A model generated the notes under the pieces. The model was not told where the DNA came from. It made no database searches and saw nothing but the letters and a program-made list of their open reading frames with translations. Shown one piece after another: positions 1-64,000 of a stretch of 64,000 nucleotides of DNA. This stretch comes from a virus, in the IMG/VR virus record IMGVR_UViG_3300009702_000016, positions 1-64,000 of that record; one strand, given 5' to 3'. The number at the start of each line of letters is the position of its first letter. Positions within the stretch are counted from its first letter, which is position 1. The position numbers were made by a program, and so were the translations under genes.

Positions 1-555
1 AAGCATGCGAGTAGGGTCATCAGAAAACGTCTTGTCAGGGTCGGACGGGGTATCCATAATCCCCGCCTGTAGGTCCTTCATTCCCTTCCCTGTAAGGTCG
101 ATGATCTCTGCTTTATCGGGTCCGTCAGCTAGTTGGGAAAGACGCCACATCAATGTGTTAAAATTGAACTCTCGCCTTCCCACATCTTTTTTAAGAGTGG
201 CGTGCTCCACCTTATTAGGCTTATACCCCCCTCCTGCGTAGCTCTCGCTTCGGGAGTTGGCGATCTCAATCTGCTCCCCTTGCATGTCGATCCCATCAAG
301 CTCCCAGGGACCAGAAATGGATAGAATCGCAACCCCATATTGGTTCGTCGCTAGGTTGGTCTTTGCGGGTATGACCTTGCTAAGCTCCTGTGCGAACCAC
401 TTAGAGTCTCTTCCTTCTCCTATACTCAAGGCATCGATCACCATGTCGATATCCTTGATGGGCTGCTTGATCACCCAGTTACGGACTGCTCCGCCGACCA
501 CATAGGTGTGCTCAGCGACTCCTAGCCTTTGCGCTTGGCGCGCAAGCCATCGCAT
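1..555 (-). CDS. CCA-adding / poly(A) polymerase-type nucleotidyltransferase, N-terminal part
   Basis: The frame is open from an ATG at 555 to the left edge, giving 185 residues of a longer protein. It shows the class II tRNA nucleotidyltransferase head: VVGGAVRN at residues 19-26 (the GG..R motif), the metal-binding D35-x-D37 in KDIDMVID, IEIANSRSESY near 96-106, RREFNFNTL near 125-133, and the trailing DLTGKGMKDL...FSDDPTRML block. This family adds CCA, or poly(A), to RNA 3' ends from CTP and ATP. The C-terminal RNA-binding part lies outside the window, so CCA-adding and poly(A) activity cannot be told apart. It lies 5 bases downstream of the 670-aa gene and has no clear ribosome-binding site. 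The tRNA-Ser in this window lacks an encoded CCA, which fits the CCA-adding reading. Confidence 0.8.
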   Translation of the reverse strand, partial: MRWLARQAQRLGVAEHTYVVGGAVRNWVIKQPIKDIDMVIDALSIGEGRDSKWFAQELSKVIPAKTNLATNQYGVAILSISGPWELDGIDMQGEQIEIANSRSESYAGGGYKPNKVEHATLKKDVGRREFNFNTLMWRLSQLADGPDKAEIIDLTGKGMKDLQAGIMDTPSDPDKTFSDDPTRML

Positions 556-560
556 TAACG

Positions 561-2573
561 CTACTTGGCGTTCGTGGCTTGCGCTTGCTCTTTTTTTAGG
601 TTTTCGCCCTTCTCTCGCCTCTCCCCATTTCCTTGGGCGGGTCGGGTTCGTATGAGCTTCTGCTGCAGAGCCTTGAACTCTTGCTTCTTCTCCTTGAGCT
701 TCTTACGAACAACGATAATGTCTTTCCTTGCCCGTGGACTCTTTGCCAGGAGTGTGGGCCTATCACCAAGGTATTGCAGCACGCCAAGGACTCTCGCAGA
801 TACCACGACGGTCCTATACATACGAGCTATCGTCTTACCCACCGAGCTACTCGTGAACTCCGCAAAGTCGAACGTCTCCATGGTGTTCTTCATCTGAACG
901 GCGTCTCTGTAGGGCTGAGACTTGGCTGTGCTCAGGTCACTTCCAACAATACCACCTGAATAGAAGTCCTCGATGTTGTCCTTGAGTACTTCCTTCAGAT
1001 CAAAGTCGTCTGACTTGTAGTACTTGCTCGCCTTGTTTACCAGATAGGACATCATTGTTTCGACGTCGTCTTGGACGTCGGTCTCTATTTCGTCCATCTG
1101 CCTCTCGATGGACTTGACCACATCAACCCCTGGAACCTTGTCCTGGACCTTATCAGTCATCTCATACCGGGGATTGTGGGTTTCTGGTTCCTCTCCCGTT
1201 TCTTTCTCCTTTTCCCTCTTTCCGTGAGGCTTGAAGTTACTCTCCTCTTCTGCCTTGAGCTTTTCTTCGAGGGGCACTGACTCTTCCTTCTTCTCCTCCT
1301 TGACCTCCTCCTTGTTCTTCTTCCTTGTAAGCTCCAAGGGGGCAGCTTCTCCTAGGAGAGTATCAATGTGGGAGACGTGAGAACGTACCAGTTTTGGAAA
1401 CTTTTGTATCTTCTCTAGGGCCTCTTCTTTCTTATCATCTGAGAGGGTGGTCCATAGCGTTGATATGTAGTTAACCATATCGAGGGCTCGTGCCACAATT
1501 AGATAGCTTCTGTATGCCTTATACAGCGTCTTTCCCTCATGGCTACGCATCAGATCTCGTGCGGCCAAGAGTGTTCCATCCTTCTTTACCCTTGGAGGCA
1601 TGATCATGTATTTGTAGTTCTCGTACACACTCTTGTCAGTACTGATGGTTTTGGTTTCTTCGGAGGGCATGCTAGGGCTGTAGATACCTTTAACATGCCT
1701 TTTGATAAGCTCGTACAGCTCTTTTTCGTCAGAACCGTAAATCTCTTTCGCCTTGGCTAGCATGTGCTTACGCGCAGACTTAACTAGGGGCTCGATTTCA
1801 TCCTCAGTTGCTTGCAGCTGCCTAACAACAGACTTGACGCCCTCCTCCTCATGTCTACTAGGGTCTGTACTCTCCCTGTTGTCCTTGACTATTTTCTTGC
1901 GGACCAAGCTCTGCATTTTCTCTATGACTTTCTGATCAGGAGTTTTTCCTCTCAGATCCGTCCTGAACTTTCTGACCTCTTTCAGTATGTCGAGAGTCAT
2001 TACTACAGTCTGCGTAAACTCCTGGAATGTATTGGAGTCCTGTTTCGCTCGCATAATGAACTTAGGATTCTGAATCTTGGATAGCAAGGAAGCTAAGTTT
2101 ACTACTTTCTGGTAGAACTCGGTCATATTGGCGGAGTTTCCACTAAAGGCGTCGAAAAGTCTTAACTTCTTTAGCGCCTTCTGGTCATTCATCGCCTTAT
2201 TTAAGTTTGATTCCGAGATTCTTCCGCTTTTCTCGAATATGCTAAGAAGTCGGTCTCCTCCAGGATCCTGCGTTGAAACTACCTCGCTGATAGCCTTTTG
2301 GTCGTGCTTCCCAAAATCCATTGCGCGTGCGGTGTAACCAAGAGAGTCAATCAAATACTGGTAAATCTCCCCTCTCAGGTTTTTAGCAATCCCGAGAGAC
2401 TGCCGCGCAGACTCACTAACCGACTCAGGGTGGATCTCCCCCTCGTCTGCTGCTGTTAAGCAGATGCGGGCGACTCTGAGAACGTCTTGCTCTCGTAAAA
2501 TCCACTGCAGGCGGTCGTTCTGTAGAATTACGTTGGCGGACTTCTCCAACCTAGCTTTCAGCAGTCTGTTCAT
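561..2573 (-). CDS. 670-aa protein with an internal duplication, function unknown
   Basis: Not recognised. The start is placed at 2573 (MNRLLKARLEKS) because GAGG lies about 7 bases upstream; an earlier ATG at 2657 would add 28 residues. The protein is helical and charged, with a Lys/Glu-rich linker near residues 420-485. Two segments resemble each other: about 255-409 and 492-614 share DEIE...., KxxxxxIY/FYS, GKT-x9-VxxARxLxxxxYxxT-type spacing (GKTLYKAYRSYLIVARAL against GKTIARMYRTVVVSARVL). This suggests an ancient domain duplication separated by the charged linker. It is leftward and divergent from the replication block, and is followed after 5 bases by the nucleotidyltransferase. The stop is TAG followed one codon later by TAA. 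It could be a virion or internal protein, but nothing in the sequence proves this. Confidence 0.7.
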   Translation of the reverse strand: MNRLLKARLEKSANVILQNDRLQWILREQDVLRVARICLTAADEGEIHPESVSESARQSLGIAKNLRGEIYQYLIDSLGYTARAMDFGKHDQKAISEVVSTQDPGGDRLLSIFEKSGRISESNLNKAMNDQKALKKLRLFDAFSGNSANMTEFYQKVVNLASLLSKIQNPKFIMRAKQDSNTFQEFTQTVVMTLDILKEVRKFRTDLRGKTPDQKVIEKMQSLVRKKIVKDNRESTDPSRHEEEGVKSVVRQLQATEDEIEPLVKSARKHMLAKAKEIYGSDEKELYELIKRHVKGIYSPSMPSEETKTISTDKSVYENYKYMIMPPRVKKDGTLLAARDLMRSHEGKTLYKAYRSYLIVARALDMVNYISTLWTTLSDDKKEEALEKIQKFPKLVRSHVSHIDTLLGEAAPLELTRKKNKEEVKEEKKEESVPLEEKLKAEEESNFKPHGKREKEKETGEEPETHNPRYEMTDKVQDKVPGVDVVKSIERQMDEIETDVQDDVETMMSYLVNKASKYYKSDDFDLKEVLKDNIEDFYSGGIVGSDLSTAKSQPYRDAVQMKNTMETFDFAEFTSSSVGKTIARMYRTVVVSARVLGVLQYLGDRPTLLAKSPRARKDIIVVRKKLKEKKQEFKALQQKLIRTRPAQGNGERREKGENLKKEQAQATNAK

Positions 2574-2756
2574 CTGGGTCCTCTTTGGGCCGACCTGTAA
2601 AATAGTCTTCGTGGGTATATAACACCCAAGCACGACGCAGATAACTGCCGAATACACGAAGGTTTATCACCACTGGGCCGCCCCATTAAAAGGACGACAA
2701 GGTGTATACACCCTAACCCATGCCAGACAGCTAGTTTGGTAGAAAAGAGAAAAAGT
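2574..2756. promoter_or_regulatory. Divergent intergenic region with a perfect palindrome
   Basis: 183 bases separate the leftward 670-aa gene from the rightward replication block, so promoters for both directions are expected here. The 12-base perfect palindrome GGTGTATACACC lies at 2701-2712, and GGGTATATAACACCC at 2613-2627 is a related imperfect one. Either could be an operator or part of a promoter. I could not identify a convincing -35/-10 pair in either direction. Confidence 0.4.
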
Positions 2757-3098
2757 ATGAAAGACCTAGGAAGAAAAGTAAAGACTCTGGTTCGTAGAAG
2801 GAACTACCTCAAGCGCAGGGTAGACAAGCTGAAGGAAAAGAACACTAGCCAGTCTTATGACGCCGCTGAAATATCGGCCCTGTCGGATGCAATCGAGGTA
2901 ATGTCCCTATATAGGGACTCCATTGATGGAAAGGGAAATGTATACCAAGCGATTGACTTTGCTGCTGAGACCCTCGATGAGGTCCTCAAGTTAGGAACTC
3001 TACCCGATTCCCTTCAGGACAAGGTAGCCTCTTCCATTGATTCCTGCGAGGATAGCTTGGACATCATTGACGGGATGCGCAATGCTTCGCCCTCTTGA
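2757..3098 (+). CDS. Small charged helical protein, function unknown
   Basis: 113 residues from ATG 2757 (MKDLGRKVK), preceded by a purine-rich stretch; a TTG at 2736 would add seven residues. The N-terminal third is very basic and heptad-like (TLVRRRNYLKRRVDKLKEK), suggesting a short coiled coil. The rest is acidic and helical. The last 17 bases overlap the start of the flap exonuclease gene, so the two are probably translated together. It opens the rightward replication block. No family was recognised. Confidence 0.65.
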   Translation: MKDLGRKVKTLVRRRNYLKRRVDKLKEKNTSQSYDAAEISALSDAIEVMSLYRDSIDGKGNVYQAIDFAAETLDEVLKLGTLPDSLQDKVASSIDSCEDSLDIIDGMRNASPS

Positions 3099-3945
3099 GG
3101 ACATACCAGACCGTTACGTTGTAGTCGATTTCCAGAATACGCTGTGGAAGTCCTGGGCAGTTAAACCAGGAGGAGAGGAGCTAGTACGGGATGACGGCTA
3201 TCCAACGGGGCACGTCTACCGCTTCTTTCGTACCATCCATAAGTGGAAGCGAGACTTCGGAGGAGACCTTGTATTCTGCTACGAGGGAGGGGAAAAGCAT
3301 AGGTTCTCCCTTTTCCCTGGGTACAAAGAGGGTCGTGTAAAGGATCGGGACTTCGATCCCGCTCCTGACGTTAGGCGACTCATCTCCTATCTAGCGTGCA
3401 TCGAGCTTAAGCCGGTTGAGGCTGAGGCAGATGATGCTATAGCCTATTTCGTGCGAAAAAGAGGAAAGGCCAAGCACCTAATACTCAGCAGCGATAAGGA
3501 TTTATGGACGCTAAGGAACGACAACGTTAGCATTGTGTCCTTCCGGGACTTTCTTCAGGAGGACTACGTTCGTAAGTCGTGCAAGAAGAACTTCGGGTGC
3601 GAGATACCGATGTCCATAACGCTGGCCAAGGCGCTGTATGGGGATAGCAGTGACCGGATCCCCGGTGTCCCTCGGCTTCTTAAAAAGCACGTTGCACATG
3701 TTCTAGAAAAGGCCAATACTCCTGAAGAGTTCTATGCTAACCTAGAGGGTGTACCCCCGAAGACAGTGACTAAGCTGCTGGAGTACAAAGAACAAGTCTC
3801 ATTGATGTACGAGGTTGTAAAGCTAAGACCAGAAGTTCGAGTTAAGAGAAGATCGAGAGCAGGAGACGTTGAAGGACTAAAGAGTTTCCTTCGTGAGTTC
3901 TCGTGCTTGTCGTTGTTGAGCCAAGCAGAGTTTATGGCAACATGA
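3082..3945 (+). CDS. 5'-3' exonuclease / flap endonuclease (FEN family)
   Basis: 287 residues, within the usual size for phage FEN enzymes (T5 D15, T4 RNase H), which remove RNA primers and 5' flaps behind the fork using two metal ions. Visible motifs in order: VVVDFQNTLW with D16; the acidic cluster EAEADDAI near 113-120; SSDKDLW with D138 and D140; and GDSSDRIPGVP with D188 and D191, the hallmark of the family, followed by the helix-hairpin-helix region. The start was set at ATG 3082 (MLRPLEDIPDRY) because the upstream ATG at 3037 would extend through the preceding gene with residues that do not look like this family. It overlaps the upstream gene by 17 bases and is followed by the KH gene after 7. 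Confidence 0.9.
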   Translation: MLRPLEDIPDRYVVVDFQNTLWKSWAVKPGGEELVRDDGYPTGHVYRFFRTIHKWKRDFGGDLVFCYEGGEKHRFSLFPGYKEGRVKDRDFDPAPDVRRLISYLACIELKPVEAEADDAIAYFVRKRGKAKHLILSSDKDLWTLRNDNVSIVSFRDFLQEDYVRKSCKKNFGCEIPMSITLAKALYGDSSDRIPGVPRLLKKHVAHVLEKANTPEEFYANLEGVPPKTVTKLLEYKEQVSLMYEVVKLRPEVRVKRRSRAGDVEGLKSFLREFSCLSLLSQAEFMAT

Positions 3946-3952
3946 GGAAGAC

Positions 3953-4285
3953 ATGACAAAAAACGAAGAAGAAGAAGAAGACGAGAGATTTACGGTGATC
4001 GTAGACCTCCTTAGTCACATGTGCGATGAACTCGTGGATGATCCTAAGTCCTTGACATTTAACTCGGCTTACACGGGTGTGACAGGTGTCATCGAAGTCG
4101 TAGGGCCACAGAATGAGGTTAGCAAGATATTCGGAGCACACAAGGCAACGATCATGGCCATCGAAACTGTGATTAGAAATGTCGCAGCGAAGAATGGATT
4201 TCGTATTCTTATCAACATACTGAACGACGAACGTAAAAAGGACCTTCAAAGTAAGTCGGTCTCCTTTTACGAGGACGAAGACTGA
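3953..4285 (+). CDS. KH-domain RNA-binding protein (KhpA-like)
   Basis: 110 residues. After an acidic N-terminus (NEEEEEDERF), residues about 12-90 look like a single type II KH domain of the KhpA/YlqC kind: strand VIEVV, then NEVSKIF-GAHK (G61-A-H-K64 at the GxxG position), helix ATIMAIETVIRNVAAK, then strand FRILINIL. In bacteria KhpA binds RNA, often as a partner of KhpB. The second GxxG glycine is replaced by Lys, so the RNA loop is not canonical. It sits between the flap exonuclease (7 bases) and dUTPase (3 bases) in one apparent operon. It may act on phage RNA or primers; this is inference. The identification rests on pattern, length and the helix-strand order, not on a search. Confidence 0.55.
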   Translation: MTKNEEEEEDERFTVIVDLLSHMCDELVDDPKSLTFNSAYTGVTGVIEVVGPQNEVSKIFGAHKATIMAIETVIRNVAAKNGFRILINILNDERKKDLQSKSVSFYEDED

Positions 4286-4288
4286 GAT

Positions 4289-4747
4289 ATGGCACCTAGA
4301 GAAAGAGCAGACTTGATCCTGAAGATCAAGACACTAAACGAAAACGCGGTTATCCCCGAACAAGCCACGTCAGGGGCTGCGGGCTTCGACTTGTGCTCCG
4401 CCGAGGAGGGGATCATAAGGATAGCAACGGGACAAAGAGCGGTGATCGACACAGGAATCGCCCTAGAAATCCCCCATGGGTACGAGGGGCAAGTTCGCCC
4501 CAGAAGTGGACTGGCTGCCCGAAATGGGATCACGGTGCTAAATTCTCCAGGAACAATTGACTCGGACTATCGCGGTGCTGTAAAGGTAATCTTGTACAAC
4601 ACAGGACCCACCTTCGAAGTCAATAAAGGGGACCGAATCGCGCAACTCGTGATCTCTAAAGTTCCAAAGTTGATAAGGTTTCAGAAGGTGAAGACCCTCT
4701 CTGACACGGAACGAGGAGAAGGAGGTCTAGGGTCAACAGGAAAGTAA
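4289..4747 (+). CDS. dut: dUTP diphosphatase (dUTPase)
   Basis: 152 residues, the typical length of a homotrimeric dUTPase subunit. It hydrolyses dUTP to dUMP and pyrophosphate, limiting uracil in DNA and supplying dTMP synthesis. All five family motifs are visible: I ATSGAAGFDL (26-35), II ALEIPHGYEGQV (58-69), III RPRSGLA (70-76) with the following GTIDSDYRG (88-96), IV GDRIAQL (114-120), and V RGEGGLGSTG (142-151). The motif V aromatic residue is Leu (GGLGSTG instead of GGFGSTG). It begins 3 bases after the KH gene and ends 3 bases before the helicase gene. Confidence 0.95.
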   Translation: MAPRERADLILKIKTLNENAVIPEQATSGAAGFDLCSAEEGIIRIATGQRAVIDTGIALEIPHGYEGQVRPRSGLAARNGITVLNSPGTIDSDYRGAVKVILYNTGPTFEVNKGDRIAQLVISKVPKLIRFQKVKTLSDTERGEGGLGSTGK

Positions 4748-4750
4748 CTG

Positions 4751-6445
4751 ATGAGCAAGAAAGACCCATCCTGCGTACTCAATAGTCAGCTATGGGTCCC
4801 CACAGACCTTGTCACCCGCAAGGCAGAGAAGGACTTTACGTACACCTTCGACAAGGTGGAATACCAGCCAAAGGTAGACCTCCCTCGAATGTGCATGAAC
4901 TGTGACTTGTGGGGAAAGAAGTGGCGTCCAGGAAAGACGACGTGCGAGTCTAAGGGATACTCGGTGGATGACTTGTGCAAAGACTTCACGCACAAGAAGG
5001 AACCAATCCATATCAAGAGCACTCTTAAGACGTACAAGCACCGCTCCGATGGCTGGTCCATATTCTCACGGGGGGATCTATCGAAAATCAAGAAGCACTT
5101 TGCTTCCCTAGGGATAGAAGACCAGAGATCTGCTCCTAGGCTTCCTTTCAAACTCGTTTGCCACCGGGACCTGTATCCTGAACAGGAAGAAGTCGCACAG
5201 CAGTGGCTGGATCACCGATACGGCATCATAAAAGCGCCTACCGGATGGGGCAAAACTGTTCTGTGGGCGTGGCTTGTGGCGAAGCTGCAGATGAAGACAC
5301 TGCTGTTTGCTCAGGAGGTTCGACATCTGATGGTGGGCCTGGAGGGGCTCTACGAGCACACGAACATCGCAGAGCTTGAGGAAGAGGCAGGAGAGCACCT
5401 GATAGGCGTCCTAGAGAAGGATTGGGAGTGGAGGACGGACAGCGACGGAACGAGGCACAGGCACTTCCTGAAGCGGCCTGGGAAGACCTATCCGATCATG
5501 TTCGCCACGTTCCAATCGCTAGCCTCGAAGAAGGGCAAGAAGCTACGTAAGAAAATCAAGAACGACTACGGGCTTGTTTGGCATGAGGAGGGGCATCACT
5601 CCTCAGCGAAGACGTTCTACAAGGCAGCCCGTGCATTCAATCCCAAGTACCGGGGAGGGCAGACCGCTACTCCTACGCGAAAAGACAAGACTCACGTTGC
5701 CATATACGACCTTATCGGTCCTGTTACTGCAACCGGAACGAAGGAGCAGATGACTCCTGAGGTCGAGTTCCATGCCTCGAACATTCTAGTTCCAGACAGT
5801 GTGTTTCGACGGCAATACGTTATGCCAATTCTGGTCAACTTTCTAGCTTCAAATGCAGTCTATCAAGAGCTGTTGTACGAGACCATCATCTCGGACATTG
5901 AGGAGGATAGAAAGATCCTCGTCATCACAGAGCGAAAGAAACATGCCCTTAATCTGCAGAGCAAGCTTAAGTTGGAGGGCTTCGGCTGCGAGTTGATGAT
6001 GGGAGGGATGAAGCTCAAGGAGCAAAACTGGTACGCAGAGAAGCTGCTATCCGGTGATATCTCCGTGATCATCGGAACAAGCGTGATCAATGAGAACGTG
6101 AACATCCCGCCCTGGGACACGATACACCTGCCCTTCCCCAACTTTGGTAAGGAGAGGGAGGAGCAGCGAGTCGGACGAATCCGCCGATACCTGTCAGGGT
6201 CCAACAAGGAATACCTGCGTGAAAACGGGATCGAATGGGAGAAGCCAACACCTAGGGTTCACGTATACACATGGCATTCCAGCAATGACATGGCAGAGAA
6301 GGAAGTAAACTTACGAAAGAACCTGTACAAAAGCTGGGGGTTTGAGTTCTCCGCAGGGGCCGAAGCGGAGAGCAAAAAGAAGAGAAGGCCAAAAACAATG
6401 AAAGACTGGTTAAAAGACTGTGGAGAGGATGACAACGATGAGTAA
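4751..6445 (+). CDS. Superfamily 2 DNA/RNA helicase
   Basis: 564 residues. The N-terminal 100 or so residues carry a Cys cluster (MCMNC near 47, then C and C in the following 30 residues) that may bind zinc. The motor core follows: KAPTGWGKT near 160-170 (Walker A), FATFQSL near 255, WHEEGHH near 277-283 in the DEAH-box position, QTATPTR near 303 (motif III) and RVGRIRR near 473 (motif VI). The layout resembles UvsW/RadD-type SF2 helicases that remodel branched DNA. The motif II sequence HEEGHH instead of DE.H is notable: the first Asp is replaced by His. The C-terminus is basic then acidic. ATGAGTAA couples it to the next gene. Confidence 0.85.
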   Translation: MSKKDPSCVLNSQLWVPTDLVTRKAEKDFTYTFDKVEYQPKVDLPRMCMNCDLWGKKWRPGKTTCESKGYSVDDLCKDFTHKKEPIHIKSTLKTYKHRSDGWSIFSRGDLSKIKKHFASLGIEDQRSAPRLPFKLVCHRDLYPEQEEVAQQWLDHRYGIIKAPTGWGKTVLWAWLVAKLQMKTLLFAQEVRHLMVGLEGLYEHTNIAELEEEAGEHLIGVLEKDWEWRTDSDGTRHRHFLKRPGKTYPIMFATFQSLASKKGKKLRKKIKNDYGLVWHEEGHHSSAKTFYKAARAFNPKYRGGQTATPTRKDKTHVAIYDLIGPVTATGTKEQMTPEVEFHASNILVPDSVFRRQYVMPILVNFLASNAVYQELLYETIISDIEEDRKILVITERKKHALNLQSKLKLEGFGCELMMGGMKLKEQNWYAEKLLSGDISVIIGTSVINENVNIPPWDTIHLPFPNFGKEREEQRVGRIRRYLSGSNKEYLRENGIEWEKPTPRVHVYTWHSSNDMAEKEVNLRKNLYKSWGFEFSAGAEAESKKKRRPKTMKDWLKDCGEDDNDE

Positions 6446-7079
6446 CAACAATACAACAATGTACTTCAGCATTGATATCGAGACAGATGGACCCATTCCT
6501 TTTGACTACTCGATGCTGTCCTTTGGTGTAGTTGCCTTTGAGGCTGACGGCACCGTTCGAGGAACGTACGAAGCTAACCTAGACCGAATCCCAGGGGCAC
6601 AGCAACACCCCGATACCATGAAGAACTTCTGGGAGAAGAATCCTGAGGCATGGGAGTACTGCACGTCAAACACCCGACCTGCAAAAGAAGTGATGCCTGA
6701 GTTTGATGCATGGGTTCGGGACCTAACTGTAGATAGGCGTAGGTCGGCCATATGCTACCCGTCAGGGTTCGACTTCACCTTCCTGTTCCCTTATCTCATG
6801 CGCTACTCGGGCTCTAGCCCGTTCATGTTCTCATGCATCGATGTGAGATCTTATGTGTCGGGGATGAGAAACTGCGAGTATAGTAAGGCAGGAAAGTCCT
6901 ACTGGCCGAAGCGCTGGAAGAACAAGTCCCTGAAGCACACCCATAAGGCAATCGATGACGCAGTGGAGCAGGGATTGTCTTTTCTGAAGATCAGAACGGA
7001 GAACGTATCCGGTGTGCAAGACATCGACGCCGTTGAAAGCAAATACCTAGAAACGCTGAAGAGCTTCAGGAACGAGTAG
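6438..7079 (+). CDS. DnaQ-like 3'-5' exonuclease (DEDDh)
   Basis: 213 residues from the ATG at 6438, which overlaps the helicase stop in ATGAGTAA and has GGAGAGG nine bases upstream; ATG 6429 lies too close to that site. DEDDh motifs: SIDIETDG with D13 and E15 (ExoI), PSGFDFTFLFPYL near 107-119 (ExoII), and HKAIDDAVEQG near 169-179 with the His and Asp of ExoIII. The family removes nucleotides from 3' ends, either proofreading for a polymerase or trimming RNA and DNA ends (RNase T, ExoX). No polymerase domain is fused. One base separates it from the next gene. Confidence 0.85.
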   Translation: MSNNNTTMYFSIDIETDGPIPFDYSMLSFGVVAFEADGTVRGTYEANLDRIPGAQQHPDTMKNFWEKNPEAWEYCTSNTRPAKEVMPEFDAWVRDLTVDRRRSAICYPSGFDFTFLFPYLMRYSGSSPFMFSCIDVRSYVSGMRNCEYSKAGKSYWPKRWKNKSLKHTHKAIDDAVEQGLSFLKIRTENVSGVQDIDAVESKYLETLKSFRNE

Positions 7080-7080
7080 A

Positions 7081-7647
7081 ATGCGCTCTGGTCGTAGAAC
7101 CCAGGATTACCACTTTATCAAGACGGAGAGGGATGCCCTCTACTATGCAGCAGAGATCCCCTCCGTTGCTTGGGGTCCCCCTCCAAAAGAAGTAAATCCT
7201 CCCTTCAAGGTGATCGTAGCTGACAGCTACACTGTCACTCCCAAGGAGCAGAAGAAGTGGTTCGATTCCCTGTGGGAAGGGGAGATGTTCAGTGTTCCTT
7301 ACCTGATCATCGTGTCCTCTGACGAGGATGACAGTGTGGCGGTGTCCCTAGGATACAACCTGATGAAGAAAGCCCTAGAGAATAATCGTGTACAGATTAC
7401 TGGGTCCGCTGGAATCAAAGAGGAGGAGACGAACGAAGAGACCGTCTTCATGCTCACCAATCTATACAGCGAAGCACCCGAAGAAAGGATTCAGAAAGTG
7501 CGTGACTGGTGTTACAGGCATAAGGACTGTTTCCGTATACTCTGCTCCGCAGGAGACCCCGCAGTGCTCGTAAGACGCCTTCATTTGAGGTTCAACGCAG
7601 TGTTTTCAGTGGAATCAGTACGACACGAGGAGCACAGTTTCGTATGA
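7081..7647 (+). CDS. Possible degenerate AAA+-like protein, candidate helicase loader
   Basis: 188 residues, not firmly recognised. Its end overlaps the DnaB-type helicase start in ATGA, so both are made together, the usual place for a helicase loader or primosome protein. Strand-like segments FKVIVADSYT and VPYLIIVSS, then VFMLTNLYSEAPEERIQKVR and FRILCSAGDPAVLVRRL, recall the core strands and sensor 1 region of small AAA+ loaders. No Walker A motif is present, so any ATPase activity is doubtful. The loader reading is inference from position and strand order only. Confidence 0.5.
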   Translation: MRSGRRTQDYHFIKTERDALYYAAEIPSVAWGPPPKEVNPPFKVIVADSYTVTPKEQKKWFDSLWEGEMFSVPYLIIVSSDEDDSVAVSLGYNLMKKALENNRVQITGSAGIKEEETNEETVFMLTNLYSEAPEERIQKVRDWCYRHKDCFRILCSAGDPAVLVRRLHLRFNAVFSVESVRHEEHSFV

Positions 7648-8972
7648 AGATCATTCGTCCGAAGGCCGAAGAGAAGGCCATCCTGTCCATCCTACAGGGG
7701 TCTTCCAAGGTAAAGACCGAGCTTCTCGGAACCCTGTCTGCCGATCATTTTGGGTATACCCCAATGCACGCAGCGTTCCGTGCCATTGAGAGAATGCTCG
7801 TTACTTCTGCACTCGACCTGCCTTCGATGGAGACTTTCCTGAGCCACCCTGACCTAGATCAGGAGTCAGTGGCTATTCTTGGGTCCCCTACAGTGAGTCC
7901 GATTCGGAATGTTGACGATGCGAAGCGTCTAGTGCACATGCTAGACCATTACCGAATTGTTCGTACCTACTACACTTTCAGTTCGAACACCCTAAAAAGG
8001 ATGGAGGAAGAAGACAAGATAAACCTCACTGAACTCACTGACGACATGGAAGAGTGTCTGTCTACGATGAGGTCAGACGTGGGTGAGGTCCCTCTCTATC
8101 ATGTAGGAAGAGGAGTCAAGGACGAAGAGGCTGACGTACTGATGACCGAAGTGTTCGACAATAAGCCTGTTAAATTGATAGCGAGCACGTTCAACAACTT
8201 TGATTCTCGGACGGGAGGCTTCGGTACAACCGATCTGTTCATCCCTGCTTCCCACAAGAAGGGAGGCAAGTCCATCATGACTCTCAACATGGCAGCCAAC
8301 ATTCATATGAATGGCCATGATGTGATCTACATTCCCTTAGAGATGAACAAGCAAGAGACTGCAGAACGAATCATCTCTATGCTCTCTGGCGTAGAGCACA
8401 CCAAAATCCGAACGAAGAGTACGACCGCGATGGAGTACTCGAAGATGGGCAAGACCTGGAAGAGATTCAAACTTCGAGGAAGAAAGAAGAAGAATCGATT
8501 CACAGTGTGGCCGACCTCGCATACCAGCGTTAGCCATCTTAGAATCAAGCTAAAGCCCTTCAGGTATAATGTTATAGTAATCGACTACATTAACCTGCTA
8601 GATCACCCCAATAGCCATAAGATGCAAGACTGGCAGAAGCTAAACGACCTTGCACGAGAGTTGAAGCTCATGGCGAAGGATCTGAACGCCCTAGTGATTG
8701 CCCCGACACAGATGAACGAGGATGGAAGCCTACGGTATGCTCGTGGACTTGCGGAGCACGCAAATACCGTGTGGACGTGGAAGTATGGGGAAGAAGAGAA
8801 GGGAACACACATCCTAGCCATAGACCAACCTGCGGTACGTGGGTGGGCTCCGTTCAAATTTTTCCTGATGGAGGACTTCTCAAGAATGAAAGTTGTCGAC
8901 CATCTGGGAGGGGATCCTGACATGGACGTCGGCTCTCCTGTAAAGGTAAACAGTATGAAGGGACTAAAGTAA
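7644..8972 (+). CDS. DnaB-like replicative DNA helicase
   Basis: 442 residues. Residues 1-150 match the all-helical DnaB N-terminal domain (EEKAILSILQG, then DHFGYTPMHAAFRAI). The RecA-like core follows: FNNFDSRTGGF, Walker A ASHKKGGKS near 202-210, VIYIPLEMNKQETAERI near 231-247, Walker B VIVIDYINLLD near 308-318, and LALVIAPTQMN-type motif (NALVIAPTQMNEDG). The protein unwinds DNA ahead of the fork as a hexamer. The Walker A has ASHKK where G..G.G is normal. It starts inside the preceding gene (ATGA) and is followed after 6 bases by the IF-1 homologue. Confidence 0.88.
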   Translation: MKIIRPKAEEKAILSILQGSSKVKTELLGTLSADHFGYTPMHAAFRAIERMLVTSALDLPSMETFLSHPDLDQESVAILGSPTVSPIRNVDDAKRLVHMLDHYRIVRTYYTFSSNTLKRMEEEDKINLTELTDDMEECLSTMRSDVGEVPLYHVGRGVKDEEADVLMTEVFDNKPVKLIASTFNNFDSRTGGFGTTDLFIPASHKKGGKSIMTLNMAANIHMNGHDVIYIPLEMNKQETAERIISMLSGVEHTKIRTKSTTAMEYSKMGKTWKRFKLRGRKKKNRFTVWPTSHTSVSHLRIKLKPFRYNVIVIDYINLLDHPNSHKMQDWQKLNDLARELKLMAKDLNALVIAPTQMNEDGSLRYARGLAEHANTVWTWKYGEEEKGTHILAIDQPAVRGWAPFKFFLMEDFSRMKVVDHLGGDPDMDVGSPVKVNSMKGLK

Positions 8973-8978
8973 CAAGCA

Positions 8979-9200
8979 ATGCCGAAAGACGATCATATAC
9001 ACCTATCTGGCTCCGTAGAAAAAGTGCATCCGGGAGGCCAGTTCAGTGTCTCCTTAGAAAACGGTAATACCGTAACCGCAAGACTTTGCGGGAAGATGCG
9101 AAAGAACCGAATCCATGTGATTCTTGGTGACAAAGTGGATGTCGCTTTGTCCCCCTACGATCTTTCGCATGGCTTTATCACATTCCGACACAAGGTGTAA
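8979..9200 (+). CDS. infA: Translation initiation factor IF-1 homologue
   Basis: 73 residues, the exact size of bacterial IF-1, an OB-fold protein that occupies the A site of the 30S subunit during initiation. The match covers the whole chain: SGSVEKV...F.V.LENGNTVTA, then the signature GKMRKNRIHV, LGDKVDV, LSPYDLSHGFITFR. Against the E. coli IF-1 sequence as I remember it, about half of all positions are identical with no gaps. The RNA-contacting GKMRKN and the end PYDLS.G.I.FR are intact, so it should be functional. It lies between the DnaB-type helicase (6 bases) and a zinc-ribbon gene (1 base) in the replication block. It may favour phage mRNA initiation; the effect is unknown. Confidence 0.92.
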   Translation: MPKDDHIHLSGSVEKVHPGGQFSVSLENGNTVTARLCGKMRKNRIHVILGDKVDVALSPYDLSHGFITFRHKV

Positions 9201-9201
9201 C

Positions 9202-9408
9202 ATGAGACCGTTTAATGCCCACTGCTCCAAATGCAACGCTTCGATGTCCATATTCGCAGAGGAAAAGCCTGAACACTGCCCAAAGTGTGGAAGGAAACTG
9301 TTTGACACGAAGTACGAATCTTGTTCCTCTTGCTCTTGTAGGATCAAGAGTGGAGAGGGAAAGTGCGATACCTGCCGCGCAAACTCCGACGAGGGCACAG
9401 ATGAGTAA
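9202..9408 (+). CDS. Small zinc-ribbon protein
   Basis: 68 residues from the ATG at 9202, one base after the IF-1 stop. It contains three CxxC-type pairs: CSKC (8-11), CPKC (about 28-31) and a Cys-rich stretch CSSCSC followed by CDTC, enough for two zinc sites. This resembles double zinc-ribbon proteins that bind nucleic acid or partner proteins. The function is unknown. It overlaps the next gene by ATGAGTAA. It is the first of three consecutive Cys-rich genes. Confidence 0.75.
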   Translation: MRPFNAHCSKCNASMSIFAEEKPEHCPKCGRKLFDTKYESCSSCSCRIKSGEGKCDTCRANSDEGTDE

Positions 9409-9643
9409 CATCGTACACTGTGGTGGTTGCGGGGCCTCCTTAACTGCAATACAGGGACGAGTTCCGAACAAATGCCCGTTGTGTAGAGCGTCTCTTACTG
9501 TGGCGTATGAAGAGGGTAAGAAATGCTTTGCATGTGGATCTACTATAGCCAAAAGGAACTCCGTCTGCCCACAGTGTGATCGTGCCCAGAATGTTCAGCG
9601 TGTAAGTCCTGAGAACAAGCGTCGACCCCAAAAGATAAAGTAA
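9401..9643 (+). CDS. Double zinc-ribbon protein
   Basis: 80 residues from ATG 9401. Four CxxC pairs in order: CGGC (7-10), CPLC (25-28), CFAC (42-45) and CPQC (56-59), spaced as two four-Cys zinc ribbons. A basic tail follows (RVSPENKRRPQKIK), suggesting contact with nucleic acid. The start overlaps the preceding zinc-ribbon stop, and the stop shares its last base with the next start, so translation is probably coupled. The target is unknown. Confidence 0.78.
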   Translation: MSNIVHCGGCGASLTAIQGRVPNKCPLCRASLTVAYEEGKKCFACGSTIAKRNSVCPQCDRAQNVQRVSPENKRRPQKIK

Positions 9644-10029
9644 TGCCGAATTTCATCTCGACTTCTAGTCTTCTGAGGAAGAAGTATGAGGAGAGGAAAG
9701 ATGAGGTTGTTCGTGCTTTTCCTGCTCCCGTTAGCGAGATATGCAGGAACTGTTGGTACCAAGGACCGTGTACCTTTCGAACAATGATTCATCAGCCTCC
9801 TCATAGCTGCTGTGTCTACGAGTTCTTTGGGTCGATGGGGAACAATGAGGCTACTCTGGAAGAGGTCGTTAGCTTTACGTGCGATACCCGATGTAGGGAC
9901 CGACAAAACTGGGTTGGTGATCCCTGTCCGCACAACGAGGAATACTGTTCAAACCACTGCCCTGTATCCAGATACATACTCGGTGAAGATGCCTCGAACA
10001 TCGAGGACGTACCTTACGACGATGGATGA
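9643..10029 (+). CDS. Cys-rich protein, function unknown
   Basis: 128 residues with eleven cysteines, including ICRNCWYQGPC near 33-43, HSCCVYEF near 54-61, FTCDTRC near 78-84 and CPHNEEYCSNHCPVS near 94-108. The spacing suggests one or two zinc sites, or possibly an iron-sulphur site, but matches no family I know. It is third in the run of Cys-rich genes after IF-1 and is followed after three bases by the sliding clamp. The motif CRNC-x-Y-x-GPC is reminiscent of the Cys cluster at the SF2 helicase N-terminus. Confidence 0.7.
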   Translation: MPNFISTSSLLRKKYEERKDEVVRAFPAPVSEICRNCWYQGPCTFRTMIHQPPHSCCVYEFFGSMGNNEATLEEVVSFTCDTRCRDRQNWVGDPCPHNEEYCSNHCPVSRYILGEDASNIEDVPYDDG

Positions 10030-10032
10030 GAA

Positions 10033-11106
10033 ATGAAAGTAGAACTAGAGTCCTCTCTGTTTAGTCAGGCGATAAAGACGTGCGCAACTTTGATGGGAGC
10101 GGAGGTAGATGTCCTCCTTACTGCCGTAGAGAGCGGATTTCTTCGAATTGAAGCAGGAGCAAACAGCTCCTACGTGTACAACACACTCCCTGCGAAGGTA
10201 GCAGCTAAGGGACGTGTGGTGATCCCAATTCAGCGACTCATCGGACTCCCACTCCGGGAGGAGCTAAAACTGACGGCTTCGAGTTCGGAACTGTCCTTCA
10301 AGACAGGATCGTTCACAGGAACACTGAAGGCAAGCAGTGATGTCGACCGGGTGATTGCTCAGCGCCCCTTGAAGAAGTTCAAGCCAACAGTCCATGTTCC
10401 TACGGAAGTGTTCAAGGATGCCCTATCCCGTGTAAGCCTGGGGTCCTCCCTTCCTGGCGCTCAGCTGGGCGTTAGGGTGCAAGTGGGAGAGGATCTCACC
10501 CTGTCTACCACAGACCAGTATCGAGCGGTCATCTACAAGGACGAGCTTGCGCTGGCCCAAACGGAGCTTGACGTGCTTCTCCACCCAGACTTCCTGCATG
10601 GCGCAATGTCCAAGATATTGTCCCCCGAAGTAGGAATGGGAGTACACAAGGGAGTCTTTCACCTATCGACAGACACCGTTTCAATCTACCATCCCTCCAT
10701 CCAGCAACAGCCTGAGGATATCGAAGACTGGATGGACAACGGAATCGACTACAGTAAGAAGGAATGCACGGTAACTGTATCCTGCGACCGCTTGTCCAAG
10801 AACATACGAGAGGTGTCTGCGGTACAGCTAGGGTCGTTGGCCTATGACACCCACTTCGACCTGCTCATTAAGGGACAGCTGGCGCACCTAAGATGTAAGT
10901 CAGACCACGGGTCCACGAAGTCCTCCGTTGAACTGTTCAGGTCGAACGCAACAAAGACGATCACAAAGCTGTCCTCGAAGTACACATTGGAAATGCTGCA
11001 TCTAATCCGTGCAGGAGACTCTGACATCAGCTTTTGGAGTGACTTTATTCTCCTCGAAGGGCACGAAGGAAAGTTTCGTGGACTGATACCTACGGTTGCA
11101 GCATGA
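10033..11106 (+). CDS. DnaN-like sliding clamp
   Basis: 357 residues, close to the 360-370 of bacterial beta clamps, which form a dimeric ring tethering DNA polymerase to DNA. Three consecutive domains of about 120 residues are suggested. The best local signature is LSTTDQYRAVIY near 157-168, corresponding to the T-D-x-x-R block of DnaN domain 2. The C-terminus FRGLIPTVAA ends like the clamp C-terminal strand that lines the partner pocket. Overall divergence is high, so the family is assigned with moderate confidence; a PCNA-like clamp would be shorter. The stop overlaps the next gene by ATGA. Confidence 0.7.
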   Translation: MKVELESSLFSQAIKTCATLMGAEVDVLLTAVESGFLRIEAGANSSYVYNTLPAKVAAKGRVVIPIQRLIGLPLREELKLTASSSELSFKTGSFTGTLKASSDVDRVIAQRPLKKFKPTVHVPTEVFKDALSRVSLGSSLPGAQLGVRVQVGEDLTLSTTDQYRAVIYKDELALAQTELDVLLHPDFLHGAMSKILSPEVGMGVHKGVFHLSTDTVSIYHPSIQQQPEDIEDWMDNGIDYSKKECTVTVSCDRLSKNIREVSAVQLGSLAYDTHFDLLIKGQLAHLRCKSDHGSTKSSVELFRSNATKTITKLSSKYTLEMLHLIRAGDSDISFWSDFILLEGHEGKFRGLIPTVAA

Positions 11107-11486
11107 AATCAAAGGAGCCTGTTCTTCCCTGGAAGTCATTTGCTGATGGGAAGATTACCGAAGTAGAGAACAACTTTTGGGTTGTTCGAATGGGCGTTGT
11201 CGTCAACAAGCCAATCAAGCATAAGAAATACGAGGACAGCTACGTCTCTCTCCATTGCATGACAAGTTCCAGCAAGTCTACTCTAGGCTACTCACTACGA
11301 GCAAAGCGAGAGTTCCACCAGAAGTTCCAGCAGGAAACCTACTTGTCTCTTTTAGCTGACATCGAGAAGCACAAAAATCCAGATCTAGTATACGAAGACC
11401 AGAAAGTCAGGTTGTACAGGTTCAACTCTCAAAAGAATCCTAGCTACTGGTTTTTGGTAAGGTACAGACCCTCTGAGGCAAAATGA
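11103..11486 (+). CDS. Protein of unknown function between clamp and exonuclease
   Basis: 127 residues. It overlaps the clamp gene upstream and the exonuclease gene downstream by four bases each, so the three are probably co-translated. It is rich in Lys and aromatic residues (NNFWVVRMGVVVNKP, SYWFLVRYRP) and looks like a compact alpha/beta fold. No motif was recognised. Its neighbours suggest a replication or repair role, but this is inference only. Confidence 0.65.
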   Translation: MKSKEPVLPWKSFADGKITEVENNFWVVRMGVVVNKPIKHKKYEDSYVSLHCMTSSSKSTLGYSLRAKREFHQKFQQETYLSLLADIEKHKNPDLVYEDQKVRLYRFNSQKNPSYWFLVRYRPSEAK

Positions 11487-12205
11487 CAAAGAGCAAAGTA
11501 ATTGTCATGGACATCGAGACCATTCCCCTGCCTCAGTCCATGCTGTATACAGGGGAGAGCACAGTTGTTCCAATCCTTCAAGAGATCGTTTGCATCTCGT
11601 ATATCGAGTTGGACGACCGCTTCGAGGTTAAGAAGATTCGTACATTGGGTCTTCCTGAAATGAGCGAGAAGGCGGCAATCTCCGCTTTCGTGGGGGAAGT
11701 TTCTTCGGATACTATGGTGGTGACCTGGGGAGGACGAGGATTTGATATCCCTGTTCTCCTATATCGAGCTATGGTCAACGGAATCAAAGCAAAGGCACTC
11801 ACTGGAAAAGAGTTTTCCAACAGGTACAACCCTCTTAGTCACTTGGACCTTCAGGATGACATGACCTTCTTTGGTGCCGTTCGTAAAATCGGGCTAGACT
11901 ACACGTCTGCGGTTCTCGGTTTGCCAGGGAAAATGGAGGTTAAGGCATCTTCTGTGCACGACCTAATCGTCAGGAATAGGTTCAACTCCGTACGTTCTTA
12001 TTGCGTGACTGACGTTGTTCAGACACTCGTCGTATTTCTTCGTTGGGCCTATACGAAAGGCCTTTCTCCCAAGAACGAAGTGAACAACGCACTAGATTCT
12101 TTATTGGACCCGGATATTTATGATGAGTACTCCTTCGCTTCAGAGAAAGAAGGAGTTCAACTGGTCATAAATAACTGTGACTGGGACTCCCTAAAGATTT
12201 GGTAA
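11483..12205 (+). CDS. 3'-5' exonuclease related to the family B polymerase proofreading domain
   Basis: 240 residues. DEDDy-type motifs: VIVMDIETIP near 6-15 (ExoI), VVTWGGRGFDIPVL near 78-91 (ExoII), HLDLQDDMTFFGA near 116-128, and YCVTDVVQTLVVFLR near 173-187 with the Tyr and Asp of ExoIII. The arrangement is that of stand-alone exonucleases of the DNA_pol_B_exo2 kind. It is the second DEDD exonuclease in this block, and differs from the DEDDh enzyme at 6438. It may proofread or process ends. It overlaps the preceding gene by four bases. Confidence 0.8.
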   Translation: MTKSKVIVMDIETIPLPQSMLYTGESTVVPILQEIVCISYIELDDRFEVKKIRTLGLPEMSEKAAISAFVGEVSSDTMVVTWGGRGFDIPVLLYRAMVNGIKAKALTGKEFSNRYNPLSHLDLQDDMTFFGAVRKIGLDYTSAVLGLPGKMEVKASSVHDLIVRNRFNSVRSYCVTDVVQTLVVFLRWAYTKGLSPKNEVNNALDSLLDPDIYDEYSFASEKEGVQLVINNCDWDSLKIW

Positions 12206-12214
12206 AATAAAAGC

Positions 12215-12703
12215 ATGGCTATCGTTTGGGACGAGAATCAGCTACTTTCTTTGCTTACTCACTTAGAACGTGAAGTTCCACTAACTAGTGGCACCCTAAA
12301 TGTCATTTCCGCTTCCATACCTGAGAACAGCTTTGCTGGAAAGGTGGAGACTGGAATGAAGACATTCAACGTCTACTTGGGAATGGACATGTCTATGGGT
12401 ATGGGAATCGTAAATGTATTCCTTGGTTACATCATGGCACTTTCCTACGCAGAGTCCGCGTGGAACGAGGAAATGGATCCTAGCACCATTGTTTTCATGC
12501 ACGAGAAGGTGTGCGAGGCGATGCAGGACCAAAATCCAGAGTTCGCTCAGGAACTTCAAGAGCTTGACGGCCTACTTCTGGAGTGGTACAAGGCAACCTC
12601 TACAGACGCCCCCGAGGAAGACCAGTTCCTCTCTATCTATGCAGAAGACGACCTCACCTCAGGGTTGTTCTCCTCTGAAGAGGTGGATTACGGAGCGAAC
12701 TAG
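12215..12703 (+). CDS. Protein of unknown function
   Basis: 162 residues, not recognised. The middle is Met-, Gly- and hydrophobic-rich (LGMDMSMGMGIVNVFLGYIMAL, here shown as two pieces: LGMDMSMGMG and IVNVFLGYIMAL), followed by an acidic helical C-terminus. The hydrophobic stretch is short and interrupted, so a true membrane segment is uncertain. It begins 9 bases after the exonuclease and ends in TAG. The tRNA lies 68 bases downstream. Confidence 0.65.
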   Translation: MAIVWDENQLLSLLTHLEREVPLTSGTLNVISASIPENSFAGKVETGMKTFNVYLGMDMSMGMGIVNVFLGYIMALSYAESAWNEEMDPSTIVFMHEKVCEAMQDQNPEFAQELQELDGLLLEWYKATSTDAPEEDQFLSIYAEDDLTSGLFSSEEVDYGAN

Positions 12704-12771
12704 CCACAAGCACGATTAGGCGACTGACGTCCAATTTCTAGTGTGTAAAGGTTATCTATGACAGTCCCCCT

Positions 12772-12857
12772 GGAAAGTTGGCCGAGTGGTCGAAGGCACC
12801 TGATTTGAAATCAGGCGTGCCCTAAAGGCACCGGGGGTTCGAATCCCTCACTTTCCG
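12772..12857 (+). tRNA. tRNA-Ser (anticodon UGA, reads UCA)
   Basis: An 86-base cloverleaf. Acceptor GGAAAGT (12772-12778) pairs with ACTTTCC (12850-12856), with discriminator G at 12857, as in tRNA-Ser. The D stem is GCC/GGC (12781-12783, 12795-12797). The anticodon stem CCTGA/TCAGG encloses loop TTTGAAA, with anticodon TGA at 12806-12808. A long class II variable arm GTGCC/GGCAC is present, and the T stem GGGGG/CCCTC encloses TTCGAAT with one G-U pair. The 3' CCA is not encoded (the next bases are CCG), so a CCA-adding enzyme is needed. It is not a stop-codon suppressor. Confidence 0.96.
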
Positions 12858-12869
12858 CCGAGATGCACT

Positions 12870-13130
12870 ATGTTTAACGAAGGAACACCATTCACTGTCG
12901 ACGACTTCAGAGATAAGCTCAAGGCTTATGTAGACTGGACTGAAACGAAGAAAGGAACAACTCTTTCTGATGACAGATTACAGAGTCTATCCTCAGTCCT
13001 AGGTACTCCTGCTGAAACCATTCGTCAGTGGATCATAGGAAGAGCACGACCCTCAATTACGGAAGAGCGTAGTCTACTTTCAGTCTTAGGAACTATGGTC
13101 TGCAATAAAACCAGGATTGAGAACAAGTAG
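12870..13130 (+). CDS. Small helix-turn-helix protein (Cro/CI-like)
   Basis: 86 residues starting 12 bases after the tRNA. The segment LSDDRLQSLSSVLGTPAETIRQW is followed by IIGRARPSITEERSLLSVLG, with the spacing of an XRE/Cro-type helix-turn-helix: helix 2, a turn at GTPAE, recognition helix TIRQWIIGR, then PS and a fourth helix. Such proteins are DNA-binding regulators. It is probably transcribed with the tRNA and the 54-aa gene that follows after 16 bases. The target is unknown. Confidence 0.65.
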   Translation: MFNEGTPFTVDDFRDKLKAYVDWTETKKGTTLSDDRLQSLSSVLGTPAETIRQWIIGRARPSITEERSLLSVLGTMVCNKTRIENK

Positions 13131-13146
13131 AACACAAGAAGGAAGC

Positions 13147-13311
13147 ATGAAGATTAGCCTAGACTTAGCGCAAGACATTGCCAAAAGAGTTAACAAGCAG
13201 TTATCGGATTGGGACATCCCAATGTCAGTACGTCCGAACTTTATTGTCATGGTCTCTTTGGTTGTTCGTGAGCTTCGGAGGGAAGCTCGGAAGTCAAGAG
13301 ACACAAAATAA
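13147..13311 (+). CDS. 54-aa basic protein, function unknown
   Basis: ATG at 13147 is preceded by AAGAAGGAAGC, a good ribosome-binding site. The product is helical, with a basic C-terminus (VVRELRREARKSRDTK) that could bind nucleic acid. The stop at 13309-13311 lies 8 bases before a strong terminator, so it is the last gene of that transcript. No family was recognised. Confidence 0.6.
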   Translation: MKISLDLAQDIAKRVNKQLSDWDIPMSVRPNFIVMVSLVVRELRREARKSRDTK

Positions 13312-13319
13312 CCACACGT

Positions 13320-13358
13320 AAGGCGTACCATGTTTTTCCATGGTACGCCTTTTTTGTT
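13320..13358 (+). terminator. Rho-independent terminator
   Basis: A perfect 12-bp stem, AGGCGTACCATG at 13321-13332 with CATGGTACGCCT at 13339-13350 (13 bp counting A13320 with T13351), with loop TTTTTC, followed at once by a T run (13350-13356). It closes the rightward replication transcript after the 54-aa gene. The strong palindrome could also work weakly on the other strand. Confidence 0.93.
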
Positions 13359-13376
13359 CCTAACGGGTACACTTCG

Positions 13377-13601
13377 ATGAAAGAGTTTGAGATGGAGATG
13401 ACGAAGGCGTTTGACCGCTATCTAGATGACTATTGCCACAGTATGGAGGAGGGAAGGGAGGATGAAGCAGTTGCCTTTTCATACAAGGCCGAAGCTATCC
13501 GCGACCTGGAGGACTCAATCAAGAGTTCTCTTTGTTCCTCCCTCCTTCGTAAAAAGTCGTCAGGTCTTTTTGCGGAGCGGGAACACCCCCTCCTTTCGTA
13601 G
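13377..13601 (+). CDS. Small acidic protein, function unknown
   Basis: 74 residues from ATG 13377, 19 bases after the terminator and without an obvious ribosome-binding site. Helical and acidic (FDRYLDDYCHSMEEGRED), with residues 30-50 predicted to be a second helix. The last 42 bases overlap the end of the oppositely oriented 185-aa gene, which is unusual here, so either the 3' end or the gene itself may be spurious. Composition of the first 50 codons looks coding. Confidence 0.45.
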   Translation: MKEFEMEMTKAFDRYLDDYCHSMEEGREDEAVAFSYKAEAIRDLEDSIKSSLCSSLLRKKSSGLFAEREHPLLS

Positions 13602-14117
13602 CCTCTCTTCCGCTGCTGGAGACTTTGTCCTCTGCCACTTATCGTAGAGCTTGAGGATGTCCTGTGGCGTACGCATAACTGTGGACTCTTTGACCTCATC
13701 GAGTACGAGAGCAAACTCGTCAAAGCCGTCTGATAGGTCGTAGTACACCTTGTTGAACCCCTTTGGAGAGAGACCCGCAGCATTAGCGTACGCGGATCCT
13801 CCAATCGTGGTCACATAGCTTCTATGCACTCCTTTCCTCTCTAAGAAATCGGAGAAGAACCCAAGTAGGAACAAGGCAGAGTCTCCTGCTTTTCGGTACA
13901 GGTAGAAGCGCTCTAAGTCAGAAGCGGCCTCTCGTGCTTTTGACAACTGGAAAGCCAGAGGCTCCTCTAGGTCGTCCTGTGCGAATGCCTTCTTCGTGAG
14001 CACCTCTACGAGGTAGAACTCTACGATCTGCTCTACAGAGATCCCAAGACGACCTATGGCCGAAGTGACAGCCTCGTAGAAGTAAGACTTAGCAGTATTA
14101 CTTCCGAGGCTCGTCAC
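13560..14117 (-). CDS. 185-aa protein, function unknown, last gene of the structural array
   Basis: GTG start at 14117, with AAAGGG about 10 bases upstream. The protein is helical; a Gly/Ala-rich stretch (TTIGGSAYANAAGLSPKGF) sits near residues 103-121. No family was recognised. It is the most downstream gene of the leftward virion operon and ends convergent with the 74-aa gene. Its start lies one base after the TAA that closes the in-frame extension of the giant gene, the tight spacing typical of genuine neighbours in this array. Confidence 0.7.
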   Translation of the reverse strand: MTSLGSNTAKSYFYEAVTSAIGRLGISVEQIVEFYLVEVLTKKAFAQDDLEEPLAFQLSKAREAASDLERFYLYRKAGDSALFLLGFFSDFLERKGVHRSYVTTIGGSAYANAAGLSPKGFNKVYYDLSDGFDEFALVLDEVKESTVMRTPQDILKLYDKWQRTKSPAAEERLRKEGVFPLRKKT

Positions 14118-14118
14118 C

Positions 14119-14205
14119 TTAGAAACCCTTTAAGTCCAGGTCACCTAAATAGTCGTTTGTCTTTTTGTCTTCCGCCTCAATGGCGTCTGCTTCCTCGGGC
14201 CTATT
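14119..14205 (-). other. 28-codon open extension in frame behind the TAG of the giant gene
   Basis: After the TAG at 14206-14208 the same frame continues for 28 sense codons (NRPEEADAIEAEDKKT, then NDYLGDLDLKGF) to TAA at 14119-14121. The sequence is acidic and helical like the giant protein, and its TAA is one base from the next gene's GTG. Without it this would be an 88-base gap in an array where most gaps are under 15. It could be a readthrough extension, or a former C-terminus cut off by a nonsense change. There is no independent proof of translation. Confidence 0.4.
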
Positions 14206-17200
14206 CTACCTTCTCAGAGCAGCGACTAGAAGATCTACAACATTGAGTCCGTAGGGGTCCAGTCCCTTGGCGTTGGCCTTCTGTACCTCGTTAAGGCGGC
14301 TAACAAGGGTGGATACGTCTCTTTTCTCTTCGTCCGTCTTTTGGTCGTAGTTCCTAAGAAGCTTATCACCGATCTGGAATCCCCTTTCCTCGTTTTCGTC
14401 GGGTTCCGGTTCTTCCTCTCCCTCGTCGAACTCAGGCTCGTCAGGCTCCTCGAAGGGTGCCTCTGGTGGTGCCTCTGGTGGTGCTGGTGGCGCCTCTGGT
14501 GGTGCCTTTGGTAGTTCTTGTACTGGTCGGTCACTGACTATCCGGTCTCCTGATGATAGCGATTCTATCTGGGGGTTGTCACTACGGGCTTCCATGTCCA
14601 GGGCCTTGAAGTAATTGGACATAGCGTTCATGTAGTTTATAACTGAAGCCCTGACCTTGCTAGGGTTATTCTTTGTCAGGAGGGGACTATTCTCCACATA
14701 GGTCACGAGCTTGTCCCTCAGTCTTTTAAGTTCCTTCATCGACAACGACTTATTGATGATTAGTGGTGTATCGTGAAGAGCTTCCGCTACCTCTGATCTA
14801 TACCTTTTTGTTACGCTGCTAAAGTCTTCATCGTATTCCTCTTTAAACTTGTTCTCTACATAGTTCTGTGCCTTTCGAAGGTTGTCAGCAGACCTCCTTA
14901 TCTTAGCACCAGTCCACCTACGAGTTTTCTTCTTCTTAGCGGGGGCTGGAGCCTCAGGAGCAGGAGCAGCAGGAGCTACTGCTGGGGCAGGAGCGGGGGC
15001 TGGTGCTGGAGCCTCAGGAGCCTCATGAAAGAGCTTTACCAGACGAGGAGTTATTCCACCCAGCTTTGCCTTATTCGCTAGTAGCTTGAACGCTTTCTTG
15101 ATAGACTTGCTTTCCCCTGGTCTGCTAATGTAGGTAGAGATAGCAGTGACGACGGCATCTCCCATTTGGTCTAGATTGCTTTCGGCAGCGGTTAAAGCAG
15201 CATGAACTACAGTGTCTCTAAAGTCGTCGGTACTAGTATCCTCCAGGATATTAGAAATAGTTGTAGCTAGCTCGGCCACCATAGAGTTAAAGCTCAAGAC
15301 CTTGAACTTATCATTTTGAGTTAGCTTGTTAGACTTAGGTGCTCTTGGAGGAGGAGCGGTAGGTATGTCCATCGCAAGATAGGCATTTAGCGTTCGTGGT
15401 GTTACTTTACCCCGTTTTGCTTCTCTGACCAGCTGCTTGAACGCCTCGCTTATGATTCTACGGTCTTCTGGGCCATTAAGGTGAGAAGAGATAGCGGACA
15501 TGACATCAGTCACCAGACTGTCCAGATTCTCTTTGGCAGCACTTAGGCCAATCTCCTTTACGGTTTCCTCAAACTCCGGGTCGTTGATCTCCAGGCTCTT
15601 GAAAACTTCCTGCACTAGATGGTACAACTCCCCTATAAAGTTGTGTGCTGCTGCCTCCTCCTTTATAGTTATCTTCTTAGCAGCAGGAGCAGGTGCTGCT
15701 GGAGCCTCAGGGGCGGGTGCAGGAGCAGGAGCTACTGCCGGGGCAGCAGGAGCTACTGCCGGGGCAGGAGCGTTCATCTCTTCATGCGCCTTTAGATACG
15801 AAACGGCATCCTTCTGGCTGATTCCGCTTTGAGCACGAAAAGCTTCCAGACCTCCAAGGTCTGACGCATTTGCTCCCTCGAAGGTAAATCCTTGTTCCCA
15901 GCCTTCGCCAGATTGCGCGATGGCTCTAAGTGCGGCTTCTCCCAAGCCCTCCTTGAGGGAATTTCCTGCATCAACAAAAGTCCTAACTAGAACACTCTTA
16001 TCTTCTTTTCCGGTATAACGGTTGGGTCGATTTTGAGACGTCCCTTCCTCCATTTCTTCTGGACTGCGGCCCGTAGGCCCAGGCATGAAGTCAGGAGCAG
16101 GAGCAGCAGGAGCCTCAGGGGCGGGTGCTGCTGGAGCCTCAGGGGTGGGTGCAGGAGCCTCAGGAGCCTCAGGTGTAGTCGGTGTGTTCTGATCCACCTT
16201 CGAGAAGTAGTGAGCAAAGTCAGCAGCAGTTAGGCCCTCGCCCTCTGCCTCCTTCACCAGGCTATCTGCAACCTTTGACTTTACTCCAGCAGGGAGTCCT
16301 GGGCTTTGTCCTGCAGCAAATGCCCGCATGACATTTTCTACATCCCCAGGCCGGAATACCTTCCTAGTCTTAGCTACAGCACTATGAATGAACTTTTGAG
16401 TCTCCTCGAACTTGTCTCCAGCGGCAGGTGCCTCTGGTTCCTCGTCTAACTCAGGTCCCTCATCGAACTCAAGTTCTGGTGGTTCCTCCTCCTCTGGTGG
16501 TTCCTCGCCTAACTCAGGTCCCTCATCGAACTCAAGTTCTGGTGGTTCCTCGTCTAACTCTGGTTCCTCTTCCTCACCTAACTCGGGTCCCTCTTCCTCC
16601 TCTTCCTCACCTAACTCTGGTTCCTCTTCCTCACCTAACTCTGGTTCCTCTTCCTCACCTAACTCTGGTTCCTCTTCCTCACCTAACTCGGGTCCCTCTT
16701 CCTCCTCTTCCTCACCTAACTCTGGTCCCTCTTCCTCCTCTTCCTCACCTAACTCGGGTCCCTCTTCCTCTTCCTCCAGAGTGGGCTCAGTGGGAATAGG
16801 AGCAGCCTCCTCAGCCTCAGGAGCCTCTTCAGCCTCAGGCTCAGGAGTGGTTTCCTCCTCTAGGTCCTGGGAAGCTAAATCGATGGCGTGATCGAGCAGG
16901 TCCTTGTCCCAGTTTCCGTAGTTTAGCGCTCCCTTAATGTAATTCGCGATCTCTTCCGAACTCTTTCCTGCCGCTGATAGTTTCCTTGCCTTTCCAACAA
17001 GGCCCATGTAAGTGGACTTGAGCATTGGTAGCCAGTTGGCGGGAACACCCTGCAGTAGCTCGATGATGTTTTTCTGGCTCTTTGTAAGGTGTCCTACTGG
17101 GTTATGAACAGCCAGCTCGACAATCTTCTTCAGAAGATCGGAGTCCAGATCTGCTCCCTTTTCTTCAAGGACCTCCACTACGCGATCAACTGATACGTCT

Positions 17201-20200
17201 TTGCCCTCCTTCAACATGGAGGGAAGAACGGCATCTTGGACAAGAGAGTAGGCCTTTTGTATCTTCTTCAAGTCTGAAGGATCTTGTCCCTTCATCAACG
17301 TGGCAATGTCTCTCCTCGTCGGGCTCTTAGTTGAAGGAGGAGGAGTGACGGTCTTCTCCTTCACTCCGTAAAGCGCGTCAAGGACAGCTTTCTTGCTGGA
17401 GTTTAGCCTACGCTTTAACTTGTCACGTTTAAGTCCTGTCGCCTTGTTAGCCTCCAATACCTTTTTGATTGAAGAGGAGATCTTACTCTCTGACTCTTCT
17501 CTAGGAAGATTCTCCTTTTTCAGCGGAACGTACAGATGATGGTATGCGTAGTTTACCAGCACTTGGCTGGCATCTTCATGGTCAGGGTCCCATAGCTCCA
17601 GGACAATCCTAGAGTATGCACTGGAATCCTCCTCTGGGATGCTGTTCTTTTCCGCTAGGTCATCAATGTCGTCCTGGTTGAAGGGAGCATCTTTGCCCTT
17701 GCTGCTACTACTGAACATGTGGGCGATCCCCTCTGTTCCCTTGTAGTTCTCAATTCCCTCCTTTCGGCTCAGCCCGTAAAAGGCCCTGTGCAGAGCATCA
17801 AAGATGTCCTTGTTCCCCTTGTTCTTATCCCTTTGCATTAGGTTTGAAACCGCACCTTGCCAGGACAGGCTGGGATCCTTTTCTGCCTCCTCCTCGACCT
17901 GGGCAATGGCCCGAAGGACCAGGTTGTAGGTTGCAGTGGCCGTTTCAATGTTAACGGATCGGGGCTTCTCTCCTGCCTTCTCGGCCCGCTCCTCTTCTTG
18001 TTCCCTAGCCCTTGAAATCCTGTCCTTTCTTACACTCCTTGTAACTCCCCTGAGGGTGTCAGAAAGATCCATACCTCCTTGACTGATTTGGTAATCCCTA
18101 GCGGAAGGGAATGCGTACAACCTCTTAAGAAGAGGGGAGAAATCCCATTTTTCTGTGCTTTCGTCGTACAGGTCTTGGTGCTCATCCATGAACATCAGAA
18201 GACGTCCGAGAGACTCCTTCAGGAGAGCATTAGGAGAAGACTGCTGAGACTTCCTAAGGTCTTCCTCTGTTGATGACCCCTTAGATAGAGGGTAGATCCA
18301 AGGAGCAAGCACGGAGGGGTCCGAGCCTCTCATTCCCTTGACGTTCTTAAGTTGGTTTCTTAGCAGTTCTCTTGCCATGTTTTCGTCCTCTTCCTCTTCT
18401 TCCACGGGATAAGGAACGTGGAGAGGGCTTAGATCATAGATTCCTTCTGTGACCTTTAGGTCGGGTCTCTTCGTGTCAAAATAGGACTTTATCGCACGAA
18501 GAACACCCGATAAGTTGAATACAGATTTGGCCTTAGGAGAGGGAACAAAGTCATGTATGCTGTGGCCTGTGTACCTACCTTTCTCTCCCTCCTTCGTGTA
18601 CATATGGGAGCTTAACTCGGAGAGAAGAGCAGGCATTGCAGTCTGTCTTTCCTCCGCGCTAAACGTGCTAGATAGGCTATTCTGGATGTAGGAGAGGAGG
18701 TCCTCGTACAGACTAGTTTCCCTTCCAAGGGCAGGTCTTCTAAGTTCTTGGTCTTCGTCCCCCTCTTCCACAGGGTAAGGAACGTATAGAGCACTTAGAT
18801 TGTAGACTCCATCCTTGTGCTTTAGATCGGGTCTCGTGTCAAGATAGGACTTTATCGCATGAAGAACATCCGACAAGTTGGATATAGAGGATTTAGCCGT
18901 AGGAGAGGGGGCAAAGTCATCTATGCTGTGACCCGTGTAGCCGTCTTCCTTCGTGTACATATGGGAGCTTAACTCGGAGAGAAGAGCAGGCAGTGCCTTA
19001 ATTTCCTCTGAGTTGAGAGGGCTAGCTAGGTTATTCTGGATGTAGGAGAGTAGGTCCTTATACAGACTAGTTTCATCCTTAGATTTTTTGGGGATGAGAT
19101 AGCCTTCCTCACTTTTGACGTCCTCAAGAGGAACAACGTAATCCCGAAGATAGGACGACTGCTGGCTCAAGTCATCGTATTTCGGAGGCTCCTCCCCCTT
19201 TTCTCTGGCTTTTTCTGCTTCATCCAACCTGTGATCAAACTCTTTCTGGGCTTCTTCCACCTTCTTGATGAACGCCTTTTGCCTTTCCTCGGACTCCGCT
19301 GCAGCTTCTTCCTGCCTCTTTTGAACCTCCTTCTTTCTCTCCTCGCTCATCTGTATGAACTCGGGCGTCTTTTGCCTTTTCTCTTCCTCCCTAAGAAAAT
19401 CTTCGTGGGATGGAATTTGTGGAATCTCCGATTTAGTAGAACGAGGAACAAAAAACATATTGGCCAACGATGTCTCTTGGCCGTCATAATGCTCTTCCAC
19501 GTAGTTATGAAGCTTTTCAAGAAGATTCACACGCCAGTGTTGAGGCAGACCCTCTAGCACTGCGTTTTTGTCCCTGTCGTACCTTTCCTTGTCCTCTTGG
19601 TACTTTCTACGCATGGCCTCCAGGCCTTCGCTTTCGCTCATATACTCAGCGCGAAGACTCCTAGCTTCTTCTTCATACTCTTCTTCGCTCTTTTCTGATC
19701 CCTTGAGGTATGAGTCAGCTAGATTCCTAGTTTCCTCATCTGTTATCTGTCCTTCGGCAGTCAGAATCGACGTAAGGGTTTCAGTTACATTTTCTTTTGC
19801 TTCATCGCGTTCTGCTCGTGCTCCCTCTAGGTCTGACTCAAGCTTCTTGACGGAATCAGAAAGTTCCTGACTAGCCTCCTTAAGTTCCTCTTCCGTAAAG
19901 TGTGTTACTCCTCCGATTTCTAGGTTTCCTTCTTCATCGTACACGTCTTCGTAATTCGCTACGATATCTGCAACCCTATCTCCACTGGAGGAACCTAGTC
20001 TCTTTAGAAGGGTATTTACATCTTTGAGTGCTCCAAAGTACTTGACTCGTCCCTCCCTAACAGACTTATCTTTGAGGTTCTCATTGTTCTCATACTTCTT
20101 GTTCTCCGTTAGCTGTGCGACCGCGTCACGTAAACGAACAAGATTGTCTCGACCACTAAACTTGGAAAGCTCCGCCTGAGCGGCTGTACGTTGATCTACG

Positions 20201-23200
20201 GCAGCCGCAAGAGCCTCCTCGCCTCTAACATTGACGTAGTGGGAAACTAGCTTTCTTTCTGTTTCATTACGCTTGTTCGCATTATTCTCAACGATTTGAA
20301 TTTTATCCTGTAGGGCCGTAAGCTTTTCTTTGATTTCGGCCCCATCGGTACGCAGGTCCTCTCGGAGACTTTTGATCCTGTTTACTAGCTTCTTGTTCCG
20401 CTTATCATAGACAGCGGAGGCTTTTTCCTCGGCCTTTCGCTGCTCTCTCGTTGCCTTGTTCAACAGGCTGCGAAGAGGTCGCCTGTCTCCCTTCGCTCCC
20501 TGCTGCTGTACCTCCTCCATTAGCTTGTAGAAGCGAGAGTCATCTTCTTCCTTCTTAAGGGAGAGCTTGTTGTTCAGCTTCTCAAGGTCAGCCTCTAGCT
20601 TCTCCCTCTCCTTCGCCTTCTTTCCAAACTCAGGAAGGGACTTGAGCTTCTCCTCAATCTCCTTTCTGGATTTGGAGGATTCTTCATCCTCCTTGGTAGT
20701 GGGAGCGATTGACTGCTCCAGCTTGTTGAACAGAGTTATCTTTCGGAACTCTTCCTCTCGGTCCTTCACCTTGACTGGCTCGATGAACTTATGGGTTACG
20801 CCATTCTCCTCGTCCATGACGGACCTTCGTGCGTCACGGCCAAGCTGGGCAATAGAATCCCTCTGGTACCAGTCCTTGAGAATGTGAGCGTACTTGTCGC
20901 GTAAAGAGGGCTGCTTTCGGACCTCTCTAGTCTTCTTTCGAAACGCACGGGAGAAGGTATCGAGAGCATCTGCGTAAGTGTCCTTAATCCAGCGAAGAGC
21001 AACGGAATCCTCGTCATCCTCGTCGAATAGAGAGTACTTCTTTCCGTACTCATTGGAAGCCATCTGTCCTATGCGATCATAGAGGGAGAGTGAGGACAGC
21101 TGCGCAATGGCATCGTCATCAAGTTGTGCAGGGGCGTTCTTTCCTCTCTTGTAGGGAAGGTCTGACGTTCTGAAAGGTCCGGGGATAGTCCATACCCACC
21201 GTAGGATGTTCTCCTGCTCTGGTGGGATCTTGGCGTCCCGAAGAGTCTCATTGAGGAGTTTCTCTGTGGCTATATTCTTTTCCCCCTCGTTCTCCTTGTT
21301 GCTACTCAATGACCAAAGAATTGGGTCATCCGGCATGCTGTCGCTGCCCCCCATATTCTTTGCCATGACGCGACTGAGAGGCAAGATGGTTTTGATCAGA
21401 GAATCTGACCAGTTGTCATCCATCTCTACTGCCTTTTGCATGAGAAGGGAGAGAAGCTTCTTGTAGGCTCTCCTCTTCATCTTCTTGTAATGGCGAGTAT
21501 TATTTCCGATATTGAGCTTCTTTTGGATCTCTAAATCGGTCAAAGCCGCAGTCTCTGGGCTTTGAGTTGTAGAGATTCCTAAAGCAGCGCTAAGATAGCT
21601 TATCTCCTCACTATCAAGTTCTGAGTTAGGGTCTTTAAGCACATCAGCGATGACTCCAAGTAGGACCTTCGCGTTTTCCCGTGCCTGAGCGGCCTCTTCT
21701 TCGTCTTCTATGTTGGCTACGTCAGCACCGATTTGGTCAATGACATTGACCATATCCGACTCCTCGCCTTCACCCCCGACATTTGTCTTTCCTTCTAGAT
21801 CCTGGTACCTAGTCACATTGACATAGTCGATGTAACTGATAGAGATTTCATCTCCGCTGTTCTCGGGGGAGAAGTAAATACGTCCCTTAGACGTGTCTAG
21901 TCTAAACTCGTCGCTTGCTAATGACGTTATGTCGTTCCCGCCAAGGCCCGCTATCGTAACGGTCTCCCCAATCAGACTCGTACTAAAAATAAGGGACTTG
22001 CTGCTTACTCTGAAGAGGTAGTCGGTTGCAGCCAGTCCCTCACTGAACTCCTTCAGCTTAACATTGCGATTTTTGGTTACTTTCCGAAGTTCCTGCCCAT
22101 CCTCTAGAATGATCTTCAAGTCAGGAGTGGCCCTATTTCTAACGGGGTCCCCCTTCTTTCTAAGCGAGATATACCCCGTAGGTACTGTGTTTCCCTTGGG
22201 GGATGGAAGGACTTCAAACGGAGTACCCGCCGCCCTGTAGACATTTCCACCTCTTCCCTTGATGGTGAGGCTTCCTAGGTCGATCTTTCCCGAGGGGAAA
22301 TCAATGTATCCTCCCCCGTCAGGAATCACTGCTTCCTTGTTCATGGAGCGGGCAGAGCTACCCTTAACAATCCCTTCCTTGAGCTTGTTATGCAGGTCTC
22401 TAAGAGCCCGAGTTGCAGTAACCTTGACAACTGTCAGCAGATTGAACTGTTTCCCTGTTTCGGTATGAATTGCTTTTGGATTGTACTTAAGAACAGAGGA
22501 TCGGAATACATCCATGAGCATGGAGTGCAGGTCTACTAGTGACACCTGGGAGTCGTCAAACACCTTACGGACCTTATTCCAGATCCTCTTTTTATCAGCA
22601 GCTTCCTCTGCCTTTGTCTTTTTCTTCTTTCCCGTTTGATCGTAGTACGTGTACCCATTTGTAATGAGCCTATTGAAGTACCCAGTAAAATACTGGTATA
22701 GGTCAGTAGACTCCCTGTCCATCTTTTTACTTGCGGAACTGACCTTAGTGAGATAAGAGAATGCCTCTGGGGATACCGTTCTGAAGTCTGACATGCCAGG
22801 TATGGCTGCCATGATGTCTTCATCTACTTTCCTCTCAGTAGAGCGGTACACCTTCTCTGTGATGATCGATGCCAGAGGCGTCAACACCGCCATGTCAGGA
22901 GCGACATTCTTTTCCGCAAACGCATATGCCTTTTCCTTAGCTTCTGGAGTTGTTGCGTTTGACAGAAGGTAAGTAAAGCGGAATAGGCTGGAGTCTTCAG
23001 GAAGTAGCGTAGTCTCGGACGCCCTAGAGTTCCTGATTTCTGCTGCTTCGTTTATGATAAGAGGTACGATTTCGTTCAACACTACTTCGGTATCGGGGAA
23101 CCGAAGGATATCCATCCATAGTTTTTGTGCGGCTTCCTGGATCTTGACTACCCTTTGGATAGCCTCCTCCTTCTTGTCCTTCATCGTATCTTTGCTAGAT

Positions 23201-24036
23201 TCGTTATCCTTACTCGGTGCGTATTTTACCTCCACCGTCTTTCCGTTGTCCTCATCTTTAAACGAGAAGGAAGAGGACTCTGGATTGAATCTGTACTTTA
23301 TGTTGTAGGTCTTAGTTCCGTCCTCATTCACTAGAGCCACGGAGACTTTAGACTTTGGCTCCACATCGAAGTCAAGATCTACTTTTCCATCACTTACAAC
23401 GTACCTTTTGGTTACCGTTTTCCACTTAAACCATTCCTTTCCAAGGCTCCAGGTTGACGCGGGCCAACTCTTTCCCTTGTTCCCCTTTCCCTTTTTCTTT
23501 CCTTTTTCCTTTCCTTTGTCGTCCTCTCTTTCGCTGTTACTAAGCTCTTCCTCGGAAGGAACGTTAGTGCCTACCTCGGCATTTTCTGCCTCTTCCTCAA
23601 CTTCCCTGGTATCCTCAGCAGCGCTGTCTTCTGTCCAATATTCCTCATCATCCTCCTCATCAGCCTCATCAGCCTCATCAGCCTCGCTGTCGACGATTAG
23701 GTTGTAGTTTAGGGTAACCTCCTCCCCTCCATAAAGGTCTTCCTTAAGCTGCAGCCTAGTCTCACCTTCTTCATCCTCACCTAGGATTGTGAAAGATTCA
23801 AGACCAGCCCGATTCTCCCCTTCTACCACAGCTAGAAACTTGGTAACACTTGGTGTATCAGGATCGGGAGCCTCGATAGTTAGAGAGTCAAGGTCAGCGT
23901 TGTCTGGAAGCTGAACAGCCAATACTCCGTCGTCCCCTACAATTCCCTCTATGGAACCTTTTGCTTGGGACTCCTCTTCGTTCGCCTCTTCCCCTTCAGA
24001 TGCGGTAATGACTTTTGTACGCCTAACGTTCTTCAT
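14206..24036 (-). CDS. Giant 3276-aa multidomain protein, probable virion component
   Basis: The largest gene, 9.8 kb. N-terminal 1-300: beta-rich segment (GGEEVTLNYNLIVD) with a Lys/Gly/Glu linker. About 585-770: second beta-rich region (GSLTIKGRGGNVYRAAGT; ISISYIDYVNVTRYQDL). About 1130-1610: long charged coiled-coil region. About 1650-1875: a 100-residue domain repeated twice (SLYxDLLSYIQN, LLSELSSHMYTKE, YTGHSIxDF, VPYPVEE). About 2415-2530: acidic EEEEGPELGEEEE-type repeats. About 2615-3200: Ala/Pro-rich linkers separating helical domains, two of which (2792-2895 and 2909-3005) are duplicates. No enzyme motif or membrane segment was seen. Size, repeats and location in the structural array suggest a virion protein such as a tape-measure or internal protein; the type is unknown. 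Confidence 0.75.
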   Translation of the reverse strand: MKNVRRTKVITASEGEEANEEESQAKGSIEGIVGDDGVLAVQLPDNADLDSLTIEAPDPDTPSVTKFLAVVEGENRAGLESFTILGEDEEGETRLQLKEDLYGGEEVTLNYNLIVDSEADEADEADEEDDEEYWTEDSAAEDTREVEEEAENAEVGTNVPSEEELSNSEREDDKGKEKGKKKGKGNKGKSWPASTWSLGKEWFKWKTVTKRYVVSDGKVDLDFDVEPKSKVSVALVNEDGTKTYNIKYRFNPESSSFSFKDEDNGKTVEVKYAPSKDNESSKDTMKDKKEEAIQRVVKIQEAAQKLWMDILRFPDTEVVLNEIVPLIINEAAEIRNSRASETTLLPEDSSLFRFTYLLSNATTPEAKEKAYAFAEKNVAPDMAVLTPLASIITEKVYRSTERKVDEDIMAAIPGMSDFRTVSPEAFSYLTKVSSASKKMDRESTDLYQYFTGYFNRLITNGYTYYDQTGKKKKTKAEEAADKKRIWNKVRKVFDDSQVSLVDLHSMLMDVFRSSVLKYNPKAIHTETGKQFNLLTVVKVTATRALRDLHNKLKEGIVKGSSARSMNKEAVIPDGGGYIDFPSGKIDLGSLTIKGRGGNVYRAAGTPFEVLPSPKGNTVPTGYISLRKKGDPVRNRATPDLKIILEDGQELRKVTKNRNVKLKEFSEGLAATDYLFRVSSKSLIFSTSLIGETVTIAGLGGNDITSLASDEFRLDTSKGRIYFSPENSGDEISISYIDYVNVTRYQDLEGKTNVGGEGEESDMVNVIDQIGADVANIEDEEEAAQARENAKVLLGVIADVLKDPNSELDSEEISYLSAALGISTTQSPETAALTDLEIQKKLNIGNNTRHYKKMKRRAYKKLLSLLMQKAVEMDDNWSDSLIKTILPLSRVMAKNMGGSDSMPDDPILWSLSSNKENEGEKNIATEKLLNETLRDAKIPPEQENILRWVWTIPGPFRTSDLPYKRGKNAPAQLDDDAIAQLSSLSLYDRIGQMASNEYGKKYSLFDEDDEDSVALRWIKDTYADALDTFSRAFRKKTREVRKQPSLRDKYAHILKDWYQRDSIAQLGRDARRSVMDEENGVTHKFIEPVKVKDREEEFRKITLFNKLEQSIAPTTKEDEESSKSRKEIEEKLKSLPEFGKKAKEREKLEADLEKLNNKLSLKKEEDDSRFYKLMEEVQQQGAKGDRRPLRSLLNKATREQRKAEEKASAVYDKRNKKLVNRIKSLREDLRTDGAEIKEKLTALQDKIQIVENNANKRNETERKLVSHYVNVRGEEALAAAVDQRTAAQAELSKFSGRDNLVRLRDAVAQLTENKKYENNENLKDKSVREGRVKYFGALKDVNTLLKRLGSSSGDRVADIVANYEDVYDEEGNLEIGGVTHFTEEELKEASQELSDSVKKLESDLEGARAERDEAKENVTETLTSILTAEGQITDEETRNLADSYLKGSEKSEEEYEEEARSLRAEYMSESEGLEAMRRKYQEDKERYDRDKNAVLEGLPQHWRVNLLEKLHNYVEEHYDGQETSLANMFFVPRSTKSEIPQIPSHEDFLREEEKRQKTPEFIQMSEERKKEVQKRQEEAAAESEERQKAFIKKVEEAQKEFDHRLDEAEKAREKGEEPPKYDDLSQQSSYLRDYVVPLEDVKSEEGYLIPKKSKDETSLYKDLLSYIQNNLASPLNSEEIKALPALLSELSSHMYTKEDGYTGHSIDDFAPSPTAKSSISNLSDVLHAIKSYLDTRPDLKHKDGVYNLSALYVPYPVEEGDEDQELRRPALGRETSLYEDLLSYIQNSLSSTFSAEERQTAMPALLSELSSHMYTKEGEKGRYTGHSIHDFVPSPKAKSVFNLSGVLRAIKSYFDTKRPDLKVTEGIYDLSPLHVPYPVEEEEEDENMARELLRNQLKNVKGMRGSDPSVLAPWIYPLSKGSSTEEDLRKSQQSSPNALLKESLGRLLMFMDEHQDLYDESTEKWDFSPLLKRLYAFPSARDYQISQGGMDLSDTLRGVTRSVRKDRISRAREQEEERAEKAGEKPRSVNIETATATYNLVLRAIAQVEEEAEKDPSLSWQGAVSNLMQRDKNKGNKDIFDALHRAFYGLSRKEGIENYKGTEGIAHMFSSSSKGKDAPFNQDDIDDLAEKNSIPEEDSSAYSRIVLELWDPDHEDASQVLVNYAYHHLYVPLKKENLPREESESKISSSIKKVLEANKATGLKRDKLKRRLNSSKKAVLDALYGVKEKTVTPPPSTKSPTRRDIATLMKGQDPSDLKKIQKAYSLVQDAVLPSMLKEGKDVSVDRVVEVLEEKGADLDSDLLKKIVELAVHNPVGHLTKSQKNIIELLQGVPANWLPMLKSTYMGLVGKARKLSAAGKSSEEIANYIKGALNYGNWDKDLLDHAIDLASQDLEEETTPEPEAEEAPEAEEAAPIPTEPTLEEEEEGPELGEEEEEEGPELGEEEEEEGPELGEEEEPELGEEEEPELGEEEEPELGEEEEEEGPELGEEEEPELDEEPPELEFDEGPELGEEPPEEEEPPELEFDEGPELDEEPEAPAAGDKFEETQKFIHSAVAKTRKVFRPGDVENVMRAFAAGQSPGLPAGVKSKVADSLVKEAEGEGLTAADFAHYFSKVDQNTPTTPEAPEAPAPTPEAPAAPAPEAPAAPAPDFMPGPTGRSPEEMEEGTSQNRPNRYTGKEDKSVLVRTFVDAGNSLKEGLGEAALRAIAQSGEGWEQGFTFEGANASDLGGLEAFRAQSGISQKDAVSYLKAHEEMNAPAPAVAPAAPAVAPAPAPAPEAPAAPAPAAKKITIKEEAAAHNFIGELYHLVQEVFKSLEINDPEFEETVKEIGLSAAKENLDSLVTDVMSAISSHLNGPEDRRIISEAFKQLVREAKRGKVTPRTLNAYLAMDIPTAPPPRAPKSNKLTQNDKFKVLSFNSMVAELATTISNILEDTSTDDFRDTVVHAALTAAESNLDQMGDAVVTAISTYISRPGESKSIKKAFKLLANKAKLGGITPRLVKLFHEAPEAPAPAPAPAPAVAPAAPAPEAPAPAKKKKTRRWTGAKIRRSADNLRKAQNYVENKFKEEYDEDFSSVTKRYRSEVAEALHDTPLIINKSLSMKELKRLRDKLVTYVENSPLLTKNNPSKVRASVINYMNAMSNYFKALDMEARSDNPQIESLSSGDRIVSDRPVQELPKAPPEAPPAPPEAPPEAPFEEPDEPEFDEGEEEPEPDENEERGFQIGDKLLRNYDQKTDEEKRDVSTLVSRLNEVQKANAKGLDPYGLNVVDLLVAALRR
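16440..16790 (-). repeat. Acidic Glu/Pro/Leu coding repeats inside the giant gene
   Basis: On the minus strand this codes repeated blocks of EEEEEEGPELGEEEE and EEPELGEE, built on near-identical DNA units containing TCACCTAACTC and GGTCCCTCTTCCTC. The number of repeats is likely to vary between relatives through slippage or recombination. The complementary frame is open only because of the repeat composition. Confidence 0.85.
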
Positions 24037-24046
24037 AATCGAACTC

Positions 24047-24682
24047 TCAGTGTGAGCTTAAGTTTGGAGCCGGGGAGGGAGGAGGTGTTCCTCCAGCAGC
24101 GGGGGAAGAGGCCGTTTCATTAAGGTCGAGGTCTGGTGATTCATCACCAATTCCTTCCTCTTCTTCCTTGCCTGACCCCACTTCCTTTCCAGGCAAGCTA
24201 TGGGAGACAGGAGTTGTCTTTTCCTCTTTGTGCGCCCGTCCAGCCAATGCGGACAACATCTTTCCTAGCTCCTGTACCTCAGCTATCTTTTGCGACTCCT
24301 CCTTGAGAAGCTCAGCTAGCTGGCCAAGAGCCGAGGCCTTGATCCCTGGTAGATCCTGCTCGTCCACCGACAGTATCTTCTCTAGCTCCGTTCCTGCCTC
24401 GGTTAGCTTCGACATCAGGCTGTCCGATGCCTCTGCAAGCCCACTGACTAACTTCTTGAAGGGATGTTTCTTAGGAAGAGTCCGCATCAAGACTAAGAAC
24501 GAATCCGCGTTGTCCTCAAGTTCTGACATGGCAGAGTCTGCTTTGTCGAACTTTTTAGTAACAGGAGCATCGACTCCGTTCGGATAAGAGTTAGCAATAG
24601 CATCGATTACCCGAGCTACCCGTGGTCTAATCTCTACTGGCGACCTTCGCTGTACGATCTTCAGCTTGTTCAGGACAGACAT
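24047..24682 (-). CDS. 211-aa helical protein, function unknown
   Basis: Helical through residues 20-155 (SAMSELEDNADSFLVLMRTL; GQLAELLKEESQKIAEVQEL), with a Pro/Gly/Ser-rich disordered tail (AAGGTPPPSPAPNLSS). It lies 10 bases upstream of the giant gene and 3 bases after the 995-aa gene, so the three are one transcriptional unit. The tail type is shared with several neighbours, a hint that they form one assembly. No family was recognised. Confidence 0.7.
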   Translation of the reverse strand: MSVLNKLKIVQRRSPVEIRPRVARVIDAIANSYPNGVDAPVTKKFDKADSAMSELEDNADSFLVLMRTLPKKHPFKKLVSGLAEASDSLMSKLTEAGTELEKILSVDEQDLPGIKASALGQLAELLKEESQKIAEVQELGKMLSALAGRAHKEEKTTPVSHSLPGKEVGSGKEEEEGIGDESPDLDLNETASSPAAGGTPPPSPAPNLSSH

Positions 24683-24685
24683 TTC

Positions 24686-27673
24686 TTAGCTTCCTGGGGG
24701 AAAGTCGCGATCAACAGAAATGACATCACCCCTATCAGGCGGGCCGCTCTCCTGATCATATGAGGGTCCTTTAGTGTAGGGACCTGTTGGACTGCCGTTG
24801 CTTGGAGCATTCTTCATTTGGTTAGTAATGGAGTCTGCGTTCTTGTCCTCTGGCATCTCATGCACTGGAGCAGTAATAAGCTCAAATCCATGGACTGAGG
24901 TTGGAAGTTCCTTTCGCAAGGTCTTTGGCATCGTGCTATGAACGTATAGCACCGTATCACCCTTTGGTCCTAAGGAACTCCGCACATTCTTTACTCTTGG
25001 GTCGCCCTTTGTCTTTTTCTTCAGCCTTGTGAGTGCTGCTTCTATATCGTTATCTTTTTCTGATGCGGGAGGTCCTTCTTCCTTTCTATTGGGAGAACTA
25101 CTGAAGGTAAGTCCGGGGGCTGTCTTACTTTTGATGTCCTCCAGTACCTCATTGTCTGTGTCATCCTCAGCACTGTCTTCAGAATCGACAGCAATGTAGG
25201 TGTCCTCTCCTTCCACAGACGGTCCATGCTGCTCCTGTGCCATCGGAGGAGCCATCATTGGGGGCGCATCCATTGGAGCCATCATGTGAGGCATGTCCAT
25301 CGGAGGCATGTCCATCGGAGGTGCCATCATTGGAGGAGCATCCATTGGAGCCATCATGTGAGGCATATCCATCGGAGGTGCCATCATCGGAGGAGCATCC
25401 ATTTCAGGTGGATCCAAAGGAAGGTCCCCAGGGAAACGACCAAAAGGAGGCGGAGGAGCCTCTTCGCCCCCGTCAAAGGTGTCGGGTTCCATTGCTTTCG
25501 GATCGATTCGGACCAGATAAACTGTTCCTTCCCCACTGTCCTTAACGTAGCCAAATGCGTTTTCCGTGGGAGGAATAGCACCTGAGTCTACCATGGGCGC
25601 AGGGAGGGAAGGGGGCGCCGCAGGTGCCACTGCATCTTCTAGCGCCCTCTGAGCCCATGGAGGAAGAGACCCAGACGAAGAGGGAGTCATTGTCTTTTCT
25701 AGTATGTTCTTTAGCATGGGATGCGGAGGGGTTGGCCCTTCGCCGCAACCGCAGCCAACTCCTTCTCGGATCCAGGGAGATGCGATACGGATCTCCTTAC
25801 CCGTGTCCAGGCTTCGAACAACGTACGAGATCTTCGATGCCTTTCCAGTCTTTCTGCCCGCTACACGAACAAGTTCTACCTTTACGTTAGCTCCCGTATC
25901 GGGATCAATCGTAGACCAGTGCGTTCCAATGTCTGGGATAATTCCAATAGCACCGCTTGCGTAGTGCATTACGTCTGTCTTCAGTGCCACGAGGATGTGC
26001 GCTCCCACTCGCAAGTGGTCGGAGACCTCCTCGATCCTAGAGCGAAGGGAATCCGTTGCAGACAGTAAGGAAGCGGCTCTTTCCAGGTCGGATGCGGCCT
26101 TCGGGCTGTACGTACTGCGTGCTACTCTCTTCCTTGTTGGCGCGACTGGGATGTAGGTTAGAGCCAAACGTGCCGAAGATGACCGAAGGAGAGGAAAAGA
26201 GTTCCAATTGTATACCCCGAAATCCTTTTCGATGGGAGTCTCGCTGTCCTCCAGCAGCTCAAAGATTTCGATCTTATAGTCGAACTCTTCTCGCACCTCC
26301 TGTAGGAAGAAGTTGATATCTTCCTCCCTGTCGAAGGGGACATCGTAGGTGAAATGCTTCGTCTTCTTGGCGTTCTTTTTGCGGAGGAAATCTCTGAACT
26401 CTGGATCCCTCACCGCATTCGCAGTAAATGTTACGCGAATTACAGAGCTTGCAATCTTACGTGTTGCTGCTTTTCTTGGCATCTGTTCACCTTTGCTTAG
26501 CATCTCAATCAGAACTGGGTCCGCAGCTACAATGTGTTTTCCGCTTATCAAAACGGGCTCATCTGCAACAGTATATACCCTGTAGTCGTAGGTTCCTTTT
26601 CTATCTGAGCGGGAATAGCTTGATAAAAGGTCCTCTAATCTGTCATCAACGATATTCCCATAATAAAGGGCGCCTGTTCTCCGCTCAGCTTCCAGGAATA
26701 AACTACGGACAAACGGATCTGTTTCTGCTATTTCTTCCAAGGAAGAGAGGAATTTTTTGCTGCTTATTTTCTTGATTCCGTTAACTAGGTTCGCTTCTTT
26801 CAGCATAATGAAGCTCTTGCACTTAACGTAGCTTCCCCGACTACGATCAAAAGAGGGGCACTCTTCTTTGTTGAACCTACAGAAAGCAAAATGTTCTGTT
26901 AGTCGTGTCTCCTTTTCTGGCAGCTGATGATCAGGACAGTCGTCTCTGGCCACTTTCCAATTACCTTGTGCTCCCATGTAGGCAGGGATTAGACCCTCTT
27001 CCTTGACGTAGTACTGCTTGATCTTATCGTTGACGTCTTCGACCTTCTGCGCGGCGAAGTGGCTGGACCTACCCCGGAGAAGGGAAGAGACTTTCAGCAA
27101 GATACTATGCGCAGACTTCTCGTTTGGCCTGAGCCTGGTGATCGCACGACCAAGCAGGGTGGACGTCTTACCAAAGCTCTCTACCCACTTTCCTACGACC
27201 TCCTTGCGGATGTCAGGCCAGAAATCGTCCAGGTACTTCCAATAGTTTCCTATGCTTCTCAGAAAGGAGGATGTCTTGGGGCGCCCAACAGAGTTCTTCC
27301 TCACTTCCCCTAGAGTAAACTCCTCTGCCTTAGCATAGATCGTATAGGACTTTTTGACCATGTCTATCGCATAGTCTAACGACATCCTTAGCTCTTCATC
27401 ATCCGCCTCCGGGGAAGATACTGCCTCCACTGTGGCAGCCCGGATGCGGTCAAGTAGGTTCAACTGAGAACTTACCTTGGGTAGAAGGCTATCCTCATTG
27501 ATCATGTTCCAGAACTTTTGCAGGTTCTCTAGGTCATCCTGGTACCCAACAACCACAGAGGCTAAAGTTCGTACTCTAGCTCCTATGCTTCTATCGACTA
27601 GATCGCTCCATTCGCTCTCAGAAGCCCCAAGAAACGCCATCGCAAGATCTTCTTTCTTATCCGTAATAGGCAT
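24686..27673 (-). CDS. 995-aa virion candidate with Cys cluster and Met/Pro repeats
   Basis: Not recognised. The first 240 residues are helical. A four-Cys cluster follows near 246-292 (DDCPDH, FCRFNKEECPSF, YVKCKSF), a possible zinc site. A mixed region of about 300-660 contains YDVPFDREEDINFF and a glycine/cysteine motif VGCGCGEGPTPPHP. Residues about 755-815 are Met-, Pro- and Ala-rich tandem repeats (MDAPPMMAPPMDMP-type). The C-terminus is polar and disordered. The gene shares one base with the preceding one (TGATG type). Size and setting suggest a structural protein. Confidence 0.7.
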   Translation of the reverse strand: MPITDKKEDLAMAFLGASESEWSDLVDRSIGARVRTLASVVVGYQDDLENLQKFWNMINEDSLLPKVSSQLNLLDRIRAATVEAVSSPEADDEELRMSLDYAIDMVKKSYTIYAKAEEFTLGEVRKNSVGRPKTSSFLRSIGNYWKYLDDFWPDIRKEVVGKWVESFGKTSTLLGRAITRLRPNEKSAHSILLKVSSLLRGRSSHFAAQKVEDVNDKIKQYYVKEEGLIPAYMGAQGNWKVARDDCPDHQLPEKETRLTEHFAFCRFNKEECPSFDRSRGSYVKCKSFIMLKEANLVNGIKKISSKKFLSSLEEIAETDPFVRSLFLEAERRTGALYYGNIVDDRLEDLLSSYSRSDRKGTYDYRVYTVADEPVLISGKHIVAADPVLIEMLSKGEQMPRKAATRKIASSVIRVTFTANAVRDPEFRDFLRKKNAKKTKHFTYDVPFDREEDINFFLQEVREEFDYKIEIFELLEDSETPIEKDFGVYNWNSFPLLRSSSARLALTYIPVAPTRKRVARSTYSPKAASDLERAASLLSATDSLRSRIEEVSDHLRVGAHILVALKTDVMHYASGAIGIIPDIGTHWSTIDPDTGANVKVELVRVAGRKTGKASKISYVVRSLDTGKEIRIASPWIREGVGCGCGEGPTPPHPMLKNILEKTMTPSSSGSLPPWAQRALEDAVAPAAPPSLPAPMVDSGAIPPTENAFGYVKDSGEGTVYLVRIDPKAMEPDTFDGGEEAPPPPFGRFPGDLPLDPPEMDAPPMMAPPMDMPHMMAPMDAPPMMAPPMDMPPMDMPHMMAPMDAPPMMAPPMAQEQHGPSVEGEDTYIAVDSEDSAEDDTDNEVLEDIKSKTAPGLTFSSSPNRKEEGPPASEKDNDIEAALTRLKKKTKGDPRVKNVRSSLGPKGDTVLYVHSTMPKTLRKELPTSVHGFELITAPVHEMPEDKNADSITNQMKNAPSNGSPTGPYTKGPSYDQESGPPDRGDVISVDRDFPPGS
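25225..25400 (-). repeat. Met/Pro/Ala coding repeats
   Basis: Tandem units on the minus strand coding MDAPPMMAPPMDMPHMMAP-like blocks; the DNA carries repeated GGAGCCATCATG and GGAGGTGCCATCAT. They are probably expanded by slippage. This is part of the 995-aa gene and likely a flexible linker. Confidence 0.8.
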
Positions 27674-28626
27674 CAGAGTTCCAGAAGAAGGAGTTTGGCT
27701 TCCGCTATTCTACCCTGTTCTAAAAGCGGGGCTAGAGGAGAGGGGGTAGACCCCTCGTCTACCTCTTGCAGTGCCTCTGCCTTCTTATAAGCCTCGGTTC
27801 CTGCTGTGAGGGAGGAAAGTAGGGAATGGTACCCGCTTTTCACTGCGGCTTGCTTCTTTGCGCTTCGGTAATCTGCTGCCACTCTTCGGATAAGGCTATC
27901 CGCCATCTCTCTCGTGCCTAGAAGAAGGTCCATGTTCAGTGACAAATAGTCCCCGAGCTTCGAGGAAAGGTCATCTGACCTCATATCCTTCAGGAGAACA
28001 GCATCTTTACCAAGAGCCTTAATGATGGAAGAGACGACCCTCTCCCGTAGATTTCTAACCTCGGGACTTTGGTAAATGTCCTCCGAGGACAGGGCTTCCT
28101 TAACCTTTTGGCCGAACTCTTCCCAGCTCTGCTCGCCCGCGATCTTAAGAAGCTCGATGGCATCTTCTATGTGTCCCCCTTCGAGAAGCTCTCTGGCCGT
28201 ATCATCAAATTTTGTGTTCGACATAACTAGTGTGCTCGCTGTTCCTGCGCTAGGTGGTCCTAGATAAGGAGAAGCCCCTACGCCTCCGCCTGCTCCACCG
28301 CTGTTGCCCTTATCTGTGCCCCGTAGCTCTTCCTGGCGCTTACGTTGTGCGTCCAGTGCCTCGCTTTTCTTTCCCTTTGGCCAGAGGCGGCACTTGATAG
28401 TGGTGGCGTTGGGGTCTTTCGTTTCCTTGCTATACTGGATTCCGTTTTCATTAAGGCTGTCAAAGAATGCCTTTGGGTTGTGGTTCCGGGGAACACGGAA
28501 CTCGATCATCGTGACCTTAGCCCCAGGGATAGAGGGGTCCTCTACAACTCCTGAGTTCATCAGGTTCATGTGGTGCCCCTTGAGGAGCTTGGCCGCAACT
28601 GACCTAATGTCTACCGGAGCCGTCAT
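27673..28626 (-). CDS. 317-aa protein, function unknown
   Basis: Residues 1-100 form a compact alpha/beta segment (KVTMIEFRVPRNHNPKAFFDSL; TTIKCRLWPKGKKS). A Gly-rich linker near 108-128 (GNSGGAGGGVGASP) leads to a helical C-terminal half that repeats an EDAIELLK / AEAKLLLLEL pattern. It overlaps its downstream neighbour by one base and lies 3 bases after the membrane protein gene. Virion role likely from context only. Confidence 0.68.
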   Translation of the reverse strand: MTAPVDIRSVAAKLLKGHHMNLMNSGVVEDPSIPGAKVTMIEFRVPRNHNPKAFFDSLNENGIQYSKETKDPNATTIKCRLWPKGKKSEALDAQRKRQEELRGTDKGNSGGAGGGVGASPYLGPPSAGTASTLVMSNTKFDDTARELLEGGHIEDAIELLKIAGEQSWEEFGQKVKEALSSEDIYQSPEVRNLRERVVSSIIKALGKDAVLLKDMRSDDLSSKLGDYLSLNMDLLLGTREMADSLIRRVAADYRSAKKQAAVKSGYHSLLSSLTAGTEAYKKAEALQEVDEGSTPSPLAPLLEQGRIAEAKLLLLEL

Positions 28627-28629
28627 CGT

Positions 28630-29001
28630 TTACCTTCTAGTCTCGTTAAATAACTCAGCGAGCTGTTTAAGCCTCTCTTTTTCATCACTTATTTCTTTGA
28701 TTTTTTCAAGCTTATCTGTAACTTTCTTCTCTTCTTTCTTCGCTTCTTCTATCTCTACCTCGGCTTCTGCATTCACTTTTTCTAGACCTTCGTCTAGCTT
28801 TTTCTTCTTCTTATCTCCCTTTACGTCTGGTTTTTCTGTCTTCTTGAGCTTACCAACTAGAAAAACCACGGAAAAAGCAACGGCTCCTGCCCCAGCCAGG
28901 TACTTCCAATACTTCTTAAGGAGTTCTGGCTGGAACTTAAGCAAAAGAATAAGCACAACAATAAGGAGCGAAAATAGAGCTACTAGGTAGATAGTGGTCA
29001 T
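28630..29001 (-). CDS. Membrane protein with cytoplasmic coiled coil
   Basis: 123 residues. Two hydrophobic segments, about 3-22 (IYLVALFSLLIVVLILLL) and 34-52 (YLAGAGAVAFSVVFLVG), are separated by a short basic loop. They are followed by a Lys/Glu-rich coiled coil (EGLEKVNAEAEVEIEEAKKE) to the end. The layout could fit a holin, a spanin partner or a virion membrane-contact protein. No lipobox or second spanin gene is adjacent, so lysis is not assigned. The stop of the upstream gene overlaps its start by one base. Confidence 0.65.
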   Translation of the reverse strand: MTTIYLVALFSLLIVVLILLLKFQPELLKKYWKYLAGAGAVAFSVVFLVGKLKKTEKPDVKGDKKKKKLDEGLEKVNAEAEVEIEEAKKEEKKVTDKLEKIKEISDEKERLKQLAELFNETRR

Positions 29002-29423
29002 TATACGAAAATGGGCTCAAACGCTGGGGTGGTCTTAAGACTTTCCTCAAACACTCCTTCAATCCAAACCTGTGCTATAACGTCCACTAATGTTCCTGCT
29101 GTTTCTAGCAAAAGCTCATGCGATGTGATTCCAGAATCCAAAGCTACAGTAAGAAAAGTGTGACATAGCAGTCCCTGAGGGGCAACTACCTCGTCAACAA
29201 GAACAGTAGAAAACGATCCGGTGAGTAGAGGGTCGTCACTTACTCCCAGATTTAGAATATGAGTAATTTGAACCCTCAAGGTATCAGCAGTTGACGTATT
29301 TTTAACGAACAACTTCGGCCTTAGAATCGGAGAAACCGGAAGGTTTGTCTCAACTTCTGTCGTTATGGTTTCTCCAGGAGTAACCAAGCGATAGGGGTAG
29401 AGCTGCTTTACAGGTACTAACAT
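29001..29423 (-). CDS. 140-aa beta-rich protein, probable virion component
   Basis: Strongly beta-patterned (TITTEVETNLPVSPILRPKLFV; DTLRVQITHILNLGV), with few charged residues, like small phage surface or tail proteins. It shares a base with both neighbours in ATGA/TAATG style. No enzymatic motif was seen, and the family was not recognised. Confidence 0.65.
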   Translation of the reverse strand: MLVPVKQLYPYRLVTPGETITTEVETNLPVSPILRPKLFVKNTSTADTLRVQITHILNLGVSDDPLLTGSFSTVLVDEVVAPQGLLCHTFLTVALDSGITSHELLLETAGTLVDVIAQVWIEGVFEESLKTTPAFEPIFV

Positions 29424-29665
29424 TAGATATTCTCAGCTAGTTGTGCTAGGCGATTTGCGAGCGCCTCTAGCTTATTAGCGTAGGGAGCTATATTCCTAAT
29501 TCGACACAAGCGTTCGAAGTTGTTTTTTGCCACAGTCCACTGTGTCGTAAGATCCTTTGACTCGTAGATGCTGTCAGCGTAATGCTTAACCGTGTATCTC
29601 CAAACCGAATAAGCGTCTGGGTTCAGTGAGCTTGGTGTGTTCTTGTATGAGGGTGCGGGTTTCAT
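29423..29665 (-). CDS. 80-aa protein, function unknown
   Basis: Helical, aromatic-rich N-terminal half (DAYSVWRYTVKHYADSIYES), then NNFERLCRIRNIAPYANKLEALANRLAQ. It overlaps the preceding gene by four bases and the following one by one, so it is a genuine array member. No family was recognised. Confidence 0.62.
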   Translation of the reverse strand: MKPAPSYKNTPSSLNPDAYSVWRYTVKHYADSIYESKDLTTQWTVAKNNFERLCRIRNIAPYANKLEALANRLAQLAENI

Positions 29666-30237
29666 AGAAGCTCCTCGTCGACTCTCTTCTTACTTCGAAG
29701 TTCACCATTCAAGTCGGACCCAGTTCCTGCCTGACGTTCGAGTGGTAGATAAGGAGTTTCTCCCTTAGTTACTGGAACGGTCTTCGCTAATAAGAATACG
29801 GGTATAGGTCCTCCTCCTCCTGGTGGTGGGCCATTACCCCCTGGTGGTGGGCCATTACCCCCTCCTGGTGGTGGGCCATTACCCCCTCCTGGTGGTGGGC
29901 CATTACCCCCTCCTCCTGGCGGGTTTCCTGGGGCCGTAGGAACATCCATGAGCATCTCAATCCGTACTTGCAAGTTAGTGATAGCGGAAGGATGACTGAA
30001 CTGAAATACAAAATCTCCTAGCCCTTCTGGTCCGTTGCCAAACCTCTTGTCGAACAATATCTCTCGAATGAGGTTTCCTCTGTACAGGAGCTGGCAGGTC
30101 CCTGACTTAACGAGTCCCGGAAACCCTAGCTCTAAGGTGGGATCTACAACAAAAGCGTACACTAGAACTGTGTCCCCAGTTTTTTCATACTCCGCCCTCA
30201 AGTCAAGAACGAGTTCTGTAGGGGACGCAGAGGGCAT
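29662..30237 (-). CDS. Beta-rich protein with Gly/Pro repeat stalk
   Basis: 191 residues. Residues 1-100 are beta-rich (DTVLVYAFVVDPTLELGF; TCQLLYRGNLIREILF). About 105-145 consist of GNGPPPGGG-type tandem units, likely an extended flexible stalk; a short C-terminal segment follows. It could be a surface appendage or decoration protein. It overlaps the following 80-aa gene by four bases and shares one base with the preceding gene. Confidence 0.66.
   Translation of the reverse strand: MPSASPTELVLDLRAEYEKTGDTVLVYAFVVDPTLELGFPGLVKSGTCQLLYRGNLIREILFDKRFGNGPEGLGDFVFQFSHPSAITNLQVRIEMLMDVPTAPGNPPGGGGNGPPPGGGNGPPPGGGNGPPPGGNGPPPGGGGPIPVFLLAKTVPVTKGETPYLPLERQAGTGSDLNGELRSKKRVDEELL
29815..29930 (-). 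repeat. Gly/Pro coding tandem repeat
   Basis: Repeats of about 24-27 bases containing GGTGGTGGGCCATTACCCCC on the plus strand, coding GNGPPPGGG units on the minus strand. Four near-identical copies. Copy number probably varies. Confidence 0.85.
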
Positions 30238-30650
30238 CAGATAGTCTCAGTCGGAGCAGTGAATGTGGTTCCTTGAGACCAGGTTGACGTGATTCGATTA
30301 CGGAACAACACGGTTTCCGGTACGCTCACGAGCAGGGGAACCCTGACCACGTTGGTACTTGCGCCTGCGTCATAGGAATACGTTATGGTTAGCTCGTAGT
30401 TGGAGAAAGCCGCAGCTGTAAGATCGAGGGAACCTGAGTACAGAAAGGCACTTCCTGGAACCAAAGACAGCGTTATCTCGCCAAGCGTCCCTAGACTTAG
30501 ATCCTTCGCAAGTAGTCCTGTGGTTGGATCCATTCTGAAGATAGCACATAGGGGGTCTGCATCAGGAGACACCAGGCTGCCATCCGTGCGCCTAGTAACC
30601 GTAGACACAGCCACAAACTGTTGGTCTTTATGGGTAAGTATGAGACTCAC
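30237..30650 (-). CDS. 137-aa beta-sandwich-like protein
   Basis: Alternating hydrophobic strands (FVAVSTVTRRTDGSLVSPDA; LGEITLSLVPGSAFLYSGSL; YELTITYSYDAG; VVRVPLLVSVPETVLF) suggest an immunoglobulin-like fold, common in phage structural proteins. The pattern of PDADPLCAIFRMD...T resembles the first lines of the amber-interrupted protein at 59631. It overlaps the 618-aa gene upstream by four bases. Function unknown. Confidence 0.66.
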   Translation of the reverse strand: MSLILTHKDQQFVAVSTVTRRTDGSLVSPDADPLCAIFRMDPTTGLLAKDLSLGTLGEITLSLVPGSAFLYSGSLDLTAAAFSNYELTITYSYDAGASTNVVRVPLLVSVPETVLFRNRITSTWSQGTTFTAPTETI

Positions 30651-32503
30651 GACTTCCTCCTAGGAGCGAGCTGAAGATCCTCATCCTCAATCCTGTTCTT
30701 GATTCCTCTCGTAAGTCTTGACTTATGCGATGCGTCTTCGATCTGTTTGTTAACCTTGGTTATGAACGCGACCAAACCGTTCTTCTTCTCCGAGACGCTG
30801 TAGACAGAAAACGGGATACCGAACGTATACATGGCTCCCTTTCTTACTTCTTTAAGTAGTGGAGCAGCCCCCATAAGGCGTTCTAGATCAGAGGAGTTAG
30901 CCCGTAGGATGCGAAGAAGCTCCTTCGTAAAGGTTGTATCGTTCTCTCCTTTGACTTCTTCCCCTTCTACATGGTGAGACCAAATTATCATCATGTGATA
31001 GTCTTGGTCGAAGTCAACAAAGCCAGAAAACTGTGTGCTCTGGACCGGGGTAACCATCACCTTGGTCATCATGTTCGGAACTTTTCTGTCTACAGAGAAG
31101 GAGGCGATGGGACTTCCCTCCTCCTCTTCCATCATCATTCCAGGAGGCAGACGGACCAGGGACATCATGTTTCCGTCGCTACTCTTTCTAGCCTCCTGGA
31201 GTGCAGAACGATACGAAACGAACGATTGATACCCCTGCGATAACTTATGCCCTTGGATTTTGAAGGAACGGGCATAGTTGTCGACTGAAGAGATAAAATC
31301 AGAAACAATCATAAGGGTTTCGTCTAGGCTTCGATTTACCGTTCGGCCCTTCCTAAGTGTTAGAAGTGCGTCACTAAAGAGGCCAAAGGCTAACTGAACA
31401 GTAGTATCCTCGGGAAGCTCTCGGAACCCTTTCTCCTGATCATACTCGCCTAAATCGTATGACTTAATAGGGACTAGTTCACCCTCGTCATCGTACTCCA
31501 TCTTTTCCGTATCGGTCTTGGTCACGACCTCCATATACCCGTATCGTCCAACTTTTGACCGTACCGACAAATAAACCCTTTGTTTATAGACGTCGTAGTC
31601 CCCCTGTCTTCGCAAAGCGTCAAGCGTTTCGTCCGCCTTGTTCTCACTCCCCAGAGGAAAGAGTATCTCTAACTGGGTGGGAGGGGGAATGATGTCTACA
31701 ATCCTTGCTCTTCCCCTGTCGAACGCGAGCAGAGCGTTATCAATGCTAGGTCCCCCCGTCTGCTTCTCATACTGTTCAGAAAGATTCTTCAGGAGCTTCT
31801 TTCCTCCTCTACTTACTGCCCATATGCCAGGAGAGCTAAGGTCCTCGTACTCGCCTCTGTCATTGACCACGCTGAAGTTTCTCCGGTCGATTCCGTACAT
31901 TGGAAGTCGAACTACCCCAGGAGATGTCTTTGTAGTTATGTTGATAGAGTTCGAGAGTCTGTCATACACTGCATCTAGTTTCTTCGACTTGACCGTTAGA
32001 TCCCGAGCGGACGAGGAGTCTACGTTATAGACATCCTTGACGGACTTCTCGATGTCAGCCACGAGGCGAAGTTCTGGCTCCCCTACGGTAATCAGAAGTC
32101 CCTGAGAGTTGTGATGCGCCTCCTCCTTAGCTATCGTCTGTCGGAGTTTACGGATGGGGGCAGACAAGGCACCAATGTTGGGAGGGTTGACTTCATCTGG
32201 CACCGTAATGGGAGAACGTCGAGCCATATCCATAGCGGATTTGGTCTTTGGGAACTTGTATCCTTTTCTCTCCGCACTGGTTAGTAAATCAGAGATCAAA
32301 GTGAAGGGGTCTTTTGTCCCTACGGAGGATGCCTTGCCTAGCATTCCCTGGTAGTACAAGGTTAGAAAGATGCGAAGCAAAGGGGAGTCTAGAATATCCA
32401 TTCGGACCAGGATTTCTGCTCCATTTTCATCTTCGGCAAGAACCAGGTGAGCAAGACGCTTAAGCCTTATTGCGTTCCGCTCTAGTAGAAGTTTCGAGTT
32501 CAT
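30647..32503 (-). CDS. 618-aa protein, function unknown
   Basis: Not recognised. Mixed alpha/beta, with no repeats or low-complexity linker, unlike its neighbours. Segments such as RVYLSVRSKVGRYGYMEVVT and FSGFVDFDQDYHMMIIWSHH look like core strands of a folded domain; the C-terminus is basic (KSRLTRGIKNRIEDEDLQ). It shares one base with the upstream gene and overlaps the downstream gene by four. Virion role by context only. Confidence 0.68.
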   Translation of the reverse strand: MNSKLLLERNAIRLKRLAHLVLAEDENGAEILVRMDILDSPLLRIFLTLYYQGMLGKASSVGTKDPFTLISDLLTSAERKGYKFPKTKSAMDMARRSPITVPDEVNPPNIGALSAPIRKLRQTIAKEEAHHNSQGLLITVGEPELRLVADIEKSVKDVYNVDSSSARDLTVKSKKLDAVYDRLSNSINITTKTSPGVVRLPMYGIDRRNFSVVNDRGEYEDLSSPGIWAVSRGGKKLLKNLSEQYEKQTGGPSIDNALLAFDRGRARIVDIIPPPTQLEILFPLGSENKADETLDALRRQGDYDVYKQRVYLSVRSKVGRYGYMEVVTKTDTEKMEYDDEGELVPIKSYDLGEYDQEKGFRELPEDTTVQLAFGLFSDALLTLRKGRTVNRSLDETLMIVSDFISSVDNYARSFKIQGHKLSQGYQSFVSYRSALQEARKSSDGNMMSLVRLPPGMMMEEEEGSPIASFSVDRKVPNMMTKVMVTPVQSTQFSGFVDFDQDYHMMIIWSHHVEGEEVKGENDTTFTKELLRILRANSSDLERLMGAAPLLKEVRKGAMYTFGIPFSVYSVSEKKNGLVAFITKVNKQIEDASHKSRLTRGIKNRIEDEDLQLAPRRKS

Positions 32504-33339
32504 CAGATCTCACCGTGAGTCTTGGGCTTAATAGAGGACCATTCGCCTAACGAGTACCCGTCCTTTGTAAGTTGATCGAATAGTGCCTTGAGCTTTCTAG
32601 ACGCAGGACGTGACATGGAGTACCCATCTGCACAAAGTCCATTGGAAAGTTCACGTATGGATCTCTTCAGCACGTTATTTGCGTGCATGGAGTAGGAACT
32701 TGTAGGGATTTCCTCGATGTAAGGAGACTGCTCTGACCTATTGCACTCCCCAAGCCAGAACTTGACAGCAAGGGACCACTGGTCCTCTAAACTTCGGGGA
32801 CTTAGGATGATCTTTCTCTTGTCCTTGTTGCGTAGAACTTTGTTCCAGCACTTTTTGCCCTCCTTTGATGCCCCAGCAGGAGGCTTGTTGAGCTTAGGTC
32901 GCTCTCCCTTTGCTGCCTCAACAAGCTTTCCCTTTACGTCTGGACTCATAGCCAAGGCTTCTTTGATGACTCCTACTACATCTTCTGTCGAAGAGGCTTG
33001 TAGGTTCATAGGCATAAGTGGCCGACTAAGAAACCCTTTCTCCTTCAGCCACGACGTAGCGTCCTCTAGATCATCCGGCTTCCAAACCTTAGCAATCGCC
33101 TCCTGCAGATGGCCAAGTCCGACTTTGTTTTGGATATACATCTTGGCCATGTTTCGGATGGCGTTGTCATCCTGTGTTCCCAGCAAGCGTAGTCTATCGA
33201 GAAACTGGTTGTAGTAGTCTATCGGTAGCACCTTAAATAGCTTAAGCCAGGCGGAATCCTCCTCTAGGATAGCCCAAAGGAGATCCTTGGGGGCATACAA
33301 TATAGCCCTCTTTTGCTCATCTAGAGGAAGGGTTTTCAT
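32503..33339 (-). CDS. 278-aa protein, function unknown
   Basis: Helical, with conserved-looking stretches IEDSAWLKLFKVLPIDYYNQ-type (EEDSAWLKLFKVLPIDYYNQ) near 27-46 and a basic middle (ASKEGKKCWNKVLRNKDKRK). The basic segment includes a single Cys and could touch nucleic acid. It shares overlaps with both neighbours. No family was recognised. Confidence 0.66.
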   Translation of the reverse strand: MKTLPLDEQKRAILYAPKDLLWAILEEDSAWLKLFKVLPIDYYNQFLDRLRLLGTQDDNAIRNMAKMYIQNKVGLGHLQEAIAKVWKPDDLEDATSWLKEKGFLSRPLMPMNLQASSTEDVVGVIKEALAMSPDVKGKLVEAAKGERPKLNKPPAGASKEGKKCWNKVLRNKDKRKIILSPRSLEDQWSLAVKFWLGECNRSEQSPYIEEIPTSSYSMHANNVLKRSIRELSNGLCADGYSMSRPASRKLKALFDQLTKDGYSLGEWSSIKPKTHGEI

Positions 33340-33869
33340 CGACTTAGTTTCCAGTACATTTCAAGGTCAGACTCATGCTCCCTCAAATAACTAGACATCT
33401 TTTCTAGTCTCTTGGGTGAGGTGTGGCAGAGTGCTCTTTTCATAGCAGAAAGAAGAAGAGTGGTCATCTCGTATGGATCGTTAAATCCTGCTTCTAGGAG
33501 ACGGTCACTTACATACTCCTCAGTAGAAAGTAAAGAGTTGGCCGCCTTTCCGTGCAAGCGCAACTTGCCAAAAGAAGCACTAACTTCTTGCCCTCCTCCC
33601 CCGCCTAGCTTCTTAGCCAAAAGATTCCCAACAAGTGATCCCAGTTCATGACCTAGGCGAGCCCAGACATCATCAGGAATCATCTTTATGGCCTTCATGA
33701 GCATCTCTGCGGCTCTACCTGCCGTCTTCATGTTAGGCACAAGCAGAGAGGCAGTGCGCTCTTTAGCCGTAGGAATTATTTCTTCCTCAAGATCCACCTG
33801 TAGAAGGTCCTGTATCTTAGCAGATAGAACGATAAGTTTAACTGCTGCCTTTTCTTCCTTACTAGTCAT
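33336..33869 (-). CDS. 177-aa helical protein, function unknown
   Basis: Helical throughout (AAVKLIVLSAKIQDLLQVDL; AEMLMKAIKMIPDDVWARLG), with a glycine patch (KLGGGGGQE) near 92-100. It overlaps both neighbours by four bases, so it is translationally coupled with the 2H phosphoesterase gene upstream. No motif was seen. Confidence 0.65.
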   Translation of the reverse strand: MTSKEEKAAVKLIVLSAKIQDLLQVDLEEEIIPTAKERTASLLVPNMKTAGRAAEMLMKAIKMIPDDVWARLGHELGSLVGNLLAKKLGGGGGQEVSASFGKLRLHGKAANSLLSTEEYVSDRLLEAGFNDPYEMTTLLLSAMKRALCHTSPKRLEKMSSYLREHESDLEMYWKLSR

Positions 33870-35287
33870 ATTCTGTCCACCAGATCCTGCGCTTTTTGAA
33901 ATGTCTTAGCTTCGGGGTCCACGAGCCCTTCGGACTGCACAGACTTCGAATACGTTGCGATGTCACTGAAAGTACCAGGACTCCCAGGACCAAAGGCGTC
34001 TACATCCTCTGGCTCTTCTTTTTCTTCTTGCTCTGAAAAGTCCAGAAGCTTGGCGATCCTATTAGACGCCTCTAGTGCACCACGGCTTTCAGACTCCTTT
34101 CGAACATAAGAGAGTTTCTTCTTAGAGGTCGAGGGAAACTTCTGACTGGTCACCCTGTAGTAAATGTCGAATATACCTCTACCGAGGTTCTTTGTTTCGA
34201 TTACGGACAGAAGTCTCTCTGAATTTTGGGTAGCGAACGTGATCTCGTCGTTCTCTAGTCCCTCAAGCATGCCCTCCCTTCTTGTGTCCCGTATCCTTAC
34301 TTTCAGATGGTTATTCTTGTCTGACTTCACCTTGACGGGGATTGTAACATCTCCAATCTGGAGATGAGGAGAAACCGAGGCTGTCTTTCGGTGTCTGTGC
34401 AACTCTATCTTAACTGGAGGCTCTTCCGCGTTGAGAGTCACATGACCCACTGTCCAAATGACAGGAGTAATTGGAAGACCCTGTACTGGTGTCTTGACGT
34501 ACTCTAAAGTCACATGCGGGTTAAAGTTCTTGTGTATGAACTCCGTACTCGCAAGACCTGGGAGATGGTACTCAAGAAGGTCCAGGAGAGTGTCATGGAA
34601 GTCCATTAGACCCTGGCTTTCTGCGAGAGCCACCCACGGGTAGGTTCCGTCCTTTTGCTGATTAGGAAAGGTGAAAGACCTTTCTAGGCGTACGTCGAAG
34701 CTTCCGACTCTGCCTGCTGCTTTCTCGATCAGTCCTTCAACTTCCTTTCCTTCCTCTTTCGTAATCGAGGGGAAGTGGGCGACGGTGATATGCGGTTCGT
34801 ACTCTAGAGAGTCGGACAAGGGAAGAAAGCTTTGAATGTTCGTCGGGACTTCTACTCCAACGATTGCGCTAGGAGCCGAGGCGGCATACCGATCAATCCT
34901 CATCTCCTTAGTCTTCGATGGAACGATCATCATAAAGCTAAACTCTGCGTTCTTGTATCTGCTGAAGGATCCTCCGGTTTGGATCTCCGTGACCCCATCT
35001 ATGACCCCAGTAACCTCTTCTCCAACAACCTTGAAGGTGACACTGGACCCTACTTTAGCCCTCATGTAACGATACACATGCTCATTTCTGGCTTGTGCCG
35101 CTTCTTTCTCCTCCTTGAAGACAAAGGTAACTCGCAGTTTGTTCCTCTGGTACGCGGTCGAAACGAGCATTCCGATAAAGCTTTGCCCTCCAAAGCTCAT
35201 GTGCACACTTTGACCACGATACGACCCTAGTATTCTAGAAGCCGACTCCGCGTCATTAGCTGTATCAGCGGTGCGAAAGAGAAACAT
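33866..35287 (-). CDS. Virion-array protein with a 2H phosphoesterase (LigT-like) domain
   Basis: 473 residues in three parts. Residues 1-140 are beta-rich. Residues about 150-290 carry both catalytic signatures of the 2H family, EPHITVAHF (H near 165) and NPHVTLEYV (H near 258), about 93 residues apart with the expected strand-helix pattern between. The C-terminal 300-473 is a separate mixed domain. 2H enzymes open 2',3' or 2',5' cyclic phosphodiester bonds in RNA or nucleotides; phage Acb1, which destroys CBASS signals, has this fold. The substrate here is unknown. ATG at 35287 follows GAGAAG and overlaps the preceding gene's stop context. Placement among structural genes raises the possibility of delivery with the virion. 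Confidence 0.72.
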   Translation of the reverse strand: MFLFRTADTANDAESASRILGSYRGQSVHMSFGGQSFIGMLVSTAYQRNKLRVTFVFKEEKEAAQARNEHVYRYMRAKVGSSVTFKVVGEEVTGVIDGVTEIQTGGSFSRYKNAEFSFMMIVPSKTKEMRIDRYAASAPSAIVGVEVPTNIQSFLPLSDSLEYEPHITVAHFPSITKEEGKEVEGLIEKAAGRVGSFDVRLERSFTFPNQQKDGTYPWVALAESQGLMDFHDTLLDLLEYHLPGLASTEFIHKNFNPHVTLEYVKTPVQGLPITPVIWTVGHVTLNAEEPPVKIELHRHRKTASVSPHLQIGDVTIPVKVKSDKNNHLKVRIRDTRREGMLEGLENDEITFATQNSERLLSVIETKNLGRGIFDIYYRVTSQKFPSTSKKKLSYVRKESESRGALEASNRIAKLLDFSEQEEKEEPEDVDAFGPGSPGTFSDIATYSKSVQSEGLVDPEAKTFQKAQDLVDRI

Positions 35288-35288
35288 G

Positions 35289-35978
35289 CTACTTCTCGAT
35301 GCAACGGTGCACGATCCGATTTAGACCTGCACACCATCTCTTGCACATCCCCGCGTTTGGGGCGTAGAATGTACGGTTGTCAAACGTGTAGGCCCGAATA
35401 CCGTCAATACGATACTCGTCAAGAACCATTGTATTATCCTCGCTGCTCCTTTTTTGGGACTTCTCCATTCCGAAACCTTCCACCTTGGCCCAGGTTACGG
35501 GCTTGGGGAGGCTCATGTTCTTGCCTGACTTACGTGCAAGTTCCTTATTCTTTGGCTTTAGCATATAGGAATAACACTGCCTGCTGTTAAACATCGAGGA
35601 CAGGAACTCTGTCTTCTCCTTGGTGAGACCCTTAGGTGGCCTTGAGGAGATAAGCATGCACAAGGAGCCCAGACACATGACCATGTCCTTGTCTGTGGGC
35701 GAGTCCAGCTGGGCAGGGGCGGTGGAGCTTAGAGAAGGAGAAACATTTCCGCTTGGAGATGTCAGGTTGAACCGATATCCCTCTGCCGTGAGTGCGCTCT
35801 TCAGCCGCATAAGAAGACGGAAGGCTCTTGTGTTTTGATCGTAATCTGTACGCTCATCCATATGTGTCTGAATGTCGTCAAAGGCATTCTCCACGGCCTT
35901 GTTGTACTTTTTAGTCTTAGGCTTCTTCCTCTTTCCAGATAAGACCAGAAGTCTACTGGCTAGCTTATTCGCTGTCAT
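35289..35978 (-). CDS. 229-aa basic protein, function unknown
   Basis: Start at ATG 35978 (MTANKLASRLL), with GGGAGTAGCGAAG before it; it overlaps the end of the upstream gene by 14 bases. The N-terminus is very basic (SGKRKKPKTKKYNKAVENAF), followed by a Ser/Pro linker near 80-100 and a folded C-terminal half with five cysteines (NAGMCKRWCAGLNRIVHRC). Possibly nucleic-acid-binding. No family was recognised. It ends in TAG. Confidence 0.65.
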   Translation of the reverse strand: MTANKLASRLLVLSGKRKKPKTKKYNKAVENAFDDIQTHMDERTDYDQNTRAFRLLMRLKSALTAEGYRFNLTSPSGNVSPSLSSTAPAQLDSPTDKDMVMCLGSLCMLISSRPPKGLTKEKTEFLSSMFNSRQCYSYMLKPKNKELARKSGKNMSLPKPVTWAKVEGFGMEKSQKRSSEDNTMVLDEYRIDGIRAYTFDNRTFYAPNAGMCKRWCAGLNRIVHRCIEK

Positions 35979-36330
35979 CTTCGCTACTCCCTGCAACAAT
36001 ATCCATGCGGAGGTTTGTTATTACTTGCTGCACCTCTGCACGACGTTCTTGGCTGCTGACGTCCGCTGTACGCACCGAGGAAAAGGCCTCTCCTACGGAG
36101 GGGCTGGACTCCATTGACGCGATAATCTCCTCATACATCCGATGAATGAGGGAAGAGTCATTCTCCTTCGAGGAGGCGTAGGCAATAAGCTCAGCGCCTA
36201 AAAGGGCAGCGGATGCCACAATAGCTCTAGGGGAAGTTCCCTCCGAGTCCTCCACTAGAGAGCGCAGGCGCTCTAGTTTGTCGAACTTTTGGTAGGCAAG
36301 AACTACCCTCTTCTGTAGGCCAGAATCCAT
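35965..36330 (-). CDS. 121-aa helical protein, function unknown
   Basis: Helical (VVLAYQKFDKLERLRSLVED; AIVASAALLGAELIAYASSK), ending in an acidic tail (GSSEDDSE). The start ATG 36330 follows the stop of a possible 32-codon ORF by one base, and CTGGAG upstream may serve as ribosome-binding site. No family was recognised. Confidence 0.65.
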   Translation of the reverse strand: MDSGLQKRVVLAYQKFDKLERLRSLVEDSEGTSPRAIVASAALLGAELIAYASSKENDSSLIHRMYEEIIASMESSPSVGEAFSSVRTADVSSQERRAEVQQVITNLRMDIVAGSSEDDSE

Positions 36331-36331
36331 T

Positions 36332-36430
36332 TTAGTGCTCCAGTATTACGCCATATTTGCTGTATCGTAGGGTACTGTTCCCAAAGAGCAGCAGCACAGT
36401 GAGAGGTTGCAGTGCAGACTTAGGTAACAT
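36332..36430 (-). CDS. Possible 32-aa peptide
   Basis: ATG at 36430 opens 32 codons (MLPKSALQPLTVLLLFGN, then STLRYSKYGVILEH), ending in TAA one base before the next gene's ATG. The tight spacing suggests it may be real or be the remnant of a gene damaged when the homing endonuclease inserted next door. There is no clear ribosome-binding site. Weak support. Confidence 0.3.
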   Translation of the reverse strand: MLPKSALQPLTVLLLFGNSTLRYSKYGVILEH

Positions 36431-36456
36431 GAAAAGGCACCTGGTAATACTTGTAA

Positions 36457-38085
36457 TCAAGGTTCAATATTTAGCATCCATTTGGCTTGTCCACAGTCCC
36501 AAACCTTGTGGCATCCCTTTTTGTACCCAGAGTTTCTCCTGAACCTCATTCTGTGATATGAGTTACCCTTTCCATCAGTCCACGCGAAACTCAAACTGGT
36601 GTTCTCTAGGGTCCACCCCAGGCTTGACAGATAGGTCCCGTCGCCATAACGAAGATCTACAAACGTCTGAACCTTTTTAGGCTTCTTGTCCCTTATCGCA
36701 TGCGCAAGTAACTTGCTGTATCCTCCTACGACTGAGAGGTGGGGCATAGAGCAGAACCGGCTGACATTCAATATCCCGTCTTTTATGGACTTGAACTTCA
36801 CCTGTAGAGAAGATACTGCCTCGTCCTCGTAGAAAAGAGAATACACAGTGCCTTGGCCCTTTCCCATTAGATGGTACTTTTCGAACATAACTGGGCTGTC
36901 CTGTGCTACTTTCGTTTTTCGCGCAAACACTCGGGTGTTTTTCCCCAGGAAGTTCAACAGGATGGATCGACACACTTCTGGTTTGTTGTTCAACTCATCT
37001 TCCCTAAAGAAGAAGGAGCGGTATCCTTGGGCAAGGTAAGCTGCCCGTTTCTTCTCATGGTACCTTTTGTCCTTTATTACGGCGTCAGAGTGCCAAAATA
37101 GTCCATCACATTCGACTACTAGCTTCTTGTCGTGGACAACGATATCCGGGATGTACGACGTACCTGCAAACTTACGATTTCTTGTGACCTCCAGGCCCTC
37201 TTCTTCGAGCCACCGAGCTACTCGGTTCTCCAAGGTCCAGGATGCAGGACTGTAATCCTCTAGGAGATTTATGGCCTCCTCTTCTGTCCTTCCCTTAAGA
37301 GCTACCAAAACTGTGGAGTAGGACGAACCGATTTTCTCCGCATACTCTCTCTGCGTCATCCCCTCTATCAAAGTCATCGTTCCATTTCGGACTCGTTTCT
37401 CAACTACCTCCGACTGGCTAGGAAAGAAAACCTTAATCGGATCCTCCTCCAGACTGGAAAACATCCAAGAGGAAGTGTGAGTAAAGGTTCGTCCGTTTCT
37501 GGTGTCCAGCACCTCCAGCATGATGTCCGACGACTTATCGCTCTTGTGCACACTGAGAAGAGTGAGATGAGGAGCGACAGCCTCCAGTCGTATCCCAAAC
37601 GCCTCCTGGCTGCTCGCTGGAGGCAGCCCTAGCCTTTGGGAGAGCCGTCCTCGGCTTACTCCCTGCTCCTTGGCTATCCTCGACAGGGAGACGCCCCGTG
37701 CCCACTGACGGATGAGATCCCTGTCCTCCTCAGACCTGCCCTCAAGTAGCTCCTCTAGCGTGCTTGCCTTGGGCTGCTTGACACTAGAGATCAAGTCCCC
37801 TGACAGCATAACGTGGTTCTCGCCCTTCTCTGTGTTCAGGAAATGCAGGTAGACTTGCTTGTTTCCTCCCTTCGTATGCCTGACTTCCTGGCGAGTGATA
37901 CGAAGATGAGGAGCTAGAAGGTTTAACTTGAACTGGAAGATCCCTGGGTCCCCTTTTGCTGGGATACCAAGTTCCTTCCTTACTCTCCGTGTTGGGATTC
38001 CCAACTCCCTACCAAGATTTGACAGGGTTTCTCCTTTTGCCCATGAGTATAGAAGAGACTTCTTTTTCTCTAAGGCTAACTTCAT
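36457..38085 (-). CDS. Vsr-like homing endonuclease with multiple helix-turn-helix motifs
   Basis: 542 residues. The N-terminal 280 hold three similar helix-turn-helix units: KGETLSNLGRELGIPTRRVR, then RGVSLSRIAKEQGVSRGRLS and EGMTQREYAEKIGSSYSTVL. A Vsr/EDxHD-type nuclease follows: TLENRVARWLEEEG near 283, PDIVVHDKKLVVECDGLFWH near 312-331 with WHSD, then RAAYLAQGYRSFFFREDE. The C-terminal 380-542 resembles the domain often joined to such phage nucleases (SRFCSMPHLSVVGGYSKLL). Freestanding homing endonucleases cut target DNA and spread by repair copying. It sits downstream of the capsid terminator, typical of an inserted element; flanking genes look intact. Confidence 0.82.
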   Translation of the reverse strand: MKLALEKKKSLLYSWAKGETLSNLGRELGIPTRRVRKELGIPAKGDPGIFQFKLNLLAPHLRITRQEVRHTKGGNKQVYLHFLNTEKGENHVMLSGDLISSVKQPKASTLEELLEGRSEEDRDLIRQWARGVSLSRIAKEQGVSRGRLSQRLGLPPASSQEAFGIRLEAVAPHLTLLSVHKSDKSSDIMLEVLDTRNGRTFTHTSSWMFSSLEEDPIKVFFPSQSEVVEKRVRNGTMTLIEGMTQREYAEKIGSSYSTVLVALKGRTEEEAINLLEDYSPASWTLENRVARWLEEEGLEVTRNRKFAGTSYIPDIVVHDKKLVVECDGLFWHSDAVIKDKRYHEKKRAAYLAQGYRSFFFREDELNNKPEVCRSILLNFLGKNTRVFARKTKVAQDSPVMFEKYHLMGKGQGTVYSLFYEDEAVSSLQVKFKSIKDGILNVSRFCSMPHLSVVGGYSKLLAHAIRDKKPKKVQTFVDLRYGDGTYLSSLGWTLENTSLSFAWTDGKGNSYHRMRFRRNSGYKKGCHKVWDCGQAKWMLNIEP

Positions 38086-38113
38086 TGTACCTTCTTGTTT
38101 ACAGCGTTAACGA

Positions 38114-38141
38114 GAAAAGGGCCGCCGAAGCGACCCTTTTC
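38114..38141 (-). terminator. Intrinsic terminator after the capsid gene
   Basis: On the minus strand GAAAAGGG-TCGC-TTCG-GCGG-CCCTTTTC forms a 12-bp stem with one U-G pair and the stable C(UUCG)G loop, followed by TCGTT. It lies 33 bases after the capsid stop. A second short palindrome, GCAGCTAGTTAGCTGC (38151-38166), stands between them. It should separate capsid transcription from the endonuclease gene. Confidence 0.8.
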
Positions 38142-38173
38142 CATTTGTTAGCAGCTAGTTAGCTGCCGCGAGG

Positions 38174-39292
38174 TCAGACTCGGATTCCACGGTCGCACGC
38201 GCGCCCGTTAACAATCACCTGTCCCTGGATCTGCTCCATGAACCAGCCACGAGCAGGACGCCCGAGGTTGTACTGGTCGATGGCACGGGAGTCCAGTTCC
38301 TTACGCTGCGTGATGGTTCCCAGGGTTACTGGGGAAGCCGTCACGTAAACCTCACCAGGCTGAAGAACCTGCAAGGTCTCGTAGCGGAAGCCGTCCGTGA
38401 TGATCTCCATTCCAAGCATTGAACCAAGTCGTCCCTCAAGGATCAACTCGTGCTTGTGAACCTGATCCCACCAAGCCACGAAGTCCGCATCTGCGATGAT
38501 GTCATCCCAGATATCCCAAGCAATCACCATGGTGGCTGCGTTGGTTCCCCAGCGGTTGACCTGCGTACGCAGGGTAGTAAGCACTGAGGGGTTGAACGTG
38601 GTGAACAGAACGAGGTCGTTGAAGGTCGTTGCTGCGCGGTTAAGCAGGGCACGGGTAAGCACGTCCTCGCGACGAAGAATCGCCTCAAGTCCGTCCTGGA
38701 ACTTCTCATCGAGAATATCCGTGGGAGCCTGCTCGATCTCCTTATCCTCGATAAGGATGTTCGCAGCAAGGTAGAACTCAGCCGGGTAGACCCAGGTCTG
38801 ACGAATGCGCTGCTCGCGAATCTTGACGTCCGAGGTAACCTGGAACGCCAAGACATCCTTACGACGGACCTTCACTCGGCCTGTCTGTCCCTTGGAAAGG
38901 GGCGTAACAGCCAAGAGACGGCGGCTAAAGCCTTCACGACCCAGAGTTTCCCAGATTTCCTCGGAGATTACCTCTCCCAGAACCTGGAACTTGGAGCCGC
39001 TCTTGTCGTAGTATGCTTCACGAAGTGTTGCGAGACGCTGGTTTGCGTCAGCAACAGAAGCAGTCTTTACGTCAGTACGGGACTGTTGAAGTACGTTACC
39101 GATGACCTGCATCAGCTCTTGCGTCGAGCTAGCATTAAGCTCTCCGTTCGCGCCGTATGCGGGACCATTGGACATTCTCGTACCAGAAGCCGTCCGAACG
39201 CCGCCACGCACACCATCCTGAGAGGCTGCGGGAACGTCGGGGGCATTTCGCATCACCTTGATGCCGGGACCTGAAGCGTATGGGTTTGCCAT
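38174..39292 (-). CDS. Major capsid protein (probable)
   Basis: 372 residues from ATG 39292 (MANPYASGPGIKVM), with AAGAGAAAACGA upstream; a longer open frame to 39415 looks non-coding. A flexible N-terminus (about 1-70) is followed by a region of HK97-like character: SEEIWETLGREGFSRRLLAV, AFQVTSDVKIREQRIRQTWV (E-loop-like), LDEKFQDGLEAILRREDVLT, and late beta segments LGMEIITDGFRYETLQVLQP and ARGWFMEQIQGQVIVNG. It has its own terminator and lies downstream of protease, scaffold and decoration genes, the usual capsid position. Codons look unusually regular and GC-rich, like the decoration gene and scaffold, fitting high expression. Confidence 0.75.
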   Translation of the reverse strand: MANPYASGPGIKVMRNAPDVPAASQDGVRGGVRTASGTRMSNGPAYGANGELNASSTQELMQVIGNVLQQSRTDVKTASVADANQRLATLREAYYDKSGSKFQVLGEVISEEIWETLGREGFSRRLLAVTPLSKGQTGRVKVRRKDVLAFQVTSDVKIREQRIRQTWVYPAEFYLAANILIEDKEIEQAPTDILDEKFQDGLEAILRREDVLTRALLNRAATTFNDLVLFTTFNPSVLTTLRTQVNRWGTNAATMVIAWDIWDDIIADADFVAWWDQVHKHELILEGRLGSMLGMEIITDGFRYETLQVLQPGEVYVTASPVTLGTITQRKELDSRAIDQYNLGRPARGWFMEQIQGQVIVNGRACDRGIRV

Positions 39293-39485
39293 TTCGTTTT
39301 CTCTTGTTAGAACAAAGTTGTAGTGGTTGTTAGACTGGTTTTTGTTTGGGAGAAAACTTGTGATTTCCTTAAAGTAAAACTTAGACTCGCTTCGATTGGG
39401 TCCTAATGAATACATCAGGGTAAGACTATAGGGTTAACATAATGTTGCTGAAGATTAGTGTCTTACTTCTCAGAAGAAGTAATAG
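39293..39485. promoter_or_regulatory. Leader upstream of the capsid gene
   Basis: 193 bases between the 104-aa gene and the capsid start. It is more A/T-rich than the flanking genes and long for this array, so a separate capsid promoter or processing site is likely. A minus-strand TATAGT at 39432-39427 is a possible -10 with no good -35. I cannot define the promoter. Confidence 0.35.
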
Positions 39486-39800
39486 TCAGGAGAATGCATT
39501 TTTTCCAAAGTATTGGATGTCCGCGAGGTTCATATTGGACGCGATGGCGTCCAAGAATGAAGAACCGATTGACCTGATTCCTGTAGGATTTAGCTGCTTT
39601 GGCGTGATAACAACGGGCTTTCCTACTTTGTAGTCAGACGTTAAGGGAGTGACTTCCACGCTGACTGCCGCATAGTCTGTGGTCACTAGAGTCAGGGCCA
39701 GTCCTGTTCCTTTCTTCCTGGATCCGTAGTAGTTCCTAGCCGCAAACTCATCTTGGTAGTGTCCTGCGTGGTATCTGTCGCTTTTGATTGTGATCGTCAT
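39486..39800 (-). CDS. 104-aa protein, function unknown
   Basis: ATG at 39800 has AAGGGAGAAAATCC upstream, a strong ribosome-binding site. The product is beta-rich (GTGLALTLVTTDYAAVSVEV; VGKPVVITPKQLNP), with a helical end (FLDAIASNMNLADI). It sits between decoration and capsid genes and may be a minor head or connector protein. No family was recognised. Confidence 0.68.
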   Translation of the reverse strand: MTITIKSDRYHAGHYQDEFAARNYYGSRKKGTGLALTLVTTDYAAVSVEVTPLTSDYKVGKPVVITPKQLNPTGIRSIGSSFLDAIASNMNLADIQYFGKNAFS

Positions 39801-39860
39801 GGATTTTCTCCCTTGTATTTCTAAGATAACGAGGCAGGAAATAATACAGTAAGCCCAAAC

Positions 39861-39896
39861 GACAAGAGCCCCGAACTTTCGTTCGAGGCTCTTGTC
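39861..39896 (-). terminator. Terminator-like hairpin after the decoration gene
   Basis: GACAAGAGCC at 39861-39870 pairs with GGCTCTTGTC at 39887-39896, and CGAAC pairs with GTTCG inside, giving a 16-bp stem with one U-G pair and a GAAA loop on the minus strand. The following bases (GTTTGG) are only weakly U-rich, so it may be a partial terminator or an RNA-processing or stability hairpin. Confidence 0.7.
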
Positions 39897-39923
39897 TGAT
39901 GCGACTACGAGAGTCGCTTAGGG

Positions 39924-40628
39924 TCAGCTGGCGAGATGGTACTTGATACCAAGTCGTCCATCTGCCACACCGGGAACCTGTGAAACGAAGCCAAGCTTGG
40001 TTCCAACTGCTGCCGAGGTAGCAAGGCCGCCTGCACCGGACATGACGTCGTCACCCACTGCGTAAGCTTTGGAGGTGTCGTACATCGTGGTGAAGATCTC
40101 ACCTTCCTGGGCACCCACAGCAACCGAGGAGAACAAGTCCTGTGCCCGGTTGTTGATGGAACGCTCGTGCTCGGTCGCAAGGACCTCCTCAAGCGTGGGC
40201 GTGTAACGGTAGGTCACACGAACGGAGTGACCTGCATCAAGCGCATTGAAGGTCAGGATGCCCTGTGCTGCATTCAGGGTGTAGGTACCCGCACCTGCGA
40301 GAGGTGAGGACATGGCACCAGGAGCCGTGAGGTCGAACACAAGTTCGTCACCAGCAATCAGGTTCGTGTTGCGCAGAGAGACGTTTCCGCCCGCTGCAGG
40401 AATTACGAGTTCCTCCACGACTGTTGCGGTGGCGTACTTCATCGCGTCAGTGATTGCGAATCCCGCAACCACCTCAGATGCCGCACCGGCAGAAGGCTGT
40501 ACAGCAAGGGTGCCGTCACCGGCATCCGTGTATACAAGGACTTGACCCTCTTCAGTGATTGCTGCGCCTGCGGCGACAGCCCTCTCACGAAGGTCGTTGA
40601 AATAAGAACGCTTTAGATCATATGCCAT
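39924..40628 (-). CDS. Probable capsid decoration / head protein
   Basis: 234 residues, Ala/Gly/Val/Thr-rich and beta-patterned (EEGQVLVYTDAGDGTLAV; VSLRNTNLIAGDELVFDL; ILTFNALDAGHSVRVTYR). It begins MAYDLKRSYFNDLRERAVAA, a helical N-terminal arm. It is placed between scaffold and capsid, has its own strong hairpin after it, and shares the GC-rich regular codons of the capsid gene. This suggests an abundant head-surface or capsid-stabilising protein. Identification is by setting and composition. Confidence 0.6.
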   Translation of the reverse strand: MAYDLKRSYFNDLRERAVAAGAAITEEGQVLVYTDAGDGTLAVQPSAGAASEVVAGFAITDAMKYATATVVEELVIPAAGGNVSLRNTNLIAGDELVFDLTAPGAMSSPLAGAGTYTLNAAQGILTFNALDAGHSVRVTYRYTPTLEEVLATEHERSINNRAQDLFSSVAVGAQEGEIFTTMYDTSKAYAVGDDVMSGAGGLATSAAVGTKLGFVSQVPGVADGRLGIKYHLAS

Positions 40629-40647
40629 TTTTTATCTCCCTCAGAGA

Positions 40648-41604
40648 TTATCGAGTAGCGTGCGTATGTGCACCACGGAAACCCAATGACTCCCTCAGAG
40701 ACTCCTTTCCACTTTCCTCGTTATCAAACGAAGTAGATGCGCGGGTCTGAATGGGAACATTGTGCATTTGGTGAGAAGCAGGAATGGAATCAGTAGCCGC
40801 TACCACAGGGGTACGGGTATTGAGTCCCTTGATCTGTTCCTCTAGTTCTGAAAGGGCCTCGGGCTGGAGATCCATCCACTTGAATGCTTGCTTGAAGCAC
40901 TGCTCGAAATGGTCGGAAGCCTTGGCTTGGTAAGACGCTTCAATTACGGAGACAGCCTGTTGTTCGTTGATACCCGCAGACGCCATTCGCTGGAAAAGTT
41001 CCGCCTTGAGGGGATTCTCCTGAATGAAGTTCTTTGTCTGCGCGAGGACAACGAGATTAAGCATATTGAGGGCATCATCACGGAGATCGGCCTTGGCCCT
41101 ACGAAGCTCGGCGGTGGCAGAGGCAGTAACCTGCTGCTGAACCTGCTTGAAAGCGTCAGAACCGGAGACAGTGGCGACGTATGGACGAGCGTAAACTCCT
41201 TCCAGAATCTCCGCAAGATCAAATCGCTTTGATGCTTCACGGATCCCTTCGGCATACTTTTCAGTGACAAAGAGCTTTGCGATCTTCTCGTGCTCCTCCT
41301 GGTCTTCGAGACGAATCTCTGCGACAGGACGACCACTAGCTAGCACAACCCAGTGTGGGTTTTCCTGATCAGCTCCGTAGAGGAGAAGGTCAAGATGAGC
41401 GGTCTTTGGAACCAGAGCAGGATCCACCACAGGTGTAGACATCGTTGTCGGCGCTGGAGCCGCCATCTTTGCCTTGGGTGCTGTAGTGTTACCCTTGTTA
41501 CTTGAGGTTGAATGAGACTGTGCGCCCGTAGCAGATGCGTTCTTGCGAGATGCAATACGCTTCAATCGGGCGGCTCTTAAGGCTGCTGCATTTTTCTTAG
41601 CCAT
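40648..41604 (-). CDS. Probable scaffold / capsid assembly protein
   Basis: 318 residues. A basic, disordered N-terminus (KKNAAALRAARLKRIASRKN), a Pro/Ala linker, then a charged helical core about 95-265 (EEHEKIAKLFVTEKYAEGIR; ATAELRRAKADLRDDALNML), and a polar tail. Between protease and capsid this is the expected profile and place for a scaffold. It starts 72 bases after the 428-aa gene's stop; that gap carries two short hairpins (TAGACA/TGTCTA and GTCACAA/TTGTGAC). No domain signature was recognised. Confidence 0.55.
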   Translation of the reverse strand: MAKKNAAALRAARLKRIASRKNASATGAQSHSTSSNKGNTTAPKAKMAAPAPTTMSTPVVDPALVPKTAHLDLLLYGADQENPHWVVLASGRPVAEIRLEDQEEHEKIAKLFVTEKYAEGIREASKRFDLAEILEGVYARPYVATVSGSDAFKQVQQQVTASATAELRRAKADLRDDALNMLNLVVLAQTKNFIQENPLKAELFQRMASAGINEQQAVSVIEASYQAKASDHFEQCFKQAFKWMDLQPEALSELEEQIKGLNTRTPVVAATDSIPASHQMHNVPIQTRASTSFDNEESGKESLRESLGFRGAHTHATR

Positions 41605-41676
41605 AGTTTGGTACCTTGTGAGGGTTTGGGCCTAAGAGCGGCGAGGGAGATAGACACCATTGTCTACTTCCATAAG

Positions 41677-42963
41677 TCACAATGACTTGTGACGTAAATA
41701 GTCTAGAATCAAAAGCCTTTTAGCAACTTTACTCAATCTTTTTCTTACAGACGATAGTCTGGTCCCACGAGGATGCATCGGGGGAAGACCACCCCTTCCT
41801 GGAGCGGGCTTCTGTTTTTCACCACTTTGCGTGGATAAAGGTATCTCACTCTTCGTGTTTACGTCTTTTGGTATGGCCGTATTCTTACTTGGTTTACTTT
41901 CATTCCTAGACATGGGGTGCATTGGAGGAAGATTGTCTTCCTCATGCTTCCTTTTTATGGCATCTAGTTGCTTTTTGAGGGTATCAATGTCCTTGGTAGC
42001 TCTTTCTGACTGGTCTTTGATTGTATAGGGCATCATCTCCTGTGCCTTTTTAATGGCCTGGAGATAAGCTACCTTGAACTCTACGATGTCCCTGTCTTTA
42101 CGGAACAGACCGAACCGCTGGGTGTACACCTTCTTTACTCGTTCAAGCTCTTCAGGAGACAATCCCTGCTGGTTCTTTTCTATTGATTCTTTCAGATTGT
42201 ACAGGTAGTGCTCTTCCTTCTTCAGATGGTTATTTGAGTCCTGTACCTCCTTCTCTCTCTTTTTGGTCTCTACCCCGAGCGACTTTTCTACATTCTCTGT
42301 TCCTGCAGAGGAAAGTTCTGAGAACAGATTGGCCACCTTGTCTAATACAGGAGGTAGTTTCTTTACTAGAGATGGAATTGCACCCTGATCTATCTCAACA
42401 TTGGGGAACTCCTTACGGAGATCCGATATCTTCTCTCTAGCTTCTTTCTTCGCCTCTGCACTGTTTCCAGGAGTCTTTAGAAGCTTAACCAACGTATTGA
42501 TTTCTTTCTCGATCTTTCGGTTCCCATCGACCCAAGAGGCCTCCTTCGCCCTTATCCCCTTCTCGATGGGGTCCAAGATCTGTTTGACGCGATCAGTGTA
42601 CTTACTGTACTCACCAAATAGAAGATTGATCTTCTCTCCTACCCTCTGCTCTAATGCAGGAATCTTCAGTTCAGAAGAAACCTGCTTAACAGACTTCTCG
42701 ATCAAGTACTTTGATCCAACAGCCAATGTAGCTCTGTGGGAAATATCTTTTAGCCCATCTGCTACGACTCGCAAAGATTTCGCAGTCTCAGTGTTCTTCT
42801 GTATTTTCTTCTGTTCACTCTCAGGTAAGAGTGTCCTATCAGAATAGGGTCGGGTGGACCTCGCGGCAACTCGCATGATCCTTAGGTAGTAAGGGTATGA
42901 AGTTCTAGCTGTGTCTCGGGCCATAGGACAAATATAAGCCCCACTTCCATAATCTGGTAACAT
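41677..42963 (-). CDS. 428-aa coiled-coil protein, function unknown
   Basis: Long helical segments (KVANLFSELSSAGTENVEKS; KKREKEVQDSNNHLKKEEHY) make up most of the chain. Near the end the tag LPPMHP occurs twice (NLPPMHPMSR and GGLPPMHPRGTR), separated by a Lys/Ser-rich linker, and the C-terminus is a basic helix (SVRKRLSKVAKRLLILDYL). The paired tag could be a binding motif. Start uncertain: ATG 42963, or the internal Met at residue 14 or 30. Probably a head-assembly component by location. Confidence 0.65.
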   Translation of the reverse strand: MLPDYGSGAYICPMARDTARTSYPYYLRIMRVAARSTRPYSDRTLLPESEQKKIQKNTETAKSLRVVADGLKDISHRATLAVGSKYLIEKSVKQVSSELKIPALEQRVGEKINLLFGEYSKYTDRVKQILDPIEKGIRAKEASWVDGNRKIEKEINTLVKLLKTPGNSAEAKKEAREKISDLRKEFPNVEIDQGAIPSLVKKLPPVLDKVANLFSELSSAGTENVEKSLGVETKKREKEVQDSNNHLKKEEHYLYNLKESIEKNQQGLSPEELERVKKVYTQRFGLFRKDRDIVEFKVAYLQAIKKAQEMMPYTIKDQSERATKDIDTLKKQLDAIKRKHEEDNLPPMHPMSRNESKPSKNTAIPKDVNTKSEIPLSTQSGEKQKPAPGRGGLPPMHPRGTRLSSVRKRLSKVAKRLLILDYLRHKSL

Positions 42964-42989
42964 TCCAGACCGAAAATCCTGGCTTATTT

Positions 42990-43400
42990 CTATTCGCTCT
43001 CGTACTTGGCCTTCAAGCTAGCCAACAGCTTCAAGTCCTCCCTCCTCTTTTTCTCCTCTTTTTCCCTCTTTCTTTTCTCCCCTGCCTTAGCATTTCTGAT
43101 CCCTTGGGCTGTCATCGGCCTAGAGAACGCAACCCCAACCCTTGGCCTGATACTAAGCTTAAACCCGTCGACACGATGGCCCTTGCTCTCGGCGCCTCTT
43201 TGCGCTTCATTTTCTATCTCAGAAGATACGGCTTGAAGGTATTCCATGATCTCCTTCAGAACCTCTTCTTTGTTGTCAGAGGAATAAGGAATGATCGTAG
43301 GTTTTGCTTCTGTCCACCTGTTGTACCTGACTCGGTACTTTTCTTTTTCTGTCATTTCACTCCATTCCTTCCTTAAGGTCGCCAAGTTGGAGTCTAGCAA
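42990..43400 (-). CDS. 136-aa charged protein, function unknown
   Basis: Helical, with a Lys/Arg/Glu-rich C-terminus (GEKRKREKEEKKRREDLKLL). It overlaps the DUF1653 gene by 44 bases, the longest same-strand overlap here; an internal Met (MTEKEKYRVRYNRW, residue 16) would remove it and may be the true start. Stop is TAG followed two codons on by TAA. No family was recognised. Confidence 0.6.
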   Translation of the reverse strand: MLDSNLATLRKEWSEMTEKEKYRVRYNRWTEAKPTIIPYSSDNKEEVLKEIMEYLQAVSSEIENEAQRGAESKGHRVDGFKLSIRPRVGVAFSRPMTAQGIRNAKAGEKRKREKEEKKRREDLKLLASLKAKYESE

Positions 43401-43623
43401 ACCTGGGCCTAGCCCTAGAGCGTAAGTCAGGCGTTACTTCCTCGTTGAAGTTCGCTGCAGTCCGAACATAGAGTTCGTTTCCTTCTGCACTTTTGTACAG
43501 GACCATTTCCCGGTCTGTTGTGGCGTCGATAACACTGCCTAAGACAACGTACAGGTTGCCTTTGAAGTGTCGGTAAACACCGCAAGCTGGAAGGTCTGTG
43601 CGCCCACAATTCGTAATGTGCAT
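43357..43623 (-). CDS. DUF1653-family protein
   Basis: 88 residues. CGVYRHFKGNLYVVLGSVID, T.DREMVLYKSAEGNELYVR and ANFNEEV follow the DUF1653 pattern (YRH.KG..Y.V.g...d..T.e..V.Y........wvRp...F...v). The family is a small SH3-like fold of unknown activity, widespread in bacteria and phages. Here it sits between the prohead protease and the scaffold region, an unusual neighbourhood. It lies 20 bases after the protease stop. Confidence 0.75.
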   Translation of the reverse strand: MHITNCGRTDLPACGVYRHFKGNLYVVLGSVIDATTDREMVLYKSAEGNELYVRTAANFNEEVTPDLRSRARPRFARLQLGDLKEGME

Positions 43624-43643
43624 GGGCTCTTTTTACAGAGTCT

Positions 43644-44378
43644 CTACCTGAACGATTCTACCCAGCGGTCGTGCGCTGTATGGTCAGCGGGGTCTAGGAC
43701 GTTTGAGGTCTCGATGAAGTTGGTGCGACGACACACCTCGTACACCAGTTGGCCTTCCACGACATTTCCTTTGCCACGTCCGTATTCCTGGTGTCTGCAC
43801 GCGATCTTGCCATTGGGGCTTGTAGCACCGCAGCCAGGAACGGAGCACTCCGTATACCCGACTAGGGCTCCCATGCTGAATCCAGTCCTCTTACGAGTCA
43901 GGATATCGTTCGCAAGCTCGGGGTCCTTGGTTCTATCCCATCCTGCCAGCACTACAATCTTGTAGAGCCCGTTCGCCATTTTCTGCAGGCTCGCATCGAA
44001 GTGGACGCCCTTGGCCTTTCTTGGATCCCTATTGTCATGATCCTTGTGTGTGGGCTTCCCGATGAAAGTTGTATAGACCAGCCTTCCCATCTCTGCATTG
44101 AAGCTGGTTACGTCGTCGAGAGGGAACTCGTCTAAGTTTCTGTTTGGGATCCCAACAGTGACAATTGGGATCTCATTGATTACGTAGTCTCGGATATCTG
44201 CCGAGATTTGATAGGCCTCAGATGCCTGGGTAAGCCAGTCTACGTCTAGAGACTTTGTCTTGTTGAAGATGTTCTCTGACGCGATGCGTAGTGACCCGGT
44301 GCGAGGATCTCTCTCCTTTGTACAGGAGATTCCTTCGAACACCCGGGTGTCAAACGAAACGTCACCAGTCTTAATCAT
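43644..44378 (-). CDS. Probable prohead maturation protease
   Basis: 244 residues from ATG 44378 (MIKTGDVSFDTRVFEG), preceded by GAGAGATACT; a longer frame to 44414 is less likely. The central block (VGIPNRNLDEFPLDDV; FIGKPTHKDHDNRDPRKAKG; YKIVVLAGWDRTKDPELAND; TRKRTGFSMGALVGYTECSV) has the shape of phage head proteases: a catalytic-type His in PTHKDH and a Ser in the GFSMGA strand, a U9/U35-like order. A Cys pair (CSVPGC) and CRH..., C-rich end may add zinc. It lies directly after the portal region and before scaffold and capsid, as expected for a head protease. No search was possible. Confidence 0.6.
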   Translation of the reverse strand: MIKTGDVSFDTRVFEGISCTKERDPRTGSLRIASENIFNKTKSLDVDWLTQASEAYQISADIRDYVINEIPIVTVGIPNRNLDEFPLDDVTSFNAEMGRLVYTTFIGKPTHKDHDNRDPRKAKGVHFDASLQKMANGLYKIVVLAGWDRTKDPELANDILTRKRTGFSMGALVGYTECSVPGCGATSPNGKIACRHQEYGRGKGNVVEGQLVYEVCRRTNFIETSNVLDPADHTAHDRWVESFR

Positions 44379-44426
44379 AGTATCTCTCACGTTAGAATAG
44401 GAGCAGACACCCATATAAGACTAATA

Positions 44427-44852
44427 CTACAAGGCTCTGACCTCATCTTGTAGTCGTTCTCCCTTATTGTCTACGATGTCAAGTAGCCTCATAGACAGGA
44501 GTATGTTTTTCTTTGCTTTGTTCACCAGAGCTGCGTACTCAATTAGGGACACCAAAGCGGCTTCAAGATTCCTCTCGTCTTCCGTTGATTGTGGGTTCTT
44601 TGAGGGTAGGACTGCATCCATCTTCTTGAACGCCTTGATGATTATCCCCGAATCTGCCTCGGAGGGTCCAATCAGTTCGGGCTTCGTTTCCATCAAACGG
44701 TATTCATCGTAAACGTCTTCTACGATTTCGTTGACTAGGCGTTCGTAGCTTGTAGGCTTCTTCTCCATTGACCTGGCCTTGTCTATCAAGGAAGACACTG
44801 TGGAGGAAACGTGCTCCGATGCTTTTCGAATAAGTGGAGTAAGGCTTGCCAT
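44427..44852 (-). CDS. 141-aa helical protein, function unknown
   Basis: Helical (TVSSLIDKARSMEKKPTSYE; AALVSLIEYAALVNKAKKNI), starting one base within the portal gene's TAATG-style junction. Small helical proteins next to the portal are often head-completion or neck components, but nothing here proves this. It ends TAG, one codon before a second TAG. Confidence 0.62.
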   Translation of the reverse strand: MASLTPLIRKASEHVSSTVSSLIDKARSMEKKPTSYERLVNEIVEDVYDEYRLMETKPELIGPSEADSGIIIKAFKKMDAVLPSKNPQSTEDERNLEAALVSLIEYAALVNKAKKNILLSMRLLDIVDNKGERLQDEVRAL

Positions 44853-47176
44853 TAGTCGTCGTCGTCATCATGAACAGCAGGTGTGCTTCCGGTAAGTAAG
44901 TTGACATTAGGCACCAACCTACTCTCATCCTTGATCGTTTTAGAGAAACGACGAGCGTGCTGTGAGGCAGGGGTTCTGCTTTGTTCCGCCTCTTTATACA
45001 GGGCACGCTGTGCCTCTTCCTCTAGTAGTAATGAGTTTCTCCTTCCCTGCTGTGCGCAGGCAGCAATAACCCTAAGTTCCGCTGCAAGATCCTCTGGGCT
45101 GGAAGAGAACATGGAACGAAGCTCTTTGGTAATGTCAGAGGCTACGACTCTAGAGATGTCTGCGTCGTGTAGAATCCCGGCTCGGGTTAGGATGTACCGA
45201 AGCACTTGGTCCTTCTTGTTGTTTCCCGTACTGATGGCTTTTCTGGCCTCTCCCCTAGTTAGAGTTCGCGCTATGGTCTTCTTGTCCAGCATTGAAAGAA
45301 GAACCTTGGCGTATTTTTGGGCTTGGTCTGCTGTGACACCCAGGAACTCCTTCTTCCTGCCCTTCCAGACAGGGAGGGACTCAAGCAGCGCCAGTGAGTT
45401 AGGAATAGAAGCAACACGAACCGAGGCACCTACAGAAGGAAGCTCTAGGCCGCCTCCCGTAGCGGCTCCTCCCCCGAGTCCTTCCTCAGGTACTCCGCCT
45501 CCCATTCCGCCTCCCATTCCTCCAAGGTCACCACCCATTCCTCCAAGGTCACCACCCATTCCGCCGAGATCACCGAGGCCGCCTCCACCTCCCAGTCCAC
45601 CGAGGCCTCCCATTTCTCCACCCATTTCTCCACCCATTCCTCCGCCCATTCCTTCTTGCTGAGGAGGGGCCACCTGGGCTAGCTTCTTTTGCTGTTGGAC
45701 CAGTCTGCGGCTTACTTCGATATCATCGTCAAACTGCTCCATCTCTGACTCTAGGTCAAATCCTGCAGCGGACGTCCACGTCCTCTTGGTGATTGGAATG
45801 CCCTTCTCATTCATCATCTGAAGAATCTCCAGATAATCCCTATCGGCAACAGGACGGAGCGACTTCTCCCACGCGATTGTAGGAAGAATATAGCGCTCTT
45901 CCCCGGGGGTATGGGCAATACGGATGCGATGATCTAACTCTGCCTTCTTTCGATGGATGAACCCATGACGCTTCGCGAGGGGCAGTAGCAGTTTGTTGAA
46001 GATCAGGTTCCTCTCAATGAACTTTCGATGAACCTTGATCCTCTCCAGGAACACAGACATGAGCTGTTCAAGAGAGTTATAGGTTGCGTCTCCTGAGATG
46101 AAGGACTCACTAACGCCAAGAGCGTTTAGCTTTCCTTTAAGAAGGAAATCCCATTCGTCAGTGACTTTGGTTACATCCTGGAGTGTTCCTCCACCAACCT
46201 CGTTTGACTGCACGCCTGAACGGGTGACAACAATGGCGCCGACTGGGTCCTCATCCGCCTGCATGAACAGAGAGGACAAGTCGTCAAGCTCATCTGGGGA
46301 GGGTTCCCAAACATCATCGATTCCAGCAGTGATGTGTCGGATTCTCGAAGCGCGTCTCCTTGAGGCAGCAATCGTTGCATTGACAAGTGCCTTCTCGTAC
46401 GCAACGAACATGATTATTCGAGTATAAACGCTAGCGCCAATAACGTCGTAGGGAGATGTCTTGCGTGGCAGGTAGAAGGAGTTTTCCGTGGGGAGAGGAA
46501 TCTCTTGCCCATTACGGATCATCGCTGCCAGTTCTTCCACTTCTCCCTGCGCTTGTCGGTCCCTTTCGTCGGAAGAGTTCGCCCACGCCTTAAGGTCTGG
46601 GGTAGGGATGATATCCAACTTGGGCTGGAATCCTGGAACGGGTATAGGGCTGACCCGGATCCAGTCTGGGTCATGGATAATCATCCGCTCCCAGATTCCT
46701 TTGGCCTCGTTCATGATGAGGTGGCCAATCACCTTTCCCATGCCAAGGAACTCCCCAGTAATACCCGGAAGCTCATTGGTTATGTCAATGTTGTTCATTG
46801 CATCTGTGTAGATGCGAGCGATTGACCTGTCTTCTAGTCCTGTGAACTGGAACTCAGACCACGGAAGGTCACTGTATAACTCAAGAGCAGGACCCGCGAC
46901 GGGGTCCTGAAGACGGATTCTGCGCCAGATTCTGTGGAGTCGCCGGAAATCAACCGGCATAAATTGTTCAACGATTGTGCCTTCTGACAAATCGTCGAAC
47001 ACAGGGTTGAACCTGTTATGTGAATTACGTCCCCCAGCCCCTCCGCCAAATCCGAAGCCTCCACTGCCTCCGTTTCCGTTTCCTGTGAACCCACCGCTGC
47101 TTCCGCCAAACCCCAGCGCTGACTTCCGTAAGGAAGCGGTTTTCATACGTGTGTAATTTAGCTTAATGGCAGACAT
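44852..47176 (-). CDS. Portal protein
   Basis: 774 residues. An N-terminal Gly/Asn/Phe-rich disordered stretch (about 20-52) is followed by the portal core: RLHRIWRRIRLQDPVAGPAL, DLPWSEFQFTGLED, DPDWIRVSPIPVPGF, SASVYTRI-type block, then FLERIKVHRKFIERNLIFNK and the late helical crown (RDYLEILQMMNEKGIPITKR). The portal forms the dodecameric DNA channel at one head vertex. After the crown there is a Gly/Met repeat of about 60 residues (GGMGGEMGGLGGLGGGG-like), then a second folded segment of about 150 residues unusual for portals. It is located between terminase and protease genes, as expected. Confidence 0.85.
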   Translation of the reverse strand: MSAIKLNYTRMKTASLRKSALGFGGSSGGFTGNGNGGSGGFGFGGGAGGRNSHNRFNPVFDDLSEGTIVEQFMPVDFRRLHRIWRRIRLQDPVAGPALELYSDLPWSEFQFTGLEDRSIARIYTDAMNNIDITNELPGITGEFLGMGKVIGHLIMNEAKGIWERMIIHDPDWIRVSPIPVPGFQPKLDIIPTPDLKAWANSSDERDRQAQGEVEELAAMIRNGQEIPLPTENSFYLPRKTSPYDVIGASVYTRIIMFVAYEKALVNATIAASRRRASRIRHITAGIDDVWEPSPDELDDLSSLFMQADEDPVGAIVVTRSGVQSNEVGGGTLQDVTKVTDEWDFLLKGKLNALGVSESFISGDATYNSLEQLMSVFLERIKVHRKFIERNLIFNKLLLPLAKRHGFIHRKKAELDHRIRIAHTPGEERYILPTIAWEKSLRPVADRDYLEILQMMNEKGIPITKRTWTSAAGFDLESEMEQFDDDIEVSRRLVQQQKKLAQVAPPQQEGMGGGMGGEMGGEMGGLGGLGGGGGLGDLGGMGGDLGGMGGDLGGMGGGMGGGVPEEGLGGGAATGGGLELPSVGASVRVASIPNSLALLESLPVWKGRKKEFLGVTADQAQKYAKVLLSMLDKKTIARTLTRGEARKAISTGNNKKDQVLRYILTRAGILHDADISRVVASDITKELRSMFSSSPEDLAAELRVIAACAQQGRRNSLLLEEEAQRALYKEAEQSRTPASQHARRFSKTIKDESRLVPNVNLLTGSTPAVHDDDDD
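45480..45655 (-). repeat. Gly/Met/Leu coding repeats in the portal gene
   Basis: Tandem 9-15-base units (CCTCCCATTCC, CCAAGGTCACCACCCATTCC on the plus strand) code a flexible GGMGGDLGGMGG-type linker between the portal crown and a C-terminal segment. Copy number is likely to vary among relatives. Confidence 0.8.
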
Positions 47177-47179
47177 TAG

Positions 47180-47662
47180 TCATCCTAGTAAACGAGTTAG
47201 GCTATCCCTCTGATCAAGTATATCCTGAAAGCTAGGACCTTCCCTCTCCCCTAATACAGCGGACAGAAATGATCTAGCCATAATCTTTTCTGGAAAGTAG
47301 AACGTCTTTAGGTCCTGATCCGTTAGGAATCCTACCACAGGGCTTGGTCCTCCAATTGAAACCTTCCACAAGAGGGGAGGCTCGCGGCGTTTCCAATCAT
47401 TGGGCACGGAGTCTAGCGTATACTCCATGAACTGAAGAACGTAAACAGTGGGACCTAGTCGAGATTTAAGCTCGACCTTGTACGGAGAGATTATCCGTAG
47501 CTGGTCTACCTCCGCAGGATACTCCAGCATTGTACCTGCTGTTGGAGTGACCCCTCTACTGCTCTGCGGTTCATCAATCGAGTGAATTCCGTCTGTATCC
47601 GTTCCCTTTTCGGGACCCAGAATGAATACGGGATTCTTGTGTATGGTACTTGATTCACTCAT
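47180..47662 (-). CDS. 160-aa protein, function unknown
   Basis: Mixed fold with RIISPYKVELKSRLGPTVYV, LQFMEYTLDSVPNDWKRREP and a helical end (KIMARSFLSAVLGE). It is three bases from the portal gene. Could be a head or neck protein by location. No motif was seen. Confidence 0.64.
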   Translation of the reverse strand: MSESSTIHKNPVFILGPEKGTDTDGIHSIDEPQSSRGVTPTAGTMLEYPAEVDQLRIISPYKVELKSRLGPTVYVLQFMEYTLDSVPNDWKRREPPLLWKVSIGGPSPVVGFLTDQDLKTFYFPEKIMARSFLSAVLGEREGPSFQDILDQRDSLTRLLG

Positions 47663-47663
47663 C

Positions 47664-48017
47664 TTACTTGACTATGAAAACAAGAAGCCCAGTTTTCTTG
47701 CTCAGTTCCTGACTGAACTTAAGATCTCTGTTCACGCTGGAGTTACCTCTAAAGCCATCCTCTAGGGAGGGCACGAGGTCATTGTACCGGAAGAAATCTA
47801 CGCCCTTTATGTAGATATGGTCCTCCTTGTAGGTCACCTTAGGAGACGGCCCAAGGCCAGACTCTGATAGCAAATTTTGTACGATACCAACACTGGTTGC
47901 CATCTCCACAACGGAGGGCTCACCCCGTGCAAGCACAAGAAACTCCTCTTCCTCTTCGTACATGCCACTACGATGAAGGTCTTCTGCGATTTTCAGTATT
48001 TCCTTAATGGACGTCAT
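47664..48017 (-). CDS. 117-aa protein, function unknown
   Basis: Helical N-terminus (IKEILKIAEDLHRSGMYEEE), with an alpha/beta remainder (KVTYKEDHIYIKGVDFFRYN). It lies one base before the 160-aa gene and 7 bases after the zinc-ribbon gene. No family was recognised. Confidence 0.63.
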   Translation of the reverse strand: MTSIKEILKIAEDLHRSGMYEEEEEFLVLARGEPSVVEMATSVGIVQNLLSESGLGPSPKVTYKEDHIYIKGVDFFRYNDLVPSLEDGFRGNSSVNRDLKFSQELSKKTGLLVFIVK

Positions 48018-48024
48018 AACAGAA

Positions 48025-48372
48025 TCACATGCAAACGTGGCAGTTACGGCAATACTTCGCTTCTGTTGAGTTCGCTAGCTTCACGAATTGCATGGAGCTT
48101 GAGCACCGAGGACACATTCCAGCGCTGCGAAGGTTTGGAATACCACCCAAGTGAGGAGCCGCTGATGCCGTTCTCAAGTTTCCGCTTCCCTTTTTGTAGT
48201 CTGACAGAATGATGTCCAGGGCAAGGGTTTCGTCTCCCTTGCTTACTGTATTTACAATGTCAGCCATCTTAAGCTTATAGCGGAGCTTTCGCAGCCGATC
48301 TGACGTAAGAGCATACTTGACGTTGTACAGCTTGTGTGACTCCTTGATAAACTTCTCAACGGGTGTGCCCAT
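48025..48372 (-). CDS. 115-aa protein with C-terminal zinc ribbon
   Basis: Residues 1-75 are helical (EKFIKESHKLYNVKYALTSD). The C-terminal 30 contain MCPRCSSSMQFVKL and YCRNCHVCM, a CxxC-x(15-17)-CxxC zinc ribbon. The ribosome-binding site AGGAGTACG includes the TAG of the terminase gene, and the two coding frames are the same, so suppression of that TAG would fuse them. Zinc-ribbon proteins near terminase may bind DNA or partner proteins; the role here is unknown. Confidence 0.68.
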   Translation of the reverse strand: MGTPVEKFIKESHKLYNVKYALTSDRLRKLRYKLKMADIVNTVSKGDETLALDIILSDYKKGSGNLRTASAAPHLGGIPNLRSAGMCPRCSSSMQFVKLANSTEAKYCRNCHVCM

Positions 48373-48381
48373 GACGTACTC

Positions 48382-50427
48382 CTATCCATTCCTAAATATA
48401 GATGTCTTTCCTCGAACGGACCCAATACTTGCTCGGGTTCTGCTGATCGAGGAACCAGCAGAGGAAGACTTCAGTGAGACAGCCCCAACTCTGGCGGAAG
48501 ATTTGGACGCAGCTCTTCTAGAAAACACTAAGAAATCCTTCTTGTGCTCAGACATATAGTAACTTGCAAGTACGGCAGTACGAAAGTAATCGTCATCACC
48601 GACCTCGGGTTTGATTATTTTCTTTCCTATTTCCCTTACTGTGGCGAATTGGACCGCGAAAGCAGTGTAGGGTGAGGCACGCATCATATCGATGTTTGTG
48701 ATATCAAGATCACTAAGTTCTGAGTGCTCCCAACGCGGCATAGCTACTGCTCCTGAGTAGACCAAACTTCTCAAGAACTTAAAGTCCCGATCCTTTGGGC
48801 TGTAGCGTATTGCCTTGATCTTCATCTCCCTAAGCTCTTGAATGTGTGACGTACTTTGCCACCTATCATAGAGTACGCATTTGACATTGAGTCCTTTTCC
48901 CTTATCGCACAACGTCTTAATGATGTTGAACATAGTTGGGAAGTGAACTGGAATTAGCTCCCCTGTTTCGGCTATCTTCTCAGGCATTGCAGATATGGCC
49001 GCATCAAGAACAAGCTTAAAAGAGCTGCCCTCCTCCTCTTGGCTTGCTTCTAGATGGTAGACACCGATAGCAAAGGAGTTTTGAGTTTCTCCGCAGTCTA
49101 CTGTAACTACTCTAGGAACCATACGAACACGACTGTCAGATATCGTTCCTAACAGCTTGGCTGCAATATACCGGGTACGCTTGGGATCGATTTTGTCTTT
49201 GATGAAGTGTGGCTTCCAGCTGACCAGAGGACGTTCGTTCGTCCTCATATCCATGATGGCGCGTTCTGATTCGATAAAGGGACTGTCTGCAAGAGGAGGA
49301 AGCGCCCCAAAGTCTCTCCAAAACTTGACAGGGTTATTCATCTCCTCTGTTTCAAGACTTTCCCTTGTGATCAGTGGACTTGCTTCCCATGAATGCATGT
49401 GGAAGCATACCTTCCTCTTGTCCCTCGCTCCCTCCTTTAGAAGGGACATCATCTTATCGTACTGGGAGCTAGGTGAGGAGATGTTGAACATGATGCCAGG
49501 AAGCGTCTGGTACTCATCCTGCTTCCATTTCAGGTCGCTGGCGGAGCGAACAGTACGCAGGGAGTTGGACAGCGAGGCATAGGTCTCATCTGCGTTCGCT
49601 CGAACGGCATCCTTTTTCCCACTCGTAAACCAACCAAGCTCATCAATGGCACACGCGATTCTCGTTGAACCACGAAGGGACTGCCCCACCGCTGCTGCGT
49701 AAGATATTCCGACTTGCTTATTTCCAAACCAAATGTAGGAATCCATTACCTTGACAAGGTCTCCCTTATCAAGTCCTCTCTCTTTCTCCAGTGCCTTTAG
49801 CTTCGCGATGTAGCTTTTGAACCAAGGACTTTGCGCAATCGCTCCCTTGAATGCGGGCCACAACGTCTTTTTAATCTGTCCAACGGTAACCGCTACAAAT
49901 GTCATCTCGAAAAACGAGTTTGACATCAACCCGTAGAATCTGGCAGGATTTCTAATGCTAAGAAAGCGGTGAAGGTAATAGGGAAGGAGAACGCCTCCTG
50001 TGAGGGCCGTCTTTCCCGACCTCTGACCGAGGCAGCTCACCAGCTCCCAAGGAAGTTTGTCGAACAACTCCTTGCGGTTCTTACTGCATTCTGGGCATAT
50101 TCCCTTCTTTAGTAAGACGACCTTGGACTTGAACGTACCAATCGAGGCGTCGACAGGAGGGTCGTCAAGAAAGTCCATGTCCGTGCACTCTGGACAGTAG
50201 TCACAGTACACTTTAACTGCTTGCTCTGCCTGCTTCGCCCACAAGGAATCCATGCCCATGAAGTCAGGACTTACTGCGAACTCGATCACGTTGTCCGAAT
50301 AGGGAATGTCGATGTCTACGTCAAATACGGACGGATCCAGACCTGAATCAATTACCTTGTCTACAAGAGCTTGCAGATCAAGTAAGTGAAGGTTTTTATC
50401 CGCGTCGTCCCGTCGCAGGCGTGCCAT
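48382..50427 (-). CDS. terL: Terminase large subunit
   Basis: 681 residues. An N-terminal region with two Cys pairs (CDYCPEC near 74-80 and CPEC near 112-115), possibly a zinc site, precedes the ATPase: CLGQRSGKT near 131-139 (Walker A), IACAIDELGWFT near 257-268 (Walker B and catalytic Glu). The RNase H-like nuclease follows, with VTVDCGETQ near 439 (first Asp), CVLYDRW near 517 and a late Asp pair in DDDYFRTAV near 611. TerL cuts concatemers and drives DNA into the head. It is flanked upstream by TerS-like and downstream by zinc-ribbon, small and portal genes. The extra N-terminal Cys segment is not usual. Confidence 0.92.
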   Translation of the reverse strand: MARLRRDDADKNLHLLDLQALVDKVIDSGLDPSVFDVDIDIPYSDNVIEFAVSPDFMGMDSLWAKQAEQAVKVYCDYCPECTDMDFLDDPPVDASIGTFKSKVVLLKKGICPECSKNRKELFDKLPWELVSCLGQRSGKTALTGGVLLPYYLHRFLSIRNPARFYGLMSNSFFEMTFVAVTVGQIKKTLWPAFKGAIAQSPWFKSYIAKLKALEKERGLDKGDLVKVMDSYIWFGNKQVGISYAAAVGQSLRGSTRIACAIDELGWFTSGKKDAVRANADETYASLSNSLRTVRSASDLKWKQDEYQTLPGIMFNISSPSSQYDKMMSLLKEGARDKRKVCFHMHSWEASPLITRESLETEEMNNPVKFWRDFGALPPLADSPFIESERAIMDMRTNERPLVSWKPHFIKDKIDPKRTRYIAAKLLGTISDSRVRMVPRVVTVDCGETQNSFAIGVYHLEASQEEEGSSFKLVLDAAISAMPEKIAETGELIPVHFPTMFNIIKTLCDKGKGLNVKCVLYDRWQSTSHIQELREMKIKAIRYSPKDRDFKFLRSLVYSGAVAMPRWEHSELSDLDITNIDMMRASPYTAFAVQFATVREIGKKIIKPEVGDDDYFRTAVLASYYMSEHKKDFLVFSRRAASKSSARVGAVSLKSSSAGSSISRTRASIGSVRGKTSIFRNG

Positions 50428-50433
50428 GGTACC

Positions 50434-50739
50434 TTACAGAAGTTCCCGAAGACGTTCCGCTGTCCTGCTAAGCAGGTCACTTAGGTGCTGAGAGTGTCCT
50501 GGCTCTAGCTTGTACCGTGAGTTATTTCGCGTAGAACGAGGACCCTGAGCGGTAGCGTCATCGGGTAGACCGTCTTTGTGCTCAGGAAGCCCTGTGGGGT
50601 AGTTGGTCCCTGTTCCCTCTTCCTCATCGGGTCCAGGTAGAGCTTCATTCTGCTCCCTAATCTCCTTTATCTTCTCCTCGCTAAGAAAGGACAGGCGAAG
50701 AGAAGAATGGAAAAGCCGTTTTCTAAGCTCTCTATTCAC
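50434..50739 (-). CDS. 101-aa protein, function unknown
   Basis: GTG start at 50739, with GAGG upstream, overlapping the end of the TerS candidate. Helical, basic N-terminus (NRELRKRLFHSSLRLSFLSE), a Gly/Pro/Asp-rich middle, and a helical end (HLSDLLSRTAERLRELL). It is 6 bases before TerL. Possibly a packaging accessory. No family was recognised. Confidence 0.6.
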   Translation of the reverse strand: MNRELRKRLFHSSLRLSFLSEEKIKEIREQNEALPGPDEEEGTGTNYPTGLPEHKDGLPDDATAQGPRSTRNNSRYKLEPGHSQHLSDLLSRTAERLRELL

Positions 50740-51398
50740 ATCACCACCTCTTCCTTAGACTGTGTTAGCCTGTCCTCCGCATCACTCTTCTTTACGCCAA
50801 GCTTCATATCCAGGTTAAGCTTTGTGACTGGGATCAGAGCCTTGATCCGGTCAGTAAGCCTAGAGAAGCTGTCAGTGGCTATTCCCTTGGCATCTCTAAC
50901 AGGTACTCCTGCCTTTAGCATCTCTTGTTGTAGTCGACTTGCTTCTTCTGTGCATAGGCGAACAAGGTCTACAACAAAGGGATTGAACGTGTTTTTGACG
51001 ATATCGTCTACAACATCCTGAGGCTTCTCAAGTGCTGTCATCTCAGCCAGAGCGATTCGATACTCTGACATCATCCGTTGGTAAGACTGAAGGAGAAGAG
51101 CGCTCTGTTTGACTTCGAGGGTCTTCTTTGTAAGAGCACACTGATCGTCAAGGTCGTTGACGATGTCTCTCAATCGATCATAATGAGACTTGTTGTGACG
51201 AACGAGGAATAGAAAGTGAGACTCCACGTCCTCTAAGGGAAGGCCAAAGTCTGCACTAACTCGTTTTGCGCTGTGTCCTAGACTCCAAGCTTCGTCGACA
51301 AGGGCGACCTCTTCGGATCGGATTTCTAGCTTCCGAGGTAGAGCGTCCTCCCGCTCCTCCTCGTCATCTATCTCATCATCGAAGCTACTCGTCCTCAT
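50736..51398 (-). CDS. Probable terminase small subunit
   Basis: 220 residues from ATG 51398 (MRTSSFDDEIDDEEE), with GAGGAAGAAG upstream; a longer frame to 51461 overlaps the preceding gene. After an acidic arm, a helix-turn-helix-like segment (ALVDEAWSLGHSAKRVSADF then GLPLEDVESHFLFL) is followed by long helices (YRMMSEYRIALAEMTALEK-like; EEASRLQQEMLKAGVPV). DNA-recognition HTH plus coiled coil, two genes upstream of TerL, is the usual small subunit. This identification rests on architecture and position only. Confidence 0.55.
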   Translation of the reverse strand: MRTSSFDDEIDDEEEREDALPRKLEIRSEEVALVDEAWSLGHSAKRVSADFGLPLEDVESHFLFLVRHNKSHYDRLRDIVNDLDDQCALTKKTLEVKQSALLLQSYQRMMSEYRIALAEMTALEKPQDVVDDIVKNTFNPFVVDLVRLCTEEASRLQQEMLKAGVPVRDAKGIATDSFSRLTDRIKALIPVTKLNLDMKLGVKKSDAEDRLTQSKEEVVM

Positions 51399-51615
51399 CT
51401 TCTTCCTCGTCCTCGTCCTCGTCCTCTGCGGAAGCAATGCCTCGTGGTCCCTCATATTCATGGGGCCGGTGTTGCTTCAAAGTGGGTCCTCCCATTGTGT
51501 CTGTGAGCAGACCTGGGTAGGAATGAGGATCAACAACTGTGTCCTCCGTCATAAGATTCTGCACTTCTTGCAATCGTATGGCAAGTTTGCGAAGCTTATC
51601 CGCTGCGGAAGACAT
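51385..51615 (-). CDS. 76-aa protein with acidic tail
   Basis: Helical N-terminus (KLRKLAIRLQEVQNLM) and a strongly acidic end (AEDEDEDEEEDEDE). The acidic DNA stretch also contains the ribosome-binding site of the next gene, which starts 14 bases inside this one. It ends in TAG. No family was recognised. Confidence 0.58.
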   Translation of the reverse strand: MSSAADKLRKLAIRLQEVQNLMTEDTVVDPHSYPGLLTDTMGGPTLKQHRPHEYEGPRGIASAEDEDEDEEEDEDE

Positions 51616-51639
51616 GATGCTAAGGAACGAGAAGACGGG

Positions 51640-52452
51640 TTACTTCCCGCCTGTGGTTCCTTCGAAGCCCTGGTCGCCCTTGTCTCCGTCTCTGCTCATG
51701 TTCTTTGTCATCTGACGAGCAAAGTTGGCGTCACCGAAGGCACGAGTGTAGTAGTCTTCGAGATCCTTCTTGTCCGTGGACACCAAGGAAGGGGCACGAG
51801 TCTCTACATTGAACACAGCATCCTTAGACACCGTGTAGGTCTTTCCACTTGCTGAGATGGTGACGTCGTCTCCGTTCAGTGACTTCACCTCTCCGTGCTG
51901 GGGGATGGTTCCGGTGAAGAAACGAACCCGGTCTCCCTTGGTCAGCATGGGAGCAGCCTGACGTAGTTTAGCAAAGCTTGCACTCTTTCGACCCGAGCGA
52001 GCAACCTTCTCGGCTACTATTTGAGCAATGTTGTCGTCCGTCTGACGAACAAGGAACTTTTGAGTTCCATTATCACGTACCTGCCAAACGTGGCCAGTAG
52101 ACTCGTCAAAGTAGCCATTTCCTGCAACTCGGCGCATTACTGTAGCATCAACCACAGGACGGGTGTCGGTGTGCATCGTAAGGCAGACAGAAACAGCGTT
52201 ATCCGCTTCGTGCAGTTGCGCCGTATTCGACTGCGCATGCACCTTTCCGTTGAAGGCTGCCTCTACAAAGCGCTCAACCTGACTGAGTGTGGGCTCTGCC
52301 CCGATGTGCCCCTCGTAGCCGATGAGTACCTTACACTTCATTGCATCGATCTCATGCATATCCACGATCTGCATGTCAGAACGTGGGGGAAGGTTCCGCT
52401 CATCTACTGCCTGAGCAAGTCGGTCGATGATCTTTCCATGAATGCTTCGCAT
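51640..52452 (-). CDS. 270-aa protein, function unknown
   Basis: Start ATG 52452 (MRSIHGKIIDRLAQ) follows TAGGAGATAAAA, the strongest ribosome-binding site in the array, and a hairpin leader. Alpha/beta N-terminal half with four well-spaced strands (CKVLIGYEGHIGAE; AVSVCLTMHTDTRP), a middle KFLVRQTDDNIAQIVAEK and a C-terminal SH3-like segment (KGDRVRFFTGTIPQHGEV; VTISASGKTYTV), then a polar tail. Codons are GC-rich and regular as in the capsid gene, suggesting high expression. Function unknown. Confidence 0.68.
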   Translation of the reverse strand: MRSIHGKIIDRLAQAVDERNLPPRSDMQIVDMHEIDAMKCKVLIGYEGHIGAEPTLSQVERFVEAAFNGKVHAQSNTAQLHEADNAVSVCLTMHTDTRPVVDATVMRRVAGNGYFDESTGHVWQVRDNGTQKFLVRQTDDNIAQIVAEKVARSGRKSASFAKLRQAAPMLTKGDRVRFFTGTIPQHGEVKSLNGDDVTISASGKTYTVSKDAVFNVETRAPSLVSTDKKDLEDYYTRAFGDANFARQMTKNMSRDGDKGDQGFEGTTGGK

Positions 52453-52467
52453 TTTTATCTCCTAAAC

Positions 52468-52527
52468 GATGGAGATAGCTCCATCAAAACATGCCTATGC
52501 GATTGTAGATAATCCTGTTTTCTACAA
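52468..52527 (-). promoter_or_regulatory. Two-hairpin leader before the 270-aa gene
   Basis: GATGGAG/CTCCATC with loop CTAT (52468-52485) lies immediately upstream of the Shine-Dalgarno TAGGAGAT. TTGTAGA/TCTACAA (52503-52527) forms a second stem 17 bases further upstream. They may stabilise or regulate the message, or mark an RNA-processing site. Confidence 0.5.
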
Positions 52528-52535
52528 GTCTAAAG

Positions 52536-53342
52536 TCATATCGTTCGTAGGATAGTGTTCAACTCGTTCTTTAGCTTCGTAAGGTCGATGGAAACAGGCC
52601 CATACTTCTCAGTCATTTTCTCTCGGAGCGGGGCCATGTCCTCGTAGAACTTATTGAGCCACTCAGGCTTGGAGCCTGTTCTACGGACCAGCGACTTGCT
52701 TCGTGTCTTGACTCGTTTAGTTGTGGGGTACAGATTGTCTGCATCAATACCGAGGAGTACGTCTAGGGAATGACCTAACAGCTTTCTGTTCATCCCAAGT
52801 GCCTGTTCCAAACCTCCAAGCGTAGAATACTTACGAACTGCCCAGGCTACGATTGTCTTGATGTCATTCTGGCACTCCATCTCTGCCGTAACCCACTGTG
52901 GAGGATATTCATTCTGGCACTTGGATGAGCAATACCAAATCTTGTGGTCTGTGCGGGGAAGCCTAACACGGCTTGCCTTTTTTCTCACCTTGGGCGTTAT
53001 TGGCTTCTCGCAGTTGTAGCAGATCTTCCTATCCATCAAAGTAATGAACGATCTGTCTACGCTTCCGTAATGGGAAATCTTTAGTGTCTCGCTGCGTAGA
53101 TCCAGCATGGCCTTGGACAGGGCCTTCGTTACGTCAGCCTCTGGCACCCTTTTCAGCATCCCAATATCCAATGCCTTGAATGACTTTGCATTATGCTTCG
53201 CCAGGTAGACGAGCATGCACTGTTTTACTCCAGGGTACCCTGTGTGGAATAAGCACTGGGGAAGGTGGCAGTCGACCTTTATGGTCTCACCGTGTACGTG
53301 GCATCGTACTTCGTATTTGCTCTTTGTCTTTTTGGTGCTCAC
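52536..53342 (-). CDS. Zn-motif protein, first gene of the leftward array; possible regulator
   Basis: GTG at 53342 (MSTKKTKSKYEV), with GGGAGAG seven bases upstream, is preferred over ATG 53357, which has no such site. 268 residues. An early Cys/His part (VRCHVHGETIKVDCHLPQCL) is followed by a treble-clef-like set CYNCEKP...WYCSSKCQNEYP near 110-150, then a basic C-terminal region with a helical segment (GLEQALGMNRKLLGHSLDVL). Zinc plus basic helices suggest nucleic-acid binding. As the first gene of the 40-kb leftward array next to the repeat region, it could be a late-gene activator; this is inference. Confidence 0.6.
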   Translation of the reverse strand: MSTKKTKSKYEVRCHVHGETIKVDCHLPQCLFHTGYPGVKQCMLVYLAKHNAKSFKALDIGMLKRVPEADVTKALSKAMLDLRSETLKISHYGSVDRSFITLMDRKICYNCEKPITPKVRKKASRVRLPRTDHKIWYCSSKCQNEYPPQWVTAEMECQNDIKTIVAWAVRKYSTLGGLEQALGMNRKLLGHSLDVLLGIDADNLYPTTKRVKTRSKSLVRRTGSKPEWLNKFYEDMAPLREKMTEKYGPVSIDLTKLKNELNTILRTI

Positions 53343-53485
53343 AGGGCGCTCTCCCATACTCAGGTCTAGAATAACTTTTACCGAAGGAAATATACTCTCA
53401 TGGAGAAATAAATACCGCTGAAGGTTTAGGATTCAAGAAAGTTCAGAGATGTGGTTCGAGTATAACACCTTTCGTGGCCACCCTT

Positions 53486-53625
53486 CACTTAACCGCTCAG
53501 GTCTCCAAAACGGACTCTCCCAGGGCACCTCTGAGCGGTTAAGTGACTTAAGCAAAACACGGGAAAAGTGGCCTATGTCGGGAACCGCTGAGCGGTTAAG
53601 TGGGGACCCTCCGAGCGGTTAAGTG
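53486..53625. repeat. Four 15-bp iterons (CTGAGCGGTTAAGTG)
   Basis: CTGAGCGGTTAAGTG occurs at 53531-53545 and 53588-53602, with one mismatch (CCGAGCGGTTAAGTG) at 53611-53625, and in reverse orientation at 53486-53500. The copy at 53588 overlaps an exact 7+1+7 palindrome, AACCGCTGAGCGGTT (53583-53597). Clustered short repeats in an intergenic divergent region are typical of replication-initiator or regulator binding sites. Confidence 0.85.
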
Positions 53626-53639
53626 AGGACCGCCGAAAA

Positions 53640-53790
53640 ACCCAATGATTTCAACAACCGTGTCAAGGGAAGTAGTGATCTTTTCTCTATAAAAAAATCG
53701 TCAATGATTTCAGTCACTTACAACTTTTTTTGCGTTCGATGTCGTTTTTTTCCTTATTTGGCAAACCTGAATTGTAAAAATGAGTTACTC
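53640..53790. other. A/T-rich stretch next to the iterons
   Basis: This stretch is clearly richer in A and T than its surroundings, with runs CTATAAAAAAATCG and CTTTTTTTGCG and two copies of CAATGATTTCA (53643-53653 and 53702-53712). Beside iterons it would suit a DNA-unwinding element. No ORF, tRNA or terminator was seen. Confidence 0.5.
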
Positions 53791-53893
53791 ACTCAGTAGC
53801 TCGTTCAACCCATTTAGGGAGGCCCGGGATCCAATATTCTATCAATGTTATTAACTACCAACTAGTCCGGCTACTCCCCGCTCCCCGCTCCCT

Positions 53894-54020
53894 CACTGAT
53901 GATAGTATGCCAGTGTCCCCACTGATGATAGTATGCCAGTGTCCCCACTGATGATAGTATGCCAGTGTCTCTACTTCCCACTCCCTCACTAGAGTCAATA
54001 AGATAGTATGCCAGTGTCCC
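53894..54020. repeat. Tandem 26-bp repeats
   Basis: Three head-to-tail copies of a 26-bp unit (CACTGATGATAGTATGCCAG then TGTCCC) at 53894-53919, 53920-53945 and 53946-53971, the last ending TCTC, and a fourth partial copy (GATAGTATGCCAGTGTCCC) at 54002-54020. No open frame is present, and the units are contiguous without spacers. The unit itself holds an interrupted inverted repeat CACTG/CAGTG. Confidence 0.9.
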
Positions 54021-54029
54021 CACTGACTA

Positions 54030-54130
54030 CTGACTACTCTCTACTCCCACACCGCCATACTATCCTATCCCCTACTGACTACTCTCTACTGACTACTCTC
54101 TACTCCCACACCGCCATACTATCCTATCCC
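54030..54130. repeat. Two copies of a 42-bp repeat
   Basis: A 42-bp unit running from CTGACTACTCTC to ACTATCCTATCCC occurs at 54030-54071 and 54089-54130, with 17 bases between that repeat part of it. Its CATACTATC is the reverse complement of GATAGTATG in the upstream 26-bp units, so the two arrays face each other as long imperfect inverted repeats. No coding sequence is visible. Confidence 0.85.
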
Positions 54131-54242
54131 ACTGACTCCTCCCTCCCACTGTAGAAATCACTCCTTGATAGTTAGACCCTCTATTGTCCCTGACTACTCT
54201 ACTCGGAGCCACTACAGGCCTAGCTCACCAGGAGAGACTACT

Positions 54243-54497
54243 GTGGATATAGTTGAGATCGATGATCAAGATGCAGATCAATTACTAGCAGTGATTGATT
54301 ACGTCAGAAAGAAATTGAAGGAAGACGAGGAGACAGAGGATGAGGAGACAGTGTACGTCATCCCCTTCGTCAAAGGACTTATCAAGTCACTTGTGGAGGA
54401 CCGCCTAGGGGAAACCTATGAGCTGGGTACCGTGACGTTAGAGAACGACGAGGAAGAAGAGGGAGGGGACCTCTTTGATGAGTTCGACTTTGAGTAG
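54243..54497 (+). CDS. 84-aa acidic protein, function unknown
   Basis: The start is GTG 54243 (VDIVEIDDQDADQ): AGGAGAG lies six bases upstream, whereas an earlier TTG at 54165 has no ribosome-binding site and would begin inside the repeats. A folded core (QLLAVIDYVRKKLKEDEE; TVYVIPFVKGLIKSLVED) is followed by a very acidic tail (NDEEEEGGDLFDEFDFE). It is the first gene rightward of the repeat region. No family was recognised. Confidence 0.6.
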   Translation: MDIVEIDDQDADQLLAVIDYVRKKLKEDEETEDEETVYVIPFVKGLIKSLVEDRLGETYELGTVTLENDEEEEGGDLFDEFDFE

Positions 54498-54554
54498 GTT
54501 TACGTTCTTTCTGAACGTCAACGCAGACAACATTAAACGTAAAGGGTATAGGTT

Positions 54555-55097
54555 ATGACGAACATGAGTGACACTACGACGAATCCTTTCTGGACCCCAA
54601 CAGCAACAGTAACAGACAACACAGACTGTGTGTTGAAGATCGTAGGGACCCTAGAGGAGGAGGCGAGACTGTTCCACATGTCAATTCGGATCGAGGAGGA
54701 CGACCTTGATAAGGTTCTTCTGTACGTCCGAGGAGTCAAGGGGGCCAAGGCCTCTGACGTTCACCTTGAAGAGGGAGGAAATTATCGGGTGGTCATCCTC
54801 CTCTCCCAGGAAAAGGTGGGGAAGATGTTCACGAAGTTCAGGAAGAAGTCCCTGCCCTACACCCTGATCGGGGTTGAGCAGGTTGTAGAGGCTGACTCTC
54901 CCCTGCTCTGGGTTACGACCCAGCCTAATGAGGGAACAGAAGAGGCTACCTCTCCGACTGCGCCTCAGCAGCCCTTGCCTCCCTCCCCCACAACGATCCC
55001 TGGAGGTCCATGGGTCACTCCTTGGGTTGTTTACTCTACCCAGATCCCCGACGCTAGCCAGACGACGCTTCCTCATTCTTCTGCTGTGCGTCTCTGA
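54555..55097 (+). CDS. 180-aa protein, function unknown
   Basis: Residues 20-115 form an alpha/beta domain (DCVLKIVGTLEEEARLFHMS; YRVVILLSQEKVGKMFTKFR), and the last 60 are Pro/Thr/Ser-rich and probably disordered. AAAGGG lies about 8 bases before the ATG. The upstream gap contains ACGTTC/GAACGT (54504-54520), a short hairpin without a T run. No family was recognised. Confidence 0.62.
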   Translation: MTNMSDTTTNPFWTPTATVTDNTDCVLKIVGTLEEEARLFHMSIRIEEDDLDKVLLYVRGVKGAKASDVHLEEGGNYRVVILLSQEKVGKMFTKFRKKSLPYTLIGVEQVVEADSPLLWVTTQPNEGTEEATSPTAPQQPLPPSPTTIPGGPWVTPWVVYSTQIPDASQTTLPHSSAVRL

Positions 55098-55100
55098 CTG

Positions 55101-55253
55101 ATGACAGTGAAGAAGGACAGGAGCACCCAAGCGAACCGGGACTTCTGGGATGCGGTCGCTCAGGCGGCTGAGATCGTTAAGAACTGGCCTGCGTGGAAGC
55201 GAGGGGAGTCTGTTCCTTCCTCAGAGAAACCTGACCTTGCGAAGAAGGGCTAG
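55101..55253 (+). CDS. 50-aa protein with W-P-W-K-R motif
   Basis: ATG 55101, three bases after the previous stop; it codes MTVKKDRSTQANRDFWDAVA, then QAAEIVKNWPAWKRGES, and ends SSEKPDLAKKG. The N-R-x-F-W...A-A-x-x-V...W-P-x-W-K-R-G pattern is one I recall from many tiny phage proteins of unknown function. It ends in TAG. The tight spacing to the upstream gene supports it. Confidence 0.7.
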   Translation: MTVKKDRSTQANRDFWDAVAQAAEIVKNWPAWKRGESVPSSEKPDLAKKG

Positions 55254-55344
55254 CCTAGGTCGCTGTGTCGTCCCTCTGGGCGGTTCTGTACAAGCATGGC
55301 ATGGTAGGGCGTTTCCTGCCGTACAGGCCCCTGGAGGTCCTTCT

Positions 55345-55524
55345 ATGAGTAAAGTCGAAACCATTCGTAACCCCTCTGCGTTCTTCTTTAAGATTGCGGA
55401 CATCCTGGATAATCGCGATGACTGGTCAGAGGACCAGTTCAAGTCCGTAGACAAGGCGATTGATAAGTGCGAGTCGCTTGCCAATCTGTGTGAGACTCGG
55501 GGCTATACCTCACTTAAGGCTTAG
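55345..55524 (+). CDS. 59-aa protein, function unknown
   Basis: ATG 55345 (MSKVETIRNPSAFFFKIADI) follows CTGGAGGTCCTTCT, a strong ribosome-binding site. Helical, with aromatic and acidic residues. The 91 bases upstream hold nothing I can identify. It ends in TAG, and the following 221 bases are structured rather than coding. No family was recognised. Confidence 0.68.
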   Translation: MSKVETIRNPSAFFFKIADILDNRDDWSEDQFKSVDKAIDKCESLANLCETRGYTSLKA

Positions 55525-55745
55525 TCACCGAGAGAACTGGGTTATTTCTTAGGAAGCACGGAAAACCGCCGTGCTGTCTGTTCGAGACAACCCGACGTTT
55601 CCTAGTATTAGATGCCTCGTGACGAATTTGAGAGCGGAACGAGTCATCCCACAGTCTAATATAGTCTTTAGGCCCGTAACTAAGAATGGCCTCCCATAAA
55701 AAACTTCGGGGTGACCCGACATTAGTTCCTGAGAAGGGATAGAGC
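55525..55745 (+). other. Non-coding stretch with two adjacent hairpins
   Basis: AGCACGG/CCGTGCT with a 7-base loop (55555-55575) is followed directly by TGTCT/AGACA with loop GTTCG (55575-55589). Neither has a T run, so a terminator is unlikely; an RNA leader, attenuator or small RNA is possible. A similar pair, ACCCGACGTTT and ACCCGACATTA, occurs at 55590 and 55714. No gene was found. Confidence 0.4.
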
Positions 55746-56258
55746 ATGAGTAAACGAGCAGATTCCCTCCAGCGCATTCGTGACTGGGTTAGTTCGATGG
55801 GCGGGGAGCGTAAGCCTGACCTGGCCGTTTTGGATGACCTCATCCAGGAAGAGAGACTTCGTGACTCGTATGTGGCTTCCCAGGATTCTCATCTTGCACG
55901 GAAGGAGCTTGAGACCACGGTATTCTACTTCGGGTGCATAAGAGAAGTGGGGCACTACGTTCACGATGTCTGGGGCCATCGCCGCTACAGCGATGTGGAT
56001 CATCCCTGGTGTGGGGCACTCGACGCAAAGCTCACGCCTCAGGAGAAGAGACAGGTGGAAGGCCTTGCTGTTCTTCATCACTCGGGGGACTGGACCGCGA
56101 TTGGCTTTTGGGACAGGACCGTGGACAAGCGATCCGGTGCAAACTCTGCTTTTCTGATTAACCGAAAAGACCTGTCCTTTGAGCAGGCCGTTGAGCTTTC
56201 TCGCCGTGCCTTTCCCAATGTTTGGGCTCGGTTTCCCTTCGAGGTACGACAGCAGTGA
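55746..56258 (+). CDS. 170-aa protein, function unknown
   Basis: ATG 55746 follows GAGAAGGGATAGAGC. An alpha/beta protein with a His/Cys/Trp-rich centre (CIREVGHYVHDVWGHRRYSD; HPWCGALDAKLTPQEKRQVE; HHSGDWTAIGFWDR). The cluster of His and Cys could bind a metal. It ends convergent with the pretoxin-like gene, seven bases away, without a terminator between. No family was recognised. Confidence 0.66.
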   Translation: MSKRADSLQRIRDWVSSMGGERKPDLAVLDDLIQEERLRDSYVASQDSHLARKELETTVFYFGCIREVGHYVHDVWGHRRYSDVDHPWCGALDAKLTPQEKRQVEGLAVLHHSGDWTAIGFWDRTVDKRSGANSAFLINRKDLSFEQAVELSRRAFPNVWARFPFEVRQQ

Positions 56259-56265
56259 GGATTCT

Positions 56266-56955
56266 CTAGGCCGCCTTGGCCTCTTGCGCTGACCTGGCCT
56301 CAATCTGTTCGAACGTCTTCATCGCGGCGGGCGCGGATCCTAGGAGGTTTGCAGTTGTGCTCGCCATTTGTCCGTAAGCGGGAGCCCCCTTCTTGGCTAT
56401 GCTATGGAGTGCGGGTGTCTTCCCTACGTCTAGGGCGAGTCTCTTGACCTTGTCAGGGGCGGTCACAGGAACATTCCCGGAGAACATTCCTCCTATTCCT
56501 TGGATGTATCTCATGACTTCCTTTCCGTAGGTATGTGCGAACTCTACGAAAGCCTTGAGCACAGTTTTGATTTCCTTTCCGTGCTTCAGAACGAACTCAG
56601 CGATCTTTCCTAGCTTTCCTTCCTTCGACGCTATTTTAAGCAGCCACCTTAGAACCTTTCCTCCTTTTCCCACAGCGTCACCCGCCTCTGGGATCATGGA
56701 GATTACAGACATCGCTGCTCCGAAGAAGTCTCCTCTGGCGAGTGAGATTAGCGCATTCGCTCCGTCCGCAAACTCCCCTACTCCTGGGATAAACCCTGCT
56801 GCGTCGAGGGCAACTTGGCCTGCGTCTGCGAGGCTCCCTCCGATCCCTGCTTTTCTGACTATCGCTGCGCTTCGAACCAGCCTCCTTTTGATGACTGGAT
56901 TATCCGTATGGGAAGCTGCGAGTAGCAGTCGGTAGGTTGGGTTGTTCTTGGTCAT
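56266..56955 (-). CDS. Pretoxin (PT-TG)-like hydrophobic protein
   Basis: 229 residues. Residues about 41-100 (SLADAGQVALDAAGFIPGVG; EFADGANALISLARGDFFGA; AMSVISMIPEAGDAVGKGGK) match the membrane-inserting 'pretoxin' segment of polymorphic toxins: paired G-x-I-P-x-x-G-x-x-x-D turns around a GD-A helix. The rest is a Lys-rich helical region and a polar tail; no nuclease or other toxin tip was seen. It could be a virion pore or injected membrane protein, or a small effector. It overlaps the RuvC-like gene by four bases. Not firmly recognised. Confidence 0.6.
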   Translation of the reverse strand: MTKNNPTYRLLLAASHTDNPVIKRRLVRSAAIVRKAGIGGSLADAGQVALDAAGFIPGVGEFADGANALISLARGDFFGAAMSVISMIPEAGDAVGKGGKVLRWLLKIASKEGKLGKIAEFVLKHGKEIKTVLKAFVEFAHTYGKEVMRYIQGIGGMFSGNVPVTAPDKVKRLALDVGKTPALHSIAKKGAPAYGQMASTTANLLGSAPAAMKTFEQIEARSAQEAKAA

Positions 56956-57416
56956 CGGAGTTTGTTTTTGTCGAGCCAGTATTCGTCTGCGTACTGTGCC
57001 ATTCCTGCTGCATCTTTCTTGTGCACGCTGTCTAGCTCATCAAATAACTCCTCCCAGTTTTCTTTCTTGGTCTTGTTCCACCAGTTCTTCCATTGCGCAG
57101 CAGTGAACTGGGCTACATCTACAGCTTCGTGCTCCTTGGCTAGAATGACGATCCTTCCTAGCATTTGGTTTATGATCTCCGCGAGTACTGACTGTCCCCT
57201 ATTCCGCACCATGAACCTTTCCATAACGATGTAGTCTGGGCTAGTTCTTTTAAGTAACTCTATGAAATCATTTATGAACTCTGCGTCGTCATTTACGTTA
57301 GCAAGAGGAGTTACCCACCCCGATTCAGTCGTCTCCCCATTAACCCGAAGTACCCAGGCAAAGTTAACTTTACCTGGGTCCATGGCTAATATTCTCCTGT
57401 TTTCTTTAGTCTTCAC
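56952..57416 (-). CDS. RuvC-like Holliday junction resolvase
   Basis: 154 residues, the size of RuvC, which cuts four-way junctions symmetrically. RNase H-fold catalytic positions: D13 in ILAMDPGKVNFAW, E66 in YIVMERF, and the late acidic pair region KKDAAGMAQYADEY near 133-146, with Asp 135 and later acidic residues. In large phages such enzymes resolve branched replication products before packaging. GTG start overlaps the preceding gene by 11 bases. It lies in the same leftward cluster as the connector-like gene. Confidence 0.82.
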   Translation of the reverse strand: MKTKENRRILAMDPGKVNFAWVLRVNGETTESGWVTPLANVNDDAEFINDFIELLKRTSPDYIVMERFMVRNRGQSVLAEIINQMLGRIVILAKEHEAVDVAQFTAAQWKNWWNKTKKENWEELFDELDSVHKKDAAGMAQYADEYWLDKNKLR

Positions 57417-57804
57417 CTAGTTTTTCTAGTGTATCGTCGTAATCTAGGAAGAATTCGTTTTGGTCCTTGATCTTTATAAGCTCCTCTGCGGCTATCCCCA
57501 CGACCTCGCTCTCGCTCCATTCATCAACAAAGCCATCAATGGCCTGGTCTGTGTCCTCTAATCTCTTTGACATTGCTGCGTATCTTGATCGTACCGAGGA
57601 TAGAAGTTTCTGGTTCTTCTGGGCCGCTTCCGTGACCCAGTTACGATACTTCTCCTCTAATCGCACTCGTGTTTGAAGCTCGTTTAGCTTAGTGAGAAAT
57701 ATTTCACGTATGATGTGCGTGATGTCAATTTCCCTCTTAACTTCTTTGCTTCTTACATCGAGTACGTAGGAGCCGTCCTCATGCTGTCGAAGTCGTATGT
57801 CCAT
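57406..57804 (-). CDS. 132-aa helical protein, function unknown
   Basis: After a short strand pair (DGSYVLDVRSKEVKREIDI) the protein is helical with charged heptads (LEEKYRNWVTEAAQKNQKLL). It overlaps the RuvC-like gene by 11 bases and lies 14 bases after the 132-aa gene upstream. No family was recognised. Confidence 0.62.
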   Translation of the reverse strand: MDIRLRQHEDGSYVLDVRSKEVKREIDITHIIREIFLTKLNELQTRVRLEEKYRNWVTEAAQKNQKLLSSVRSRYAAMSKRLEDTDQAIDGFVDEWSESEVVGIAAEELIKIKDQNEFFLDYDDTLEKLGED

Positions 57805-57818
57805 GGTAGTGGTGCTTA

Positions 57819-58217
57819 TCAGTAGTTTCGCATCTGGTCAGGTGTGAATCGTGGACCTCCGCCCTCTGTTACAATGATAAGCTTTCTGAAGATTAGGTCG
57901 CCAAGAGCATCCTTGACAAACTGATCGATTTTCTTCATTACCTCCGCTTGCAAAACTACTCCATCAAAGGGTATGATGATGCTTGCACCATGTGAGGGTA
58001 TGGATCGTTGAACCGACCCAAATCTTCCATTGGACCTGAACCCTGTCCTTCTAGACTGGTCGCTTCTGGACACAAATCCTAGATTCGAAGACCCAAACAT
58101 TTTGTTCCCTACTACGATTACAGCGCGATCTGGAACCGTAAGGGCTACGGCTGTGGCCGGAGCGTCATCAGGTGGGATGCCGGTAGGATCCGCTCTCTTT
58201 ATTTCTAGTGTTGCCAT
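57819..58217 (-). CDS. 132-aa protein, function unknown
   Basis: An N-terminal strand region (ALTVPDRAVIVVGNKMFGSS), a Ser/Arg/Gly-rich loop (RSDQSRRTGFRSNGRFGS) and a helix-strand end (EVMKKIDQFVKDALGDLIFR). It starts 2 bases after the 63-aa gene's start region and ends 14 bases before the next. No family was recognised. Possibly a tail or connector protein by neighbourhood. Confidence 0.6.
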   Translation of the reverse strand: MATLEIKRADPTGIPPDDAPATAVALTVPDRAVIVVGNKMFGSSNLGFVSRSDQSRRTGFRSNGRFGSVQRSIPSHGASIIIPFDGVVLQAEVMKKIDQFVKDALGDLIFRKLIIVTEGGGPRFTPDQMRNY

Positions 58218-58219
58218 AG

Positions 58220-58411
58220 CTACTCCTTTTGTGTCCTAATTTTTGCAGTGGGTGGTGGCCATTCTACATGTGTTTCATCAATGTAGGACCGATCTTCTAG
58301 AGACATCGCTTGCCATAGTAAGTCCATTTCCGTTAGTATCTTGTCCTCAGCAGCTCTGTTGCTCTTAAGCTTTTCTAGAAGCTGGGCGTATCTTTTCGCT
58401 AACTTTGACAC
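58220..58411 (-). CDS. 63-aa helical protein, function unknown
   Basis: Helical (KLAKRYAQLLEKLKSNRAAE; KILTEMDLLWQAMSLEDRSY). It shares its first base with the preceding gene's stop (TAGTG-type junction) and ends two bases before the next start, so it is a real member of the operon. No family was recognised. Confidence 0.62.
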   Translation of the reverse strand: MSKLAKRYAQLLEKLKSNRAAEDKILTEMDLLWQAMSLEDRSYIDETHVEWPPPTAKIRTQKE

Positions 58412-59541
58412 TATACTTCACGTTTTGGTGTACTTACATCCGTTTGTCCTGGAGTAGTTACATGTGGGCCGTCTGGGGTTGATGTTTCTGCTCTATCCCC
58501 AGGTAGTCTGAGGTGGTTCGCGTTGCTCTTTTGTACGAACAGCTCGTTTTCTTTGTCTGTCTGTATGCTCTTAATATAATCAGGTAGAATCTTGTCAGTT
58601 ACCTTCCCAAGAGGAACAATCGAGTATCGATCATACGATTGAACGATTCGAGCTGTTACGTCCCACGACGTTAGGATTCCGCTGGGCTTGTTATCTTGCG
58701 CAGTGATAATTTTCCATCGAGTGCCGTCTAGTGTGTTGTACAGCCAGTCGTCCGTAGTGAGGTTTTTCAGGGTATTGTCCAACCAAAACCTCTGGCTACT
58801 GAAGCTCTCGTAGATTCCAAGTTCCTCTAGCGTGAGGCTTTCTTCTACTCTTGGTATGTTGACACGAAGTGCTGTTTCTGGAATTAGTCTATACGCGATT
58901 CTTATCGTAACCACCTTAGGAAGTGCTGCGTGAGGGGACACACGCTTCATCACTATTTTAAGCTGAACCTTTTGCTGTCCAAGACGAACCCCTAGTGACT
59001 CTTCTGTGAGTACCGAGTAGTCAGTTTCTGATGGGGATTTAATGTAGTAATAGACGTTTGTTCCCTCTGGCGCATAGTCTTTTATGCTCAGCGTGTCTAG
59101 TATTCCTACATTACTTTGAATTGGAACCTCAAAGTCTAGCGTACCATACACTGCGGACTTAATCAGTGACCAGAAGGTAGGTCTAGTCGGTTGGTTATAG
59201 TCTGGCGTAGTGTTTGCGCAGGACACGTTAGGGTAGGTTACATCGAAGACTACCGTTTTCGTTCCTCTCTTGTTGAACCCCCCAACGACTCCTGTGCCAA
59301 AGCATACGGGACAGATTCCTGCGGGCTCTGTCTCTACCTCAAAGCACGAGCATCTTCTTCCTGTCTTGAGTCTTTGGAAGTACTCAAAGTACACAGGGTT
59401 TACATTGGACGCATTTTGGCTTAGACGAGCGATTATGGGAACAAGGTCTTCCCTCGCCTGCCTTTGGGGCAAGTCACCGAGAATGTCGGTATTCGACGTC
59501 ACTCTGTCATCGTCCATAGGACGGTATCCCTGCGCACCCAC
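58411..59541 (-). CDS. Probable connector/tail-type virion protein with zinc ribbon
   Basis: 376 residues from GTG 59541, with GAGGAA five bases upstream. Residues 60-85 carry C64-S-C66 and CPVCFGTG (C77, C80), a DnaJ-like C-x-x-C-x-G-x-G zinc ribbon found in some phage baseplate or head-tail proteins. A beta-rich body follows (GTNVYYYIKSPSETDYSVLT; AYRLIPETALRVNIPRVEES; YNTLDGTRWKIITAQDNKPS). The tail is disordered (TSTPDGPHVTTPGQTD). It is the first gene of this leftward cluster and diverges from the amber-interrupted gene. Exact role unknown. Confidence 0.66.
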   Translation of the reverse strand: MGAQGYRPMDDDRVTSNTDILGDLPQRQAREDLVPIIARLSQNASNVNPVYFEYFQRLKTGRRCSCFEVETEPAGICPVCFGTGVVGGFNKRGTKTVVFDVTYPNVSCANTTPDYNQPTRPTFWSLIKSAVYGTLDFEVPIQSNVGILDTLSIKDYAPEGTNVYYYIKSPSETDYSVLTEESLGVRLGQQKVQLKIVMKRVSPHAALPKVVTIRIAYRLIPETALRVNIPRVEESLTLEELGIYESFSSQRFWLDNTLKNLTTDDWLYNTLDGTRWKIITAQDNKPSGILTSWDVTARIVQSYDRYSIVPLGKVTDKILPDYIKSIQTDKENELFVQKSNANHLRLPGDRAETSTPDGPHVTTPGQTDVSTPKREV

Positions 59542-59582
59542 GGCATTTCCTCGGTCTAGATTAGCCCTGCTTTTTCTGTACG

Positions 59583-59611
59583 TTATCTACAGTTCGTACC
59601 TTCAATATAAT
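59583..59611 (+). promoter_or_regulatory. Possible sigma-70-type promoter
   Basis: A consensus -10 TATAAT (59606-59611) is preceded 17 bases upstream by TTATCT (59583-59588), a weak -35. Transcription would start near 59618, 13 bases before ATG 59631. The divergent position supports it. TTATCTA is also seen upstream of ATG 61490 and of the tRNA, but without a good -10. Confidence 0.45.
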
Positions 59612-59630
59612 GTAGGGAAGTCTATCTACT

Positions 59631-59744
59631 ATGGCCATTTCTCCCCAAAGGGCGGTTCGAGGAACTCCTACGGTGTTCGAGCAGTTATTTGCTGACACGG
59701 ATGGTACTCCTCTTTCTCCCATTGACCCTAGTGCCTATCCTTAG
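59631..59744 (+). CDS. N-terminal segment before an in-frame TAG
   Basis: ATG 59631, preceded by GTAGGGAAG, opens 37 codons (MAISPQRAVRGTPTVFEQLF, then ADTDGTPLSPIDPSAYP) to a TAG at 59742-59744. The same frame continues directly into the next coding segment. The sequence reads as the first strands of an Ig-like phage module (FADTDGTPLSP.DPSAYP), which normally runs on as V-x-I-x-x-P. The downstream segment begins exactly so (VSIVSPSEEV). Confidence 0.65.
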   Translation: MAISPQRAVRGTPTVFEQLFADTDGTPLSPIDPSAYP

Positions 59745-60767
59745 GTGTCTATCGTCTCGCCATCTGAGGAAGTAATACAGTCCGGCGTGGCTGTGTCAGC
59801 TGGTGACGGTCGTTGGAGATTCACCTGGTTTGTTCCTGCTGACGCAGAGATGCTAGGCCCAGACAATCCTTGGAGGATTGACTGGCTAATGGCCACTGCG
59901 GGCGGAAGACAAATTGAGCTTCAGACTAACTTCTTCCTGATTGACAACATTGAGGCCACTCCTGACGAGCGTGCCTATACCAATCTAACTTACAAGGGAA
60001 ACTCAGAGCGTGCTCTGATAAAGTTCAAGAACGCACAGGAGTCTGTTAGCGTCACTTTAATGGACCAATCAGGAGCGGAAACGGACCTATCTTCTACCCT
60101 CCAGACGATACAGAGTGACGGCTTCTATAACTATTTCGTTGATACTCCTGTTTTAGACACATCAGGTTGCTATATCGTTGTGTGGAACACTAGACAGACT
60201 TCTGTTTCCCCTAACTCTACGATGGTCCAGCAGATCCGTGTTCCAGAGATGAACTTTTGGTTTGTTCAGCCAAGCTTGCGCATGCTTTTGGACAAGATTC
60301 AGAAGAAGATAGGACATGTCCAGTCGTATTCGGATGCTGACCTTTACGAGTATATCCTTCGAGGAACTGAGTACATCAATGCTGTGAACCCTATCACAGG
60401 ATGGACGTTCACTAATTGGCCGTCCAGCTACGGCATGGGGAACTTTCTCCTAATGGCCTCTGCCTGGTGGGGATTAAACGCTCAATACCTGTCAGAGGCC
60501 GAGGCTTCGTTCAATTTCAGCGGCCAGACGGTCACGCTTCAGGTAGATAGAACTGCGCATTATGAGGCAGCAATGAACCGCCTGCAAACGTACCTGGATA
60601 AGGAACTTCAGCACACAAAGAGAAACATGCTCCGCAGAGTGAGCGTGGGCGCTATTTCTACTCGTCCCTATGACTTCGGACTTCAGAGCCTTGTAACAAA
60701 GGTTCAGACTGTAAACGGTGGACAGAATCAGGTTCTTCCTCTATTTAGCAGATTAGGGTTGGTTTGA
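59745..60767 (+). CDS. Virion protein, main segment (Ig-like N-domain, helical C-domain)
   Basis: 340 residues from GTG 59745, directly behind the TAG; the whole frame 59631-60767 would be 378 residues including the TAG position. Beta-sandwich continuation: VSIVSPSEEVIQSGVAVSAG, GRWRFTWFVPADAEMLGPDN, WRIDWLMATAGGRQIE. The middle has RALIKFKNAQESVSVTLMDQ. A helical C-terminal half follows (LLDKIQKKIGHVQSYSDADL; YEAAMNRLQTYLDKELQHTK). It seems to be a tail or head-fibre component. GTG may serve as a re-initiation start, or be read through from 59631. Followed after one base by the membrane protein gene. Confidence 0.72.
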   Translation: MSIVSPSEEVIQSGVAVSAGDGRWRFTWFVPADAEMLGPDNPWRIDWLMATAGGRQIELQTNFFLIDNIEATPDERAYTNLTYKGNSERALIKFKNAQESVSVTLMDQSGAETDLSSTLQTIQSDGFYNYFVDTPVLDTSGCYIVVWNTRQTSVSPNSTMVQQIRVPEMNFWFVQPSLRMLLDKIQKKIGHVQSYSDADLYEYILRGTEYINAVNPITGWTFTNWPSSYGMGNFLLMASAWWGLNAQYLSEAEASFNFSGQTVTLQVDRTAHYEAAMNRLQTYLDKELQHTKRNMLRRVSVGAISTRPYDFGLQSLVTKVQTVNGGQNQVLPLFSRLGLV

Positions 60768-60768
60768 T

Positions 60769-61197
60769 ATGGCTTCTGAGAAAGAACCAAAGGCTTGGTA
60801 CGTTAAGGTAGGCGGCATTGCTGGCTCTGTAATGGCCGTTGGTGGCTTAGTGTGGGCGGTTGTTGGGGCCATCATGTGGGCTGGCGCATTTGCCGCCAAC
60901 GTTAGATCGTTGACCTCTGACGTACGCGCCATGAAGACAAGCATATCAGACCTAAATAGTTCTGTGATACAGAAAATGGAGGCGTCCAAGGACCGAGATG
61001 AGCAGAGGTTCAGGGATATGGAGGCTACCGAAGCTGGTCTTGCCCTAGCAGTGGAGAGGGTACGAACTGAGGTTCGTGTTCGTCACTCCCTGCCTTCTTC
61101 TCCCCTGGAACGAAGGTCTGCTGTGGCAGATGCAGAGTCTAGAACGAATGATGCAGTTACTAGGGCTATGGTACAGGTAGATCCCCAAGTCCCATGA
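60769..61197 (+). CDS. Membrane-anchored coiled-coil protein
   Basis: 142 residues. After a short polar start, residues about 14-45 are hydrophobic and Gly/Ala-rich (GGIAGSVMAVGGLVWAVVGA, then IMWAGAFAANV), followed by a coiled coil (LTSDVRAMKTSISDLNSSVI) and a polar end. The membrane-helix plus coiled coil layout occurs in holin-like and virion-anchored proteins. It precedes fibre-like and peptidoglycan-hydrolase genes, so a lysis or tail role is possible. It overlaps the next gene by ATGA. Confidence 0.68.
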   Translation: MASEKEPKAWYVKVGGIAGSVMAVGGLVWAVVGAIMWAGAFAANVRSLTSDVRAMKTSISDLNSSVIQKMEASKDRDEQRFRDMEATEAGLALAVERVRTEVRVRHSLPSSPLERRSAVADAESRTNDAVTRAMVQVDPQVP

Positions 61198-61391
61198 GAC
61201 TAAAAGTAACAATAGGAAAGTATGACCTAGATATGAGTGGGTCGAGAGAGGACCTAATTCTTTCCGTAAAAAGACTCATTCCACTCCTTAGTGAGGGTAT
61301 AGAGATTTCTGATGAGTCAGGTTCTTCTATTGAGGATGCTAAGGTAAAACTTCTAAGCCCACAACAGTGGAGCGTAATAAGAAACGAATAG
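61194..61391 (+). CDS. 65-aa protein, function unknown
   Basis: Alternating strand/helix pattern (MRLKVTIGKYDLDMSG; DLILSVKRLIPLLSEGIEIS). Overlaps the membrane protein by four bases. Ends in TAG; the same frame stays open for 27 hydrophobic codons to TAA at 61473-61475, 15 bases before the next ATG. No family was recognised. Confidence 0.6.
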   Translation: MRLKVTIGKYDLDMSGSREDLILSVKRLIPLLSEGIEISDESGSSIEDAKVKLLSPQQWSVIRNE

Positions 61392-61489
61392 CCTAACTCT
61401 TACTTTGTCTTCCTCAGCGTCTTAGTCATCTTATCTACTCGGTTATCTAACGTTATCATCGTGGTTACACACTAATCTTGGAGAAGACA

Positions 61490-61861
61490 ATGCCCACACT
61501 TTCAGTTACAAACCTAACCTCCTCTAGACTGCCAGTCGGTAAGTTTGTTGGAATCCTTTCCCCGAACGAACTCAAGACTATCGATCTCACATCGAATGAG
61601 ATCGAAATGTCCAAGGATCAGCTTGTTGGCTTAGCGGCAGCAGGCCACATTTCCTGGGACGTAACTAGCACAGCTTCAGAGGCCGACAACAAGGCTGAGG
61701 CTGTTATGGGAGGCGCTATTCTACTGAGCGGCTCAGGCACACCTGAAGCAGCTGTAGTTGCTCCTGTTGGGGCTGCTTATTTGCGCACGGATGGCGGCTC
61801 GGGAACAACTCTTTATGTAAAGGAGTCAGGAACTTCGGATACGGGCTGGGTCGCAAAGTAA
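61490..61861 (+). CDS. Fibre-type virion protein (tip segment)
   Basis: 123 residues from ATG 61490 (MPTLSVTNLTSSRLPVGK), with TTGGAGAAGAC upstream. The C-terminal 45 residues (GTPEAAVVAPVGAAYLRTDG, GTTLYVKESGTSDTGWVAK) follow the G-x-P-x-x-x-V-x-A-x-x-G-x-x-Y-x-R-x-D-G...Y-V-K-E-S-G-T-x-x-T-G-W pattern of phage tail- and head-fibre tips. The N-terminal half is a separate small beta domain. It may be a short adhesin or decoration fibre. Confidence 0.75.
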   Translation: MPTLSVTNLTSSRLPVGKFVGILSPNELKTIDLTSNEIEMSKDQLVGLAAAGHISWDVTSTASEADNKAEAVMGGAILLSGSGTPEAAVVAPVGAAYLRTDGGSGTTLYVKESGTSDTGWVAK

Positions 61862-61901
61862 TACGATAAGGCTCTAACCCTAACTCTTATAGGACTGTTT
61901 A

Positions 61902-62318
<417 letters not shown>

Positions 62319-63293
62319 ATGCCTGTCCACGTTAGCCACATCTCATTTAAGTCTTACGCAGGGCCGAGAATACGAGGAGACGTACCCTTTGTGCTAGGCC
62401 CTACAGCTTCGCACTGGGACAGAGTATTATGGCTTACCGCTAAGGTCGAATCTGGTGGTACGTTTGGCTCTATCGTCATGTACGACGGGACTGCAGTAAC
62501 AGCTGGTTTGCACCAGGCTATTGCCGTATATCCGAAAGAGCTGTCCCACGAGGATTATCAGGCCAAGGATGACCAGGGAAGCTTTTGGTCCTTGCTTCGA
62601 AGGATAGAGCTTGTTCCTGACTTCCCAGAAGTGAAGAAGTTGTGGGATAAACTTGCTTCCTCAGGATTCTATTTGGGTCGTGATGGCGTTCTTCGCTACC
62701 TGAACGACGGTACCGTTAAGGTAGGATCAAGAAATGTGAACTATTCTGCGGGTGACCCCGTTTACGGCTCTCATATTAGAAACACATTCACTCCTATGAA
62801 TGGTTCTGTGCCAAAGAGAGGCGCACAGTGGGAGCAATCCAAGCAGTGGGCTCTTGCCTTTCACTCTGTGTTTTCTAATCCAAAGTCGTTTAAGGCGCAG
62901 TCTGAGTTTGGAATGGAGCATTTTGAGCATGTAGCGAGGACTCGTCACATAGGAGACGAGAAAATCGTAGATGCTCTCTACGGTGGTTCTTTGCGCTCTC
63001 CTGGATACGAGGGGGATGATTACGATCTGGCCTTAGCTGTATTCTGGTCACACAGCGTGAACGCTCCTGCTATTGCGTATAGGATACTCAAGAGGGCGTA
63101 CAGAGTTGCCCCTCCAGCGGAGGATTCTTCCAAATTCGCCAGAACTCTACTCCATATGCTTGGTAGAAGTAACTTTGGTCGATGGAATTTCAGTGAGAAG
63201 AACGGACGGTGGTCACGAACTAGAAGTTCCGCGAAGAAAGTGTGGGAAAGTGGCCTATTTTCTAGTTCTGGAATTATGCCTAAGGCACTGTAA
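62319..63293 (+). CDS. Probable peptidoglycan hydrolase (lysozyme-fold)
   Basis: 324 residues. The segment VLWLTAKVESGGTFGSIVMY (E44 as likely catalytic acid) and DGTAVTAGLHQAIAVYPKEL (56-75) follow the E-S-G...Y-G...D-G-x-x-x-S-x-G-x-x-Q layout of lysozyme-superfamily muramidases. The middle region (GDPVYGSHIRNTFTP; ALAFHSVFSNPKSF) and C-terminal basic helices look structural. It could be the endolysin or a tail-associated lysin. A membrane protein three genes upstream might act as holin. ATG follows TGA directly (TGAATG). Confidence 0.6.
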   Translation: MPVHVSHISFKSYAGPRIRGDVPFVLGPTASHWDRVLWLTAKVESGGTFGSIVMYDGTAVTAGLHQAIAVYPKELSHEDYQAKDDQGSFWSLLRRIELVPDFPEVKKLWDKLASSGFYLGRDGVLRYLNDGTVKVGSRNVNYSAGDPVYGSHIRNTFTPMNGSVPKRGAQWEQSKQWALAFHSVFSNPKSFKAQSEFGMEHFEHVARTRHIGDEKIVDALYGGSLRSPGYEGDDYDLALAVFWSHSVNAPAIAYRILKRAYRVAPPAEDSSKFARTLLHMLGRSNFGRWNFSEKNGRWSRTRSSAKKVWESGLFSSSGIMPKAL

Positions 63294-63305
63294 AGGAGAA
63301 GTAAC

Positions 63306-63461
63306 ATGCCTACTCTACGATATGGAGATGTAGTAAACTCATCATTACCTGAGGAAGTTCCTCAGTCGCTAGATGATAGGATTAAGGAGCGTCGGGCTTC
63401 TATGGAAGAGGAATCTCAATCCTCGGACGAACAGACTGATTCTGAAACGCAACAAGACTAA
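63306..63461 (+). CDS. 51-aa acidic protein, function unknown
   Basis: ATG 63306 follows AAGGAGAAGTAAC, a good ribosome-binding site. MPTLRYGDVVNSSLPEEVPQ, then a helical Glu/Ser-rich end (RIKERRASMEEESQSSDEQT) and QQD. Very polar, probably disordered. 11 bases before the next gene. No family was recognised. Confidence 0.66.
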   Translation: MPTLRYGDVVNSSLPEEVPQSLDDRIKERRASMEEESQSSDEQTDSETQQD

Positions 63462-63472
63462 GGTGAAGTAAC

Positions 63473-64000
63473 ATGAACGATAACTATGAGAGCGCATTTG
63501 TATACATTGATAGGATCCTTGACTCTAAGGAGCCCATTTATGTGCGAAACGTCTTCAGTAAGCGAGGAATTGTCGTTGTAACATTGAACGACGGAAACAG
63601 GACACATCGGGAGCCTATCCCCAACACTAAGTATCCTATTTGTCTTTCAAACAAGGCCACCCCTGATATGATCAGGAATTCAAAGTCTCTCAGGCAGCTC
63701 CTTGACAAGGGAGTTTTGGAGTTAGTTCCCCATAAGGTAGCGGAGAAGGAGCTTTCCAACCCGAATGTGAGGCAGGCTTTGGCTGACGCTTACGAAAGGA
63801 TTAGCCCTTCCTCCTCTGGTGTAAAGGCCAACCGAACTCCTACTAACCAAGATAATGAGGACTTTGACGCTCCTTCCGTCGATGACTCCGATGTAGAGCA
63901 TAACGCCTCTCTTTCTAACTCTGATGACGACGTGGGGTTTGAACGTGAGAATGACCCAGAGACAGAAGGTGTGGCCATTCGTGTGGTGACGCTAGTGGAG
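63473..64000 (+). CDS. Protein of unknown function, partial at the window end
   Basis: ATG 63473 with AAGGTGAAGTAAC upstream; 176 codons remain open at the edge. The first 65 residues look folded (ESAFVYIDRILDSKEPIYVR; RGIVVVTLNDGNRTHREPIP). Then comes a helical piece (MIRNSKSLRQLLDKGVLELV), and a Ser/Asp-rich linker with NEDFDAPSVDDSDVEHNASL. Likely structural by neighbourhood; the family was not recognised. Confidence 0.7.
   Translation, partial: MNDNYESAFVYIDRILDSKEPIYVRNVFSKRGIVVVTLNDGNRTHREPIPNTKYPICLSNKATPDMIRNSKSLRQLLDKGVLELVPHKVAEKELSNPNVRQALADAYERISPSSSGVKANRTPTNQDNEDFDAPSVDDSDVEHNASLSNSDDDVGFERENDPETEGVAIRVVTLVE

Follow-up and report, generated by a model that had tools for sequence, protein, structure and literature searches.

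A translation initiation factor IF-1 homologue in the replication operon of a phage lineage, with changes on its uS12-facing side

Why would a tailed phage keep a homologue of a bacterial translation initiation factor among its replication genes, and does the protein act on the ribosome as its bacterial counterpart does? An IF-1 (infA) gene in a 64,000-nucleotide stretch of DNA (the window), part of a 164,031-bp linear IMG/VR virus record, raises this question. A preliminary description of the window had called phage IF-1 homologues rare, adding that a few huge phages are known to carry translation factors; the rarity was not borne out. According to Al-Shayeb et al. 2020 (PMC7162821), IF1 and IF3 are among the genes found in many huge phages, and “translation initiation factor 1A” is a core gene of the Jug phages (PMC12363816). 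IF-1 is also present in Lak phages and annotated in Sinorhizobium phage Phosso, and one IMG/VR scan gave at least 593 confirmed relatives, so that the gene is common among viral contigs, although some of these will be bacterial DNA or prophage edges. Phage-encoded IF-1 in huge phages is already known, and the present lineage is a separate one. Our literature searches found surveys that list the genes and no functional study of any phage IF-1. Three other viral IF-1s (L043, L044 and L045) could, were translation to start at an upstream ATG, have a basic, aromatic extension at the N terminus, reminiscent of extended phage bS21 proteins (PMC7162821).

Identity and genomic setting of the phage IF-1

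The open reading frame occupies exactly 8979-9200, from an ATG start to a TAA stop, and begins 6 bp past the stop codon of a DnaB helicase gene. The whole product matches the TIGR00008 infA equivalog at 85.9 bits (E 1.3e-24; cut-off 61.15) and PF01176 at 66.4 bits (cut-off 30.2). Its best relative in the PDB is E. coli IF-1 (9fco chain I; 72 bits, E 2.1e-19, residues 1-71 aligned), with which it shares 53% identity. Judged from these scores, the homology is far beyond chance, and the preliminary description was right in reporting a full-length homologue that matches E. coli IF-1 at roughly half of its positions. The archaeal/eukaryotic eIF-1A family was not matched (TIGR00523, 19.8 bits vs a cut-off of 102.9), the RsgA OB domain PF16745 fell below its cut-off (25.8 vs 27 bits), and no second IF-1 was found in the 164,031-bp record.

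An AlphaFold2 model built from 22 sequences (mean pLDDT 87.2) has the secondary structure of IF-1, with predicted strands at 7-17, 21-26 and 31-36, a helix at 39-42, and strands at 52-57 and 64-71. The predicted protein consists of one OB-fold domain, ~72 residues long, in which a short helix separates strand 3 from strand 4. Solved IF-1s ranked first when the model was searched with Foldseek, and it superimposed on 30S-bound E. coli IF-1 (9fco chain I) with an rmsd of 1.0 Å and a TM-score of 0.88.

The record is that of a tailed phage, based upon its genes for a terminase large subunit, portal, major head protein, topoisomerase II, clamp loader, family A DNA polymerase and gyrase B (Table 1), so that IF-1 lies on a genuine phage genome. 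On the + strand, the operon encodes, in order, a 5'-3' exonuclease, a KH-like protein, dUTPase, a helicase, an exonuclease-like protein, DnaB, IF-1, Cys-rich proteins, the clamp and a PolB-type exonuclease. The earlier placement of IF-1 in a replication operon is therefore correct, with DnaB ending at 8972 and the DNA polymerase processivity factor starting at 10033. The 128-aa Cys-rich protein of this operon matched no Pfam family.

Table 1. Features of the window in the neighborhood of IF-1 and among the structural genes
Feature	Position	Strand	Evidence
Superfamily 2 helicase, same operon, upstream	4751-6445	+	PF04851, PF00271; PHROG 16
DnaB-like replicative helicase, directly upstream of IF-1	7644-8972	+	PF03796, 97.3 bits; PHROG 19; synteny
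IF-1 (infA) homologue, 73 aa	8979-9200	+	TIGR00008, PF01176; AlphaFold2 model matching solved IF-1s
Small Cys-rich (zinc-ribbon-like) protein, directly downstream	9202-9408	+	Weak sub-threshold zinc-ribbon matches; relatives in L021, L111
Second small double-zinc-ribbon-like protein	9401-9643	+	PF12773, 25.6 bits, under the cut-off of 27.3
128-aa Cys-rich protein	9643-10029	+	Near IF-1 in 5/5 relatives, 58-70% identity
DNA polymerase processivity factor (sliding clamp)	10033-11106	+	PHROG 947, E 3.6e-13
PolB-type 3'-5' exonuclease	11483-12205	+	PF10108, 131.1 bits
tRNA-Ser(TGA), only tRNA in the record	12772-12859	+	ARAGORN; Rfam RF00005
Major head protein	38174-39415	-	PHROG 2522, E 1.4e-59
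Portal protein	44852-47176	-	PHROG 16240, E 4.9e-97
Terminase large subunit	48382-50427	-	PHROG 17415, E 9.8e-104

Pfam scans of most of the other open reading frames in the record revealed a sub-threshold KH domain but no further translation factor. This KhpA/KhpB-type RNA-binding domain (28.7 bits, just below the cut-off of 32.1) belongs to a small protein of the same operon (3953-4285, + strand). IF-3 and bS21 were found neither in the record nor in the five relatives described below.

Other features of the window were also recorded. A single 3276-aa open reading frame (14206-24036, - strand) includes long stretches of repeats, acidic and Glu-rich or Pro/Ala-rich, and a free-standing homing-endonuclease/HNH-type gene (36457-38085, - strand; PHROGs 559 and 3339) adjoins the major head protein gene. 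Where two gene blocks of opposite direction are separated by a stretch with few genes, a 26-bp unit is repeated about three times almost perfectly and is followed by a 59-bp unit present twice (53889-54141); these repeats could mark an origin of replication or a regulatory region.

Relatives, constraint and descent

A single-sequence scan of viral contigs gave no matches for the phage IF-1, and alignment-based scans were needed; these revealed five further clade members (L021, L022, L023, L110 and L111) that are 60-75% identical. Gene order around IF-1 is identical in all five, always DnaB and then IF-1, and a DnaB-seeded scan added no close DnaB relative. Terminase is 60-73% identical in four of the five, while the fifth, a 58-kb fragment, gave no match. 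Three of the relatives measure 388, 392 and 424 kb and have 29, 43 and 35 tRNA matches, respectively, which suggests a lineage that invests in translation. Most of the tRNA matches in these three (L022, L023 and L111) are clustered far from the IF-1 locus. Class II tRNA synthetases (PF00152) were not found in the three largest relatives. The present linear record, at 164 kb, lies under the 200-kb line for huge phages; with a single tRNA against 29-43 in relatives of 388-424 kb, it is probably part of a huge phage whose tRNA-rich arm is missing.

Within the lineage, conservation of IF-1 (60-75% identity) equals or exceeds that of DnaB (43-70%) and the clamp (25-51%). Pairwise dN of IF-1 is 0.12-0.32 across the clade, and dN/dS is not given because dS is saturated in most pairs. 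As these alignments read, IF-1 is under strong constraint and is retained for a function.

These data also bear on whether the gene is contamination or a recent passenger from a host, serving no phage function. Several “phage” database records with infA are really bacterial contigs, so the concern has precedent. Here, though, phage replication genes lie on both sides of IF-1, the same record encodes terminase, portal and head protein, IF-1 occupies the same place in five divergent relatives, and the closest bacterial IF-1 among the best 80 of 589 confirmed matches is 57% identical, vs 60-75% within the clade. An origin of this kind is extremely improbable, and contamination of the present record was rejected on the basis of conserved synteny and constraint.

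Separately, five records filed as phages look like bacterial contigs: OR844994, MT835508, OR846589, CAKLQH020000005 and MT836419 (L010, L011, L012, L018 and L020). In CAKLQH020000005, infA lies beside truA and leu genes; in the other four, it lies beside rpmJ with rpsM and/or rpsK.

Phylogeny against bacterial infA, which the preliminary description had proposed as a check, gave a divided answer. In a tree of 145 sequences and 72 columns, in which 68 of 140 inner branches are unresolved, the six lineage IF-1s form one clade (SH-aLRT 94) nested in a mostly viral part (54 other viral sequences and one bacterial; support 88), but a grouping of the clade with bacterial sequences was not rejected (p-AU 0.087). 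LR756508, the IF-1 of a 484-kb phage, joins the clade only with a support of 62. On this sequence evidence, recent acquisition of IF-1 from the host appears unlikely.

Ribosome-contact residues

Mapping based on C. difficile IF-1 and 1HR0 places positions 39 and 42 at the 530 loop and R41 and R46 at A1492/A1493, with K39 and R41 serving as 530 loop and h44 contacts, while H35, Y60, R64 and R66 face uS12 (PMC10913371). In the phage protein, GKMRKN occurs literally at 38-43 and PYDLS at 59-63; K39, M40, R41, K42 and N43 of the A-site loop are retained, as is Y60. The second motif reads PYDLSHGFITFR, the bacterial form being PYDL(S/T)(K/R)GRI..R, and is not intact at the consensus Arg. Both motifs had been described as intact, in a notation whose dots hid K64H and whose “G.I” skipped R66F. 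That description holds for the 16S-binding loop GKMRKN and fails for the uS12 side, and R46H is a further change.

All six clade members are changed at the uS12 side (His35 to Arg/Lys, Lys64 to His, Arg66 to Ile/Phe), with residue 66 being Phe in the present protein and Ile in its relatives. R46 is replaced by His only in the present member. Loss of ribosome-contact residues, named beforehand as the outcome that would speak against a functional factor, is thus partial: K39, R41, K42 and Y60 are kept, and R46 (A1492/A1493) and R66 (uS12 side) are replaced by H46 and F66. These two are usual but not defining: they are common interface residues, whereas membership of the family is decided by the profile score.

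Arg66 occurs in 75 of 75 distinct bacterial sequences, taken from the best 80 of 589 confirmed matches as picked by similarity, in a scan whose pattern restricted position 66 to R, F or I and position 64 to K, H or R. It also occurs in 63 of 64 other viral sequences, with LR756508 as the sole exception. Within these comparisons, the uS12-facing surface altered in the phage lineage appears hardly to vary among bacteria, and the clade-wide change at 35/64/66 is the one unusual point of the lineage. Strands 3 and 5 of the OB fold are neighbors. A basic residue at 35 could therefore partly stand in for Arg66, although this is a guess. With R46 and R66 lost, the affinity of the phage IF-1 for the ribosome may be lower or different.

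The phage protein resembles bacterial IF-1 (infA; TIGR00008, PF01176) in its length, OB fold, GKMRKN loop, Y60 and overall identity to the E. coli factor, and differs in lying in a phage replication operon rather than the bacterial locus and in its residues at 35, 64, 66 and, here, 46. With the huge-phage IF1s (Al-Shayeb et al. 2020, Lak, Jug, Phosso) it shares placement on a large phage genome in tRNA-rich lineages; however, it is 43-53% identical to the Lak, Phosso, LR756511 and LR756508 proteins, belongs to a separate phage lineage, and is distinguished by its fixed place behind DnaB and by the loss of Arg66, seen among the other viral sequences only in LR756508. Giant eukaryotic viruses, Klosneuvirus among them, likewise encode initiation factors with the same core fold, of the eIF1A type, but these proteins are longer and 14-30% identical, and the hosts are of a different kind.

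Retention of the A-site loop and Y60 throughout the clade points to the ribosome. It thereby argues against action of the OB fold on RNA off the ribosome, as an RNA chaperone or transcription antiterminator, a role with precedent in E. coli IF-1, which has both activities and can substitute for cold-shock proteins (PMC3017892). We regard such a role as very unlikely. A kept loop combined with the loss of R46 and R66 could also yield a factor that binds but is faulty, that is, an A-site decoy occupying 30S without normal initiation and lowering host translation. Host shut-off of this type is highly improbable, in that the phage depends on the same ribosomes as its host, the relatives retain R46, and constraint spans the whole IF-1 protein.

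Possible roles in infection

The protein is probably a working huge-phage IF-1, acting during infection alongside the host factor or in its place. This reading draws on the infA equivalog match, the predicted IF-1 fold, the retention of K39, R41, K42, N43 and Y60, the shared gene order, constraint, and the tRNA-rich relatives; the loss of R46 and R66 and the absence of IF-3 and bS21 from the record and its relatives appear to count against it. Given its operon position, IF-1 would probably be produced along with the replication proteins in the early phase of infection. Its conserved residues and fold suggest that, like bacterial IF-1, it would occupy the A site of host 30S subunits, placing loop 38-43 into the groove that separates the 530 loop from helix 44 and bringing Arg41 close to A1492/A1493. 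The presumed benefit is that added or substituted IF-1 would hold initiation high during takeover of host gene expression. The altered uS12-facing side (basic at 35, His at 64, Ile/Phe at 66) most likely tunes affinity for, or release from, the host ribosome.

The same surface might do more than this. Helix H8 of IF2 also contacts uS12 (PMC13345285), and the altered side could therefore affect IF2 and subunit joining. Selective initiation, in which the altered surface favors phage messages or other start sites over host messages, would fit this shared contact as well as the change of all three positions in six of six members at a site where Arg66 was otherwise constant in the bacterial sequences compared. 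Against it, the Shine-Dalgarno signals of phage genes are weak and of the ordinary kind, with normal spacing, as judged from crude start calls, so that nothing visible sets phage messages apart; when non-Shine-Dalgarno initiation was looked for on the phage genes, subject to the same crude calls, the result was weak. We consider selective initiation distinctly unlikely. The broader proposal, that a huge-phage lineage evolved a specialized IF-1 with a rebuilt uS12 side (basic at 35, His64, no Arg66) so that the loaded 30S starts differently, is unlikely. If true, the phage would control initiation through a single 73-residue protein.

This lineage offers a clean test case: the gene is conserved, holds a fixed place and is under strong constraint, and its product is definitely altered at an interface position that hardly varies in bacteria. 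It could reveal if a virus steers the start of protein synthesis by exchanging one small factor.

Follow-up and report, generated by a model that had tools for sequence, protein, structure and literature searches.

Phages that are predicted to read TAG as glutamine (genetic code table 15) occur in the Crassvirales and other groups, and about half of these phages (375 of 715) carry a tRNA with a CTA anticodon (PMC11210395). Their genes gain considerably in length when TAG is translated as Gln. In bacteria, in-frame stop codons under purifying selection have been reported (PMC7918605). Another known system is the programmed basal readthrough that leads to a minor extended protein in phage Q-beta, namely A1.

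The locus studied here has an in-frame TAG in a virion gene, as do the recoded phages. However, in the virus record that contains it, TAG is a normal stop codon, and the two in-frame TAGs that we found are isolated. We conclude that the TAG appears to be a lesion of a single base, specific to this record.

A predicted head-tail connector gene with an in-frame TAG

The window (64 kb of DNA) is the first part of a metagenome-derived virus record of 164,031 bases, which we call G000. On the plus strand of the window, ATG 59631 is followed by 37 sense codons and then by a TAG at 59742–59744, which is codon 38. Past the TAG, this frame stays open through another 340 codons, the first of which is GTG 59745, and closes at TGA 60765–60767. 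A preliminary description of this DNA had reported the same frame, and we reproduced it in the sequence. If codon 38 is taken as a sense codon, then the gene (59631–60767, plus strand) has 378 codons.

The 378-residue product, with the TAG translated as an amino acid, matches the head-tail connector family phrog_17327 in a profile search (E-value 2.1e-21, residues 232–335). Cultured phages also have head-tail connector or joining proteins that align to residues 7–333 in a tblastn search, with 21–25% identity. By profile and tblastn, the window protein belongs to the same family as proteins of Erwinia phage pEa_SNUABM_7 (YP_010303330.1) and Alcaligenes phage Afa-NA1 (XUE01635.1). The connector genes of these two phages are uninterrupted, in contrast to the window gene. 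We therefore predict that the interrupted gene encodes the head-tail connector of a jumbo-type phage, in agreement with an earlier suggestion that the product is a virion protein. Although the frame of this family member is interrupted, the TAG occurs only in the G000 record. Because we judge it to be a lesion, the gene is still filed in phrog_17327.

By sequence, we found no relative in the PDB. An AlphaFold model has a mean pLDDT of 49.7, and its residues from about 6 to 190 are at best moderately confident. In this region only, the model predicts with moderate confidence an N-terminal beta domain, with strands at residues 6–9, 13–19 and 38–42.

Codon 38 in related phages

Searches of viral contigs yielded six relatives of the connector, at loci L001, L002, L003, L004, L009 and L014. 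They come from the IMG/VR records UViG_3300029893_000001, 3300027851_001140, 3300000478_000013, 3300049049_000146, 3300030332_001481 and 3300002231_000760, the last of which contains L004. The identity of the relatives to the window protein is 64–94%, and L004 is the closest (94%). All six represent the same gene, and the neighbouring genes are similar in the loci examined. A scan of genome contigs found no relatives.

The proteins of L001, L002 and L003 align without gaps over all 378 residues with 75–76% identity, which rules out that the frame consists of two chance ORFs. The alignments of L014 and L009 (64–66% identity) also argue against this idea. As the preliminary description had proposed, the residues on the two sides of the TAG thus form one continuous module.

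Unlike in the window gene, codon 38 is a sense codon in each of the six relatives. It encodes Ser in five of them (TCT in L001 and L003, TCG in L002 and L009, TCC in L014) and Ala in L004 (GCT). We also scanned viral contigs with a pattern that allowed TAG at this site, and none of the five records found has TAG there. The frame is uninterrupted from an upstream start through the whole protein in every relative except L004. The sense codon is the ancestral state. A change from TCG to TAG requires only one base substitution (C to A), and we infer that TCG is the codon that was replaced. The preliminary description had advised looking for a sense codon in homologues, and had a nonsense mutation and a sequencing error among its options. 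Both options are retained. The TAG is private to the window gene. Because a sense codon is present in all relatives, a private error or chance mutation is favoured over a new kind of decoding.

In L004, which is part of record G006, one base is inserted a few codons ahead of the codon-38 site. We initially considered this frameshift as a second, independent lesion near the site. However, G006 is a visibly poor record, with some ten frameshifts over the 45 kb that could be aligned, so we discarded this idea and gave the L004 frameshift no biological weight. The G006 record also illustrates the appearance of error in data of this kind.

The L004 connector gene additionally contains an intein-like insertion at about 5890–7530 of IMGVR_UViG_3300002231_000760, between F296 and S297. 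The first residue of the insertion is Cys, it ends in His-Asn before the Ser, and there is a frameshift inside it. Its match to the Pfam Intein_splicing model (E-value 9e-7) is below the curated cut-off. The insertion is absent from the window connector and from the other relatives.

Programmed readthrough at a basal level would make a minor extended protein, as with Q-beta A1. The frame is indeed open on either side of the TAG. However, none of the relatives conserves the stop codon, and it falls at codon 38 of a connector gene instead of terminating an abundant protein. Conserved programmed readthrough is therefore not upheld, and we regard it as extremely improbable.

Start of the protein

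The 37 codons ahead of the TAG (59631–59741, plus strand) are conserved and include two of the predicted beta strands (residues 6–9 and 13–19). In an alignment of six sequences, the invariant residues in this stretch are R10, G11, F16, E17, L19, F20, D24, G25, P30, D32, P33, A35, Y36 and P37. The annotated starts of the Erwinia and Alcaligenes phage proteins are one codon ahead of the point that aligns to residue 7, so that the bulk of the region ahead of the stop is present in these proteins as well. Given this conservation and these upstream starts, the upstream part is native to the protein. The natural start is accordingly identified as 59631 and not GTG 59745, in agreement with the preliminary description.

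It is the conserved N-terminus that supports this start, and not the sequence motifs upstream of it. The gene is separated by 89 bases (59542–59630) from a divergent, conserved and intact neighbour on the minus strand (58411–59541), which terminates in a TAG where two relatives also end. The preliminary description had pointed to a promoter-like element and a ribosome site in the intergenic stretch. Both sequences are literally present (TATAAT at 59606–59611 and GTAGGGAAG at 59612–59620), but we found no sigma-70 hexamer pair around the TATAAT. Moreover, a crude scan for Shine-Dalgarno core matches of at least 4 nucleotides found none at ATG 59631 or at GTG 59745.

Another proposed explanation was stop-start re-initiation, in which a 37-residue peptide is made and translation then restarts at the adjoining GTG 59745 to give a 340-residue connector. 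The GTG directly follows the TAG, and a crude scan suggests that GTG is used as a start codon elsewhere in the genome. By contrast, the relatives and the annotated homologues in cultured phages start upstream, and no homologue examined starts at the GTG. The lack of a detectable ribosome site before the GTG also counts against re-initiation, although ATG 59631 fares no better in the same crude test. Re-initiation would additionally delete the predicted strands at residues 6–9 and 13–19, and the protein would begin one residue into the strand at 38–42. It is therefore not supported, and we consider it very unlikely. The open frame from the GTG (59745–60767, plus strand, 340 amino acids) is a mechanical ORF rather than one with a natural gene start.

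TAG as a terminator

Relatives exist for 141 genes of G000, whose stop codon is TAG in 41 cases, TGA in 65 and TAA in 35. For 27 of the genes ending in TAG, the end is at most 5 residues from the ends of the relatives, which use any of the three stop codons. We also scanned G000 for coding sequence that continues in frame beyond a stop codon. The signal that a codon model gave in G000 was too weak for this purpose, so we turned to a hexamer model. It found such continuations at 13 places, following 4 TGA, 7 TAA and 2 TAG codons. In 12 of these, a start codon occurs two to six codons past the stop, as in ordinary tandem genes. The exception, TAA 22970, is probably antisense to a large gene there. 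Coding sequence past TAG is no more common than past TAA or TGA. Given this result and the 27 matching ends, TAG is a working terminator in G000.

These observations lead us to reject genome-wide recoding of TAG. In a phage using table 15, many genes with in-frame TAGs, avoidance of TAG as a terminator and a tRNA with a CTA anticodon would be expected. G000 has two in-frame TAGs in conserved genes in 164 kb, and TAG is freely used as a terminator. A CTA-anticodon tRNA is absent from the 164-kb fragment and from the near-complete related genome G004, but is present in two other relatives (G002 and G005).

Other lesions in the record

We surveyed about 100–105 kb of aligned G000 coding sequence for lesions in comparison to relatives. 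A first survey was swamped by antisense shadow ORFs, and a non-overlapping gene set was then used. Remaining antisense cases with low scores or multiple stops were set aside by eye, which is a matter of judgement.

Three further conserved genes are broken in G000. An SbcC/gp46-like ATPase gene that is intact in relatives has an in-frame TAG at 158412 (locus L020); the corresponding codon in G002 is GAG (Glu), which is one base different. A conserved protein of 500 amino acids, also intact in relatives, has an in-frame TAA at 119502 (L018). Finally, a frameshift at 131838–131846 (7838–7846 of L019) in the gene for a topoisomerase II ATPase subunit destroys the conserved DNSIDE ATP-binding motif. 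This gene is intact in three relatives. When G001, G002 and G005 were surveyed in an equivalent way, no lesion in a real gene was convincing; antisense shadow frames were again excluded by eye, as a matter of judgement.

In this one 164-kb record, four conserved genes are broken, by substitutions as well as by an indel. The best explanation for this is a consensus of poor quality. With several conserved genes broken in a single record, this explanation is favoured over a biological one, and the lesions are probably technical. We thus consider it probable that the TAG is a consensus or sequencing error in an otherwise ordinary connector gene. The Ser codon TCG would have been changed to TAG in the assembled consensus only. 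In the actual phage, codon 38 would probably be a sense codon and the 378-residue connector would be made normally from ATG 59631.

Two observations count against an error. Three of the four G000 lesions are substitutions, which are also expected from real mutation. Additionally, a polarised count of private changes at codon positions 1 and 2 shows no excess in G000 (139, versus 133 in G006). However, three nonsense errors would imply a rate of roughly 7 errors in 10,000 bases, and this would add only about ten changes. Since lineage divergence swamps this expected number, the mutational spectrum is uninformative as a test for sequencing error.

Alternatively, the phage population that was sampled could really carry the TAG as a nonsense mutation, in a defective or minority genome and without any special decoding. 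One base change from TCG would be enough. In comparison to L004, the N-terminal codons have 8 synonymous and 3 nonsynonymous differences in 29 codons, which fits a recent lesion. On the other hand, the connector should be essential, and a single viable genome could hardly carry lesions in three more conserved genes. We therefore view a genuine mutation as unlikely.

tRNAs and amber suppression

As in the TAG-to-Gln recoded phages (PMC11210395), tRNAs with a CTA anticodon occur in relatives of the window. They are located at 105653–105726 in G002 (L035) and at 130879–130954 in G005 (L069), and ARAGORN labels them tRNA-Pyl. Both are candidate amber suppressor tRNAs. G002 and G005 are near-complete genomes of about 390 kb whose genetic code otherwise seems to be the standard one, and they have a total of 44 and 30 tRNAs, respectively. 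The second-nearest match of the G002 CTA tRNA is a Gln tRNA of G005, and the two have the same D arm. We found no CTA-anticodon tRNA in G004, so two of the three near-complete relatives have one.

G000 has a single tRNA, a tRNA-Ser(TGA) at 12772–12859 of the window, and the tRNA array of its relatives is absent from the record. Most of the G000 genome is probably missing, as the record has 164 kb in comparison to 388–424 kb in the near-complete relatives. The absence of a CTA tRNA from G000 therefore says little.

A CTA tRNA in the unsequenced part of the genome might read a fraction of in-frame TAGs, possibly as Gln. The isolated TAGs in the connector and SbcC-like genes would then be tolerated or regulatory. 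The CTA tRNAs of G002 and G005 are consistent with such suppression, as is the fact that two of the three in-frame stops in G000 are TAG. However, the conserved genes examined in G002 and G005 contain no in-frame TAG, and suppression leaves the TAA and the frameshift in G000 unexplained; for these reasons, we do not favour it. The use of TAG to end 27 conserved genes where their relatives end, the lack of excess coding sequence beyond TAG, and the absence of a CTA tRNA from G004 also argue against suppression. We consider it quite unlikely, and it is not needed to account for the TAG.

Conclusions

The TAG in the connector gene is most likely not evidence of a new way of reading genes. Regardless, it calls for caution, since conserved genes in an individual metagenomic virus record can contain in-frame stop codons. 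Comparison to relatives and a survey of lesions in the same record resolve most such cases.

It is doubtful, though conceivable, that this jumbo lineage uses the standard code with its own suppressor tRNA, possibly of a Gln type, and a few TAGs in conserved genes such as those for the connector and the SbcC-like ATPase. As part of this same doubtful reading, the lineage would represent an intermediate step on the way from the standard code to a full recoding of TAG. If the TAG is real and a suppressor tRNA is present, the locus would offer a direct view of phages that are beginning to reassign a stop codon.
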